DNA of 64,000 bases. Source: Pyropia yezoensis (lineage: Eukaryota > Rhodophyta > Bangiophyceae > Bangiales > Bangiaceae). The stretch is from contig CM020618.1 of NCBI GenBank assembly GCA_009829735.1, positions 31,782,894 to 31,846,893 of the forward strand, in the 5' to 3' direction. Positions 1-64,000 of the stretch are shown here, piece by piece. Below the pieces are notes generated by a model. The model did no database searches and was not told where the DNA came from. It saw nothing but the letters and a program-made list of their open reading frames with translations. Within the stretch, counting starts at the first letter, position 1. Each line of letters begins with the position of its first letter. Both the position numbers and the translations under genes were made by a program.

Positions 1-1191
1 TTGAAAGTTTCAACTGCTGCGAAATGTGAGCGACGACAAAAACGGAGCGTTGCAAGGAGCACTCAGGTACGTGGCACATCGTGCGGGGGGGGAGCCCAGG
101 CGGACAAAAATTTCCACAGACCCTGCCACGCCCGGCGTCGCGGCCGCGGCCGCGTACAGACGTGCACACATACCATTCGGCCGCCCAGTGCACTCGGCTC
201 CACGCACCGTGCCGTCGCTCCAGTCGCCATCGTTGGCTCCCGTGTGTGGCTGCTTCCCTTCCACCCCCCCCCCCCCCTCTCTCCCGAGAGGGTCCCCACC
301 GTCCTCTGCTTGCACGTGCGCCGCCGACGGCGGCGGCGGCGGCGGTGGGGGCGGCGGTGGCCGGCTGCTGTTGTGGCGCCGGCTAAGGCAGTGGCGGCTG
401 CCGTGCGCCCCCCGCCCCCCCCCCCCCCCCTTTCATCTACCATCAACTACTCACCGGTCCCTCGTACCGGCGCCACAACGGCCGTCTGCGGCGGCGGCGG
501 GAGTGGCGGCAAAGATGACGGGGTCACCCTCGACGGCTGCACCAGCGGCGCAAACGTCAGCCGCCCAAACGGCGGCCGGGCCACCGATGGACCCTGCCAC
601 AGAGGGCGCTCCCTGTGCGACCGACAGCGCGGTGGCGGGTAGAAAGCGCTCTCGTGCACAGGCGACGGCGACGGATAACGTAGCCAGCGTCGGGGGCGAC
701 GGCGACGGCGACGGCGACGGCGAAGGTGATGCCGGCGGCGATGGCGCGGACAGTGGGGGGTCCAGTGGGCGGTCCGCCAGTTCCCATTCCGAAAAGCCGC
801 CACGTCAACGCCGGCAAACCCAGCTGTGTGGGCTTCAGGCGGGGGGTAGGCGTGCGGGCGACCAAACGGACAAGGGACGTGCGCCACTTCCCCTTTTGGG
901 GGTCTTGAACCCCAGTGCTGCCGCGGCGATTGCTGTGGCCCGTTCTGCCTCTGTTGGCTGTTCGGTTCATGCCGCGGACGCCGCAGCCACCGCCGCAGCC
1001 ACCGCCACCGGCGCCGGCGTCGTCGCCAGCGCCGCTCGTGGTCGGCGCCACATGGGGGGTCGAGGCCCGGCGGAAGGGCTGCTTATCGAGGAGCGCGTGG
1101 CAGGCCAACAGGGAGTGAGGCGTCAAAGCGCGCAGCGCGGGCCGTGGTAGTGGCACGCCGAGTGGCACAGGTGTTGGCGTGTGCGCCGTCC
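1..1191. other. Upstream region of Ulp1-like gene, low-complexity
   Basis: This stretch precedes the protease gene. It holds poly-C runs (around 265-278 and 410-430), GGC triplet repeats (about 325-360) and a GGCGAC-type repeat (about 697-725). An Ala/Ser/Gly-rich frame stays open from 26 to 1150 in a different phase from the protease. It has no motif I recognise and could be an upstream exon or chance. I see no other gene here. Confidence 0.4.
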
Positions 1192-3063
1192 ATGCGCTCT
1201 GTGGAAGAGCGCTTCTTGTTGGGCGTCGTGCAAGGTGCGGCTATAGACGGGTTCACAGCACCACCATCGCTGGTACCGGCGGGGGCCCCAGGTCGGGCAG
1301 ATCGCGCAGATTCTTGTGCAAAAGAGGACCAGAGCCAGCCGCAGCAGCAGCAGCAGCGCCAAGAACAGCAGGGGCAGCAGGACGAGGTCCACTTGGAGCC
1401 GGCCATCGCGTACGAGGTGGCACCGTTTGTCATGGGCCAGCGTGCTGTCCCAGGCGGCGGTGCATCGGAGGTGGGCGTGCGGCCCCTTCCGCGGCAGCGC
1501 GAGTGGAGGTGGGACCGGCACGCACTGCAACGCGCGGTGCGGTTTCCGCTAGTGGGCGAAGGAACGAACGGTTCTGGGTCCGCACATGTGGACAATGCGG
1601 GAACGACTGCGGCCGCCGCCACCCCCACCAGCACGGCGGACACTGCCGCCGATGCGAAGGCCCCTGAGAAACTCAACAAGCCGGTGCAGCCGAAGAAGAG
1701 GGCGCCTCGTCGACCACCAAAGCTTCCGGTAGGAGCGCCTGCTCGCGTTGGCGCCCTGTCTCTGGAGCCCCTGCCCCCGGACTGTGTGGCGTTCATCGAA
1801 GGGTTGCCGACCGGTCGACGAAGTGAGACGGTGCTTTTTCAAGTGCCTGGCGTGCACGGCTCGATGACGGACATCACGGCGGGCGATTTGCGACGGCTCT
1901 CCGATACCGCCATGTGGCTCAACGACAATGTCATCAACGCGTACGTTGGGTTGATGAATACTCGCGTTAGACGGGGCGACGCGTCGTCATCGTCGACAAA
2001 GGACAAGGTCGCCACCGTGAAGGGTCCTGACACGGGTCGCCGGGGCGGGCGACTCGGGTCGCCTGGGGGCGCATCTGAGCACGCTGGACAGGAAGCTCGC
2101 GGCGGCGTCGGTGACGCAGCGGGGCAAGTCAAGCCCGTCCACGCTCCTCCAGTGGCACAGGAGGGAAGCCAGCCGCCGCGAAAGACCGGGGAAGCGACAC
2201 CTACGACGGGGCCGGAGGCATGCGAAGACCGGGTGGCCTTTTTGATGTCGGACGGGACTGAGGTGGCCACACATCCTGCACACGGCGACGGCAAGATGAA
2301 CAAGGATCCGCATGCTGCAGGCCCGAGTGCCGCTGCTGCGGGCCACGCCGCGGCGGTCGAGGAGCCCATCCACAAGCGGCGACTGGACCCAGCACAGTCC
2401 CACTGTTGGGGCACCTTCTTTTTCACGACGCTGACCGGCGGGGACCCCCACGGGGCAGCGACGGACCACCAGCAGTCGGTCGTTCGAGGTGACCATGCGC
2501 GTGTTTCGAGGTGGACGCGCGGGGCAGGGGTGGACGTCTGTGCACTACAATCCATACTGGTGCCCATCTACGAGGGCGGCAACCACTGGTGCCTCGCACA
2601 AATCAACCCTGTGCGCAGGTGCGTACGGTTTTTCAACTCTTTCCAGTCACGGCACGTACGACCCGGAGTGCTCTCTGTTTTGTACCAGTGGTACAGGGAC
2701 GAGGTCGCTGTGGTGGCGGCGGCGGCGGCGGCGGCGTCGAAATCGAATGTGGCGGACGCGCGGCTCCACGGCTGCGACGACGGCTGAGACGGTGGGGACG
2801 CGCGCGCTGGCGCTGCGGCTGCCGCGACGCGCGCGACAGCGGAGGCGGCACGCGTCGCAGACGAAACCTGCTGGGACGGCATCGTCGTCCGTCGGGGCCT
2901 ACCCTACCAGACCGATGGCAGCAGCTGTGGCGTTTTCATGCTCCTCTTTGCGGACTGCTTGAGCCTGGGAGTCCCCATCCCACCCGTCGTTGGCGCAGAG
3001 GCACTCGCCAATCTCCGGCTGCGAATGGCCCTTGATATGCTCATTGGAAAACTCTACTGTTGA
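1192..3063 (+). CDS. Ulp1/SENP-like cysteine protease (C48), probably two exons
   Basis: This is a Ulp1-type peptidase, a family that removes SUMO or related modifiers and is often carried by eukaryotic mobile elements. The first in-frame ATG is at 1192. The N-terminal half is Gln/Ala-rich linker. The catalytic region starts with WLNDNVINAY (about 1915-1945), followed by a long low-complexity insertion, then CWGTFFFTTL (about 2401), then NHW with the catalytic His (about 2581). The usual Asp position reads FFNSF, so it is Asn. The nucleophile motif QTDGSSCGVFML lies at about 2908-2943 in the same frame. An in-frame TGA at 2785-2787 separates His from Cys. A phase-0 candidate intron, 2704-2844 (GT...AG, 141 nt), removes it and leaves about 50 residues between the Asn and the Cys, close to the spacing I recall for Ulp1. 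Without that intron the gene is truncated before its nucleophile. It converges on the methyltransferase-SET gene. Confidence 0.72.
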
Positions 3064-3216
3064 CGGCGCGACCAGCCCTCGCAGGGGTGTGGGGTTGGCG
3101 GCACCCATACCCAGACCAGTAGGAGGTATGCATGATTTTCTTCTTGTCCATAGACACCTGCTGACTGTGTGTTGAGAGTCGAAGTCCATTTGCCGCCCTC
3201 GCCGCGACGCACGCAC

Positions 3217-3312
3217 CCAGTCTGGTAGTTGGTTCCCTTCCCGGAGCACAGTCGTACCACATAGCCAGTGTGGTAGTTGGTTCCCTTTCCGGAGCACAGT
3301 CGTACCACATAG
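3217..3312 (+). repeat. Tandem duplication, 48-bp unit x2
   Basis: Two adjacent 48-bp units (3217-3264 and 3265-3312), each containing GTAGTTGGTTCCC and GGAGCACAGTCGTACCACAT, differ at only two positions. The duplication lies just 3' of the protease gene. Confidence 0.9.
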
Positions 3313-3381
3313 CGCTCTGCTCAGCCGTCGGCCGTCTTGGCAGTGTGCTTCTAAACCGTCAGGCAGCGCGTCCTCTCAAGC

Positions 3382-3418
<37 letters not shown>

Positions 3419-3639
3419 TCCCCTCCTCTGAAGTCCCCCCAGCACACGGCGTGCGCGCCCCATGCAGGCCCACACACCGCACGTGCACGGCTGTGGCGCG
3501 GCTGCAGGTGCGTTGCACCGCGGCCTGGGTCCGCCAGGACAATCAATGTAAGCGGTGCGGCTGAAGGAGGGGCCTAGGGATAGAGCGGGGGGGGGGGGGG
3601 GGGTAGTCCGGCCGTGCGGGTGCGTCATGGTCAGCATCG

Positions 3640-3835
3640 ATTGTTGTACTTTAACGTCCTTTGTTATCGATTGTTGTATTTAATGTGCTTTCTTTTAAAT
3701 ACCGTGGCCACCACCGACTGCTACGTCCCGGTTGGCCGGTGCACGCATAATGGATATGCGGCGACCCGGCCGGGTGGGGATCCGGCCAGCCGCGTCCGCG
3801 AAAGACTTTGCCGTGGGCGGCTCCCCGCCTCCGGT
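3640..3835 (-). repeat. Dispersed repeat R, copy 1 (inverted)
   Basis: Read on the - strand this is the same core as five copies between 20.6 and 30.5 kb: CACGGCAAAGTCTTTCGCGG, a GC hairpin around GGCCGGATCCCCACCCGGCC, then CATATCCATTATGCGTGCAC. The AT-rich tail differs from the other copies. It is the only copy inside the left element and the only one inverted. Confidence 0.85.
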
Positions 3836-4415
3836 TGCCCGCGGACGTGGACAAGGTCGGGTCCCGCCCCCCCCCCCCCCCCCCCCCCCCCACCGTCCAC
3901 GAGGAAGTGTCGGCAGAAAATTCGGCTTGCAGACGGGCCCCCCCTGCCCCCCCCTTCCCCTCACCCCCCCTCCCCCCACCCCTCCCGCCACCCCTCCCCC
4001 GCCCCTCCCTCACCACCCTGCGCAGCCCCGCTCCCCGTGTCAAGCCCCGAACCCATCGTGTTTGTCATTGCAGCTCAAAGCGAGCTCCCGTTGGGAATGA
4101 GGTCGTGTGGCACTGAGCGGAGCTGCCCCACGTACGCGACGCGCCGCTTCCCCTGCCCTCCCCCCCCACAACCCCACACTCAACCCTAACCCCCGTCTCC
4201 GCATGTCCGTCCCAGCACCCGTCATGGGCTCCACCGCGCGCCGCCGGTACTGCCATTCAGCGCCACTTGGTGCCCGCAACGCCCAAGCCACTGCCCCGGT
4301 AGCGGTGACAGTACAGGTGAGCATGCGTGGCCACTGGGTGTGGTGGTCGGGAATAACGGCCCCCGACGCTCGGTCGGTGAGCCGGTGGGGCTGCACCCGT
4401 GGTCGGTCCGCGGCC

Positions 4416-7400
4416 TCACTCGTGAATGGGCGCAAACGTGTGGGGCGTGCTGCGACGGTTGTCGGCTTCGGTCCGCTCCCGGTTTCTGTCCGCGTTTGTG
4501 TGGCGAACAGTGGTCTGCCTTGTTTCACTGCCCCGCCGGCGGCTCGTGCTGCTGCCGCTGCCGCCGTCGCGGACCGATGCGCCAGCGCGGTCGCCGTCGT
4601 ATATGGCTTGTCTGATGTCCGTGGTCAACCACCGGTAGGACGTACCGTAATCAGTACGCAGTTCCTCCCCCTGGCCTATGTCCCGCGTGGCGACAAGGGC
4701 GACGACCCCCGGCTCCACAAGCTCCGACAGAGTCGGGTCTTGGCCGTGAGCGCCGGGACACCTGACACTCATTTCGACATTGACATCCTGGCCGCCCAAC
4801 CCAGCACCCGCAACAACTGCAGAGGAGTCGCTGGCAGCACCAACAGCAGCAGCAGCAGTGGAATCAACAGCAACACTCGCAGCACCCTTGCGTGTAACAC
4901 CGCCCGGTGGTCGCCCGGCAGAAGGCAAAAACGCCGCCGCCTCGGGAGCCTGCTGCACGGCCAAGAAGCTCTTGGCCGTGGCTGCCCCAACTTGCTGCTC
5001 CAGCCGTGTCTGCCGGCGCCCGTCATTGACTAGCCCCGCCACACACCAGGCAGCGGAAATCATGTACGCGAAAGTCGCCGAGGCGGCGACAGCGGAGCCA
5101 TAGTGTACCCGGCTCCTGCGCGCACGGAGCGGCCGGTCCTCGTCCTCGTCGACGATTTCTTCGCCCAGCTCCTCCCGAGCTCGGCCCTGCTCCTCTTGCG
5201 CCTCCGCGCCGTCACGCTCGTGTTGCTGCTTTTGCTGCTGCGGGCCGCCCGGGTGCTGCTGCTGCTGTCGCTGTTGTCCCATTCGGAGTCGCCCCGTTGT
5301 CCCCCGCTGCCCTTCGTCTCCTTCCATGCTTCCTACAGGTCGAATATGGACCTTGACGGCGTTCTCGGAAAACGCCTTGGACGTAGGTCCCAAGGCCCCC
5401 AGTGTCGGCGACACGTACCGGTCGGTCCTTGTCATACCACGTTTGGCCAGGTTACATGTGGTCAGCGCGCCGTAGAACGGGCAAATCGTATCGCCCTTTC
5501 GGAACCGGCGTCCAGCAAACAAGCCGCTCCCGGCGGTGCCTCCCGCAACGCGGGAATGTGCGACAACGACGCCGTAGTGAGCGGCCTCCACAGCCAGCAT
5601 CAGCTCGTGGTCCTCCACCACAAGGCGAATAACGAGGTCAGGAGGCCAGTCTCCCACGCTACACCCGCCGAGTCCAATGACCACTCCGCCGACCTCAGCT
5701 CCGCGCACAGGCGCGCGGGAGTGCGTGTGGTACCCCGCCCTTCGCTCGTTATCATTTTGTGCGGCCCACCGGTTGGCAAGCAGGAGGAGCATGTGTGCTG
5801 GCAGGGCCGTGAAGCACGGCTGGCCGGGCACGCGCGCCCAGGCAGCGGCTGTCGTTTGAAAGGACGGCGCCAGCAGCAGCGGGGCGGTCTTGGCCACGAC
5901 CAGGTCACCAGCACCTTCAGCAGCACCTGTCGTAGCGACGGCGGCGGCCGCATTGGCTGACAGCACCTCTCGCGCAGCGTGCAACACCTCTGCAGTAACG
6001 TCGGGGCACGACCGGAAGCCGCCACGAACAACCTGGTCGACAAACTCTCGGAACAGGCGTGGCTGCGACGCTGCAATGACGGCCGGGTCGCTGTCGGCAC
6101 AAACAACGCGCCGATGCTGGCCGCCGGGCATCCTGATCGCGGCCATCGCGGTGGAGCACGTGCCCGCAACCATGTCGAGGACGAGGTCGTCCGCATTGTA
6201 CATTGGAATGATCGACTCGGACAGGAAGAGGACAGACTTCTGCTCGCTTCGGACGCGTGGCGCAAGGGCGCGCGGGCGTGTCTTGTGGTGCGCAGGGCGA
6301 AAAGGAGGACACAATGGTGACGTCTGCTGCTGCTGCGGCTGCAGCTCATCCTGACGCTGCTGCACAGAGGAGGTGGGATGCGGCGGGCAGCGCGGCTTGG
6401 CCAGCATGGACAGAGCACCGGCGTCCAACGCACGCCGAGTACCCACGCGTCGGCCAGCGCGAGGCGGGACGTCGTCGGGAGCACCCCCCGACGCCCCCGC
6501 CGACGCGGTGGGGGCAGCACCACCACCACCCGCACGTGCACGTGCACGCGCGCTGCCTCGATCGGCACCGCCTCCCCGTTCCGGGGGGCGTGCCCCGCGC
6601 TTTGCGCGTCCTTGAGGGCCCAGGCTCCAGTTCACGTCGCTTCCGTCGTCGTCGTCGTCGCCGTCATCGTCCGTGTCGTCCTGGTCGCCGCCCTCCGTGT
6701 CGGAGCCGTCGGCAACGTCGCTATCCATATCGTCGTCGTCTCCAACATCATCGTTGGGTTCAGGCACTTCTCCGTCGTCGTCGGCCCCGTCGTCGGAGCC
6801 GCACGGCGTATTGTCCCCGTCTCTGTCCGTATTCTCATTGCCGCTGTCGCCGCCGCCCCCGCTCCCGCCGTCTGTGTCCCGCCGCCCGGTGCTCTGCCGC
6901 TGCTCCTGCTGCTGCAGCTTACCAGCCAACTCTCTCAGCCCCGGCGTCCAGCGAAGGACCTCGACATCCCGTAGGGGAACCACGTTGTCAATGACGTTGT
7001 GGTGCGCGGGGAAGCGCGGCGGGACGGCGTTGAACGTGCGGTAATTAACAGCCCGGTAGGCAGCCGCAGCGGGCGCTCCGTTCCTGGCCGCGTGGAGCAC
7101 GTACTGGGACCGGTCGGTCATCATCGTCGACAACCTTCTTGTCGGTGCCCACGCGTCGCGCGCCAGAACGGCCAACAGGGGGCACGATTCCACCTGAAAA
7201 GCGGGTGTAGCTCGCCGTTGTCGTTTTCGCTCCCGTGGTTCTCCAACAGAAGGTTCCCAGCCGCCCCGCCCGCCACCGCCACTGCCACGGTTGGGGTGAC
7301 GACCCCCGCCGCTACCGGCAGCTGAGCGGTCGGTCGTCCTTGGCGGACCTGTGGTCGTAGCGGCGACCGCACCGTCGGGCGCATCAGGGGCAGCACCCGT

Positions 7401-10400
7401 TGCAGCCCCTGCCTCAGCACCAGCCGCACGCTGACCCCCCGACACTGGCTCCTTCGCACCGCCGGGAGCTGCAGCTACGGCTGCTGCCTTGTCATCATCC
7501 GTCGGCGGGAGTGGGTCCTCCAACTTGCTCAGATGCGTCACCCACAGCGGGAACTGCATCGGGCTGCAAAAAAGTAGCACGGCCCACCAGGACGAACCCA
7601 GTCGTGTATCCGCGACACGGTCTTCTTCAGCACGTCCTCCGACAGGTTGTCGTAATGAGAGTTGAGCATTGCATGTAAACGGCGGGTGTTGTAAGGGGCG
7701 TCGGACAGCACGAGCTGAACAGCGCCACGCAGGTCGGGGCCAATGCGGCAAGCATCACATCCTCCGATGCGGCTGCTGCTGCTGCTGATGCTGCTGCGGG
7801 CAACCTCGTTGGCGGCGCTGTGGGTGTCGTCGAGGTCCCTCACGTCGCACACATGCGTTTGCACAATGGCACGCATGGCCGTCTGCACAGCGCGGATGTG
7901 ACGGGCCAACGGGTCGTCGTTGGTAACAGGCCTGCAACTCCCCAACGCAGCCGCAGAGCCGCCCTCGGTGCCAGGCACTGGCGGAGGGAGCACTGGTGAC
8001 CCCCCGGCTACGGACGCCGCTCGTCTGGCCAGCGCTCTTGGTGCTGCTGATGGTACAGGCGATGGTGCTTCCGGCTGCGCCCTCAACGCTGCTGCCGGTG
8101 CTTTTCGTGCTGCTTGTGCTGCTCGCGGACCTGGCTGGCCTTGCCCCCCAGCGGCATTGACGGGCGTGGCACGCCCACCACCCACGCCGCCGCCGTCGGC
8201 CTCGTCGTCACACACACGGGGAGCGGCGTGTGTTTCAACAGCAGCAGCAGCGACAGGCGTACCACCCCGGTGTATGTCCGCAGCCAACGCCGCACGCGCT
8301 GCGGCGATGCCTGCGTCGCGCGCAAGAGCGCGGTTCTCCAGGCTCACACGAGCGCCTGCGTCCTCCACGCGACAAGCACGCATCCTCCCGGGGGCGCCCC
8401 CCCCCCCCGCCCCCCCCTCCTCCGCGGTGGCCGGCGTCGCAGGCGGGATGGTGCCCATCGCTGCTGCCCCCGCGGCATCGACGACGACGGGCCGAAAGCC
8501 GGTTAGGCCTCGGACGGTCGGGTTTAGCACTGGGGGCACCCCCACCACCTCCCACAGACAGCGTGCTGCCAGTCATCTGCCCACAAATGCAACGGCTGTC
8601 AAATAGCCCGGCTTTGTTTCCCCATTGACGGCAGCAGGAAGCGCGTCAACCGCCGACGCAGCCGACGCCGGTGGTGGAGCACCCGCCGCCGTGGCGGTGG
8701 CTGGGCGGGAAGGCGCTTGCAGATGCTGTCCTCGCTGCGGCTGGCCCCGCTGCGGCTGCTGCATTGCAGTTGTTCCCAACAGAGCGGCTGCCGCGTCGGC
8801 GAGTCGCTCGGGCTTCGTCACCTCCCCCATGTGGTAGACAAAGTGAGCAGCAGCCATGCGGAGCTGTGCATCCGCGACGGCGGTGCGGTGCAGTGCCTCT
8901 GTACAGACGGGAGTCCCGTCCCTGTCGGCCCTGGAAGTTGGGGGGGGGAGCCCGTGGGCAATGTCAAACCGCTGCGCAGCGGGCGCGAATACGCCGGCAG
9001 TACCTTGCGTTTCTGACAGCGTCGTAAACGCGCACGACCGTGAGTGCCACAAGAGCTACGGGGCGAGGCACTTCTCGATGCTTTCGAAGCCGATGCGCCT
9101 TGCGACGGCATCCCAGGAGCGCACGACGGCGGTCACAGCATATCGAACGGTGGCGCTGAGTGCCAACAAGGCGAGCCCCTCCCGGTGCGCAGCGCACGCG
9201 TCGTCTGCACCCTGTTCAGGGCTGCTTGGGACGCCCGTACCCCCAACGGCGGAACGAGGACGCTTTCGCCCATGTGGGGGAGGCTCAGCTCCGGCAGCCG
9301 CAGCAGCGGACGCGCAGGCCCACCATGACGAAAAGTGTCGACAAGCGGGTGCAGCGAGGAGAGCCACAGTAGGAGCTCGAAAGGCTCCATCTCGGCAGCA
9401 GCCTGCAGTCGCTCACAACGACAGGGCTGGCGTTCGGCGGCAGAGTCGCTGGCGCTGCCAGCACACATGCCGCCATCAACGGCACAACAGCCGCGTTCAA
9501 AGGCGGTGGTGCCGAGGGCGCCCTCCAGAATGGCTACAAGAAACCGCTTGTCTGGCTTCAGCACGTCCACTCGCTGCAGGCCCCGGGCAGCGCCCCGGCG
9601 AGCGGTCTGCCACCCCGGCCGGCCGGGCAGTGCCAACGGCTGCGGCGACGCCAAGCGCGAGCGCTGCGCCGTCACAAAAGACTCGTGGTGCCGACCGGTC
9701 GAGTGTGGCACATGCCGACCCTGTCCGGGACGAGGGCGATGCAGAACGGGCGGCGCGGCGCTTCCTGTGGTTTGTTTCTGACCGGCTGTGTTTGTCTCTT
9801 GCCTGGCTTGGCACGCGGCGCTTTCCGCAGCGGCTGCGTACGCCGCGGTACGCGAAACTTCCTCCCCATGCCCGCAGCCAGCCGCATGCCTGGCACATGC
9901 GTCTCGATAACGTAAGCTCGCGGCCAGGGCGGCCACGTCCAGAGCAGCTTCTTTCAGCGTCCCAACGTCAAGGACCGCTTGCCACACCGGGACGTCAACC
10001 GACGGGTCGCCCGACGTACAATCAACAACAGCAACGTTTGTCTGTCGTAGTTTGTCGTCGTCGTGGTTGGCGTCTGTCATGTGGACGACACAGCCGGGCA
10101 GACCGCGGGTCTCTTCTTCGTTCAGCGGCGGTGGGAGTGGCTGTCGCGTCGGCGACTGCAACTGCGGCGTCGGCCGCGTCGGCGGTGACACGTCCACACG
10201 CCCGGAGCGGAGGGCGAGCACGCGGAGCCACGCGGATGACGGGCGGGGACGCCGCCCGCGCGCGTCCCCGCCGCCCCCGCCGCCGAGCGGGAGCAAAGAC
10301 ACAAACCGCTTGAGGACCCACACCGCACTGTACATGCGCTTGATGTGGGAACCCTCCATCCACCACGTCAGCGGCGTGTAAAGCACGCGGCCCGACGTCG

Positions 10401-10831
10401 GGGACGTACCGGCAACCCCATTTTCGGCCTCGGGAGGGCAATCAGACCACATGAGGCGCGGCCGCTGCTGCAGATGGTGCTGCTGCTGGCCTTGGACGGC
10501 GTTCCGAAGAGGGGGGCGCGTGAGCGTGATGGCCCAAAGCTTGACCGCCGGCCACGTCGCGTCCTCGAGTGTCGCATCGGCCGGACGGGGTGCGGCCACT
10601 CCCGAAGCCGTACTGTTATCACCTCCACACGCTGACCGCACAGCAGCAGCTACCGGGCCGCCCCCATTGCCGTCGGGATTGTCCAACTTCTCAATGCGCA
10701 CCTTGTCCAGCACAAACAGGTCGCGCAACGCGGCGAGGCCGACAGTGATAGCGCGGGCGCGATATGCGTCGTGCACGTCCATGCATGCAAAAAGGGAAGG
10801 CCGGCAACCACATCCGCCCTGAAAGTCCAGC

Positions 10832-10862
<31 letters not shown>

Positions 10863-11183
10863 CGACGACGCCGCCGCCGCCGCCGCCGGTTGTCCCGCGC
10901 CGCTCATCGTCTCGGACAGCGTTTGGCGCCCCGGCGCGCCGCTTTGTCGGGCGCCTCGCCGCGGTAGCGGGCTGGTTGCCACGATCCTCCACAGGACAGA
11001 CATCTTGCCGCCGGCACCGCGTTCGGTCCCGGTGGCGGTGGCGCCGCCAATTGCAGTGGCGGCGGTGTCAGCGGCGGGGGCGTCCGCCCCATCACCTGCG
11101 GCGTCCACCACGGCCTCAGCGCAAGCGGTGACGATGCGCGTGACGCTGAGGACGAGCCACGAGGGTGGCAAAAGGTCGGCCAT
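4416..11183 (-). CDS. DNA amino-methyltransferase (beta-type) fused to SET domain; broken frame or multi-exon
   Basis: One long - strand coding region. It may start at ATG 11183 (MADLLPPSWLVLSV) and ends at a stop at 4416. Roughly 10.9-9.2 kb encodes a segment I do not recognise. The frame continues through ALSATVRYAV and TEALHRTAVADAQLRMAAAH (about 8.8-9.2 kb) to LVLSDAPYNTRRL (about 7.70 kb), a DPPY-type motif IV. WVRPGG and FCSPMQFPLWV follow, then, after acidic linkers, DLVLDMVAGTCSTAMAA (about 6.18 kb), a motif I. Motif IV before motif I is the beta-class N6A/N4C order. A SET domain follows: SGLFAGRRFRKGDTICPFYG (about 5.5 kb), an inserted Gln/Glu-rich loop, LVNDGR, then LVATRDIGQGEELRTDYG (about 4.65-4.70 kb). 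Frame changes occur near 10.9, 9.2 and 7.57 kb, and stops at 8573-8575 and 9056-9058. The last stop falls in a good candidate intron. The break at 7568-7573 looks like one missing base in a run of six A/T. Confidence 0.68.
8931..9059 (-). other. Candidate intron, 129 nt
   Basis: On the - strand it begins GTAGCTC and ends with a C-rich tract and CAACTTCCAG. It is 129 nt, a multiple of three, and removes the in-frame TAG at 9056-9058. Splicing would join EKCLAP to ADRDGTPVCTEALHRT in one frame. It is inferred from splice consensus and frame only. Confidence 0.5.
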
Positions 11184-11733
11184 GCGGGCAGCCGGGCTTG
11201 CACTCGGAGCCACGGCGCGGGTGAAGCTCCGCAAACGATCGCGGCAAGTTCCGCGTCGCAGTGCGGTGGGTCGTGTGCACCGGTTCCGCGTCGCAGTGCG
11301 GTGGGTCGTGTGCACCGCAGCCACCCACGGACAGAGTGTTGTGGTCGACCGACATTTGGCGCGCTTCTGTGTAGCCGCAAGTTCATACATTCAAAACGGA
11401 ATGCACTTGTCAATCGATATCTATCCTGTGCGGCGTCACTGAATCTAGAAAGATATCCATATGTGTACTGAATGGGAATTGAAACCGACGAGTACGTACA
11501 GAGCAGCTGTGTGATGTTCTCAGGTTTGCACCCTCGGCGACCCAGCCACCCACACACCCCCCGGTCATCCCCCCGCACCGTCGTTCAAACACAGGAAACA
11601 AACAAATGCAAAACAGAAAACAGCACCACTCCCCACGACCACCACTGCCACACAAACTAGCTTCCCCAGGCATCCCACATGTCAACAGACACACTCCCTG
11701 CGCGACCGCCTGAGGCCCATGCGGTCGCCTTTT
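11184..11733. other. Intergenic, AT-richer, between the two large - strand genes
   Basis: The composition falls clearly between about 11370 and 11690 (TATCTATCC, AAAGATATCC, AAACAAACAAATGC), unlike the flanking coding DNA. It also contains a 35-bp tandem duplication (11248-11317). It is the likely 3' end of the ParB-like gene and promoter/5' region of the methyltransferase-SET gene. I cannot place individual elements. Confidence 0.5.
11248..11317 (+). repeat. Tandem duplication, 35-bp unit x2
   Basis: Identical units at 11248-11282 and 11283-11317, each with GTTCCGCGTCGCAGTGCGGT, just upstream of the putative start of the methyltransferase-SET gene. Confidence 0.9.
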
Positions 11734-14700
11734 TCAAATCGGGCGCCTCTTGGAAGGACCTCCATCCGCCGGCCGGCCGGAGCTGGTCCGTGACAGAGGC
11801 CGCCCCGTGTCCCCGTCCGTCTCATCGTCCTCACGTAAGCGCTTCCTTCCGCCACTACCACCACCGAGTCGACGACCACCATCCTCGGTGCGGCGACCAC
11901 CACCTCCTCGGGCACTGTCGCCACCAGCACTCGCGTTGCGGCCTTCCCCTTTGTCGAGGCCGTCCCCCCGGACGCCGGGTCGCAATCGGGCACCATGCCC
12001 AGGGCGACCGGCCAGGCTACTCGCACCGCTGCCTCCACCGCCGCGGCCACGACCGGCACTGGCGCGCACGCTACCGTGACTGACACCTCCAGACGCGCGA
12101 CGAGCGACTCTAGTCGCCGGGCCGGTGCCACCACCATCGGAGCGGGAGCTACCACCGCGGCCGCCGCCGCCCCCGCCACCGCCGCCGCCGCCGCGGCTGC
12201 CACTGGGACCTCCGCCACTACCAGGCGGGTGCCTCTGAGCAAGAGGAGGGGGGCGACGCCCAACTCTGTCACGGTCGGCGGCAATTCTGGCGGCAAGGCT
12301 CGCAGAGAGTGCGGCGGCGTCGAGCGGCGTTGCACGACTCGGTGGCTTTGTGGCACCCCGTCGGCTTTGTGGTGGTTGCGAAGGTGTTCTCGTTGAAGCG
12401 GTGAGGGCGGATGCCGGCGAAGGCCGTCGTCCGGGGAGTCCGGGACGCTGCGGTGGCCCCGTTGCCGGCGTCGTCCCAGTCACAGACGTGGAAGTTGCTG
12501 CTCGCCGGAGTGTCGTTGAGCTTTCCAGTGCGCGGGCCTCGGGCCCGGGCCGTGGGGTCCGCCGCCGTGCTACACTCGACGGCACCTCGACGGCCGGCTG
12601 GCTGCCGTCTCTGGCTCTACCGCCGCCGCCGCCGCCGCCGCGGCCACCACCGCCGCTGAGGGCGCGGGATGATTGCGGCGGCGCTGCTGTTCGCCCCTTG
12701 CCCTTGGCACGACCAACGGACGTACTCGCTTACGCTGTCACTGTTGCTGCCGTCGTCGCTGCCGCTGTCGCCGTCACTGTCGCCGTCACTGTCGCCGTCA
12801 CTGTCGCCGCCACTGCCACCGTCGCTGTCGCTGCCGCTGCCGCTGCCGCTGTCGCTGCTGACGCCACTGCCGCCGTCACTGCCGCCGTCGCTGTCGCTGC
12901 CGCTGCGACTGCCGCTGCCGCCGCCCCTGTTGCTGTCGCTGTCGCTACAGCTGCCGCTGCCGCTGCGGCTGCCGCTGCCGCCGCCCCTGATGCTGTCGTT
13001 GTCGCTGCCGCTGCCGCTGCCGCTGCGGCTGCCCCTGCTGCTGCCCCTGTTGCTGCCCCTGTTGCTGCCGACGTCGCTGCCGACGCCACTGCCGCTGTCG
13101 CTGCCGCTGTCGCTGCCGACGTCGCTGCCGACGTCGCTGCCGACGCCACTGCCGCTGTCGCTGCCGCTGTCGCTGCCGACGTCGCTGCCGACGTCGCCGC
13201 CGCTGTCGCCGTCACCGTCGCCGTCACCGTCGCCACCCTTGTTTTCGGGGACACACTGGCCGCATTCGGTGCATCGGCCGCGCTCACGGAGACGGCGGCG
13301 GGCTGCCACGTCTTCGGGGGAGATAAGCACGCCTGCACGTAGAGGCAGAAACACTGCATCGTACAGCGGGTCGTCCTCGTGCTGCAGGTACATGTGGAGG
13401 CGGATGCTGCGCGGGTAACTCACTTCCGCGAGGGCCTTGTGCGCTCGCCACACGTCATCCTTGGCGCCTGTGCTGCCGTGCACAAGTTTACTGCGAACAA
13501 TGATGAAAGAGCTGGGCGGCAAGACCAACGTCATGGGCATTACCAATTGGTCGCGTAAGGTGGGGTCGTCGGCTTCCCGCTGCAAGGCCAGCACGCTTCC
13601 CGGCCAGACGCGCAGAGAAAACGCGTCTGCCCCAGACGCAAGAGCAAAAAAACTTCTCGTCAGAGGCATCTCGTACACAGGATCAGAGACCACCTGCACG
13701 TCAATGCCAGTGTCCTCGTCGTCATCGGCGTATTTGCCATCATCGTCCATAGTGCCGCTGGCACCGAGCGCCCCGTGCGAGGAGGAGCCCTTGCGACGCT
13801 CGCTCCCGGCCGGCCCACCACCGTCGCCGCCACCGCGGCGACGCTGTCGACACTCGGCGGACGACCAAACGGGCAAGTCCACGTGCGGGACCTGTGGCAC
13901 TGCGCCGGCAGTCGTCAGCAGCACCCTCGAGCCCGTCCGAGGAGTACGAACGCGAAGCGGTGGCAGTGCGTCGTCTCGGCTGCCGACAATGTGCTGCTCG
14001 GTAGGCCCGGGGACGGGCCGCGTGGACGTGGCGGGAATCAGGTTCCGACCGGGCCGGGCGTAGGGCAGCTGCCAGTGCTCGCGGCGTGCCGCTTCAACCC
14101 TCTGAAGGCCGCGAAGGACCTTGTACGCCAGGGCCAACATACCCGCATCAGCCGCCAATTTGCACAGGTACAGGCTGTGACGCTCGTTGTCGTCTGAGCT
14201 GCAGAGCGCGTCCACCCCGACGGTTAGCCGGCCTTACCCTTTGCTCGTGAACTTGCGGTCCAGCGAATCAATGTTGGTGTTGATGACGGGTGACCACAGG
14301 TCATCCACGTGCAGCCCCCCGTCGTCTGCACCGGGGAGTGTATCACCCGCAACAGTACCGCGACCCCCAGCAGCGACGCGACCAGTGTCGCCCTTCCGAC
14401 TGCGTCTTCCACTGGCACCCCGCCGCTGCCCCTGCTTGGCCCGTCTCGTCAGCTCTGCCTCCCCAGGAAGCCTGCGCATGAGCTCGTGCAGCGTCGCGTC
14501 CACAACGCTCAACACCCGTCCCGCCGTCCCCGTGCTTGACTCCGCCCTAGGGCGGGCTTGCAGCCGCGAGGGCAGCCCCGCCGCCGCATGGATACCGCCG
14601 CCACCCCCACCGCCGCCCCCGCCGTCGTCGTCGGCCATGTGCATGACAGGCATACCTACGGCGGTGGCGCCCTGGAGAATCGCCCAGCCGCGCTCAAAAC

Positions 14701-15830
14701 GCTCGGTCGCAAGCACTGACGCGGCCGTCGTCTCCAAAAGGGACAAGACTTCCTCGGGCCCGCCCGACGACATGACGTTTGTGTCGGCCTTGGCGCCCAG
14801 CGCAGCCCGTGCGCCCGCGTTGACCATGTACACCTTCGCCCGGGCGTCCGCGTCGTACCAGACGCCCAGCTCCAAAAAGTCCCGCGCCTGGTGCTCCAGC
14901 GGCAACAGCGCCGCAAATGGAGGCAGTACCATTTCCGCGGCACCAGCGGTGGCGCCACGCGCGCGTCCTCCTGCTCCTCCTCGTCAGCAGCAGCAGCACC
15001 ATTAGCAGCCACCGCCAAGCGCGGCGGTAGTAGAGGGCAACCAAGAGCCGCCCGCCTCGCAGTAGCGTCGAGTGCTCGGGAGGCCGCCACTGGCGGCACC
15101 GTATCGGTGTACGGCCGCGTCGAAGGGTCTACCCCACCGCCGCCCGAGGGAGCACGCCCTGCTTCTTCGGGGCTTCCACCCACTTGGTTCTTGCCCGCGC
15201 CACGCGTGGCCTTGCTGGATCCGCGCGGCGTGCGCTTGGACTCCCCGTCGCTCTTGTCGGCCGCCTTGGCGGTCGCCTTGGCCTGAGGGCGGCGCGCACG
15301 GTTGGAGCGCGCTTTCTTCTTGGTCAATGACTGGACCCACCACCGCCACCGTGTGCCGCCCCCGCCACGGACGCTTGTCGCGTCGCCCGATTGGCGGCGC
15401 TGCGGGTGTGGCGCCTCCGAAATGGGGTGGCCGACGTCGAGCCATCCGCCGGCCCACCACTACCACCCGCAGCAGCGGCAGCGGCAGCGACGGCAACAGG
15501 GGCAGCGGCAGCGGCAGCAGCAGCGGCAGCGGCAGCGGCAGCGGCGGCGGCAGCGGCGGCGGCACGAGCACCTGCACGGGGACCGGCACCGGCAGCCTCA
15601 GCCGCAGCCGCAGCAGCCGCCAAAGCGCTCGCTGCTGTATCCGTGACTTCTGCGACGGCTGCTGCCGGCGCTGCCGGCACTGCTGGTGCGGGTGCTGCTG
15701 GTGCGGGTGCTGCTGGTGCTGGTGCTGCTCTTGCGGGTGCTGCTGGTGCAGGCGCTGCCGGTGTTGGTTCTGGTGCTGCTGGTGTTGGTGCTGCAGGTGC
15801 TGGTTCGGGTGCTGCAGGTGCTGGTTCGAG

Positions 15831-15866
<36 letters not shown>

Positions 15867-18051
15867 ACGCACACCTGCATCAAAACCAGCACCCTCACTC
15901 GCCGGACCAGAACGGGCACCTGCACCGTCACTGGCACCTAAATTGGCAGCGGCAGCCGTAGCCGCAGCCGCAGTACCCGCCAAGGCGCTCGCAGCTGTTC
16001 CTCTGGCTTCTGCCTCGGCTGCACGCGATGATGCTGTTGCTGTTGTTGCCTCCGGTACGGTTGTCGGTACTGCTGCCGGTGCTGCTCCCGGTGCTTCTGC
16101 CGGTGCTGCTGCCGGTGCTGCTGCTGTGGCTGCGGGCGCATCCTCGGGATTTGCAGGTGCCTCCGGCGGTTTGGCCGACAGAGCCCGTGTCGGCGACTGG
16201 GCCGGCGGCGGTGAGGACGGTGATGACCGCAACTGGTCGTCTACCTGCGTCAAAACGGCGGGAACGAGCGGCCGCCGCACCGTATCCACGATCGTCCCAA
16301 AACAGTCCGACCGCGAGGCCGCGGCGTCGCCGGAGCCGTGACTCTTGTCGTGTCCACCACCGCCACAGTCCGCCTCGTCACGATCTCTGGCGTCGCCGTC
16401 GTACCGCTGGGTGTCATTGGCGGCCCTCTTGTTGCCGCCGACGTCAGCATTCACAGCGGGAATGACAGTGACCTGGGGCTGCTGCTGCTGCACCGGCCGC
16501 ACCTTGCCTGCAGTTGCTGTGGCAGCGGCCGCAGCGGCAGCGGTCGCCACAATGTCCTCTGCAATTGTGCTCGTCGGCGGCGGCGGTGGTGGTGGCGGCG
16601 GCTCTGCCTTGACAAACGCGTCAAAGTCCTTGGCCCACGCAGCATAGTGGACAGTCATAAACGGCCGATGACGAACTTGGGCACCATCCCTCCCGCCTCC
16701 GTGTTGTATGACAGTCTTGCGCTGGCCAGTGACCTTGTTTACTCTCTCCACCGTGGACATCATTTCTTCGCACGTGTAGTGGCGTACGAAAACGCCGATC
16801 AGCTCGTGCCGAAGCGTCCGCGAGCGGCCTGGCCGGCGCTGCTGCAGCACTTGCAACGCCGACACCGCCTTGTCGTCGAGGGCGAGTTGTGCGTGGCGTG
16901 CGGAAAACGACTTTGCCTCCGCCGTCGCCGAGGTAGTCGGCACCTTGGCGACCGTCTCAGGCTGCACGCGCCCATCCCCCCCCTCCCCCTCCCCCGTGGT
17001 GTGTGGCTCGTGCTGCTTATGCTGCTCCAATCCACCACGGGTGATCCGATACAAGCGCTCAGCGGTGACCGAGTTGATGACGTGCATGATGAAAAGCAGT
17101 ACGCACCAGTAAAACGGGCTGTCCGCGCCCCGAGTCAGACGGTTCATGTGGCCGTCTGCTGTGAACCCCGCGGACCACGCCCAAGACGTATCGAACATCA
17201 GCACACGTGCAGAGTTCCTCTCAGCTGGCGGCACTCCGGGAAGATGGAAGAACGGGATGGACCCAAGTGCCCCAAACGCGAGCGTCCTGTTCGCGCGCTG
17301 GCGCAGTAGCTTGCCTCGGCCGTCACGGGCGGGCCCCTTGCCACAGTCACGTGAGCCGCCATCGACGCCGTCGACGCCATCGTGATCGTCGGAATCGTAA
17401 GAGTCGTTGTCGTCTTCATCGTCGTCGTTGTCGTCCCCGCCACTGACAGGGCCGCCGGCGACACGCGCGGCACGACGTGGCACACCGCGGGGCTCACGAG
17501 AGCGAACCGCAACAGCACCCCCGGCGGCTCCGTTCCTGTCCTTGGCTGCGGCTTCCTCCTGCAGCTTGGTGACAATGTGCTCGATGGACCCGCGCTCTGT
17601 CACGGCAGCGGCACCCAAGCTGAGCAGCTTACGCAGGTACTCGTCTCCCAACTCCTTTTGTGTTGTGATGCTACGAAGCACCGCCCCATGCGAGCGTGCT
17701 TCCTTGATGAGCAAGCCAACAGCCTTCGCCAGGTCCGCTGGCGGCATGCCCGGTGTGATGCAGTGGTACGCGCTGGCCAGTGTGGCGTCGTTGCGCGCCG
17801 TCACCCACCCAATGGCCCGGGTGAGCTGGTCACGCGCACTCATCGGCTCTGTGCGCACCGTGACAAAGTTGGCGGCGCCGCTCAGGACGATAATGTCCGT
17901 CCTGGACAGTGGCCGCCCGTCACGACGTGATACGACAGCAAAGAGCTCCGACGCTCGCGAGAGTGGGTGACGCTCGTTCAGGTGACGCATCAAGGCAGTA
18001 AACCGGTGGTAACCATCAATGAGCCAGTGCCGTTTTCGGCGTTGACCGCCG

Positions 18052-18099
<48 letters not shown>

Positions 18100-18593
18100 G
18101 GGTCCTTATCAAAGTCATCCCCGCCTTGTTCGCACACGCGTAGGGAGCCTGTTACCCAGCAGTAGCCCGTCTGCTTAAACTGTTCGTAGTACAAGCCGAT
18201 GACGTAGGCCCGTGACGCGCGCACACCCTCGCCAAGCATGTCAATGTCTCGAAGGGACACCGACTCTTGAGCCGTGCAAAACGGAGATATAGGGCCGTCG
18301 GCGGGCGCGGCGTCGGGCCCGTCCGTGATCCGGCACGGTGGCGGACGATCATCCGGGGGAGTCCCCGGACGTTCGTCACCTTGGACGGTACCGGCGCCGT
18401 CGTCGCCGCCCAAACAGGAGCAGCTGATCCCGTCCGGCTCCGGCTCGTCCCCCCCACCGGGCTGCGTCTGCGTCAACGGCGGTACCGGTACCGAAGTCGA
18501 GTCGTCACGACCGTCGAGGTCGCCAAAGTCCAGCAGAGCGTCGTCGTAGCTCAGCGACGGTGTGGCCTCCCGGCCGTTGTCCTCGACGTCCAT
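11734..18593 (-). CDS. ParB/Srx-like domain plus 2OG-Fe(II) dioxygenase-like protein; multi-exon or broken
   Basis: It starts at ATG 18593 (MDVEDNGREATPSL). About 150-190 residues in come YEQFKQTGYCW and HWLIDGYHRFTAL (about 18.0 kb); DGxHR is the ParB/Srx signature. Several hundred residues of ordered sequence follow, including FGALGSIPFFHLPG, then a long Ala/Pro tail to a stop at 15324. Coding character continues in a second frame with a basic stretch (KKKARSNRARR, 15.3 kb) and in a third with RDFLELGVWYDAD (14.9 kb). After a 39-nt candidate intron comes SLYLCKLAADAGM, then PHVDLPVW (HxD, about 13.87 kb), IIVRSKLVHGSTGA (distal His, about 13.48 kb) and RSIRLHMYLQ (Arg, about 13.4 kb), an order typical of 2OG-Fe(II) oxygenases. 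A Ser/Gly/Asp repeat and a basic low-complexity tail (RKRLREDDE) end at 11734. It may be one gene or two (break near 15.3 kb). Enzyme activity is inferred only. Confidence 0.6.
12730..13240 (-). repeat. Ser-Gly/Ser-Asp coding repeat
   Basis: A purine/pyrimidine-biased array built from CTGCCG, CTGTCG and ACGTCG hexamers, reading as alternating Ser-Gly/Asp on the - strand. It contains larger repeated blocks such as GACGTCGCTGCCGACGCCAC. It follows the dioxygenase-like region as a flexible linker and is likely length-polymorphic. Confidence 0.8.
14199..14237 (-). other. Candidate mini-intron, 39 nt
   Basis: On the - strand the sequence runs G|GTAAGG, then CTAAC (branch-like), then CTCTGCAG|C. 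It holds the only stop (TAA, 14234-14236) between two long segments in the same frame. Removal gives FTSKG-SDDNERHSLYL. It is unusually short, so an in-frame stop mutation is the alternative. Confidence 0.45.
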
Positions 18594-20619
18594 GTTGTCC
18601 GCGAGGGGCGGACTGGCCGCCTAAACGGAAGGCGGAGGGGATGGCGGGGGGTCAGAACACTCCATATCTGACCCCGGCGCAGAGCCCAGCGTATAACAAG
18701 GGCACTCGGTCGTCCGTGCCGCGCGGGGGGTGACGGAGGCCGGCGTCGTTGGCGGGGGGGGGGGGGGGGCGGGGGGGAGGTTGTTTGTCCTCGGGGGCGG
18801 GGGCAAAGAAGGTTGAAAAAGAAAGGCAACCCGGGAGGCGGCGTCGGGGGGTCGACAGATGGGTGCAGGGGGGGTGGGGAGGGCGGTGCGCGAAAGGGAG
18901 AGGGGGCGGGGAGGGTGTGTGAATACGGGAGATTGGGCCGGTGGCAGTGACATGGGTCGCGTCTCGATCCCGCGACACGACCGCGGCCCAGACGCGAGAA
19001 TTAGAGCAGGGGGGGGGGGGGCGGGCGGGGTCGTGCCACGTCAGAAGCCCTCGGGTTCGTGCGTTTGTTGCTGCCGGCGCCGGTGACAGCAAGCGGGGCA
19101 CGTGCGCTGCCAGTGTGTGTGTGTGGAATCCGCAGGCACGCGCCAGTTGGATATACAAAATGGAAAGAACGGTTTGCCACCAGGACGGTGCGGCCCGTCC
19201 AACGCGTGCACCGTCGGTTCAATTAAATGCACTTTTTGAGCAACGCCTTTGTCGTGACGGTCCTCGTGAATGATTTGACAAGCGAATATGTACCAGCTTC
19301 GCCGACGGGCCATTTGGTGTTGACAGTCGTACGTGCAACGAACCGCGCAAGCCGCGTTGCCAGTCAAATCGGCCGTCTGTTAGGGACATGGTGTGAGACC
19401 CGCTGCGCTGGCCCTCGCCGGCTGCAACGCCCGGATGCAGCTGCGATGCCCGGCGCCTGGTCGCCTGCCTAGCGCTGCCGCCCTTCCCGCCCACGCCTCA
19501 GCTGCCGCCGCCCTTTCCCCCAATGCCACAGCTGCCCCCCCCTGCCGCCCATGCCGTCGCTGTCAACGTCCACAACGCTGGCGGCGGCTGCAGCAGCGGC
19601 GGCAGCCGCCACAGCTGCGTCACGTAGTGCTACTCCCGCTGCGGCTGCGGCGGCACGGGCTGCGCTTGCCGCGTGGCGCGCCGACCCTCGGATGGGGATG
19701 GCGGCGGCGATTGAGGCTATGCGGGAAGAGCTCCCCCCGGGGTCGCCGGCGGGCTCTCCCAGTAGCTTCCCTGCCGGACTCGCCCCTGGACTCCCGGCAG
19801 GGTTTCCTGTCGGCTTCCCAGGGGGGTTCTGGACCGCCTCTCCAGGGGGCTTCCAGTGAGGCTTCCTGGCGGGTCCCTTCTCAGGCCTGGCAAGCCTACC
19901 TGGCATGGCCGGCGGCGGCGGCGGCGGCGATGTCGGCGGCGGTGGCAGAGGTGGTGGGCTCCGCGCCGGCATTGGCATTGGCGCGGGCGACCATGGCACC
20001 GGTAGCGGGGACCTAGGGGACACCATCGTGGTCGCTGACTATGTGCATCCTTCTGTGGCAGCCGATAGCGGGGTGGTGGCGTTTGTGCGCGGTGGGGGCG
20101 CGTGGGTGGCGGCGGCTGCTGAGGAGCGGCAGTTGACTTTTTCAGGTGGCTGTGCCGGCTGTGGCGGCTGCTCGTGTGGGCTGCCCGGGGGGGGGGGGGG
20201 GGGCTGAGGCCTGAGATTGCCTGGGCTTCCGCTGGGATGGGAGCTGCGGAAGGAAGCGCGTCGCTGCCCGTGGGGGGTCTCTGAATGCGTCATGGCAAAG
20301 GAGTGTGAGCTGAAAGTGGGCTTTTGGGTGTCCCCACCCGTCGGGAGGGGAGGAGAAACAGGAAGGTGGATGGCCGCGAGGGGTGGGCTCGGGGGATGGC
20401 GCAGCCACCGGCGACGCCCGTGCCGCCGACGGAAAACTACACTGGCGATGATGGCGCTACCCACCCCTTTCCTCCATAAAAGACCGCCGCGCCAGTACTC
20501 CGCCCGCCCAACCGCCGACCGTCCACCCCGACTGCACCGCAACGCTCCACACCTCCACCCCAAATGCAAGCACCCCCCAACTGACATGCGCGCAACCCAG
20601 CAGCCGTCACAACCCACAC
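18594..20619. other. Non-coding region upstream of the ParB-like gene
   Basis: The region has G/C homopolymer runs (about 18749-18777 and 19009-19021) and AT-richer sequence around 19200-19390. An Ala/Pro-rich open frame on the + strand (19551-19859) has no motif and antisense mirrors, so I do not call it a gene. The likely promoter of the - strand ParB-like gene lies in the first few hundred bases. Confidence 0.45.
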
Positions 20620-21066
20620 CACCTGGGAAATGGGGAGGGGGGGGGGGGCGGGGGGGGGGGGTGGAGCGGGCAAAGCAGGGCAGGGGACCTGCGGTCGCGA
20701 GGGGTGGGCGCGACTCAGGGGGGGGGGGGGGGGGGGGGGGGGCGACGCGCCAACAGCGGCACCAGCACGGCTGGAAAAACCGCACCGGCGGTGCGGGCGG
20801 GCACCCCCTTCCCCAGAGGGAGGACGCGGCGCGCATGGTGGGATGGACGTATCGCCACACCGCGCGGAATCCCCGCTCGCGGGCGCATACAGGGAGCCGT
20901 CCACGGCAAAGTCTTTCGCGGACCCGGCTGGCCGGATCCCCACCCGGCCGGGTCGCCGCATATCCATTATGCGTGCACCGGCCACCCGGGACGTGGCAGT
21001 CGGTGGAGGCGTCGGTAGTTGTATCAATTACCATTACAGCAGTCCTGATTGTCAAGTCTCGCTAGG
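20620..21066 (+). repeat. Dispersed repeat R, copy 2 (long form)
   Basis: It matches the copy at 25549-26024 along almost its whole length: CACCTGG, GCGGGCAAAGCAGGGCAGGG, a G run, AACAGCGGCACCAGCACGGC, then the R core from 20902 and an AT-rich tail (TTGTATCAATTA...CAGTCCTGATTGTCAAGTCTCG). No ORF with protein character is visible. Confidence 0.88.
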
Positions 21067-22160
21067 CGGCCTGGCGGGCCGCGGCGGTGGGAACGGCCGC
21101 CGCCGCCCGGGCTGTGGCGGCATGGGTGGGCGATGGAGGTGGCGGCGGCGGCGGGCGGGGGGGGGGGTGGGGGGGGAGGGGGGGGATGGAGGGGCAGGGG
21201 AGGGGCGGGGGGCGTGCAGGGAGGGCGATCCCGGGGATGAGGGAGGTGAGGGAGGGTGGGCGGGGGAGGTACCCTAGCGTCTCCCGCACGCGCACCACAC
21301 CACCGCCGCACACACACGTTCCTCTGTCTGTCACACAAGGGGCGACGAGGATTGGGTGGGAAGGGGGGCGTTGCGGGTTGTGGCGGGGGGCACGTGCCCC
21401 TGACCCCCCCAGGCAGTGGGACGTTGCGCGGCTGTCTCGGGCTGGCGGGGTGCTCTTGGGTGGCGCAAGCAAAAACAGCCCCCAAGAGAGATGGGGGGGG
21501 GGCGGGGGGGGCGCAGAGGAGCAAGGCAGGGCGGGGCGGGTGCACGAGCGGGTAGTGCGGTGGGCTCCCCAGCGGGGCCGCCGCCGCCCCCCGCCTAGGG
21601 GGAGGGCGGTGCCCCCGCCGCCGCCGCCGCCCCCGCCGCGGGCCTCGAGCTCGCGGCCATTGCCCGCACGCTGGGCGCCGCCGCCGCCCGCCGTGGGCAC
21701 GCCCCCGCGGCCGCCGCCGTGCGGCGACGGTGGCGGGCGACGTGGCCGGCGGTGCGGCCGTCGCCGCCCGGTCTGCGGGAGGTGGGGGGGGCACTGCCGG
21801 CGGCGGCGGGGGGCGGGGGCAGGTAGCGGACGGCGGCGGCGGCCGCCGCCCCGCACATCCAGGCGGCGCTCGCCGCGGACGCGGCGGGGGCGACGGCCGC
21901 GGCGGTCGACGCGGGGGTGGCGGCGGCGCTGGTGGGGGTGGTCGAGGCGGTGCTCGGCGTGGGGGGGGGGGGGGGTTGGGGGGGGCAGGGGGGGGGGGCG
22001 ACGCGCGGGGGGTGCTGGCGGCGTTGCCCGCCGACCGCAAGGAGCTGTTCAAGGGGCTGGTTGCCGCGTGGGAGGCGGGTGGGAATTACGATGGCAAGGT
22101 GTGAGAGAGGCTGGGGAGGGCACGCCGGGGGGGGGGGGGTGGGGGGCCGACGCACACCCC
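21067..22160. other. Poly-G/poly-C and GGC-rich spacer
   Basis: Almost entirely G/C low complexity, with many G runs and GCC/GGC triplets. Open frames cross it in all phases, and one + strand frame (21087-23099) runs on through three repeat units. None has motif or codon evidence of coding. Confidence 0.5.
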
Positions 22161-22618
22161 CACCCGCCGGCACCCGTCGACACGCCACCGGTGCTGGCGC
22201 GACCCCCCCCCCCCCTTCCCCCCCTGCCGCCGCCGCCGCCGCCCCGCTCACCGTCGGGCGCGGCGGCTACAGCATCGGCAGCGTCGGCGGCCGCCTCCCG
22301 TGCGGCCAGCCGCCCATCCCACCCCCACAGGCGCGCACGGTGGGATGGGCGTATCGCCACACCGCGCGGAATCCCCGCTCGCGGGCGCATGCAGGGAGCC
22401 GTCCACGGCAAAGTCTTTCGCGGACCCGGCTGGCCGGATCCCCACCCGGCCGGGTCGCCGCATATCCATTATGCGTGCACAGGCTACCCGGGACGTGGCA
22501 GTCAGCGACGAACGTGGCACTCGGTGGAGGCGACGGTAGTTGAATCGATTAACATTACAGCAGTCATTTTTTCAATAATTGTCAAGTCTCGTTACTGTAG
22601 AACGGTTCGTGAGGGGCG
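22161..22618 (+). repeat. Dispersed repeat R, copy 3
   Basis: First of two near-tandem units about 560 bp apart. It has CACCCGTCGACACGCCACCG, a C-rich tract, CTCACCGTCGGGCG, CGTATCGCCACACCGCGCGG, the R core at about 22403, and an AT-rich tail ending GTCAAGTCTCGTTACTGTAG. It lacks the CAGCACGGCTGG block of copies 2 and 5. Confidence 0.88.
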
Positions 22619-22718
22619 GGGGGTGGGGGGGTTGGCGGGGGGGTATTCCCGTGGCGGCCACGGTGGCGGCGCCACCCGCCACGCCGGGGAGGGGGGGGGG
22701 CGACGCCCACCCCCCCCC

Positions 22719-23176
22719 CCCGGCACCCGTCGGCACCCCACCGGTGCTGGCGCCCCCCCCCCCCCCCACTTCCCCCGCCGCCGCCGCCGCCGCCGCCCCG
22801 CTCACCGTCGGGCGTGGCGGCTACAGCGTCGGCAGCGTCGGCGGCCGCCTCCCGTGCGGCCAGCCGCCCATCCCACCCCCACAGGCGCGCACGATGGGAT
22901 GGGCGTATCGCCACACCGCGCGGAATCCCCGCTCGCGGGCGCATGCAGGGAGCCGTCCACGGCAAAGTCTTTCGCGGACCCGGCTGGCCGGATCCCCACC
23001 CGGCCGAGTCGCCGCATATCCATTATGCGTGCACCGGCCACCCGGGACGTGGCAGGCGGTGGAGGCGACGGACGTGGCAGTCGGTGGTGGCGACGGTAGT
23101 TGTATCAATTAACATTACAGCAGTCCTTTCTTCAATGATTGTCAAGTCTCGCTACTGTAGGACGAAGTGTGAGGGG
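22719..23176 (+). repeat. Dispersed repeat R, copy 4
   Basis: Second near-tandem unit, almost identical to copy 3 across the C-rich left part, CGTATCGCCACACCGCGCGG, the R core (about 22958) and the tail (TTGTATCAATTAACATTACA, GTCAAGTCTCGCTACTGTAG). It has an extra GACGTGGCAG-type block shared with copy 5. Confidence 0.88.
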
Positions 23177-23450
23177 TGGGGGGGGGGGGGGTTGGCGGGG
23201 GGGTCTTCCCGTCATTAGGGACGGGGTGAGCGCTGGAAGGAAGTAAGTAACTGTTGATGGTAGTAAGGTTGGAACTCATGTGACGATGGCAATAAGGTTA
23301 CCTGCTGTTTTCAGCCGTATGTACCTGTAGTCGATGGACCCCCCCCCCCCTCGTACTGGTAGCCGCCGTCACGCCCCCCCTGTCGGCACCCCCTCCGCCC
23401 GCGGCTGCCCCTGCCCACTGCCCGCTGCTTCCCCCCTGACCGCGGCTGCC

Positions 23451-23513
23451 CTCCTGCTGGCGGTCAGCCCCCTCCTGCTGGCGGTCAGCCCCCTCCTGCT
23501 GGCGGTCACCCCC
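23451..23513 (+). repeat. 21-bp minisatellite, 3 units
   Basis: CTCCTGCTGGCGGTCAGCCC repeats at 21-bp spacing (23451, 23472, 23493). It sits in a wider region (23330-23700) of degenerate GGCGGTCACCCCC-like repeats without a gene. Confidence 0.85.
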
Positions 23514-23943
23514 CTACAGGCGCTTACACCCCCCCTGGCGGCGGACACCCCCATGCCATAGGTCACCCCGCTCCTGGCGGTCACCCCCCTCGTAGCGGCG
23601 GTGACCACCACCCTTGCGGCGTTCCCCCCCCCTCGTGGCGGCGGTCACCCCCCTCCCGGCGGGCACCCCCTTGACGGCCACTTCCCCCATCGTGGCGGCG
23701 GCCACCGCGTTCCAAGCAGCCACTCCTCTTCTGGCCTTCATTCTCCTTCTGGCGGTCAAAAATAATTCTCATCGGAGACCAAGCCACCGCGTGCTGGGCA
23801 CAGGCGAACCACTGCCCGGATGATGTGTGTCCTGAGGGCTGTTTGAGGGGCAGTGAGCGCAAGTCCCGTGGCGTGGTGGCAGGAGGGTGCGGGGGGGGGG
23901 GGCAGTACGACCTTGTGCCCGGGGAAAAGGCCCACGCCGTGCT

Positions 23944-24059
23944 CGAGGCAGCGTCACGCAGCGCCTCAACAAGCGTGTTGCTCACAACGGCACGTGAAAG
24001 CCGAGGCAGCGTCACACAGCGCCTCAACAAGCGTGTTGCTCACAACGGCACGTGAAAGC
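23944..24059 (+). repeat. Tandem duplication, 58-bp unit x2
   Basis: Units 23944-24001 and 24002-24059, containing CGCCTCAACAAGCGTGTTGC, differ at one position (CACGCAGC versus CACACAGC). Confidence 0.9.
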
Positions 24060-24792
24060 CGTCACATGTGCAGGGGCAGAGCAGTCGTCAGCCCTGTTCA
24101 GGCACTCTGACTGGGCCGAGGGGCTCATGGCTCGTCGGATCGAGGGGGGCGCGTGGGGGTGCAGACGGCGAGGAAGGTTGGAACGGCGAGGGGGGCAGAG
24201 CCGACGACGTGGGTGGGGAGAAGGAAGCAGGTGGGAACGGAGGGGCTTTTGGGCATGATTGTTGAGATGCCGAAAACGCAGTGGCAACAGATGTAGTGGG
24301 GCGGAGGAGGACAGCGGGGACAAGGCCGAGGATTTGGCGGCGGCGACGGTGGGGGCAGAGCGGAAGGGGCGGCGGGGTTATCTTCGGGCGGCGTCAGCGC
24401 CCGGGGTGACGGTGCTTTTCCCACGGCCGCGCCCTCCCCCTGCTCTGGAACCCGCTTTCCACCGCTGCGCTGAACGTCCCTTGCAGTGTCCCCCCCCCTC
24501 CCCCCCCCCCCCCCCCCCTTCCGCCTCCTCCTTCCCCCGCGCCCACTTCTGCGATGGCGACCACGGCAGGCGGGGGCGGGCGGTCGAGTATCAGCGTCAC
24601 GACCTCCCATGCCCGGTCCTGGCAGGGGCATTGTGCGCCACCCCCCCAGGGGCCTCGGCGGCGCAGCGGTGGGCGACGGCGAGGGCGGCTAACAAATACG
24701 CTACGGCGATGCTCCTCTGGGCCGTCGTGTGGCGAGACCCAATGGAGCGTTCCATTCGGATGGTGCCGGCCGGGGCGCCCAGGCTCCCCACC

Positions 24793-25464
24793 CTAGCCAG
24801 TAGGCGCCAACAGCAGCGCCGTGCATGTGAAGCGATGGGAAGGGGGGCGCTCGCGTCGCCACCGCGTCCTTGCCGGTTGTTGTCGCGCCCTCTTCCGCAT
24901 TCGCGTCGGAGTTGTCGGCCGCCGCCGCCTCAGCCGTCCCAACCCCGCAGTGGACCCCTTGAGCGTCGCGGCCAGGTTCCGCAACGCCCGCACGCCACTG
25001 ACGCGCACCTCAACCGTGGCGGCACGGACAGCGTTGGCCGGCACAGAGAGGGCGGCGGCGGCCACGGACGGCAGCTCCCCTGTGTCGCGGCCGCGGTTGA
25101 CCAGGGCGGACAGCATCGCCCACAGCTGCGCCGTGCAAATGCGCGCGTTTTTGGTATCCATGTCCCGCCCCGCGGCTGCTGCCGCTTCCGCATGGCATGG
25201 GCGGCCAGCCGCTCGTCGGGCAGCGGCCGCCGACGGTCGGCAAATAGGCCCCGCGGCGACCACCGCACGCCGTCGCACAGCATCGGAAGGACCCCCTTGT
25301 GGTGGACGAGTAGCCGCGACGAGTCCGCCCGACGGGGATGACGTCGAGGAACACTGGCGAGCCACAGCCGCGCGCGAGCGCCGAACACACCCCCTCCACC
25401 AGCGGCCGGCGCGCAGTCCTTGCACGCCACCGGGGGCAGCTGTCTTAACTCTGCAAGTATGCAT
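24793..25464 (-). pseudogene. Unrecognised coding fragment, frame-shifted
   Basis: Two adjacent - strand stretches have protein character but lie in different frames. The upstream one includes RRADSSRLLVHHKGVLPML and RWSPRGLFADRRRPLPDERL (about 25.2-25.36 kb). The downstream one includes MDTKNARICTAQLWAMLSAL and ALRNLAATLKG (about 24.95-25.16 kb), ending at a stop at 24793. An intron or frameshift near 25.17 kb would join them. I do not recognise the family. Its place among repeats suggests a mobile-element fragment, but this is a guess. Confidence 0.35.
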
Positions 25465-25548
25465 TCATACTGTTGTCAGCAAAGAGCTGTGGGACTGAGA
25501 ATGGCCGTCGTGAAGACCTGTAGGCGGGTAGACCACCCTGACGGTACA

Positions 25549-26024
25549 TCACCTGGAAAATGGTGGGGGGGGAGCGGGCAAAGCAGGGCAGGGGATCTGC
25601 GGTCGCGAGGGGTGGGCGCGACTCAGGGGGGGGGGGGGGGGGGGGGGGGCGACGCGCCAACAGCGGCACCAGCACGGCTGGAAAAACCGCACCGGCGGTG
25701 CGGGCGGGCGCCTCCCTCCCCAGAGGGAGGAGGCGGCGCGCACGGTGGGATGGACGTATCGCCACACCGCGCGGAATCCCCGCTCGCGGGCGCATGCAGG
25801 GAGCCGTCCACGGCAAAGTCTTTCGCGGATCCGACTGGCCGGATCCTCACCCGGCCGGGTCGCCGCATATCCATTATGCGTGCACCGGCCACCCGGGACG
25901 TGGCAGTCGGTGGAGGTGACGGACGTGGCAGTCGGTGGTGGCGACGGTAGTTGTATCAATTAACATTACAGCAGTCCTTTCTTCAATGATTGTCAAGTCT
26001 CGTTACTGTAGGACGGATCGTGAG
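25549..26024 (+). repeat. Dispersed repeat R, copy 5 (long form)
   Basis: Close match to copy 2 over the whole unit, with the core at about 25809 and a tail TTGTATCAATTAACATTACA...GTCAAGTCTCGTTACTGTAG like copy 4. It lies about 400 bp upstream of the orphan ORF at 26419. The DNA after it (CAACACGAGCAA repeats, about 26060-26100, then a C-rich stretch to 26340) resembles the DNA after copy 6. Confidence 0.88.
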
Positions 26025-26418
26025 GGGAGGGCGTGGGGGGGTGGGCGTGGGGGTATTCCCGTCAACACGAACAACACGAGCAACACGAGCACCACGTCCG
26101 ACACGTGCAGCGCCGGCGTGGGCCTCTCAAAACTGGACTTGAAATCACTCAAGTCCCGAGTCCACATTAGACCAAGCCTGGCCGTCAGAGCACAGCCACC
26201 GGCCTGAGCCGCGTCACGCACGAGTGTCGGCGCCGTTTTTCTCGTACTCGCCCGGACCCGGCCCTCCCCCCGCCACCCTCCTCACCCATCCACCCACCGA
26301 CGCCCCGCCTTGCCCCCCGTCCCCCTCCTCGCCGCCGACGACTTTTCCTGGCAACCGGACGGCAGCCCCTCGTGCGACAAGCTGTCGAGAGCAGTAGCCC
26401 CCGTAGAGCGTTGCCTTC

Positions 26419-27204
26419 ATGCCGTGGCATGCGGCGCACAGCCTTCATGGTGGGGCAGCTCACTTTGCTGTCGAGGTCTTTGTAGACTACTTGCGCTTTT
26501 TGGGCTTGCTCACGGGTGCCCCCGGCGCCGCCGCCTCCCGTATCAGCGAGGTCGCCGCGGCAATGTGTCACGGCGGAATGGCCCTAGCAGCAGTGGCCGT
26601 AGCTGTCCAGTGGGAAAACTCGTACTGTGTCGCTGCCCGTGCGAGTGTCGGGCGCCCCCCGGCTCGGGAGCGGCCGGTGGCCTGCGAGCACGTTCCCACG
26701 GCCTTGCTCATTGCGTGTCGTGCTGTCTGTCTGCGGCTGCAGAGTTGTGGCCTGGCAGCGGACACGGTGGAAGCCTACCAAGAGCCCGTGCGGCTGATCT
26801 ACTCTCTGATGGCGTTCAACGAGGCCGAGGGGCTGTCCGTCGCGCTGGCCGAGCTGGCCCTCCGCGCGGTGTGGCAGGACGCCCATCCCACCGTGCGCGC
26901 TGCCTCGCTCGTTTCCGTCGCAGACGCTGCGTCCATGCGGCGCTGCGTGGACGCGGCAATGGCTCCCACAGGCACGGGCACGGGTGCACGGCCGTCTGCT
27001 GTTTGTACTCCGGCGGACCTGGCCGTTGCCGGTAAGTATCCGGACATGCACCTCGTCTTTGGAGCTGGCACCACCGCGACAGCGGCCGCTGCCTCGGGAG
27101 TGGCTACAGGGCAGCACGTAGAGGCTGCGGCGGTCCCGGAAGCCACCCCGCCGTCCCGTCGCCGGAGTCTGCGCCTGGCCATGCGCAACACACGAGGGCG
27201 ATAG
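26419..27204 (+). CDS. Orphan protein, paralogue of the inverted gene at 27.9-28.6 kb
   Basis: The start is ATG 26419 (MPWHAAHSLHGGAAHFAVEV) and the stop is at 27204: 261 residues, single exon. The first about 185 residues align almost without gaps to the inverted paralogue. Shared blocks are LRF.G.LTGAPGAA.SR, VPTA.LIACRA and E..GL.VA.AEL.LRAVWQDA. The C-terminal about 75 residues are not shared and end in a basic stretch (PSRRRSLRLAMRNTRGR). The conserved part is mostly helical-looking, with Ala/Leu-rich segments and conserved Trp and Cys. I do not recognise the family; a helical-bundle fold such as a cyclin-like fold is only a thought. The upstream DNA is shared with the truncated ParB-like ORF. 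Conservation between diverged copies supports real coding. Confidence 0.6.
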   Translation: MPWHAAHSLHGGAAHFAVEVFVDYLRFLGLLTGAPGAAASRISEVAAAMCHGGMALAAVAVAVQWENSYCVAARASVGRPPARERPVACEHVPTALLIACRAVCLRLQSCGLAADTVEAYQEPVRLIYSLMAFNEAEGLSVALAELALRAVWQDAHPTVRAASLVSVADAASMRRCVDAAMAPTGTGTGARPSAVCTPADLAVAGKYPDMHLVFGAGTTATAAAASGVATGQHVEAAAVPEATPPSRRRSLRLAMRNTRGR

Positions 27205-27918
27205 TAGAAGAGAGGGTCGAAAAGACCTCTGGTGGGGGGGGGGGGGGGGGGGGGGGCGATTTCCCATGTCCTACCACTCAGAGCTGCTTTTTCGAGTGTG
27301 GAACGCCTCTGTGCCAACACGTGACAACGTTTTCTGTGCATGGGGAAAGATGTGGGCGGGTAGGAGGCGTGTCTTGTCTTGGGTCTTGGGTAGATCATTT
27401 CCATGCTTCTAGACGCCGTTTTCTCTTGGTCCTTTCCTAGGCCGACCGCGTGTCGGCGTTGTGCAGCGTGCCCCCGGCCCACCACCCGGCCCACCACCTT
27501 TACTAAAGACCGTATCGGCCGCGCCCCCTACTGACCAATGCGCGGGGAGGGCCGGAAGACACGTACTTTTTCAACGTCTTGTCCTCGCGCAGCTACGCGA
27601 GCTGCCTCGCCGCACAGGGCGACGCGGTAGACACGTCGGCCTACGCGCACGTGCCCGAGGTGACCCGATTGGCCGTCACTGCCCTCGTGCGATTTGGCAT
27701 GGGAGCTCCCCACGGGCCGAGGGCGTCTGGGGTGCACCGTGTGCGCACCCCCCATGGACTACAGACGAGAGGCCGGGGACCCCGACGAGGCCATGGCGTA
27801 CAGCAGCCGACACGCGATGAAAAACAATTTGTACAAGAACCACCCACACAATCCCCGCGGCCATCCGGCACCCGTCGTGCGGACAAAACGCCCACAAAAC
27901 GCCGGCTCCGTGGACCAC
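27205..27918. other. Spacer between the inverted paralogues, with a possible coding fragment
   Basis: A G run (27235-27256) follows the first gene. At about 27550-27720 a + strand frame reads TYFFNVLSSRSYASCLAAQG then VPEVTRLAVTALVRFGMG, which has protein character but no start and no recognised family. It may be an exon or a relic of the duplicated element. Confidence 0.35.
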
Positions 27919-28575
27919 CTACGGAGAGAGGTTCGAAAAATAATCCCCTTCGGGATACCCACTCGCACTGAACAAGCCTGTGGGGGGGTCCAGTGCCGAC
28001 GCGGGCGGGTCCCCATTGTCTCCGATAAGGGCCTTGGCAGCGTCCACACAGTGTCGCATTGCAGAGACGTCCGCTGCAAACGCTGGTGCCACATGCGCCA
28101 CCGGCGGGTGCGCGTCTTGCCAAACCGCCCGGAGGGAGAGCTCTGCAACCGCAACCGCGAGTCCGTCGGCCTCGTTGAGTGCCACCACAGAAGAGATCAG
28201 CCGCAAGGGCTCTTCGTCGGCGGCCGCCCCTCGGGGTGTGAGGCCCAATCCCTGCAGGCAGCCACAAGCGGCCCTACAGGCAATGAGCATGGCAGTCGGT
28301 ACAAACTGGGCGGCCACAGGCTCTGGCCGCGCCGCCGGCCGGGGGTTGTTGAGACGGCCAGGAACGGAGTACGTGTTGTCCCATTCAAGCGCAATTAAGA
28401 TCGCCGCCGCAGCCATTCCGCTGCGGCTCCTCCCTGCCGTGAGGTCGTTGACGCGGGAGGACGCGGCGCCGGGGGCGCCCGTCAGCCGGCCAAAAAACCG
28501 CAGGACGAGCACGAAAGACTCGACGGCCCCGTGCAAAGCGCCGCCATTGGCGGTTTGCATGGACCGACGCGGCAT
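27919..28575 (-). CDS. Orphan protein, inverted paralogue of 26419-27204
   Basis: The start is ATG 28575 (MPRRSMQTANGGALHGAVES), chosen because similarity to the + strand copy begins there. The frame is open further up to 28761. The stop is at 27919, giving about 218 residues. It matches the other copy through FFGRLTGAPGAASSR, EWDNTY, FVPTAMLIACRA, EEPLRLIS, LNEADGLAVAVAELSLRAVW and MRHCVDAA. The proteins have clearly diverged, so the pair is old or kept by selection. No function is assigned. Confidence 0.58.
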   Translation of the reverse strand: MPRRSMQTANGGALHGAVESFVLVLRFFGRLTGAPGAASSRVNDLTAGRSRSGMAAAAILIALEWDNTYSVPGRLNNPRPAARPEPVAAQFVPTAMLIACRAACGCLQGLGLTPRGAAADEEPLRLISSVVALNEADGLAVAVAELSLRAVWQDAHPPVAHVAPAFAADVSAMRHCVDAAKALIGDNGDPPASALDPPTGLFSASGYPEGDYFSNLSP

Positions 28576-30277
28576 GGTCACGACGAGTACCGCCCGCCCG
28601 CCGCGCAGGGACAGTGCACACAGGGAAGGGTACGAGGGACAGGGGACAAGGCTACAATGCCAAGAGGGATAATCCAGCAGGATGATCGCGTCCGTCGTCT
28701 CGCCTTGCACCCTGTTGGCACGCCAGTCGCCGGTCGACTCTTTCGCCAAGAATTCATCCATTCAGAGCCACGTCAGAGTTTGTATTCCCACTGACTGAAT
28801 AGAGCACCGGACTGGCAGTCGCCCCACCAATCCCAGCCGCAGTCTCCTTGGCCCAATTTTCCACGGAGGGTGCTTGTAGCCCGACCGCGGACGACTACTT
28901 GCTGCACCATTCTACATGGCCGTCCCGCGCTCGCCCTGTTGCCGGCTATGTATACGCTGTACAGTCAATATCCACTTGTATGGCACCCTTGCGCACTTTG
29001 TTGTCCCCCCTCCCATGCAAGACATTTGACGGCTGCGTCCTGCCATTGACGACTGGGCCGCGGCCGCCTTGGCCGCCGCCTCCGTTCCATACACCCCCCT
29101 TTCTCTCCCTCCATCCCCAGCACCCTTTTTTTTTTTTTTATGTGCTGCGTTGACGGGGGGGGGGGGGGGGGGGGGGGGGGAGTAGCGCTGGGGATGCGCC
29201 GGCACCCGCCCCACTTCGAACGCCCCCCCCACCCCCGCTCCCCCCCTCGCCAGTGTGGCGCCCCCTGCTGCTGTCCTGTCTCGACCGCGCGCTGTTGCTC
29301 CTTCATGCCCCGCTCCGTCCCCGTGCAGGTGCCACGGCAGGGGACGCCGTGGCCGACTCTTCGCGCGCGCCCCCCTCCCCTCGCCCCGCATTGCGTCGCG
29401 ACTACCATCAGCAGCCGCGCGTGTGCTGTGCCAGTTATGCCCGAGCGCCTTGCTGAGGGCAGCGGGTTCCGTGGCGGTGGGTGGCTACCCGCCGCCCCAC
29501 CAGGCACCCCATGCAGTACACACCCCGCCAGAGGGCTACTCAGTGTGGTTGGCTACTCAACGGTGGTGGCGGTGGAGGCGAACGCCGTGGAGGCTGCGGC
29601 GACGCTGGTGTCGTCGCGGGCGTCACCGTTGCGGCACCGAGCGGGGCCGGCGCGTTGGGGAAGAGCACCCTCGACTCCTTTGACTTCTGAGTAGGAAGAA
29701 GGGAGAGGGGACGGCGCGGGAGGGGGGGGGGGGCGGGGGGGGGGGGAGGGGGGGGTGGGGCGGGGGGACGTGGCCCCTCTGCTCCCCCGCGGGTCAGCGC
29801 TTGGCATGGCGGCCGCGGCCTTCCAGCCCCTATCCACCGGGTACGGTCGCGGACCTGCTACGCCAACCACGCGCCCAGAAAAAAGCCAGTGGCGGCAGCC
29901 GCCCCCTCTTTCTCGTTTCTTGGCGATGTGCTGGCGCGTGGTCGGGCACATAGCGCCTCCGTACCGCTGCACGATCACAGCTGTGGCGGGGGCTGGCGGG
30001 TGCCCCTGCCGGCGGCGCTGTCCCTGGCGTGGCCCCTCTCTCGCGTAGCAATGCCGGTGACGGGGTGTGCCACCTCCGCCTGCGCGCGGCAGTGTGCGGC
30101 GATGGATCGGGGTGGCAGAGGCTTCCACCCGCCCTGTGTGCCAGGTGTCCACATTGGCGCCTCTGCTCTTTAGAGAGAGGGGCGGTTCTCCCGACACCTT
30201 CCCTACCGCGTCGCCCTTTTTCCCACGCGCATGGCGCCTGTGACTGTTCTGCCACCCCTTGCCCGCATTGCGGCCGC
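28576..30277. other. Intergenic, homopolymer-rich
   Basis: AT-richer sequence lies at 28760-29030, then a T run (about 29128-29139), a G run (29156-29180) and another G-rich block (29720-29770). Open frames are low complexity. I see no supportable gene. Confidence 0.5.
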
Positions 30278-30496
30278 GCGGCCGCTTGCGGAGTCGCCCA
30301 CGGCAAAGTCTTTCGCGGGCGGGGCTGGCCGGATCCCGCCCGAGCCGGATCGCCGCATATGCATTATGCGTGCACCGGCCGCCCGGGACGTGGCAGTCAG
30401 TGGTGGCGACAAAACTTATATCAATTAGAATTTCGGCAATCCTTCTTTCAATGATAGTTCCACTGATAGTTCAGTCTCGCGACCGTAAGTCGGTTC
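30278..30496 (+). repeat. Dispersed repeat R, copy 6 (divergent)
   Basis: It keeps the core (CACGGCAAAGTCTTTCGCGG from about 30299, hairpin with GGCCGGATCCCG, CATTATGCGTGCACCGGCC) and an AT-rich tail, but is more diverged than copies 2-5. It is followed by CAACACGAGCAA-type repeats (about 30537-30590) and a C-rich stretch that resemble those after copy 5. Confidence 0.85.
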
Positions 30497-30937
30497 GGCC
30501 CCCGGGGTGAGGGGGTCGGCGGGGGGGGGCAACCCCGTCAACACAAACAGCACGAGCAACACGAGCAGCGCGAGCAACACGTGCAGCGCCAGGGAGGGCC
30601 TCTGGAATTGGTCCAATCTGGACTTTACAGTACCATGCACTTCACGGCGTTTAAGAGTTGTTGTCACTACACAGGCACAGGCATGAGCCGCGCCACGCGT
30701 GACTGTCAGTGTGACGGTCGGCGCGCGGTTTTTTCCGCACTCGCCCAGACCCCCCCGAACCCCCCGCGCCACGCTCCACACCCACCACCACCCACCCACC
30801 GACACTCCGCCTTGCCCCCCTTCCCCCACCCCCCTCCTCGCCCGACCGGGCGTTGTTGACGACCACCCCCCGCTCAGGCCACCCGACCCGATCATCGTTT
30901 GCCGCCCATTCCAGTTGTGCTGCCGCGGACGTCCGTC

Positions 30938-31612
30938 ATGGACAGATCGGATCGCGCTTTTCCCCGCCCCGCCAGCGTGGCCGATCCGTGCCCCTCCGAC
31001 TTGACAGACGACGACCATGACGTGCGGGCGAGCGCCGTCCACGTTGGCGATATGATCGTGGACGACAGCGGTGCGTCGCTCGCGGAACGCGGGCGCACTG
31101 ACGCGCCGGGTGCTGAAGAGGTGGTGGTGGAGAACGGGGTCAACGCGACACCGTCGACGGGTGCCGACGGAGCCGCCACCGCACGGGTTCCCCATCACCT
31201 GGCGCGCTCGTCGCTGGTGCTCCAAGACGTTACGCTGGGGACGTTGCCGATCACCACTCACGTGGATGCTGCCGCCAGGCAGCCCGCCGACCCAGCCTAC
31301 CACGACCAGTTTCACCAGCCGGGCTACTGTTGGCATCCGCGCTCCGTGCGCGTGGTGCTTGACATGGACGCCGCCACCACAAGCAGCAGCGTCGTGTGGG
31401 GGCCGTACGGTATCGCCCCTCGTCGTCGTGGGCCTCTGCCTGCCACGGTAGGGGCACGTGCACTTTCGGAGGTGGCTCCCCGCCGTCGCCACGTGGGGCG
31501 TGGACACCCCATCGACGCAGCACGCGACGGCGACGGAGATGGCCGCCGCGAGCAGCACTGGATGGTCGTCAATGGGTACCGCCGCTTCTTCGCACTCCTG
31601 CTAGTGCTCTGA
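30938..31612 (+). pseudogene. Truncated relative of the ParB/Srx-like protein
   Basis: The start is ATG 30938 (MDRSDRAFPRPASV); the stop is at 31612, 224 residues. The second half parallels the large ParB-like gene: YHDQFHQPGYCW against YEQFKQTGYCW, then HWMVVNGYRRFFALL against HWLIDGYHRFTALM. The frame stops right after this motif, where the large protein continues for hundreds of residues. Here the signature reads NGYRR, so the Asp and the His of DGxHR are both changed. It looks like a 5' fragment of a second element copy; a short self-standing protein is the alternative. Confidence 0.6.
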
Positions 31613-31680
31613 TGCACAGGCGTGCTGCATTTGCCGCCAACGAGTGCGAAGAATGACGGATTTCTCGTTGTAGCGTTTGT

Positions 31681-31830
31681 CAATCGCGGGTTTTGTTTGC
31701 GTGTGTGTACGACAGATACGGGGTTGAGGCGGGCCACCGAGCCGTGCCGTCCTCTCAATCGCGGGTTTTGTTTGCGTGTGTGTACGAAAGATACGGGGTT
31801 GAGGAGGGCCACCGAGCCGTGCCGTCCTCG
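31681..31830 (+). repeat. Tandem duplication, 75-bp unit x2
   Basis: Units start at 31681 and 31756 with CAATCGCGGGTTTTGTTTGC and end with CACCGAGCCGTGCCGTCCTC. They differ at a few positions. Confidence 0.9.
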
Positions 31831-32984
31831 ACAGCGATCCTTTTGCCTCCCCACTCCCGTGCCTTGCCCCGTCTCACCGGCGCATACCCGTGCAGGAGCC
31901 CGGCCCACGCGACGACTTTCATACCCCGCGCCAGTCCTCGCACCCCAAACCGCCCCATGCCTCCCCCTCGTCCCCGACCCCCCCCCCCCCGCGCCTCCAC
32001 CGCCGCCTCCCGCAGAAGCTCGGTAAAATTTCCGGTCGTGCAGGCGCAGGCCCCCAAGCACAGCCCACCACGGGGCCGGGGGGAGTGTGAGACCGTCCGC
32101 ACGTGCCTCTGGCCGTCACATCTGTTGGTGTGACGGCCAAGGCGATTTCCTGGCGGGACGAGCCGCAGGATACCTAATCCTTGCCGGCGTGGTCGAACGG
32201 GAGGTGATTCTGGTGGCGCCAGCCTGCCTAGGTTGGTGCCAGTGCACGGTAGATACCGCAGTGCCGTGCTGACATTGGCCCGCGACCGTGCACTGCCCTG
32301 TGCGGGGCTGCTGGGAGGGGGACTCCCACGAGTGCGCACGAGAGAGGGGTGGCGGATCCTGTGTGCTTTATGAGTGACCCGACAGACCGCCGCGGGCCGT
32401 CGGCCGGCCTTTGGACAGGCCTTGTCTCAGAAGTACACATACATACAGTATTGTTTGCCTCTGGGATACGGGCTGTCACGCCTTCTTGACGCTTCACCTG
32501 TAGCGACCAGACTTCCCACAGGTGTGCGGCACTTGCCGGAATTTGTTCCTGAGGAACACTGCGCGGAGCGAGGCGTGGAGAGATTCCGTGCGGGTGGCCC
32601 AATCCACTGGGCCGCGTCGACGGGCGCCCCCCGCCCCCGCCTTCTCCCGGGCCTTCCCCACGCCCGCCGCCGCCGCCGCCGCCGCCACCACTGGTGGGGG
32701 GGGGGCGGCCGCCCGCCGCGGCCACGCAGCCGGGGGAGGCCGGCGCGGGCCGCGGTGACGTGGCGACACGCCCCGCCGACGCTACCGCTGCCACCGCCGT
32801 CCGCAACGTGTGGGGGGGGCGGCCGACGCTGTGGCGGCGGCGGCGGCGGCGGCGGCGCGCCGTCGGCAGTGGTCGGTGGTGGGGTTGTTGGTGGTGGTGG
32901 TGGTGGAGGTGGGGGTGGTGCTGCTGCTGATGGGTGGGGGCGGAGGCCAGCCGACTCCGTTGCCGCCGCCACAGCCACCGCTGC

Positions 32985-33065
32985 CGCCACGCCGCCACGC
33001 CGCCACGCCGCCACGCCGCTACGCCGCCACGCCGCTACGCCGCTACGCCACCACGCCGCCACGCT
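32985..33065 (+). repeat. CGCCACGC minisatellite
   Basis: About eight imperfect 8- to 10-bp units of the CGCCACGC/CGCTACGC type. Confidence 0.8.
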
Positions 33066-34618
33066 GGCACCGCGGCGCGGCGCCGCCACGCGGTGCCAGC
33101 TGGTGCGCAACTTTTCAGCCTGAGCTGGCGATCGCGGTCGGTACCGCGTCGGCGGCGTCGGCCGCGGACCGTTTCCTGCGGACAATAACCCGGTTTTTAT
33201 GCTGGTTATTTGGCCAGGAAATACACATTGCAGGCCAGGAAACGCCCAGGAAACCCTCTCAATGAGACAACGAATCGATTACGGAACGCCGTTGAGAGTA
33301 CTGTACACCAGAGCAGAGAACATGACGTATGCTGTCCTCGGGAGAATCTGTGATGTAAGAACGCGGCGAGTGACGCCACTATCCAGCACTGACGGTTCGG
33401 TTGCACAGAACGTCTCGGATGCGCTCCCGAGAAACGCCCCGACTCGACGCCGGGCTGTCCGAACGCGGCGGGACGCGCATATGTCGAGCGGACACCCGGG
33501 CGTTCCGGGCTCGGGCTTTCGTCAGGTTCAGATCCGGCGAGATGCTGCAGGCGAAGCGGCAGGAGCACCCAGATTGCGTCTGGTTGACAGTAAATAGTTC
33601 AATGGACAGGATGACTTGTAGGCACCTCTCTTCGTCATGAACTTCACTTAGATGAGACTACCTTTCCTGTCCAGTATATCCACGAATGGGACCATTCTAA
33701 CTCCTATAGACTGGGGCGGGAGCTGACTTAAACGGCATGCTTAGGGAAAGACTTGTGCCTAATACATGCATAGAATGATATAGTGTTTCCCGGGGGCTCA
33801 ACCATCCTTTCCCCACCAGGGTAACTCTCGTGAGCGGACCGCAAGTGTGTATTCTCTCGGATGCTGGACCGACCAGATTTGTGCGCACCCCTCTGCAACC
33901 GCCTCGAGGGGGCCCCCCCCCGTGCCCCGCGCGGAGGCCACCGCCTTGACATAATCCACATCACCTCCCATCGAACGTCCCGCACGAGCGCGTCGCTGTG
34001 CCGCAAACCCCACAATCTGTCGCTCGAGGCCTCTCACCTCACCGCCCCGCTTCGGCCCGTCACCCATTGGCGCATCCACCCAGTCCAGTCCCCTCCCCCG
34101 CCGGCGGGGCCCCCTCCACGCCGTCCGTCACGGACGGTTCGTATCTGTACTGTAACAGTTGTCGAAGACGCGACTCGGGCGCGCGCCCGTGCGTCTGCTC
34201 GCGGGGGGGATAAGGCTTTGGCCGCGGCCGTCGCTGGGTGTGGCCACCGAGCAGCGCGGCTTGTGCGTCCCCGGGCGGAAGAAGACCCACGCCGTCGGCC
34301 GCGGGCTGTCTGTATCACCCACGTGTGTGTGTGACGCCGCCGGGGCTTGTGGTCACCGACGGTGACGGTGACCAAACACCGCCGGCCGCTCTCCTCGCCG
34401 TCGAGGCGCTCTCGTGATCGTGCAGCGGGGCCTCGTCCCTTGGATTCCGCGTCGCCCCTCCCATCCCCCCCCCCCCAGCCCACATTTACGGGAGGAAGGC
34501 CGTTTGTCTTTGGCAGACGCCCGCCAGCGCGCGCGCGACCGTGTCCTCCCCCTCCCCAACGCCCCCCTTGTTCCTCCTCCCGCCAGCCCCTCTGCCCAAC
34601 CGCAAGCGCCACCGCACT

Positions 34619-35076
34619 ATGGCGCGACCGCAGGGGGAGGAGCCGTGTGGGTGGCCCCCGTCGTCCCCCCCCCCCCGGCGGGTCACCCCTTCCCGCTGGT
34701 TCCGACCCGTTCCGCCTCGCCCATCCTGTGTCCCCCCCTCCATCCCGACCCCCCGCCGACGGTCAGTGGCTCCCCCCCACCCGCTCCCCCCCCCCCCCCG
34801 CGGTGGCCGCCCCCCCCCCCGCCCCTCCCCCCACGCCCCCCCCCGCCACGCGTGCACCCCCCTGTGGCGGCATCGACACCCGCCCCCTTCCCGTCGTCGG
34901 CCTCCTCGACCTCCCCGACGATGTGCTCCGCGTCGTTGCCGCGCGGCTGTTTGCCGAGCGCGCCCACGCGGGCTTTTTTGGCGCATCCTCCGCGACCTGG
35001 CGGCTCGGCCACGGGGCGATCGAGTGGGTGACGCTGCCATGGTGCTTTTGGTGCGCCTCCCCACGGGGCCGCCGCC

Positions 35077-35123
<47 letters not shown>

Positions 35124-36545
35124 TCCGCCGCCGCTGTTTCTGGAGCTGCAGCTGCGGTCGCCAAGGGGGCGGCCCCATCGGGCGGTCAGGCGGCGGCGCC
35201 GCCGCACCCGCACCCGCACCCGCACCCCCCGCCGCCACCGCCGCACCCGCCTGCGTTGCCCGCCCGCCTCGACGCGGTCGCCGCCTTTTTCGCCCGCACC
35301 CCCGCGCTGGCCGAGGTGGAGCTCGTCGACAGCCCCCCCCCCGGGGGGTGGCGTGCCCCTTCCGGCGGGTGGCTCCCCCCCGGCGGCGGGGAGACCCCAG
35401 GGACCACGTTTGGCAACGGCAACGGCAACGGCGATGGCAGTGGCGGCGGCGCCGTGGCGCCCCCCCCCCCCACGGCGCCACCCGGCGTCCCTGTCGTCAC
35501 GGCGGCGGCGGCGTCGGCGGCGGCGGCGGCGGTGGGGGCCAACGGGCGGTGTCGGGGGCGCCCCCGCCCCCCCCCCCCGCCGTGTGCGGTCCCACCCGCG
35601 CAGCGGGCGGCGGTGTGGCGGGCGGTGGGCGCGGTGGTGGGCGGCAGGGTGGCCCGCCTGTCGGTGCTGACGCTGGATGGCGCCGCCGCCGCAGCGCTGG
35701 GCGGCTGGCCGACGGCCGTGCCGCCGGGCGTGCCGCTGCGGCGGCTGGTGCTCCGCCGCGTCCCCGCGGCCGTTGTCGGCGACGGCGACTGCCTGGCAGC
35801 CTCCCTGTCGCGGGTGGCGCCCCGGCTGGTGGACCTGAGCCTGTCGCTCGCGGGCGTGTGGCCGGCGGGGTCGGTGGCGGCGCTCTTCCGGCACGCCACC
35901 CCGCTCCCGGCCCTCACCGACCTGGCCCTGTCGCTGGGCGTGGCAGACGTTTTGGACGGGGAGCTGGCCGCGGCGGTCGCCGCGGCGGCGCCGGCGGTGC
36001 GGCGGCTGGCCGTTGCGGGGGACGTGCGCAGTGGCTGGGGGGCGCCGCTGGCTGTGGGGGGGGGGGGGGGGGGGGGGGGGGGGCCGCGGCTCCCGGCGCT
36101 GGCAGACCTCTCCCTCGCCGTCACGGACACGGACGGGGGGGGGGCGGCGGGGGAGGACCTGGCGGCGGCGCTGGCCGGCCGCCGGCTGGCCCGCCTGTCC
36201 CTGGCCGTCACGGAGGGGAGCGACGACGACAGCAGCGACGAGGACGACGGCATGGGGGGCTTTGATGGCGGTAGTGCCGGCGCCCTTCCCGGCAGCGGCT
36301 TGCACGGCAGCTTCAGCGTCATGGACGACGACGGCGGCCCCGACGGCGGCAGCGGTGGCGGCGGCGGCGGCGGCTGGGGGTGGGGCGTCCTCGGCATGGC
36401 CGCGGCGGTCGGCACGGCCGCGGCGCTGCCGGCGGCGCTGCTCCTCGGCGGCACCCGCGTGCCGGCCGCCGACCTGCGGCGCCTCCTGGCCGCCCCCGAC
36501 CCACGGGCGGCGGCGGCGCTCACCCGCCTGTCGCTGCGCCTGCGG

Positions 36546-36613
<68 letters not shown>

Positions 36614-37477
36614 GGCGGCGGGGGTGGGGGTGCTGAGCGCCCTCGGCCCGCTGCCCGCCCTGGCGCACCTGTCGTTGGTGGTGGAGGTGGGCGCCCCCGG
36701 GCGGGCGCACCCCGCCGGCGGGAGGGGGGGGGGGTGGGCGCCCCGCCCGTGGGGGGGGCTCCCGGCGCTGACGCGGGTGGAGGTGACCGCCACCGCCACC
36801 GCCGCCGCCGCCGCCACTGTCCGGTGGGAGTGTGGGTGTGGGGGCGGCAACGGGGGGGGGGGCGGTGGTGGTGGCGGCGGCACCGAGGGCCATCTGGGCG
36901 CTGGGCGCTGGCAGTCAGAGACGGCCGCCGCGCCGGGCTCGGCGGCGGCGGGAATGGCAGCGGCGGCGGCGGCGGCCGTGAGTGCGGGTGCGGGTGCGGG
37001 TGCAGCGGCGGCGGCGACGGCGGCGGCGGCGGCGGCGGCGGCGGGGCTGCCCGGCTCGCCGCCGCTGGTCGGGTGGCTCCTCGCCTCCCTCGGCGCCTCC
37101 CCCTGCCGCGCGTCCGTCGCGCACCTGTCCGTGTCGGGGGACCTGCCGCTGCCCGGCGTGCCCGCCGCGGGCTTTGCCCCCGCCGCCGCCGCCCTCCCCG
37201 CCCTCTGCCGGCTGGCCGTGTCGGCCCGCCCCGAGGTGTGGGTGCCGGCCGCCGCGGGGCGCGGGGGGGGACGCGGCGGCGGCGGCTGCTGCTGCTGGAC
37301 CAGAGGAGGTGCGGCGGGGGGGGGGAGGGGGGGCGGGGGGGCTGGGGGGGCGGGGGGGGGGGGGGGGTCCTGGTGCCCATCACCGTTGCCGACCGCGCGC
37401 GGCTGCGGGGGGAGCTCGCGGCGGCATTGCCGGGGGTGGCCACGTCCATGCGCTTCTCCTACTCGCGCCATGAATAG
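34619..37477 (+). CDS. F-box / leucine-rich-repeat-like protein (frame interrupted at homopolymers)
   Basis: F-box proteins usually link a substrate to Skp1-cullin ubiquitin ligases. The motif LLDLPDDVLRVVAARLFAER lies at about 34906-34965, followed by WRLGHGAIEWV. Downstream come Leu-rich segments of LRR type: LSVLTLDG, LRRLVLRRVPAA, LVDLSLSLAGVW, LTDLALSLGVAD, LADLSLAVTDTD, LARLSLAVTEG, LAHLSLVVEVG, VAHLSVSGDLPL and LCRLAVSARPEV. An acidic insert (DDDSSDEDD) and long Gly/Ala runs split the repeats. The main frame has no ATG before the F-box. ATG 34619 lies in another phase, with poly-C runs between, so the start is uncertain. Near 37262 a G run separates the LRR frame from the likely C-terminus (LPGVATSMRFSYSRHE, stop at 37477). 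Homopolymer errors or real shifts are both possible. Confidence 0.6.
36545..36615 (+). repeat. GGC triplet repeat (poly-Gly)
   Basis: More than 20 GGC units in a row inside the F-box/LRR gene, encoding poly-Gly in the coding frame. Confidence 0.9.
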
Positions 37478-38789
37478 GGGTGTGTGGGGGGGGGGGGGGG
37501 GGGGGGGGGGGAGGGGAGGTGGGGTTAGCGACGCAGAAACAAGTACGAGAGCCACGGTGCCACGGCCCTGTGCTGCTCACTACCGCGGATCGGGCGGCGA
37601 TTGCTGGGTGGGGGGGGAAGGGCAAGGCGAGAGAGGTCCAGTGCTGGTGTCCCGTCCAGTCTGTGCCCCGCCCGCCAACGCGTCGGTGCCGGCTGGCGGG
37701 GGGGGGGGGGGGGGGGTGGCCAGCGCGCTTGCTGTGGCGCTGTCTGCGCACCGCCGCCGGTGTGGCCAAACCGCCCTGACAGCGGCGGTGTGGGAGGGCT
37801 GGGAGCCGCGCCGCGCCGCGGGGAGGCACAGTAGGTACTCGCAAGCCGGGTGCGCACACGCGCGCGGCTCACGGGAGCTGCGCGCCGCCCCGTCATCGAC
37901 GGGTGGGGCACGCCCATCCGTTGGGGGGGGTGTGACACGGCCGTGCGGCAGGTGCGGGGCGGGTGGGGGGGCCGCTTGGCGACGGCCGCGGCACCAGCCC
38001 CCGCTGCACAATCGGTTGCTTGCCCCACCGCGGCCGCACACGGCTCGGGGATCAACCCCCCCCCCCCTTGGCGAACCTGGGGCGAAGTCGCCAGCCCCCA
38101 GACGGCCAAGCAGGGAGGGGAGAAAGTGCGGCGTTTGCCAGCTGGCCCCGGCTGTCGGGCCCGACGGGCGGCCCGCCGCGCACGCGCGGGTCGGGGGAAC
38201 ACAGCAAGGTCCCCCGTGGCGACCGTCAGGCGCAGGATGACTTGGGACCACGCGGCCGGGGGGGTGACGCCAAGGATGCGGCTCCCACGGTTGGGCTGGG
38301 GAGAGGGTCTCCTCCACGCACGGCGACGCCTGGTGGGGGTCCCCGTCCACCCCCTCCTCCCTGCAGTGGTGTGGCCAGAGTGTACGGTGTCGGGATTTCC
38401 ATTGCGCTTTCCTCCCACCCCACGCCTCCCCCCACCTCCCCTGCCCCCCGTCTCTCATCCTTTTCGCGTGCCTGTCGGTGGCGTCAGCCTCGTCCGTCAC
38501 TCTCCGTGGGGTGGGGGGGTGAGGGCGCCGACCGTCTCCCATCTCCCCCCCCCGCCCACCCGCTCTTCCAGACGGGCGGCGGCGCTGGCTGGGCTAGCTC
38601 CGTGCGCCTGACGTTTGCAAACCAAACGGTGGCCAAGCCTCCACACCCCTCCTCTCCCCGTGCTCCCCCTCCCCCTACCTGTCTGGTTGTCTTGGTTCGT
38701 CTTGGCAGCGGCGCATCCCCATTCTCTCCAATCCACCCCCCCCTTCTGTCCCTGTCCGTGACCGGGCCCTCCCGTCCAACCTCTCTGCC
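37478..38789. other. Intergenic between F-box/LRR and subtilase genes
   Basis: It opens with a G run (37486-37512). C-rich, pyrimidine-rich sequence (about 38400-38789) precedes the subtilase ATG and is a likely promoter/5' leader. I see no separate gene. Confidence 0.45.
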
Positions 38790-40349
38790 ATGGCGGCCTC
38801 TCCTCTCCGCGCTTGCCGAGTCGTCGCTGCGGCTGCCGCCGCGGTAGCCGCCGCCGCCGCCGTCACCACCACCACCGTTGCCGCTGCCACCGCCGCGGCC
38901 ACAGTGAGGACGGCAGCAGCGGCCACCTCCCCCTGGGACGCGGCAGACAGCCTTCAACCAACCATCCTGTCGCTGTCCACCGGCTGTGACGGCGGCTGTG
39001 TGCGGCGGGTCGCCGCCCGCCTAGCCGCCGGCGGCTGCCGCGGCGTGCGCCACCTGCGCAGCCTGCGGATGGTAACTGCTCGCTGCCCCTCTGACGGTGG
39101 GGGTGGCGCCGGCGGCGGGGATGGAACGACGGTGGCGGTGGGGCAGGGCGGGGGGGTTGCTGCCACCAGCCGCGACGCAGCGGCTGCTAGAGGGGGGGGG
39201 CGCTGGACGGCCATCCCGGGGGTGGACGCGTGGGCACCCGACGAGGGGGTGACCGCCGCCATCCCCGTGGGCGGGCTCGCCTGGCCCCCCACGGGAACGA
39301 CCGTCGGCGACGACTGCGACGACGGGGCCGCGGCCGCGGCGGCGGCCGCGGCTCCCACCTCGGAGGCGGCGGCGCCCTTTGTCCACCCCTACTTGTGGGG
39401 CCGCGACCGGATTAACCAGGCGACGCTTCCGCTGGACGCGCGCACGTCCACGACGCGGTGCTACCCCCGCGGCGGCGCGGGCGTCCACGTCTTCGTCGCC
39501 GACACGGGGTGCATGACGGCGCATGCGGAGTTCCGGCACCTCGTCGACGCCGGCCGGTTTGCCGTCCTCCCCGCCCCGGGGAGCGCCCACACGTCGGGGG
39601 AGGATGAGTCGGGCCACGGCACGCACGTGGCAGGCACCATTGCCGGGCGGGGCACGGGCGTGGCGCCGGGCGTGCGGCTGACGTGCGTCAAGGTGCTCAA
39701 CGGGACTGGCCACGGCACTATCACCGACGTGCTGTCCGCGCTGGACGTGGCGACCGGCTGGGCGGCCGGGAACCCAAACAGCCCCGTCCTCTTCTCCGCC
39801 TCCCTGTCTGGCAAACGCCCCGGCGGGATCCTCCCGATCGTGGTTGGCGGCGGCGGCGGCGGCGTTGCCGTCGACATGATGGCCACGGGGGCGACCGCCG
39901 CGGCGGCGGCCGGCGTCGTATTCGTTGCCGCCGCGGGCAACGACGGCGCCGACGCGTGTCGCTACACCCCCGCGTCAGACCCTCACGTGGTGGCGGTGGG
40001 GAGTACGGCCCGCACCGACGTGGCGGCGACCACCTCCAACCGGGGGCCGTGCGTGGACCTGGTCGCCCCCGGGGTGGGCATCCTCAGTGCGGACGCGCGG
40101 TCGGTCGACGGGCGCGTCCTGCTGTCTGGGACTTCGATGGCGGCACCACATGTGACGGGGCTGGCGGCGCTGCTCATGGCCGAGGGGGGGGGGCGCCGCC
40201 GCCTGTCTGCCGGCCAAGTGGTGGCCGGCCTCAGCGGGCCGGGGGGGGTGCGCGTGGGCGGCACGCCGCTTGCGTGGCTCGACCCGACAGCGTGTGAGGA
40301 GGCGGGGGGGGCGGGGGAGGCGGCCAAGGCGTCAACCGAAAACGACTAA
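38790..40349 (+). CDS. Secreted subtilisin-like serine protease (S8, proteinase K type)
   Basis: A single intact exon, ATG 38790 to TAA 40349, 519 residues. The N-terminus (MAASPLRACRVVAAAAAAVA) is a plausible signal peptide, so secretion or vacuolar delivery is likely. A Cys-containing region that may act as the propeptide follows, then LWGRDRINQATLPL, the usual start of mature proteinase K-like enzymes. The catalytic triad is complete: Asp238 (VADTG), His276 (GHGTHVAG) and Ser449 (SGTSMAAPH). Oxyanion Asn384 sits in AAAGNDG. A Gly/Val insert lies between the GK segment and AAAGN. The C-terminus is short, with no extra domain. It should be an active endopeptidase. Confidence 0.92.
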   Translation: MAASPLRACRVVAAAAAAVAAAAAVTTTTVAAATAAATVRTAAAATSPWDAADSLQPTILSLSTGCDGGCVRRVAARLAAGGCRGVRHLRSLRMVTARCPSDGGGGAGGGDGTTVAVGQGGGVAATSRDAAAARGGGRWTAIPGVDAWAPDEGVTAAIPVGGLAWPPTGTTVGDDCDDGAAAAAAAAAPTSEAAAPFVHPYLWGRDRINQATLPLDARTSTTRCYPRGGAGVHVFVADTGCMTAHAEFRHLVDAGRFAVLPAPGSAHTSGEDESGHGTHVAGTIAGRGTGVAPGVRLTCVKVLNGTGHGTITDVLSALDVATGWAAGNPNSPVLFSASLSGKRPGGILPIVVGGGGGGVAVDMMATGATAAAAAGVVFVAAAGNDGADACRYTPASDPHVVAVGSTARTDVAATTSNRGPCVDLVAPGVGILSADARSVDGRVLLSGTSMAAPHVTGLAALLMAEGGGRRRLSAGQVVAGLSGPGGVRVGGTPLAWLDPTACEEAGGAGEAAKASTEND

Positions 40350-40630
40350 CAAAGCGGCGGGGACGGCGCGTGGCTGGGGGAGGAAACACAGTCGACAGCG
40401 CCCACCATTTTTTTTCTTATTGTCTCCTGTGCGTGCGCGATGGTAGGTATTTCCGCTTGGCACGCCCCTGCGGGCCAAAACTGGTTGCGTCGGAGGGGGC
40501 AGCCCCGATGGACACAGTAGCCAGTCAGACCCCAGTAGGTGCCTGTTAGTATCTCTCTTGGACGTCTCTGTGCGCTCTTCCTGGTTACCAATCGGGGAGT
40601 GTCGCGTGCGGGGGGGGCGCGCGGCTGGAG

Positions 40631-42040
40631 TCACACCCCCACCGCCCGGCCGTTGCTCCCCTCCCCCCCGACTGGCACGCTCGCCGCTTCCACCTTTGCC
40701 ACCCAGGCGTTCAGCTCGGCGACAAACCAGTCGGGCGCCTCGAGCGGCAGCAGGTGTGCGCCGCCGGGCACCTCCCCCCCCTCTGCGCCCAGCCCACCCC
40801 GCACAAACTCTGCCGCCCGCCGCCAGTCGTCTGGGCCGCGGCGGCGACGGCGGCCGCCGCCCTCCCTGGCGTTCCCCCTCCCCTGAGGAGCCTCGGCGCC
40901 GGCGCCCACCCACACCGCCGCCGGCACGCGGCCTGATAGCTCGCTCAGCCGCCACACCGCCGGCACCTCTGGCCGCGCCTGCCACCGATCCCCAAACACC
41001 AGGTGGTACCCCGAGTAGTCGGCGAGCATGGCGGCCACCGCCGCGGCGGGCGCCCCCCCCGCGGCGACCGTCTCGGCCAGCGGCGGGCGGGACGCCCAGG
41101 CGGCCACCGCCGCGGGCACGTCCGCAAGGATGGCGGCCGTCTCGACGCGCGTGTGGGCGCCGCGGGACCACCCAAAGCCGTCAACCGAAGGGGAGAGGAG
41201 GAACAGGGAGGCCACCAGCGCGGGGGGGGTCGGCGCCGGCGCTGCCCCCGCGGGGGTGGCGAGTGTGGTGGCCGCGGCGGTGGCGGCAGCGTCCACGTCG
41301 ACGAGCGCCGCGTTGATGGCAACGGCACCCCCCGCGCCGACGCCAACCAGGTGCACCGGCCGGTGCGGCGACAGCGCCGTGGCCAGGGACCGCACGTCGG
41401 CAGCGTGCGTGTACGGCCGGTCCCGCGTCGGCAGCGATGACCGCCCGTGGCCGCGGAGGTCCACACGCCCGACGCGGACGCCGGTGGCGGCAAGCGGTGG
41501 CGGGAGCGCCCCTGCCCCCTCCGCCGCCGCCGCCCCCAAGCCGGGGAGGGCGTCGGCAAAGAGGCGGCCGTCGAGCATAAAGCCGTGGATGCACAGGATG
41601 AGGGGCGCGTCGGCGGGGCCCGCCACTTCATAGAAGAGGTGGCCCTCCTCGTCGGGGAGGGGGTGGAGCGCCGCACACGGGGAAAGGGGGGGGGGGAGGG
41701 CGCAGCCGCCCCGCCATGGGCGGGGCGCGCGGGGGAGGAGCGGGGACGCCGGTGGGCGTCGGGTCGTTGGCGACACGCGGCACCACGCGGCACCGCCGCC
41801 ACCGCCGCCACCGCCGCAGCCGCCGCCGCCGCCGCCGCCGCCGCCACCGCCGCCAAAGACGTTGCCGTTCCAGAGGAGAGGTAGGGGGGCGAGGAAGGCG
41901 GGTCGGCCTGCCGGACGTCGGCTGGCGGGGTCCCCCATGACACAAGCGGGAGACGGAAGGGAGGGGGGCGGGTGGTGGAGAGGTGCGGCGGGGCGCAAAC
42001 CCGTTGGCCACGGGGTAGCGGCTTGATGAACAGTTCCCAT
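40631..42040 (-). CDS. Alpha/beta-hydrolase-fold protein lacking the nucleophile serine
   Basis: The frame runs from ATG 42040 (MGTVHQAATPW) or ATG 41938 (MGDPASRRPAG) to the stop at 40631. Poly-Gly and Pro-rich leader sequence precedes the fold. Visible hydrolase features are LFYEVAG, LILCIHGFMLDGR (HG oxyanion strand), VGRVDLRGHGRSS, the nucleophile elbow HLVGVGAGGAVAINAA, and a C-terminal PGGAHLLPLEAPDWF with the expected catalytic His. The elbow normally reads G-x-S-x-G-G; here Gly stands at the Ser position, with codons GGC GTC GGC GCG GGG GGT. The protein is therefore likely non-catalytic, perhaps a receptor or scaffold, unless the assembly is wrong. The leader might be an organelle-targeting sequence. 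Confidence 0.78.
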   Translation of the reverse strand: MGTVHQAATPWPTGLRPAAPLHHPPPSLPSPACVMGDPASRRPAGRPAFLAPLPLLWNGNVFGGGGGGGGGGGGCGGGGGGGGAAWCRVSPTTRRPPASPLLPRAPRPWRGGCALPPPLSPCAALHPLPDEEGHLFYEVAGPADAPLILCIHGFMLDGRLFADALPGLGAAAAEGAGALPPPLAATGVRVGRVDLRGHGRSSLPTRDRPYTHAADVRSLATALSPHRPVHLVGVGAGGAVAINAALVDVDAAATAAATTLATPAGAAPAPTPPALVASLFLLSPSVDGFGWSRGAHTRVETAAILADVPAAVAAWASRPPLAETVAAGGAPAAAVAAMLADYSGYHLVFGDRWQARPEVPAVWRLSELSGRVPAAVWVGAGAEAPQGRGNAREGGGRRRRRGPDDWRRAAEFVRGGLGAEGGEVPGGAHLLPLEAPDWFVAELNAWVAKVEAASVPVGGEGSNGRAVGV

Positions 42041-42861
42041 CCGCAGCCGAAAGAAAGCCTTGGCAGCAGGGGGGGGAAGGGGGGGGGGAGGCAGCCAGCA
42101 GAGCCCACAGCGGGGGGAAGAGGTGCCGCAAGGTCGCGCGGTAGCGAGGATGACGCCGACGTCGACCGCGGTCTGACCCAATGGGGCACAGAGAGTTGGG
42201 AACGCCGCCTTACAAACTCATGGAATGTGTACAGCATGAGCTCCGCCAGTGGCACCCGACCCATCCGGAGCAAGCAAGTAAAGGACAATTCCTTCCACAT
42301 CCCCACATCACATGCCCATCCACGTGGCCACCTGCCCGTTGCGTGTCTGGCTGGGCGGATCCCCCTGACCAGGACTGGCCACAGCCCCCCCACCCCCGCG
42401 GCTGCACGCGGTAGCGCCCCCCCTGCACAGCTGTGGCTCGGCGGGTGTGCGGCGCCGCCCATTGGCCACCGACGCCACTCCATGCGCGCCCCTGGCCAAT
42501 GACAATGGGGAGGGCTGCGAAGCGTTGCCCCTCCAGGACGGGCCGCCGCCGCCCCACACGCACGGTGCGCGGCGCCGTGCGGGTTGAACCCCGCACGAGG
42601 GGGGGAGGGCAGGTCTGCGGTCGTGGTGGGGACAGCGTCGGCTGCGGCGCCGCCGACCCAGCCTCCGCCCTCCCCGCCTCCACCCAACACCCGCGGGCGC
42701 GACCGGCGTTGCTTCCTCCCAAAGCTGCCTGCCCCCACGAGCGGCTCTCGGACGGGTGCCAACGGTGGTGGTGGTCGGCGCCGCCACTCTTCCATCCCCC
42801 CCCGCGCCCCCTCCCTTGCTCCCCCCCCCCCTCTTCCTCTCCGCCCACCGCCGCGGCTGGC
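42041..42861. other. Divergent intergenic region
   Basis: It lies between the - strand hydrolase-like gene and the + strand Pro/Ala-rich ORF and probably holds both promoters. It has G runs at about 42070-42090. I see no gene. Confidence 0.4.
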
Positions 42862-45030
42862 ATGGCTCCCGCGGTCGGCCGCGGCTGCGGCGGCGGAGGC
42901 GGCGGCAGCGGCGGCCGCCGCCGACACCCCCTCCCCGCCGCCGCCGTCGCGGCGGCGGCCGCCATTGGCGCGGCGGCGGCGGCGGCGGCGCCACCCCCAC
43001 CGCCGCGGGTGGCCGCGGCGTCATGGTCGGCAGCTGCTGCTGCCGCCGCCGCCGCCGTCGGCCGTCGTCGGCCGCCGTCGGTCGCGGCGGCGGCAGGGCC
43101 GCCGTCGCAGACGCTGCCGCCGGCGCTGCTGCCGCCACCGGCCAAGCGGCGTCGCCGCCAGCCGAAGCCAGCCGTCGTGGTCGCCCCGCCGCCGCCTCCA
43201 CCGCCGCCGCCACGGGCGGTACCACCCTCACACCCCCCCCCCCCGCGGCCGTCGGCCCGCCGGGCGCCGGCCATTGCCCCCCGTGGCGCCATCCCGCCAC
43301 CGCCACCGACACCACGGCCGCCGCCGCCGCCGCCGCCCGCGGCGGCGGGGGGCACCCCCAACAGGTCGGCCGCCTGGACGCAGGCGATGGCGGTAGCCAT
43401 GGCGTCGGCGGTGGCAGCGTCGGCGGCGCGGCCGCCGCCGCCGCGGCCCCCATCGCCGCCGACTGCGGCGGCGGTGCCACGGCCGTCAGCTCTGCCTCCC
43501 GCCTGGGCGTCGTGGGCCAGGGCAGCGTGGGCCTCTTCCGCCGGGCCCCTGCCACTGTCGTTGCCGGTACCGCTCTCGGTGCCAATGTCGATGCCGCTGC
43601 CGCTGTCGCTGCCGCTGCCGATGCCGATGTTGATGCCACCGCCGCTGCCGCCGCGGGCGCCGCCCCCACCTCCGCCGCGGGCCCCGCTTCCCCCACCCCT
43701 CTCGTCCCTGCCGCCGCCGCCGCCCCCCGCCGAGTACGTGCCGGTGCCACGGCCGGCGCGCAGGCGACGGCGGCGGCGGCAGGTAATCGTCCCTCCCGTC
43801 GTGCCGGCGGCCGCAGCAGCGGCGACGGCTGCGGAGGCAGTGGGTACTTCGGCGGCAGGCATGGCGGGCACGGTGGGCACGGTGAGTGCGGCAGCAGCCT
43901 GTGTGGCCGCCGCGTCCGCACCCGCGACGCCCGTCGCGGCCGCTGCGCCACACGTGGCCGACACGCCACGCGTGGCTGCCGGCGGGACGGCGGACCAACC
44001 GCCCAAAGGCGGACGAGGCAGCAAGCGGCGGGCGTGCTCTGTGCCGTCGGCGGACGGCGGCGACGGTGGCTATGACGACAGTGGTGGTGGTGGTGTGACT
44101 GGTGGGGGCGATGGCGATGGCGCGGGGGGGCATGGGGATATCAGTGGTGTGGCAGCCCCCAGACGTGCCGCTGGCGTAGCTTCTACACCAGCCGCCCCCA
44201 AACCGGCCTCTGCTTTGACCCCTATGGCCGTCGCCTCTTCACCGGCCGCTGCTGCGACTCTCTCGGCCGCCGCCCCCGAACTGGCTTCTGCTGCAGCGGC
44301 TCCTACTGCCGCCGCCACCGCACTGGTTGCCGCTGCGGCTCCCACTGCCGCCGCCGCCGCACTGGCCGCCGCTGCGGCTCCCACTGTCGCCGCCCCTAAG
44401 CCGGCCACAGTTGTGACTCCTACTGCCGCCGCACCTAAATTGGCCGCCGCTGCCGTCCCTGCTGCTGCTACCGCCGCCGCTTCCCCGACCGCCCGTGGGC
44501 ACCCGGCCGTGGCGGCCGCCCCTGTCGTTGTGGGTGTTCCAGACGTACTGCCCCTGGCGGGCGGTGGGCCAACCCCGCCGCCGCCGTCCACGCCAGGCTC
44601 GTCGGTCAGCTCCGAGGCTTCGGCACGTGGGGGGGCTGGGGGGCGAGGCGGGACCCACAAGGACCCCCGTTTGCGCATGCCCGCCCCACCGTCACCACCT
44701 CCGCCGCCACAGCTGTCGTCGCTGCAACTGCCGTCGCTGCCGCCGCCATTGGCAGTGGCGGGGGTGACGGCGGCGGCGGCCGCCCCTCGGCCGGCTGGCG
44801 CTGCGGTGGGTGTGTGTGGCGGGGGCGGGTCGCCGTCGCGCCTGCCATCGCGTCTGTTGATATCTTCTCCTTCCGCATTGCCCTTCGCGGCATCGTCGAC
44901 GGCGGTGGCGGCGACGACGACGGCGACGGCGGTGTCGGGGAGCGGGCTCCTCCCTGCGGGCGCGAGTGTGTGGGAGACGCCCCTCCACGCTTTTTGCGCT
45001 ATCGTCCTGGCTGCCGAGTGCCAGCGGTGA
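42862..45030 (+). CDS. Pro/Ala-rich low-complexity protein, hypothetical
   Basis: ATG 42862 (MAPAVGRGCGGGGGGSGG) to the stop at 45030, 722 residues. Composition is Ala, Pro, Gly and Ser. There is a basic patch (ARRRRRRRQVIV), an acidic/Gly segment, and an imperfect internal repeat of AAAPTAAA-type units (about 44270-44480) in which PTAAA and PKPA recur. No domain is visible. The length is helped by base composition, since other frames are also open, so coding status is uncertain. The ordered repeat and the basic patch slightly favour a real, possibly nuclear or cell-wall protein. Confidence 0.4.
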   Translation: MAPAVGRGCGGGGGGSGGRRRHPLPAAAVAAAAAIGAAAAAAAPPPPPRVAAASWSAAAAAAAAAVGRRRPPSVAAAAGPPSQTLPPALLPPPAKRRRRQPKPAVVVAPPPPPPPPPRAVPPSHPPPPRPSARRAPAIAPRGAIPPPPPTPRPPPPPPPAAAGGTPNRSAAWTQAMAVAMASAVAASAARPPPPRPPSPPTAAAVPRPSALPPAWASWARAAWASSAGPLPLSLPVPLSVPMSMPLPLSLPLPMPMLMPPPLPPRAPPPPPPRAPLPPPLSSLPPPPPPAEYVPVPRPARRRRRRRQVIVPPVVPAAAAAATAAEAVGTSAAGMAGTVGTVSAAAACVAAASAPATPVAAAAPHVADTPRVAAGGTADQPPKGGRGSKRRACSVPSADGGDGGYDDSGGGGVTGGGDGDGAGGHGDISGVAAPRRAAGVASTPAAPKPASALTPMAVASSPAAAATLSAAAPELASAAAAPTAAATALVAAAAPTAAAAALAAAAAPTVAAPKPATVVTPTAAAPKLAAAAVPAAATAAASPTARGHPAVAAAPVVVGVPDVLPLAGGGPTPPPPSTPGSSVSSEASARGGAGGRGGTHKDPRLRMPAPPSPPPPPQLSSLQLPSLPPPLAVAGVTAAAAAPRPAGAAVGVCGGGGSPSRLPSRLLISSPSALPFAASSTAVAATTTATAVSGSGLLPAGASVWETPLHAFCAIVLAAECQR

Positions 45031-47118
45031 GGGAGCGCGCATCCCGCTGGTTTCGGGCTCGAGGAATACAAGGGAGGAGGGGGTCGAGGGTGTGGTTGTG
45101 GCCATGCGGAGTCGGTGGGAGGGGTTGTGTGGGAGGACGTACAGGGGGTAAGGGTGGGGACGAGGGTGTCTGGCGGGTCGTGCTCGTATTAGTCTTTAGC
45201 CCTTTGCATCTATCCGGTCTTGCGGCGGCGGAGCTGGGCACCCCACCCCCCCAACTGACCATCACCCTACCCGATCCACTGCATCCCCATGTGGTCGGCC
45301 ACCGCCGCCACCACCCGCAGTACGTCCGGATGGCAACGTCCGCGGCGGCCAGGACGGCGGCCGAGAGCCGTTGAGCGCCGCCGCCTGCGGCAGCCATCGC
45401 CGCCAAATGGCAAGGACGCGACCGGCACCGCGGCCGCTGTCACCGCCAATGTAGGTACATACACCATCCCCGTCAACTTCGAGCAGAGCGTCCAGTGCTA
45501 CTGCAATCGCTGTGTCGTTACGGATGGCGCAGGCATGGGCGGCGTCGCCGGCGTCGCCGTCAAGGTCGGGGGGGGGGCCAGGTGGCATGACAGGACGCGA
45601 TGCGTCCCCTAATGCTTATAGGTCCTCGGCGTCCCCCGCTCCCCGCCGTCTACCCATCGACCGCGCTCGTACGTCTGATCCACTTACTTACAAGTAAGTA
45701 CATCACACCCATGTCAGACACCGCGCCTCCGTCTGTTTCTCCACACTCCAATTCGAGGAGGTCCACTGGGAAATCATCGACACGTTCCTTTTCCGTGCAC
45801 GCGCCGTGCGCGGCAGAGGCCCGGCAGCAGCGTCGCGGCGCCCCCCCCTCGCCCCCCCCTTCCCGCACCCCCTAGCGGCCACACGCGCTCCAACCGCGGG
45901 GGAAGCTGGCTGGCTGGGTTGGCCGCTCGGCAGCGCCGTCTGACGCGGACGAATTGACACCGCGGCCGCTGGCGTGACGCCCGCCCCCCAACCGCGACCC
46001 CGAACCCCGCCCGACCTGCACCCCCACCCCCACCCCCACCCCCACCTTCACGCCCGCCACCCCCACCCCCCCCACCCCTTCCTCTCTATTGTGTGCCCCG
46101 CCGTCGCCTGCCTTCTCTGCGCGAGGGACGTAGCCCGTCCCACCGCACGTGCACGCCCCCGCCGCGCGCGGTTGCCGTGGCGGTGGGAATCTTCCCTCCT
46201 CCTCCCACCCCCCCTTCGCCCCCCTCCCGCCTCCCCCCAATCCCCCGCCCGTACCGCCCACCGCGGGCTGTCGCGGTGCGGCTTCCCTCGGCGGTGGCGG
46301 CGGTCGCCCCCGCGGGGGGCGTGTCCCCTGCCCAGCCGGCCGCACGCCCCCCTGCCCCGGCACGAGCACCGCTGGCGCTGCGGGCGCGGTCGCGGGCGGC
46401 GCTCCCACCACTACCACTACCGTGGTGACCCCAACCTCCACCCCTAACCACCTACCTCTACGTGCCCGCTCTCACGACCGGCCCCCCCTCCCCGCACTCC
46501 CCGCTCTTCCCCACCCGTCTCGCCAGTGGGAATTGACGGCCCCCACCGCGGCTGCCACGCCCCCAACCGGCGCTGACCGGAAGGCGCGTCGGCGGGGGGG
46601 CGTGGGAGAGGGGGGGGGCGCGCTCGCTGGGAGCCTCTACTGCCTCTACCGGCTCTGAACCCCGCCATCGCCGCCACCGCGACTATCTCCGCTGGCTCTC
46701 GCTGCTGCCGCTGCCACCGCCGCTGTTGGGGCCGCTGCTGGGGTGGGCGGTCGCCGCGCCGCTTTCGCCGCAGCGCCTCGCCACCCCCACCTTCCCGGTC
46801 GGCTGGACGTGTGTGGTGGCGCTGTCGCCGCGCTCGTGTGGCCAGGTTAGGCGGGCGAAGAAGGGGGGAGGAGGAGCAGGGCAAGCGAGAGACGGGAGGA
46901 CCGTACCAGGTGGGTAAGGGCGAGGACGTTGTGGGTGGTGGGCGCTGCCGCCTCGCATCCGTGTCGGTGTCCCCACACGGTAGCACGGGCTTTTTTTTTG
47001 GCGCGGGGTGTTGGGTACCGGCGGGTCCCTCAGCAGGGTCACGCATCAGCCGCCGCTGAGGTTGCCACCGCGACCACTACCGTCGCCATTGCCGCCGCCG
47101 CCATTGGCGGTGGGGGTC
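45031..47118. other. Intergenic with a possible small - strand gene
   Basis: On the - strand ATG 45588 begins MPPGPPPDLDGDAGDAAHAC and continues IRNDTAIAVALDALLEVDGD and CTYIGGDSGRGAGR, which has protein character. Downstream, other frames read LSAAVLAAADVAIRTYCG and DVLRVVAAVADHMGMQWIG before a stop at 45267, so an intron or frameshift would be needed. I do not recognise the product. The rest (45.6-47.1 kb) is C-rich and is probably the leader of the RING ligase gene. Confidence 0.35.
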
Positions 47119-50100
47119 ATGCGGCGACCACCACCGCGGTGTTGCGGGGACGGCTGCGGTGGCGGCGGGGACCCAATGGGCCTCCCGCCCCCGTCTTGGC
47201 GGTCGTGCCCCCACTTGGTGGCCGTGCGGCGGCCGGAACGCCGGTGGCGGCCTGGCCGGCTGGGCCGGGCCCTCTGTGCTGCGGTGGGCGCGGTGACGAT
47301 AGCGGCGGTAGCGGTGTCGACGAGAGCCGTCGCGGCGTCACCTGCGGGGGGCGTCTCTACGGCAGCTGTTGCTCCTGCGGTGGGTGCGCCTGCCAACCTG
47401 GCAGCGGCGGTGGTGGTGCGCGCGGCGGCGCGTCCCCTGGGCGCGGCGCCACAGCTTCTGGGCGCGGCGCCACAGCTTCTGGGCGCGGCGCCACAGCTTC
47501 TGGGCGCGGCGCCACAGCTTCTGGGCGCAGCAGTGCCCCCGCCATCGCGGTATACCGGCGTCGGCTCGGGCCGTGGCCGTCGGCCGGCCTCGCACGTGCA
47601 GCGTACGGTGTGGACCGTTTCGAGGCCGCTGGTTGGTTCGGATGAGGAGGAGGCGGGCGGCCTGGCCTCTACCGGCACGGGCGCGCTCGGCATGGGCACC
47701 CGCCCGGCCGCGGCAGCGGTCGGGGTGGCGGTCAGCCCTGGCGCGTCGCCGGGTCTGCCCATCCCGCCCGCCCGGTGGGGCGTCGGCGCCGGTAGGAAGG
47801 GCGCCGGCGGGGACGCGAGGTGGCACCCGTTGGGCGTGGGCGTGCGGCCACCCGCCGCTGCGACTGGCGATGGCGGCAACCACGGGGACGAAGCCCGTCC
47901 CGCCGCGCCGAGAGAGGGTGACCACGACAGCAGTGGGGGGGGGGTGGCAGGGTGGCCCTACCCGCGCAACCTCCACCGCGTGTATGACGGGCGGTGGGAG
48001 TCGGCAGGGCCGCCGGGGCTGCCCCCGTTTGCGGCCGTCCCAGCCGTGTCGGACCCCTTGCGACGGGTGTGGCGGGGGGAGGAGGACGCCTCAGCCGCTG
48101 CCGCCTTTGCCACTGCCTCGGCCGCGGCCACCGCGATGGCGCCAGCGTCACACGTCCCGGAGGGCGAAAGGGGCCTCGGCTGGGGCCGCCGTCGCCTCCT
48201 CCGGGCCCTGACCTCGTCCGTGCCCCAGCTGACGGCCCTTGACCCGCCGTTGCTGGCTTCGATGCGACCACCGTCATCCGGCAGTCACAACCACGATGAA
48301 CGTACTCGCCGCGACAGCGGTGAGCATGGGAGCATGATGGTGGCCAACGACCCGTCGGCTGCGTTCCGCAAGCAGGTTGGCTTTGCGCTCCTGACTGTAA
48401 AGAACTCCCAGCCGAGCGTCCACGTTCGCGACGTGTTGGGCGAAGGGGTGGACGTGGTGTCGGGGGAGCTCCTCCTTCGCGACGGGGTGTACCGCACCAA
48501 GCGGGACGTGTCTCTACAGATGTTTGGCATCTACGGGTGGGTTGAGGGCAAGGTCCTGATGGTCAGTGACGTCCACAGCGAGGTTGTTTCTTCCGTCCTC
48601 CACCGGCTGTACGACGTTGTGCGGTCGCTGGGCGCGGCAGCCGTCGGGGCGGTGTCGCCATCTGGGGGGGAGGGCACGCCATCGGGGACCGCAGCTTCCA
48701 TTGTGGCGCTGAACGTGTCGCGGGAGGATTTTGTGGAGGCACTCAAGCCGGCGCTTACGCACTATCGACGGCTGGAACGCACATCCCGCTTAGGTGGGAC
48801 TGACGCGGACGACGATTGGGACGAGGACGATCAGGAGCGGCCGTACGACGTGGTGACCAACGCACGCGCTGCACGGAGGGCGGCGGGTGGGCGGTCCGGC
48901 GGGGGTAGCCTGCGGTCCCGGTCGATTCGGCCGGCGGGCGGTGTGGCGGCCGTCTGTCCGTCGGCTCTGACGCTCTCCATCCAGCCTGACCGCTACACGG
49001 ACGCTCTGCCATCTTCGGGTGGCTTCGACGCGGCATTGACGGGCATGAGCGGCGGCGACCCTCGTGGCCGCGGTGGCAATGGCGGCGGCGGTAACGTCGG
49101 GGTTCGCCCCCAAGAGGAGCTCGTGAACATGGTGGGCATCCTCGAGTCGACGGCGTGTGGCACCAAGCTCGAGGTGGTGCTATCAACCCTCGACACGGAG
49201 ACGCTCTTCTCCAAAGCCATCAACTACACCCTTCTGGTGACGGCGGTTTCCTTCCTTCAGGTCCTTTGCCTGTTGCCGCAAATGGAGTCTACAGCCACAC
49301 AGGCAGCTGCCGCGCGCGTGTCGCTCCTCGTCGTGGGCATGCAGTCGGTAGCGGATTCGTACCTGTGCCTCGGTCACCTGACGATGGGCATTGCGGTGCA
49401 CACGCTGTTCAATGCGTTTGCGACAGCCGCGTTCTTCAAATTCATCATCTTTTCTGTGTTCCAGATGCGCTACCTCCTGCTCATCTGGCGAGCCAAGCGC
49501 CCCGCGGGGTTCACCCACGGCTGGGAATCGATGCGACGGGAGCTGTCAATGCTCTATACCCGCTTTTACGGCTCCCTCCTGCTGGGCATCCTGCTGTTGT
49601 ATGAGCTGCAAAACCACGTGCAGCTCTTCCTGTTTGCCCTCTACTCGTTTTGGACCCCCCAGATCATCCTATCGGCGACGCACGACTACCGGCGGCCGTT
49701 GCATCCGCTCTACATCCTGGGCATGTCGGTCACCCGGCTGGCCATCCCCCTTTACTTTTACGCCTGCCCCGTCAATTTCCTGCACATCCAACCGCGGCCG
49801 GCCGTTGCCGCTGCGCTCGTTGCGTGGATGGCTGTGCAGGCGGGGGTGCTCGCGTCCCAGCACGTGTGGGGGCCGCGCTGGTTCGTGCCCAAGCGATTCC
49901 TACCTGAGAAATATGACTACTACCGGCCCGTTACGCTGCCGCCGCCGGATGGGTGCGTCCCTGTGGGGGGCGCGGCCGGCACCGGCGGTGGCGGCGGTGG
50001 CAGCGCTTCCCCGACCTTGTCATCGGCGACGAGCGATGACGCCTCACGCAGCACTCCTACTGACGGCGGGGACGACGTGGAAGCGGGTGCGCCGCTGCTG

Positions 50101-50379
50101 TCGGTGGCGGTGGCACCTCTGCCTGGAGGCCCCCCCGCGGCCACTGGGGCGGCCGCCGTTCCTGCATCTTGTGCTAACACCGCGCTGCCACCGTTGGTGC
50201 CGCCGCTTCCCCCGTCGGGCGAAGTCGACTGTGTCATTTGCATGGTGGGCGTGGCGGTCAACGGGCGGGACCGGGTGGTGACGCCATGCGACCACTTCTT
50301 CCACGAAGGCTGCCTCCTCACCTGGATGGAGGTGCGGGGGGAGTGCCCTATCTGCCGGCGGCCTCTGCCACCACCTTAG
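47119..50379 (+). CDS. Membrane RING E3 ubiquitin ligase, Tul1/Dsc1/FLY1 family
   Basis: ATG 47119 (MRRPPPRCCGDGCGG) to TAG 50379, 1086 residues, one exon. A hydrophobic signal/anchor (LCAAVGAVTIAAVAVSTRAV) opens the protein. The lumenal domain has GVYRTKRDVSLQMFGIYGWV and HVRDVLGEGVD, as in fungal Tul1/Dsc1 and plant FLY proteins. ETLFSKAINYTLLVTAVSFL (about 49.2 kb) starts a block of several membrane segments, with FNAFATAAFFKFIIFSVFQM, SMLYTRFYGSLLLGILLLYE, HPLYILGMSVTRLAIPLYFY and NFLHIQPRP. A linker follows, then a C-terminal RING (DCVICMVG, CDHFFHEGCLLTW, CPICRRPLPPP). Relatives act in the Golgi/endosome Dsc complex or, in plants, modify pectin esterification in the cell wall. The assignment is firm at family level; the physiological role here is inferred. 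Confidence 0.92.
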   Translation: MRRPPPRCCGDGCGGGGDPMGLPPPSWRSCPHLVAVRRPERRWRPGRLGRALCAAVGAVTIAAVAVSTRAVAASPAGGVSTAAVAPAVGAPANLAAAVVVRAAARPLGAAPQLLGAAPQLLGAAPQLLGAAPQLLGAAVPPPSRYTGVGSGRGRRPASHVQRTVWTVSRPLVGSDEEEAGGLASTGTGALGMGTRPAAAAVGVAVSPGASPGLPIPPARWGVGAGRKGAGGDARWHPLGVGVRPPAAATGDGGNHGDEARPAAPREGDHDSSGGGVAGWPYPRNLHRVYDGRWESAGPPGLPPFAAVPAVSDPLRRVWRGEEDASAAAAFATASAAATAMAPASHVPEGERGLGWGRRRLLRALTSSVPQLTALDPPLLASMRPPSSGSHNHDERTRRDSGEHGSMMVANDPSAAFRKQVGFALLTVKNSQPSVHVRDVLGEGVDVVSGELLLRDGVYRTKRDVSLQMFGIYGWVEGKVLMVSDVHSEVVSSVLHRLYDVVRSLGAAAVGAVSPSGGEGTPSGTAASIVALNVSREDFVEALKPALTHYRRLERTSRLGGTDADDDWDEDDQERPYDVVTNARAARRAAGGRSGGGSLRSRSIRPAGGVAAVCPSALTLSIQPDRYTDALPSSGGFDAALTGMSGGDPRGRGGNGGGGNVGVRPQEELVNMVGILESTACGTKLEVVLSTLDTETLFSKAINYTLLVTAVSFLQVLCLLPQMESTATQAAAARVSLLVVGMQSVADSYLCLGHLTMGIAVHTLFNAFATAAFFKFIIFSVFQMRYLLLIWRAKRPAGFTHGWESMRRELSMLYTRFYGSLLLGILLLYELQNHVQLFLFALYSFWTPQIILSATHDYRRPLHPLYILGMSVTRLAIPLYFYACPVNFLHIQPRPAVAAALVAWMAVQAGVLASQHVWGPRWFVPKRFLPEKYDYYRPVTLPPPDGCVPVGGAAGTGGGGGGSASPTLSSATSDDASRSTPTDGGDDVEAGAPLLSVAVAPLPGGPPAATGAAAVPASCANTALPPLVPPLPPSGEVDCVICMVGVAVNGRDRVVTPCDHFFHEGCLLTWMEVRGECPICRRPLPPP
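47437..47529 (+). repeat. 21-bp minisatellite, 4.4 units, coding
   Basis: CTGGGCGCGGCGCCACAGCT repeats at 21-bp steps (47437, 47458, 47479, 47500, partial 47521), encoding LGAAPQL repeats in the lumenal N-terminal part of the RING ligase. Confidence 0.92.
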
Positions 50380-50906
50380 CGGGTATAGGTAAACCAAGTG
50401 TGAGTACCCGCTTTTGCCCCTCCCTTTCTTCCCTCTCTTTTTTCCTGCAGAGTGCGTCTGCCTCTTGCACATGCACCCCGTCTGTCATACGTTGGCTGAG
50501 TCCCACGCCCCGCGCCGTTCGACCGCCGCTCCCCGCCGATAGGACCGAGTCGCGAGGGAAGCGAAGAGGTGGCGAAAATTTTCTTCTCTTTTTTGTCTCG
50601 CGAGCCCTGCCCTCCCCGGCGCATCTCTGCCCTACCCACCCCGCGCATCTCTGCCCTGCCCTCCCCGGCGCACCTCTGCCCCACCCTCCCCTGCGCATCT
50701 CTGTCCCATCCTCCCCGGCGCATCTCGGCCCCGCCCACGACGGCGCGTCTCTGCCGCGCACGCGGACGCGTCGGACACTTCGGGGCCTTCGCTTCTCTGC
50801 TTCATTGAGGGGGCTGTGTCTTTCCTGTGGTGCCGGCGGCAGAGCAGTCCGCAGCCACGGTGAGTGCCCAGCTGCAACCGGGCGTTGCGCTTTCTTCATG
50901 GCCGCT

Positions 50907-51029
50907 TATAGTGCGTCCCGCAAAAAGTAGACGTGCACGTGTCGTGATCATGTCAAATATCGGCCACTGGACCAATCAAACCCACACTGCACGACCTGTG
51001 CACGTCCACTTTTTACGGGACGCACAATA
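50907..51029. mobile_element. MITE-like inverted-repeat element, 123 bp
   Basis: A left arm (50907-50944, containing GTGCGTCCCGCAAAAAGTAG) and a right arm (50992-51029, containing CCACTTTTTACGGGACGCAC) are reverse complements over 38 bp with about five mismatches, enclosing about 47 bp with no coding. TA dinucleotides occur at the ends, but I cannot confirm a target-site duplication. It may instead be a transcribed hairpin. Confidence 0.6.
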
Positions 51030-51595
51030 GATCCTTCGTCAGTGCTGAATACAGTGTCGTTGAAGACGGCAAACGCCCTGTACGGCGCAGCTGAATATCA
51101 AATACATGGTTGATCAATGTACTTTTGTTGGCGCACCGTGCAAGTCCGCAATATCTGCTTTCGAGGATGCCCTCCGTCACGATGACCATAGAGATTGCCG
51201 ATCTCGCGCATGCCCTGCAGCATGCCCGTGCAGCTAGCTGCCTGCAAGCCCTCTGTCACCACCGTTCAAAGGCACCATCATGGATGATTGGACGCATCCT
51301 CAGGCCACGAACGGTGGGTGCCCGCGCAGGCGATTGGCCGTTGCTGGCCCTATAACACAGTTGACCCTCGGAGCCCTACAGATGAAAATTGTCGCTCACC
51401 GGTCATGTTTCGCTGTTCGTACTCCGCAGTACTGTCTTAAACTGGGTGAGATCCACCCATATGAAGTTCGTGTCGGTTGACTGTAGATAGCATCCAGTAA
51501 CCGTGTGTTCGCTCAAGAACATGAATGTCTCGTACCTATATATAGTATCCCTTGAGCGCAGAGAGGCTAAACGCAGTCGTGTAGGTCGCAGCTCC

Positions 51596-51719
51596 TGGGC
51601 TACCTACGCGCGTAGCTCAGCGAAGGCGTTGTGCCCTATGGCGGCCTCACAACATACTGGGCTACCTACGCGCGCAGCTCAGCAAAGGCGTTGTGCTCTA
51701 CGGCGGCCTCACAACATAG
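51596..51719 (+). repeat. Tandem duplication, 62-bp unit x2
   Basis: Units 51596-51657 and 51658-51719 begin TGGGCTACCTACGCGC and end CGGCCTCACAACATA, with a few mismatches. Confidence 0.9.
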
Positions 51720-54266
51720 TCCTCTGGAGATGGCAAAACATATGTTTGCTTCGCATGACCCCAAGGCAATGGATCCTCTGTCTTCGCTCCTACCTGTGTG
51801 TCGAGGCTGGGCCGGCATTCTCCTCTTGCGGCAGCGGCCAAACGCTGTCAGAAGGCAAGCTTCGCACCTACGGTTCACTTCCGTTGGAAAACTATGATGA
51901 TCATGTTGTTCGGCGCGTGCGTGTTCTCTGGGCACACAGGCAGCGTGGAAGACTGCGCGTGTCAGTTTGTACGAATGCGCTCACGAAAGAGCGCCCCCTT
52001 TTCAGGCAGAGGACGTGATATGCAGGTACGGAGAGAGTGAGTCGTCAACCACAATCCATGAGGTTTGTGGATGTTTCGGGGATACTGTTCGCAGGAGGCT
52101 GCTGCTCTGGCGACGCTCATGGACATCGTGGAAAGAAGGCGACACCTCCTCTATCGCCGCGCACCCCTCCATCCGCCGCCGTCCCCTACCCGTATGAAGC
52201 GCCCGCCGCGGCTGCAGCGCCCACCGCGGCAGCAGCAGGAGTACCCGCGGCACCGCCGCTCTCACCCCCTCTGACAGCCCCGGCCGGGGGCAGTGGCGGC
52301 GGCGGCCGAGGCTGTGAGATGGCGCTCGGCCACTGACACCGGCGACGGCCCGATGAGGCACCCTGAGTGGGTGCCACGGCTAGCCAACGCAGACGGGCGG
52401 TGCCACCTGGTTCGGTGCCTCGACCGTGGCACTTAGGTCCAGTGTCACCAACCGGCCCGATGCTGACCTGCGACAGTCGGGACAGGCACACCCCGCCGGC
52501 GGTTTACAGCATAAGTAGAGAGGGAGAGGAACGTGGGGCGACGAGAGACGCCCGGTAGAATCAACATCACCTTTTCCTTTCAGAGGCGGCGACCTCCCGC
52601 CCCGGCGCCGCTCCGGCCACCCGCATCACCCGCACGACCTGCAGGTGGTCGAGCATCACATGTTCTCAACGCCTGCCGCGCGAGGTATTGGTCGTACGCG
52701 ACGCGCGCGCGCTGTGCTCGAGTGCCGCAAGCAAAAGCAGGATAATGGTCATTGCAGCTGGGACGCCATCGTATGTCGTGAGGCGTGTTCAAAGGAGAGA
52801 GACGACTGCGGGGACCATGTGTCCGTTTGCGACTTTCAAGGCGCAGATGTGCATATGCGTGGTCTCCCGGCACTGAGGTAGCGCGCTTTAATGCACCCCT
52901 GCTACTGCAGGCTCTGTTGGTTGTAGAGTTGTGCGCTACCGCGTCGCAGCGTGCCCATCTACATACACCGCCAAACTCCTGTACAGAACGAAATGCCTCA
53001 CACCTCTCCGTGCACACTCATTTACTCTGCTTCGCTGTCCAAAGTTGATCCCAATAACATGAGGTTTAGTTCAGTCCAGTCTTCTGTCCCCACCGACGGT
53101 TCCCTCTTTTTTTTAAGTGGTCTCATCTCGCGACTGTGGGCGAGCGAATCTGAGCGCTGAAGCTGGCCATTGACATACCAGGACGAGGGGGGACAGCACG
53201 CGCCCCCCATCCTTTTTTCTTCCACATGTCCGGGTGGAGACACGTGCGCGGTCAATGAAACAAGCGCCGCCGCCGCCTCCCGAGAGATTGAGGTGCGGCT
53301 GCGGCGGCGGCTGGCCGGCTGCTGCGCGCCCCGACCCCAACCGAGACGGGGCGCTCTCCCAACCACAACCGCCTCTCCCTCCGCTCACCAGATGCCCCAC
53401 CGACGGCACCACCACAAACCCCGCCAGCCCCGCCAGAGGCGGGTGGCGGATGGACGGGGACCGCCCGTCGGCCCACCCATCCCCCGAGATGGACTGGCGG
53501 CGGGCGCCCGAGCTTCCCCCCCTCCCTGCAGAGTGGTCCGCCTCGACACGGTGGCCCCAGATTGGAGGGTTGGCAGTGGCCCGCCGCCGCTGCACGCGCG
53601 GGAGTGGCCCGCCGCTTCACGACGCAATCGATTCGGATGGGGGGGTGGGGGGTTGGGGGGGGTGGGGGGTTGGGGGGGTTGGGTGGGCAGAGCGCCCACG
53701 CCCTCCCCCCTTCCCTCCCGCCCACTCTGGATGCCCCGTCTGGCGGGGAGCCCCCGGAATCTGGGGGACGACCAGACCGCCACCACCCTCCGCCGCCATC
53801 CCTGGGGGTGTGCTGCGTGCGGGTGTGTGCTGAGGGGGGACGCCGGGGGATCGCCTGGGTGCGGGAGGGTGGAAGGGGCGGCGGTTGCCAGGGTGACCCC
53901 CCCCCCCCCCCCCCCCCCGCCCTACCCCCCTCCAAGGCGGCGTGGTTCCCTTACCTGGTGGGCCCCTCCCGTGGGCGCACTAGGCGCATCTGGTCGCGAC
54001 GGGACCGCCAGCTGCCGTCGACAGCGGACGCCACCAATGCCTCCATCCCCACGCACCCGGCGCCCGCTGGACACTCCCGCCACCCCCGCCGCCACCGCTG
54101 CAGCCGCTGCCTTGTGGAGAGGCTGTCTTGCCCCCCTTGGTCCGCTGTGTCGTGCCGACATCCCCCTCCCCCATCGCCCTTGCCATTGTCGTCGGCCTGC
54201 CGTTGACGACGGTGTGGAGCCGCTGGCACCGCCCTTCCCCTGCTCGCCCTCCTTCCCCTGCCGCTC

Positions 54267-57230
54267 ATGGCCACCACCCCAGTGGTGGCGACAGCAACTG
54301 CTGCTGCTGCAACTGCTGCTGCGGCGGCGGCTTCCAATGCTACCGACGCAAACGCCATGATCGATGACGCCGCCGCCCCCTTTACCACCCCCACCACCCC
54401 CACCACCCCCACCGGTGTCACCCTCACCACCACCGCCGCTGCCGACGGGCGGCGGCGCCCCCTCCCCCCCCCCACATCTCCCCGCGGGGGGGTGGTCAAG
54501 AAGGAGCGCAAGAAGTACGTCCTGACGCAGCGCCGCGTCTACTGGACGCCCGACGAGCACCAGCGGTTCCTCACCGCCCTTGCCGCGCACGGGCGTGACT
54601 GGAAAACCATCCAGCGGCTGGTCGGCACCAAGACCGCCATCCAAATCCGGAGCCACGCGCAAAAGTGGTTTGCACGGCTCGAGCGGGGGCGCGCCCGCGC
54701 CGCCGCCGCCGCGTCGGCCGCCGCGGCGGCCGCGTCGGCTGCCGCTGCCGCCGCCGCCGCTGCCACGTCGTCTGGGTCGCCCGCGTCAGCCGTCACGGCC
54801 GCCGCCGCCGCTGCTGTCGCCGCCAAAGCAGCTGCCGCCGCGGGCGGCCGCACGCTCACAGAACATGGGATGACCCCGGAGGCGGCGGCGGCGGCGGCGG
54901 CGGCGGCTGCCACGGCGGGCGGTCCCTGTGGCGGCGCTGCCCGCCGGGGCCCCCCGCCGCCCACGGCTCTCGAGACGGCGGCGGCCGCCGCTGCCACCCT
55001 CCCCGCCCCACGGGCGTCGGCACGGGCGTCGGCGGCGGCAGCGGCAGCAGCGGCGGCGGCAACGGCGGCGACGGTGGCCGACGTGGCGACCGCAAGAGGC
55101 GCCGGCGGTGGCGCCGGCGGTGGCGCCGGCGGCCAGTTGGTGATGGCAACGTCAATGGCTTCGGTTGGGGGAGGTGGGCGGGGGCTTGTCGCACCGGCTG
55201 GCGCGCCACGGCCGGCGCTGTCGATGCCAACAGCGGCGGCGACGGTGACGCCCGCGACGCCTCGCCCCCTGGTGGGCGTGCCAGCGCTGGCGGGCGCCTC
55301 GTCGGTGTGGTCGTCAACGAGCAGCTCGGGGTGCTCTGGCGGGGTCTATCCGGCCACCGTCAGCGGCGGCGGGAGCGGCAGCGGCAGCAGCGGCGACGGT
55401 GGCGTCGGCAGTGGCGGCAGGGGGCGGGTGCTCGCTCCACGGGGCGGTGCGGCTGCCACTCCGGCTGGTGCGGGAGGTGATGGGCGGTACACCTCCCCTC
55501 TGGCGCTGAGCATTGCCGCGGCGGGTGGCCCACCGCTGACGCCCCCGTGTGCGGGCACCCCCCTGGGTGGGGTGATGGTAGCGGGTTGGGGCGGCCTCGC
55601 GGCAGCCGCGGCGGCCGCGCCACCGGCGGCGTCGTCGTCGGCCGACCTGTCCATGTCCATGCTCACCGACACCTCCCCGTCAGTGGGGGGACTGTCGGCC
55701 GCGTGCGGTGGTGGCGGCGGTGGCGGCGGCCCACAGCCGCCTTCGGTGGCGACGGCGGCGGCGGCGGTGGCTGCAGCGGCGGCGGCGGCGGCGTCTGCCC
55801 ACGGAGCGTATGGCCTCCCGGCGGTGGCGGCGCCCTGCCTCAACGCCTACTACTACTCATACGCGCCGTCTGTGGCGAGCGCGGCGGCGTCGGCCGCGGC
55901 GGTGGGGGGCGGCCCCTCCCGCCTGCCGGCCGCCTTCCCAAATGTCGTCACCCCCGCAACGGTGGCGGCAGCGGCGGCGGCGGCGACGCCGTGCTGGTGC
56001 GCGTCCTGCGTGCGGGGGGGGAGCTGCCTCGCCGCTGCCGCGGCGGGCCACGTTGCTAGCGGGCCTTTCGGCGGGGCGACGCGCCTCTATGGCCACCCTG
56101 GGGGCGGTGGATACGGGGCGGGGGGGGTGATGGCCGGTGGCCCAGCGCCACTGTCGCTACCATTGGCACCGGTGCTTGCACCGGCGGCGGTCGTGGCGGC
56201 CCCGCCTGCCGTAACCTCCCCCGCACGACAGCTCAGTGGGGCGGCCGTGGCGGTGGGCGCTCTGGGGGGGGGATCCATGAGGGGCGCCCCTCCGCCCGCG
56301 ACGGCGGCCGTGGCGCCGCGGTCGGCACCCCCCCCGGTGTGCCACCCGTCGGCCGCACCACTAGTAGCGGCCGCGACCGCAGTGGTGTCTACGGCGGTGA
56401 CACCGCCGGTGACCCGGCCAGTGGCCCCAGCTGTGGTTGCCGCACCGCCAGTGACGGCGGCCGCACCGGTGCCGGCGGCGGCACCGGTGCCGGCGGCAGT
56501 ACAGGTGTCGGTGGTGGCACCTGCACAACGGCCCCTGTCGCCGCAGGGGCGGTGCGGCGGCGGTGGCCGCCCGCCGGTGCGGGTGCGGGACCTGTTGTGC
56601 GAGCCCGTCGAGCCGTGGCGCCGGCGGGTGTCGCCGCCGGGGGCCCCCACTCCTACACCCGCCGCGGCGGGCGGCTCCGCACCGGCACCGGCGGCGGTGG
56701 CGCCCGCGGCGGCGTCACTTGCGGTGGCGCCCGCGGCGGCGCCACCTGCGGCGGCGCCAGCGCCCGCCATCCCCACCCCCGCCGCCGCGACCGCCGGCAC
56801 GCGGCCGCCGCCCGCCCGACGCTTAAGCGTGCCGCCGGCACCGCCGGCAGCGTCGCCGCCGCCCAGTGCCGTCTGCGGTGGCAACAACCTGCTCATGCTC
56901 CTCACCGCCAGCCGCCACCTGGAGCGGGTGGCCCGCGCGGCGGGGGGGGTGGACACCTCTGGCGAGAGCGGTGGGGAGACGGAACGCCTCTCCACCCCCG
57001 CCTCGGTGGTGCATCCCCCGCGGGCGGCGGCGCGGCCGCCACGGCCGCCGCCGCCGCCGACGTCGGGGTCACCACGGCAGGCGGCGGTGGGGGGGGGGGG
57101 GCGGCCGGCGTGCGGGGTGGCCCCGCTGGGGGGCGGGGCCACCCGCGGCGGCCCGACGGGCAGGCACCGCTACCGCCACAGGCGGCGGCGACCGACCCGC
57201 CCGCCCCGCCGCCGCGGCGGCCCGCCGTGA
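54267..57230 (+). CDS. SHAQK-type single-repeat MYB transcription factor (CCA1/REVEILLE-like)
   Basis: ATG 54267 to TGA 57230, 987 residues, one exon. After an Ala/Thr-rich leader and a basic stretch (KKERKKYVLTQRR) comes one MYB repeat at about residues 89-133: VYWTPDEHQRFLTALAAHG, then DWKTIQRLVGTKTAIQIRSH ending SHAQKWF. The SHAQKYF-like end and the GTKTAIQIRSHAQK block place it with the CCA1/LHY/REVEILLE-type one-repeat MYBs, which bind evening-element-like DNA in plants. Here the Tyr of SHAQKYF is Trp. The remaining about 850 residues are Ala/Gly/Pro low complexity, with one more ordered piece near the end (NNLLMLLTASRHLERVARAA). It is a nuclear DNA-binding protein; a clock role is only analogy. 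Confidence 0.88.
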   Translation: MATTPVVATATAAAATAAAAAASNATDANAMIDDAAAPFTTPTTPTTPTGVTLTTTAAADGRRRPLPPPTSPRGGVVKKERKKYVLTQRRVYWTPDEHQRFLTALAAHGRDWKTIQRLVGTKTAIQIRSHAQKWFARLERGRARAAAAASAAAAAASAAAAAAAAATSSGSPASAVTAAAAAAVAAKAAAAAGGRTLTEHGMTPEAAAAAAAAAATAGGPCGGAARRGPPPPTALETAAAAAATLPAPRASARASAAAAAAAAAATAATVADVATARGAGGGAGGGAGGQLVMATSMASVGGGGRGLVAPAGAPRPALSMPTAAATVTPATPRPLVGVPALAGASSVWSSTSSSGCSGGVYPATVSGGGSGSGSSGDGGVGSGGRGRVLAPRGGAAATPAGAGGDGRYTSPLALSIAAAGGPPLTPPCAGTPLGGVMVAGWGGLAAAAAAAPPAASSSADLSMSMLTDTSPSVGGLSAACGGGGGGGGPQPPSVATAAAAVAAAAAAAASAHGAYGLPAVAAPCLNAYYYSYAPSVASAAASAAAVGGGPSRLPAAFPNVVTPATVAAAAAAATPCWCASCVRGGSCLAAAAAGHVASGPFGGATRLYGHPGGGGYGAGGVMAGGPAPLSLPLAPVLAPAAVVAAPPAVTSPARQLSGAAVAVGALGGGSMRGAPPPATAAVAPRSAPPPVCHPSAAPLVAAATAVVSTAVTPPVTRPVAPAVVAAPPVTAAAPVPAAAPVPAAVQVSVVAPAQRPLSPQGRCGGGGRPPVRVRDLLCEPVEPWRRRVSPPGAPTPTPAAAGGSAPAPAAVAPAAASLAVAPAAAPPAAAPAPAIPTPAAATAGTRPPPARRLSVPPAPPAASPPPSAVCGGNNLLMLLTASRHLERVARAAGGVDTSGESGGETERLSTPASVVHPPRAAARPPRPPPPPTSGSPRQAAVGGGGRPACGVAPLGGGATRGGPTGRHRYRHRRRRPTRPPRRRGGPP

Positions 57231-57596
57231 CCGTCGCGTCGCGGTGATGTGCTGGTGCGGCGGTCGCGCGGCGGCGGCCCCACCGCCGCCGCAGGCAACC
57301 TTGGGGCTTCTCTTTTTTTTTTCGTCCCGCCCGGGTGTGTCTGTCTCGACTTCGGCTCTCTTGTTTCTCGCTGTCGTGCTCCTGTTTTGTGTTTGTTTTA
57401 CTGTCCTCATCAACAGTCTTTCCTTCTTCGTCCGCAGCATTCGCGGTGCGGCCGCGCCCTTGTTTTTTTTTTTGATGTTTTCTTCTTCCTTCTCTGTGTC
57501 TCGCCTCCCTTGGGGAAAAGCTTTTCCGTGAGTAGACGCCGGCTTGAACGGCCACAACGCCACGGGGCCGGCCTACTTTGTTGAGCACACGGACTC
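57231..57596. other. Short convergent 3' region
   Basis: T-rich runs (57310-57325, 57460-57475) and pyrimidine-rich DNA between the MYB gene and the - strand sterol reductase. It probably contains both 3' untranslated regions. Confidence 0.5.
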
Positions 57597-58871
57597 TCAG
57601 TACACCCCCGGGACCATATGCCACGGCACGCGCCGGCAGTAGTCGGCCCAGTCCCGCTCATACTTGGCCGCGCACCGCCGGTCGTCGCGGCGTTCCCGGT
57701 GGACGACCAGCAGCAGCAGGTAGACAAAGTAAAAGTAGCCGCCCGCGCCACCGGCGCCAACGGGGGCGACCAGCGCCGCCGCGACGGCAAGGTCGCCCGT
57801 GTAGTTGATGTGCCGCGCGAGCCCCCACCAGCCGCTCGCGAGGAGCCGCCCCGCAGCGGCAGTGACGGGCGGCCGCCCCCAGACAGGCGCGGTCGGGTCG
57901 ACGCGGAAGGCGTGCTTTTGCGAGTTGGCCCCGCGAAAGGTGGTCATGCCGCCAACAAAGAGAGCAACAATTGCCACCACCGCGGCGGGGTGGAGGGGCG
58001 GCGGCGGCGCCACCGTCGCGGCGGGCAGCAGGTACCACAGCTGGACCGAAAAGCCAAACGGGATGAACACGTAGTCCCCCCAGATGAGCATCAGGCCAAA
58101 GCGCTCGGCGATAATATCCCACGTGGACGTCATGGCCGCCTCGTGGAGAAAGTAGTCGATGATGTAGGTGGCGGAGAGCGCCTGGTACAGCCCCATCCGC
58201 GCCGACAGCCCACCCGTCTGCACCACGTGCGCGTACACAAACGACAGGTTGAGGAGGAGCCAGCCAATCATGGCGGGGCGGTAGGAAAAGAACTTGACGT
58301 CCACGCCGCCCACATGCGGGTTGAGCTCTGCGCCCAGCACCACATCCCGCCACAGCGGCCGGTCGCCGTCGGCGCCGCCTCCACCGCACCCGGGCGGAGG
58401 TGCAGCGCAACCGGCGGGCGTTGGCCGCCGTGGCCGTCCCGCAACCAGGCGCCGCCGAAAGCGCCCCCCCACCACCAGGTACACGGTGAGTGCGACGGCC
58501 AGGCCGTTGGCCGCCGCCAGCACCGGCAGGTAGTGGGTGACGAGGAGGTCCCCAGGGAGGACTCCCCCCGCCACCGCCGCTGCCGCGGCGGCCACCGTCG
58601 CCGCCGCGACGGCCAGGCCATTGACCTTGTACGTCAGGCGGGAGCCGTCGGCGAGGCGGGTGCCCTGCACCACCCGCCCCGGCAGGGCGGCGCCGAGGGC
58701 CACCAGGCCCACCACATAGGCAACGACCGCGGCCGCCGCGGTGACGATCCGCTCCGGGGGGAGGGGGGGAGTGGCGGCCAGCCCAGCGGCCAGCCGCGGC
58801 AGTGCGTCGGCCGCCACCGCGCCGCCGGCGGTCACCCACAGCGCCGCGTAGCCGACCCCCCAGGGGACCAT
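57597..58871 (-). CDS. Delta14-sterol reductase (ERG24/FACKEL family)
   Basis: It reduces the C14-15 double bond made by CYP51 in sterol synthesis, in the ER membrane with NADPH. ATG 58871 (MVPWGVGYAALWV) is chosen because the frame has no earlier ATG and a G run lies upstream; the stop is at 57597, 424 residues, within the family's range. Multiple membrane segments are visible. Family motifs in order: ELNPHVGGVDVKFFSYRPAM, MTSTWDIIAERFGLMLIWGD, FIPFGFSVQLWYL, GANSQKHAFRVDP, LASGWWGLARHINYTGD, HRERRDDRRCAAKYERDWAD and YCRRVPWHMVPGVY. NYTGD and the C-terminal motif agree better with C14 reductases (ERG24, FACKEL, LBR) than with DHCR7, though Delta7 or Delta24(28) specificity cannot be fully excluded. 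No LBR-type Tudor domain is present. Confidence 0.9.
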   Translation of the reverse strand: MVPWGVGYAALWVTAGGAVAADALPRLAAGLAATPPLPPERIVTAAAAVVAYVVGLVALGAALPGRVVQGTRLADGSRLTYKVNGLAVAAATVAAAAAAVAGGVLPGDLLVTHYLPVLAAANGLAVALTVYLVVGGRFRRRLVAGRPRRPTPAGCAAPPPGCGGGGADGDRPLWRDVVLGAELNPHVGGVDVKFFSYRPAMIGWLLLNLSFVYAHVVQTGGLSARMGLYQALSATYIIDYFLHEAAMTSTWDIIAERFGLMLIWGDYVFIPFGFSVQLWYLLPAATVAPPPPLHPAAVVAIVALFVGGMTTFRGANSQKHAFRVDPTAPVWGRPPVTAAAGRLLASGWWGLARHINYTGDLAVAAALVAPVGAGGAGGYFYFVYLLLLVVHRERRDDRRCAAKYERDWADYCRRVPWHMVPGVY

Positions 58872-60321
58872 CGCGGCGCGCACCAACGGGGAGAGAATAT
58901 GCAAGCGGGAGAGGAGGGGGAATGGGGGGGGGGGGGGGGGTGCTCGGTCGGCAGTGTTATTGAGGAGGGGGGCAATGGGCCAGGGCGGAGGAAGGTGTTT
59001 CTCTGACGCGCAGTTTGTACGTAGCAGTCTGTAGCTGGGCGCAGGGAGTCGCTCACGAGCGTGAAGGCGTTACATGGCCTCGTGGGCTGGACCTTGGGGA
59101 GTTGATCATGTCAACAGCGCCGAGTCAAGTCTCATTGTAGAAGACAAATATGTATGTATTTAACAGAAAGATTTCCTCAGTCTCGGTTGCAATGGTCATG
59201 CGGCATTAGGCGAATGCCTGGCAATTGAAGAAGAGTACCGTTTAAAATTATTTCTCGCCGTACCTGTCCTCCGTGTCTTTCGTCAGCCGTTCACTCATGC
59301 CACCACCACCCGTCGCCGCGGGTGGTGCACGCGCCGCCGAAGCAGTGCGTCAGCGGCCTCGTCGCCCGCACCTTGGACGCACCGACGGCGGCAAGCCCTT
59401 GCAGCTCCCCCTCCCTCCCCCTTCCCGCTTGTCGAGCCCGCCCTCCCCCGCCAGCGTCCCTCATTTCCACCGCCCCGCGACGCGCGCGCGGGCTGCTGAC
59501 AACCCCCAGCGGCTCACGCGCCGCGGGTGCGCGTTCCCGCCTCGGTAATCGAGAGTGAGGGGCGAGGGTGGGCGGGGGGGGGAGCAAAGGGCAGGGGCAG
59601 CAGCAGCTCCATCCCACTCCCCTCCCCCCTCCCTTTGCTCCTCCCTCCCCACCGCCTCCACCCTGCCCCCCCCCCCCCCAAAGCTCCCGCTGGGCGCAGC
59701 CGCGTCCCCCAGCGGCGGCATTGTCGCGTTCCTACCGCCACCCTCCACCGCGCTCGCTCCCACCTCCCGCCGCGCCTTGGCGTGGGGGACGCCCCCGCCG
59801 ACTGACACACGCCCGCCCTTTCCCCGGCGCCCGCCCCTGCCATGGCGGCCTGACGGGGGGGGTGCCGATACTCTGCTGGAGACGGCGGCGGGAGAGGGGG
59901 GGTTGAGGGGCGACGACGACGGCGTCGGCGGCGCTGTGGTGGCGGTGGGGCAATCCCAGTGCTAACGCACCGTCATCGGCGGTGGCGGGGCGGTGGTGGG
60001 GGGGGGGTGGGGGGTGGCGTACACGCGTTAGGGGCGCTGCAAGTTCCCCGAACTGTCTCTCTCCCCCTTAGGGGGTGGACCGGGCGGGCGGCTGGGTGCA
60101 TCTGCGCCCGGGCAGTGCCACAGCCGAGCGCCGGTCTCGGGAGCAGCCAGCACGCCGCTCTCTTCCGGCGACGTGGGCACCAGCCCCTTTGCTGCCGCCT
60201 TCCTCTGTGTACTTCTCCCCTCCTGTTTCCTCCTCCTTCCCCTCTGCCCTCCTACCACTGCCCGTCTTCCTAACATCCCCGTCCCTGTCCCCCTTCTCTT
60301 CCCTCCCCCCTTCTCCGCGTC
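58872..60321. other. Divergent intergenic region
   Basis: A G run (58925-58940), AT-richer DNA (59000-59270) and then C-rich, pyrimidine-rich DNA up to the next ATG (60322). It probably holds promoters for the sterol reductase and the RCC1-like gene. Small open frames at 59.3-59.9 kb are unsupported. Confidence 0.45.
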
Positions 60322-61764
60322 ATGGGTCGTCCCCACTGGCGCCGCGCGCCACCGCTGCCACCATTCATGCGGCGTGCGACCGCGGCCGTTGCCGCCGCGG
60401 CCGCCGCGGCGACGGCCGCGCTGTCGCTGGCGGTGGCGCCCGCCCCCGCGGCGGCGCAGGTGACGCCCGAGTTTGGGTCCCTGGGCCTCGGCTCGGAGTT
60501 TTCCGCGGGCGTCGAGGACGGCACCGTCTACGTGTGGGGCACCGTCCGGCCGTTCAACACGGAGAACGTGGCCGGCCTGTCGGTCTACTCAGTAGCGGCG
60601 GGCAACAACTATGCGTGCATGCTGCGGGCAGCCAACCTGCAGGCCGTGTGCATTGGGCAGGACGCCTCGTCCGACGCGCGCATTGCGGGCACGCCGACGG
60701 GGACGTCGTTCCTCAAGCTGTCGGCGGGCGTGCAGCACGTGTGTGGGCTTACCGCCGACTTTGGGCAGTGGGATTTCGCCGCCCAGGCGCCGCGGGCGGG
60801 CCTGACCGCCGCAGAGACGGCTGCTTTCGAAGCGTCCATCACGCCCGTATGCTGGGGGAATGGGGTCACCAACAGCCGGGGCAACGACTCCTTCCTCACC
60901 CCCGCCGACATTGGCAACCCCGACGACCCGGTGGTGGACGTGTCGGTGGGGGACTCGTTCACGTGCACCCGCACTCGGGCGGGCGCCATCAACTGCGACG
61001 GCACGTTTGGTACCACCGGCGACTATGACGCGTACGCCAACACCCAGGACGTGACCCAGCCGTCCTTTGACAATCCCGACGGCATTGCGTTCCAGTCCCT
61101 CGTTGCGGGCTACGACCATGTGTGTGGCGTCGGCACGCCCACCAACGGTAACGCGCTGCACTGCTGGGGGAGTGCCAGCCTGGCGGTGGTCAATGACGCC
61201 AACATCCCGACGGGCACCGCCTTCCGCACCGGGCCGGGGGCGCTCGCGTCGGGAAACGGCTTTAGCTGTGCCCTCCGCTCTGATCAGACGCCCGTGTGCT
61301 GGGGCGGCTTCTCCCGCTTCTTCTCCCCCGGCACCCCGTCGAGCACCCAGTTTAGCTACATCACCGCCGGCCGCTTCCATGTATGCGGCATCCGTGTCAT
61401 TGACTCGTCCACCGAGTGCTGGGGGGTGTGCGAGCACGCCGAGTGCAACCCACCCGAGCAGCTGGCGCCTTCCACCGTCGGGTGCTCTCGCCTTGAGGCA
61501 GCCGCCGCGGGGGGGCGATGCATGGCGTGGTCCCGCAACACCACCGCCCCCGCGCCGCGCGGCCTGTGCACCGCGCCCTCGTGCGCGGGGTACGTGTGGG
61601 ACGCGGACGGGGACTGCCAGTGTGGGCGGGTGTTGGTGGACGTGTGGACCTTCACAGCTCCGACGCCGACGCCCTCTCCGGGGGGGGCGGCCGAGGTGCC
61701 GGCGCTGGTGTTTTGTGAGCGGATGGAGCGACTGGTACTGCGTGCCGTGTCGTGTAACAACTAA
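60322..61764 (+). CDS. Secreted RCC1-like (CRINKLY4-ectodomain-type) repeat protein
   Basis: ATG 60322 to TAA 61764, 480 residues, one exon. The leader (MGRPHWRRAPPLPPFMRR, then an Ala/Val-rich core ending APAPAAAQ) is a good signal peptide. The mature part has about six or seven repeats built on a VxxVSVGxxHxCxL...xxCWG pattern: AGNNYACML, AGVQHVCGL, TPVCWGNG, VGDSFTCTR, AGYDHVCGV, LHCWGS, FSCALRSDQTPVCWGG, AGRFHVCGI and TECWG. The paired Cys and CWG turns resemble RCC1/BLIP-II-type propellers, including the plant CRINKLY4 ectodomain. The C-terminus is Cys-rich with no kinase or membrane segment, so it is likely an extracellular or wall protein. Ligand unknown. Confidence 0.82.
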   Translation: MGRPHWRRAPPLPPFMRRATAAVAAAAAAATAALSLAVAPAPAAAQVTPEFGSLGLGSEFSAGVEDGTVYVWGTVRPFNTENVAGLSVYSVAAGNNYACMLRAANLQAVCIGQDASSDARIAGTPTGTSFLKLSAGVQHVCGLTADFGQWDFAAQAPRAGLTAAETAAFEASITPVCWGNGVTNSRGNDSFLTPADIGNPDDPVVDVSVGDSFTCTRTRAGAINCDGTFGTTGDYDAYANTQDVTQPSFDNPDGIAFQSLVAGYDHVCGVGTPTNGNALHCWGSASLAVVNDANIPTGTAFRTGPGALASGNGFSCALRSDQTPVCWGGFSRFFSPGTPSSTQFSYITAGRFHVCGIRVIDSSTECWGVCEHAECNPPEQLAPSTVGCSRLEAAAAGGRCMAWSRNTTAPAPRGLCTAPSCAGYVWDADGDCQCGRVLVDVWTFTAPTPTPSPGGAAEVPALVFCERMERLVLRAVSCNN

Positions 61765-63468
61765 TGGCTGCGCCTTCTGTTTTTATGGGACAGGGGGATG
61801 GCGAGGTTGAGGAAGGTAGGTGTGGCTAGCCAAGAATCACTCTGACTGTTCGTGCAATGGTCTCCTTTGCGCTGGGCGGCGGTGACGAGGCCGGGGAGGA
61901 AGCACCGCGGCCTCGTGTAGCAGGGCGATTTGGGGCTTGAGGACATCAACGAGCACAGAGCGGTGCCAATGGTGTGGCGTCAAGGTGGCGCTCCATTCTC
62001 GATGATGCGGTACCTAAAGGCTCTCTGTTACTTGGCGAGAATCATCGTGGTGAGGGGGTGTACCCGGGTGGGTGTGCGATTGAAGGCCTTTCCTCACACG
62101 ATCTGGACCCCAATGACTATAATTAAGAGTGTCTGAAGCGTACTTGTTGTATCTCGATCCGCACCAACCAACGTTGACCTGCCCACCTGCCGCGGGTTGC
62201 TTGCGTCCCACGTGTGACGTCCACAGACGACCACAAAAATATCACGCGCGCCCGAGATGACCCGACCGCGGACTCGCCCGACACCTGTCGACGACCCCCG
62301 TCAGGTGACCGTCGAGAGGGCCCCACGCGAGGCTACCTGCCTCTCTCACGAGGGATCCACGCGACTTGTGAGCCTCGCTGACCAAGGCGTCAGATGAAAT
62401 TCTATTGGTTGGTAGGAATCGGTATCTGCTTGCTGTGGAGGGCTGCGCCGCCAAACAATGAGCAACCCCGTTCTCCGGCCCCTCCAACCGAGGGCGCTCA
62501 GCCAAGGAAAAGTGGCGGGCAGGCTTGTGCGCATCTCGCCTTCCTCCCCGACCTGGCCAGCAGGCCACCCGTGGTGACTTGGAGGATAGGATTAACCTAT
62601 AATGGGAATGGCGAGGACGTGGCAGAAGGGCGCGCCCCGTGCACCGGTTGGCGCACCGGGCGAGCCCCAACGCTTTCGGATGTGGGGGGGCTTGGCCAGG
62701 CCGCGGGGGGGCTCGCGCTGGCAACAATCCCAGGTGGCCATCTCCGACCCCCTCGGGGGTCCAAGCCCCCCTCCGCACCAAGAGACGAGTCAGGGCTGGA
62801 GGCAACACACTGTTTGTTTTTGGACTTGGCACCCCCCCCCAGCTCAGCTGTGGCTTCCCGTCCCTTGCTGGATCGGCGTCTTAGGTGGCATTGGCCATCG
62901 TGCTGTCACTGGCGGAAACGCGGCTGGCGGCACGCCCCCGCGTCCTGCCCCCCCCGTTTGGGCACACCCCCGCGATTCCAGGCGTCCCCCTCGCGACAGA
63001 GCGCGACACAGGGCCCGTCTGGGCAGGCTCTGCCAGCAAGCACGCAGGCAGTGGTGCGTGCCGCCCACCCCCCCCTGTCTTGGCCATCCCACGCAGGGCG
63101 AGGGAGGCGGCTCTGCCGCGCCCATGCCATACTTGAAGCCTGGACTGGCGACACCCAGTTGCCACGCGCCTCCTGCCACCCCAACAGCGACACGACCAGC
63201 GCTCCAACACCTCCGAGCTCAAGCGACGCCACCCTCGTCGTACTCCATTGCGCCACGAGCCGCCAAGCGCTCTTTCCTCCACCCCCCGCCCCCCTCTATT
63301 CTACCAGAGGTCCATTCGTTTGTGTCTGCCGCTGCCTCTACCTCCCCGGTGCTTTCCGTCGCCACTGTTTCCCCCGCGTGTCGCGTGCGCCCCCCGTCGA
63401 CCCTCCTCCCCACCCCTAGCAGCCCTAGACATCCACGTGGCTCCCCCCCCCTGCGCTTTCGGTCTGCC
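61765..63468. other. Intergenic, mixed composition
   Basis: AT-richer between 61780 and 62450, then GC-rich with open frames of no clear protein character. The C-rich DNA before 63469 is probably a 5' leader. No gene is called. Confidence 0.45.
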
Positions 63469-63840
63469 ATGGCGCTCAAGATGTCGTTGGCGGCAACGCC
63501 CTTCTGCCCGGGCGGTCGCGAGTGGCACTCTGCTCGTCAAGCCGCCCGTATGACTGAGGAGGAGGAGCGGTGGCTTGAGGCCCAGATGGCCGCTGCAGCT
63601 GGAGCGTCGGCCGCCGCGGGACCGTCGGGCACGTCGTCGTCAGGGACTGAGGCGGAAGGCGCAACGACCGCCTCGTCCGTTGCGGCCCGGATGGAACGGA
63701 TGGCGTTGGCCCCCTCCCGGCCGACGTCCACGACGTCTACTGGGCAGGCTGCGCAGGCCAATCACGGCTTGACGGCGGAGGAGCAAGAGGAGTTTGACCG
63801 CTGGATTAGCGGAGCCATTGGGCGGCCTGGCCACGCCTAG
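63469..63840 (+). CDS. Small acidic protein, function unknown
   Basis: ATG 63469 (MALKMSLAATPFCPGGREWH) to TAG 63840, 123 residues. The start follows a pyrimidine-rich leader and is the first ATG of the coherent stretch. The N-terminal LAATPFCPGG recalls a PAM2-like short motif (A-x-x-F-x-P) but lacks its spacing from the leucine, so this is weak. Acidic helical segments (TEEEERWLEAQM and LTAEEQEEFDRWI) bracket a Ser/Thr/Ala-rich linker. Downstream DNA turns AT-richer at once (63841 on), consistent with a 3' untranslated region. Confidence 0.55.
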   Translation: MALKMSLAATPFCPGGREWHSARQAARMTEEEERWLEAQMAAAAGASAAAGPSGTSSSGTEAEGATTASSVAARMERMALAPSRPTSTTSTGQAAQANHGLTAEEQEEFDRWISGAIGRPGHA

Positions 63841-64000
63841 GCATTGAGTTGGCTCGGACTACCTGGTGGTTGCGAGCCTACTGGTGACTGCGTGAGGAGC
63901 TATTTGCATTGATGGGTTGCTTGTGTGTGTTGTTTGTTTATCTTGGGCCTGGCCGTGGCGATTCGTATGTGTGTGTGTGCGCTGGAGTTTAATGTATTTC
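63841..64000 (+). other. Likely 3' untranslated region
   Basis: GT-rich sequence (TTGCTTGTGTGTGTTGTTTG, TATGTGTGTGTG) after the small-protein stop, different from the coding composition. The window ends here. Confidence 0.4.

Follow-up and report, generated by a model that had tools for sequence, protein, structure and literature searches.

A probable giant transposable element present in many copies in nori nuclear DNA, with a protease, a methyltransferase-like/SET gene and a ParB-like/oxygenase-like protein

Algal giant mobile elements have barely been described so far. In Ectocarpus, the element Sola1-1_Ec32 carries a ParB-methyltransferase gene, and the accessible part of the paper reporting it notes similar proteins in green and red algal transposons and proposes that the ParB-methyltransferase binds and modifies the element's own DNA (PMC12477816). 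The same text cites a source paper on giant EnSpm elements of red algae (Bostrychia), and the available part of a further study describes giant EnSpm/CACTA elements of 16–20 kb with 4–5 ORFs in Chondrus (PMC6431247). TET/JBP and SET genes appear as transposon cargo in the portion of PMC12730594 at hand.

We analysed a window of 64,000 nucleotides (C1:31782894-31846893) and searched the Pyropia yezoensis genome (107.5 Mb, 11 contigs) for copies of its genes. Three of these, encoding a Ulp1/C48 protease, a methyltransferase-SET protein and a ParB-like/oxygenase-like protein, probably make up the central part of a single decayed copy of a giant transposable element that is repeated many times in nori nuclear DNA. 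So far as the accessible descriptions allow comparison, this element resembles Sola1-1_Ec32 in bringing ParB-like and N6A/N4C methyltransferase-like domains together on a giant algal mobile element, whereas its ParB-like part sits with an oxygenase-like module and its methyltransferase with SET in another gene; it is also more than twice the size of Sola1-1_Ec32 (21.5 kb), and no Sola transposase was seen. With the giant red-algal EnSpm/CACTA elements, as available to us in print, it has in common giant size, several extra ORFs and a red algal host, but it reaches at least 50 kb with nested insertions, its right end is not of CACTA type, and no transposase was found. Starships have a tyrosine recombinase. 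These fungal giant transposons, in the partial accounts available, are likewise giant and cargo-rich, whereas no such recombinase was found in the scanned ORFs of the nori element. TET/JBP-carrying transposons are alike in placing a dioxygenase on mobile elements, in a suggested anti-silencing role and in SET cargo (PMC12730594, available part), yet the nori element gave no TET/JBP profile match, and its scanned ORFs did not include a core protein of KDZ, EnSpm or Helitron elements.

The first-pass annotation of this DNA had proposed an undescribed element. That word has to be narrowed: ParB-methyltransferase proteins and giant elements, among them red-algal EnSpm, are known among algal transposons from the parts of the literature available. 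For the ParB-oxygenase and methyltransferase-SET pairings and for the whole gene set, we found no printed precedent within an incomplete literature coverage, and 'dioxygenase', 'transpos' and 'alga' do not occur in the main text of a ParB-fold survey (PMC12704722), as accessible to us.

The genes and their domain assignments

The genes discussed here lie in the window as follows.

1192..3063, plus strand: Ulp1/C48 protease gene (PF02902, E 1.4e-8), broken by a TGA at 2785-2787
4417..11067, minus strand: methyltransferase-SET gene (SET PF00856 plus motifs), frames broken in the window
7691-7705, 6150-6185, 5493-5525 and 4644-4670, minus strand: methyltransferase-SET motifs, from translation
12620..14983, minus strand: 2OG-Fe(II)-oxygenase-like module (HxD...H...R), 16 copies, in-frame TAA at 14234-14236
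15327..18593, minus strand: ParB-like part of the ParB-oxygenase protein, DGYHR at 18003-18017, 18 copies
30938..31612, plus strand: second, short ParB-like ORF (NGYRR), 40% identical to the large ParB domain

Profile searches, which had been suggested as a check of the domain calls, bore out the protease and SET but not the methyltransferase, ParB-like and oxygenase-like assignments, for which motifs carry the case. The protease scored above the PF02902 cut-off both in the window and in another copy (L016, E 1.9e-15), confirming the Ulp1-like call. Its protein contains WLNDNVI, GNHWCL and DGSSCGVF, which we take to be the C48 catalytic motifs, with the His, Gln and Cys stretches present; in RFFNSF, Asn takes the place of the usual Asp. 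The TGA separates the His part from the Cys part in the window, whereas both parts lie in one open frame at 11 of the 13 loci examined, and the window copy is thus broken.

SET also held, narrowly: the match to PF00856 (E 1.1e-4) reached 23.0 bits against a curated cut-off of 22.4 and covers only the C-terminal end of the profile. For the methyltransferase claimed beside it, the motifs were found in order, SDAPY (7691-7705) and then LVLDMVAGTCST (6150-6185), an order found in permuted beta-class DNA methyltransferases, but the best profile match had an E value of 0.23 and the window splits the domain over two frames. Positions 8573-11067 are probably part of this gene, whose start is not fixed.

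The ParB-like call stands on the DGYHR/NGYRR motif; Pfam, PHROGs, NCBIfam, PDB and phages gave no significant match. A protein-database search, in which 7,986 candidates were scored and which was probably swamped by low-complexity words, returned no relative. One PDB match (E 2.4e-4) among the ParB, oxygenase and NYN-like queries fell on residues 335-402, a Gly/Ser/Asp-rich tail, and was set aside as low complexity. Structure prediction with AlphaFold yielded no usable model of either module (pLDDT 30 for the oxygenase, 37 for ParB).

The oxygenase-like module likewise had no significant profile match, but its HxD...H...R motifs are present (13871-13888, 13466-13486 and 13391-13411) and are kept as HxE...H...R in the metagenome protein P0002, which shows 43% identity to the query across 94% of its stretch. 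P0002 and P0001 were the only relatives in protein databases, and P0001 reads through without a stop where the window has its TAA. The Pyropia yezoensis protein I4F81_003427 is 94% identical to the oxygenase stretch of the window over 60% of it. The ParB-like and oxygenase-like parts had been described as joined; of the 14 copies having both, 9 keep the two frames in one phase (4.7 expected by chance), so that the description fits most copies, but the window copy does not. Among young copies, dN/dS of ParB and C48 was 0.66-0.88, hardly different from the 0.68-1.18 of two wrong frames, so current selection on these proteins is not demonstrated; the retained oxygenase motifs suggest longer-term constraint.

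Copies, gene order and extent

Counting the window, the genome holds at least 17 copies of C48, 16 of the oxygenase-like module (at least 78% identity) and 18 of ParB (at least 74%), these being lower bounds with pieces of one copy merged and with a 55% ParB match at C1:6118621 and weaker ones excluded. Identity between the gene pieces and the window is 74-96%, and gene copies and right ends are spread over contigs C1, C2 and C3. Co-occurrence of the genes elsewhere had been set beforehand as the test that could refute the element idea, and it was found: eight further C48 copies are followed by the oxygenase module and then ParB. Together with the window, 9 of 17 C48 copies thus keep one order and orientation, both partners lying no more than 45 kb away on the other strand, first the oxygenase module and next ParB, compared with a maximum of 0 in 2,000 shuffles. 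Spacing is nearly constant in seven of the nine, the oxygenase module lying 9.3-10.9 kb and ParB 12.6-14.1 kb from C48. The partners are absent from the expected place in 6 of the 17 copies, and the oxygenase module occurs alone in 2. Seen from ParB, the oxygenase module follows directly in 14 of 18 copies, and in 13 of 18 a right end lies no more than 80 kb away, on the side where it is expected. Methyltransferase-SET was matched in three other copies (C1:5.71M, C3:16.92M and C1:16.60M, the last being L024), each time as a partial DNA match, and its apparent co-occurrence with the element rests on these and the window.

The first-pass annotation had confined the element to 17.4 kb (1192-18593), which proved too short, as the element begins to the left of the window and extends to position 33,826. 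Further features of this larger extent are listed here.

1..33826, no strand assigned: part of the giant element inside the window, matched by copies elsewhere and continuing leftward beyond the window
32045..33826, plus strand: right terminal region, with the exact end ...CCACCAGGGTAACT at 33826
26407..27201, plus strand: ORF family without assigned function, copy 1, 48-52% amino-acid identity to 27922-28761 and to L068:8874-9812
27922..28761, minus strand: same ORF family, copy 2, inverted, 64.5% amino-acid identity to L068:8874-9812

DNA copies at about 80-97% identity cover window positions 1-5115, 3716-7364, 15018-20014, most of 18600-30000 and 30000-33829, and 13289-14233 is matched in other copies as protein. 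The interval 7365-13288 probably belongs to the element as well, given the near-constant distance from C48 to the oxygenase module in seven copies. About 3 kb of several copies is absent from the window at 32045-32066, and LTR-like pieces occur at differing places in different copies.

Leftward, the element extends outside the window and continues in loci L067 and L068; this left part is common to many copies. In copies other than that of the window it contains a pair of related NYN/PIN-like ORFs (best match PIN_11 with E 0.079, below significance) and a further member of the ORF family of window 26.4-28.8 kb, which is present three times in the element DNA examined. The match of the window copy to another copy, copy 5, stops at about -5.1 kb, with zinc-knuckle gag DNA beyond. 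Copy 5 itself spans C3:19636728 to at least 19691556, or 54.8 kb with nested insertions. A sharp stop at L084:7756 was considered as the left end and rejected as a nested insertion in copy 5, because seven of eight other copies share sequence beyond it and one is cut elsewhere. The element is dispersed, keeps its gene order, has an exact right end and, in one copy, measures 50 kb or more with nested insertions.

That right end is sharp. Sixteen alignments stop at query positions 3827-3830, corresponding to window 33,826; the junctions carry ...CTTTCCCCACCAGGATAACT, little altered, before they pass into flanks that differ. The 19-base end occurs 51 times in the genome at up to two mismatches and 67 times at up to three, compared with 7 for the control at up to three. 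At 24 of 24 junctions, the window's own counted, a different sequence follows directly. These observations bear on whether the copies could stem from ancient segmental duplication of host DNA, spread without transposition, as the long collinear blocks common to copies and the many copies that have lost parts might suggest. The 51 terminus copies with a different flank at every junction, and the differing placement of LTR-like pieces among copies, speak against it. Because the terminus is sharp and common to copies, this explanation is largely refuted, and we regard it as scarcely credible. On C3, one outward-facing pair of 19-base ends lies 10.5 kb apart.

Candidate modes of movement and the diverged relatives

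A transposable element, our preferred reading, needs a means of moving, and here the first-pass observation that no transposase or integrase was visible agrees with the profile scans, in which the selected ORFs yielded no such domain; Rfam had no match in window 1-34000. The proposed check for terminal repeats gave a divided answer: an exact right end exists, but none of the copies compared by eye showed an inverted 19-base partner (up to three mismatches) close to its left side.

One account makes the element a giant EnSpm/CACTA or other DDE transposon whose transposase and left end are unread or lost and whose genes are accessory. EnSpm/CACTA elements have CACTA-type termini. The nori right end reads ...GGATAACT in at least 20 junctions, unlike the CACTA type, and does not match the 5'-CA..TG-3' termini described as typical of that clade either (PMC12730594, accessible part). 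The missing inverted partner and the absence of a transposase match in the scanned ORFs weigh further against this account, while the giant EnSpm families of Chondrus, which have extra ORFs, and those of red algae for which a Bostrychia paper is cited, together with the ParB-methyltransferase accessory gene of the brown-algal Sola1 element (PMC12477816, as far as available), speak for it; on balance we hold it unlikely.

A second account supposes asymmetric ends and movement either by a tyrosine recombinase, in the manner of Cryptons and Starships, or by a rolling-circle process like that of Helitrons. It would fit an exact right end for which no inverted partner was detected, the giant size, and the C or T that is the first outside base at 22 of 24 junctions. 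The scanned ORFs, however, gave no recombinase, Rep or helicase match, and we give this account an equally low standing. Less probable still is descent from a large DNA virus that became endogenised, or from a provirus-like replicon. The size of the element, its multiple genes, the ParB-like and methyltransferase-like ones among them, and its duplicated ORF families are what such an origin might leave, but no capsid, polymerase or packaging domain was detected in the ORFs scanned against Pfam. No close relative was found among viral contigs with five queries (ParB, P0002, methyltransferase-SET, the NYN-like ORF and C48), nor of ParB in phages, and prokaryote genomes, searched with P0002 only, gave no close relative either. 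The integrated replicon that the first-pass annotation had entertained therefore found no backing, and we judge a viral origin very unlikely.

Returning to the transposable element, diverged relatives indicate how widely its right end is used. We found 37 such relatives of the oxygenase module on C1-C3, at 34-51% identity; they were drawn from 41 rows below 60%, of which one on C7, one at the C2 start and two second pieces were dropped. Fifteen of the 37, all 34-43% identical, have the shared right end within 80 kb on the expected side and in the expected orientation (two of them share one end), compared with a mean of 0.70 and a maximum of 4 in 2,000 random placements and 0 in a wrong-side control; the other 22 have no such end. 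Near nine of these right ends, 0.8-1.8 kb of terminal DNA is 87-96% identical to the window. Because this DNA is so similar while the proteins have diverged, the ends have been exchanged or shared. Seven relatives on C1-C3 are 44-51% identical to the window module; none has the terminus, and five are situated no farther than 80 kb from where a contig ends. With one right end in use across diverged families, recognition of that end probably works in trans. The families probably form a mosaic superfamily.

A proposed self-marking element

A dispersed repeat of about 130 bp offers a possible site of action for the ParB-like protein. Sequence comparison placed six copies in the window.

3697..3828, minus strand: 130-bp repeat, copy 1
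20892..21020, plus strand: 130-bp repeat, copy 2
22391..22503, plus strand: 130-bp repeat, copy 3
22945..23071, plus strand: 130-bp repeat, copy 4
25796..25922, plus strand: 130-bp repeat, copy 5
30290..30410, plus strand: 130-bp repeat, copy 6

These six and one in L068 are 88-98% identical, some of them partial. The repeat occurs in 16 of the 19 C48 loci of the family (L011, L022 and L024 had no match) and, within the DNA examined (the window and the fetched loci), is confined to element loci: none was found in window 33.8-64 kb or in 57.9 kb, partly overlapping, from 17 loci around other C48 matches. Four copies folded no better than shuffles (z -0.47 to -1.16). We regard the repeat as a candidate cis site.

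ParB acts at parS sites. The ParB-like part may recognise or load on element DNA, perhaps at the dispersed 130-bp repeats. In the mechanism we propose, the element would move as a DNA segment through a recombinase encoded in its unread parts or in another copy, and its accessory proteins would act on the element's own chromatin: the methyltransferase might write a base mark that the oxygenase removes, SET might modify histones, and Ulp1 might strip SUMO from host silencing proteins, allowing the element to escape silencing. We infer that the element may mark both DNA and histones. The fullest version of this idea, a distinct giant-element lineage with asymmetric ends, a recombinase yet to be recognised, its own reader-writer-eraser set, ParB-bound 130-bp sites and self-un-silenced chromatin, is speculative, and we think it improbable.

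What travels together is a recurrent set of a protease, a methyltransferase-like/SET protein and a ParB-like/oxygenase-like protein, and such accessory proteins may let a selfish element control a chromatin mark on its own DNA. Given this recurrent set and a terminus common to families only 34-43% identical, self-targeted marking of DNA and histones, and trans-mobilisation, can be put directly to the test in a cultivated seaweed.

A palindrome-rich repeat within the element and a segment absent from the window copy

A 130-bp repeat rich in palindromes recurs along the element and was confined to element loci within the DNA searched, which was part of the genome. At the 3.7-kb place, some element copies hold more than one partial unit.

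Units of the 130-bp repeat
window 3697-3828
window 20892-21020
window 22391-22503
window 22945-23071
window 25796-25922
window 30290-30410
L068:7690-7815 (L068, a locus giving the element's left continuation)

Several copies also carry ~3 kb at window 32045-32066 that is absent from the window copy, with an overlap of ~21 bases at the break.

Neighbours of the element

To the right of the element in the window lie three ordinary genes:
46984-50376, DUF2921/RING transmembrane E3 ligase-like gene
57600-59069, ERG4/ERG24 sterol reductase gene
60274-61761, RCC1-like gene

At L067, another left-continuation locus, the element adjoins a gag with a zinc knuckle (1312-4337) that probably belongs to an LTR retroelement; a repeat piece from beside it is also present in other element copies.

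Related sequences elsewhere in the genome

The Ulp1-type protease (C48) has 73 matches in the genome, about a dozen belonging to the element's C48 family and some 60 being other stretches. Some of the latter have identical scores, as if repeated.

Diverged relatives of the ParB-oxygenase protein lie near contig ends (C1:43.54-43.58M, C3:29.31-29.38M and C2:1-171) and are perhaps subtelomeric; the test for the common right end covered those on C1 and C3, and they lack it. At C3:15909683-15920211, two exact right ends face outward with a spacing of 10.5 kb, a pair that may represent a derivative with two right ends.
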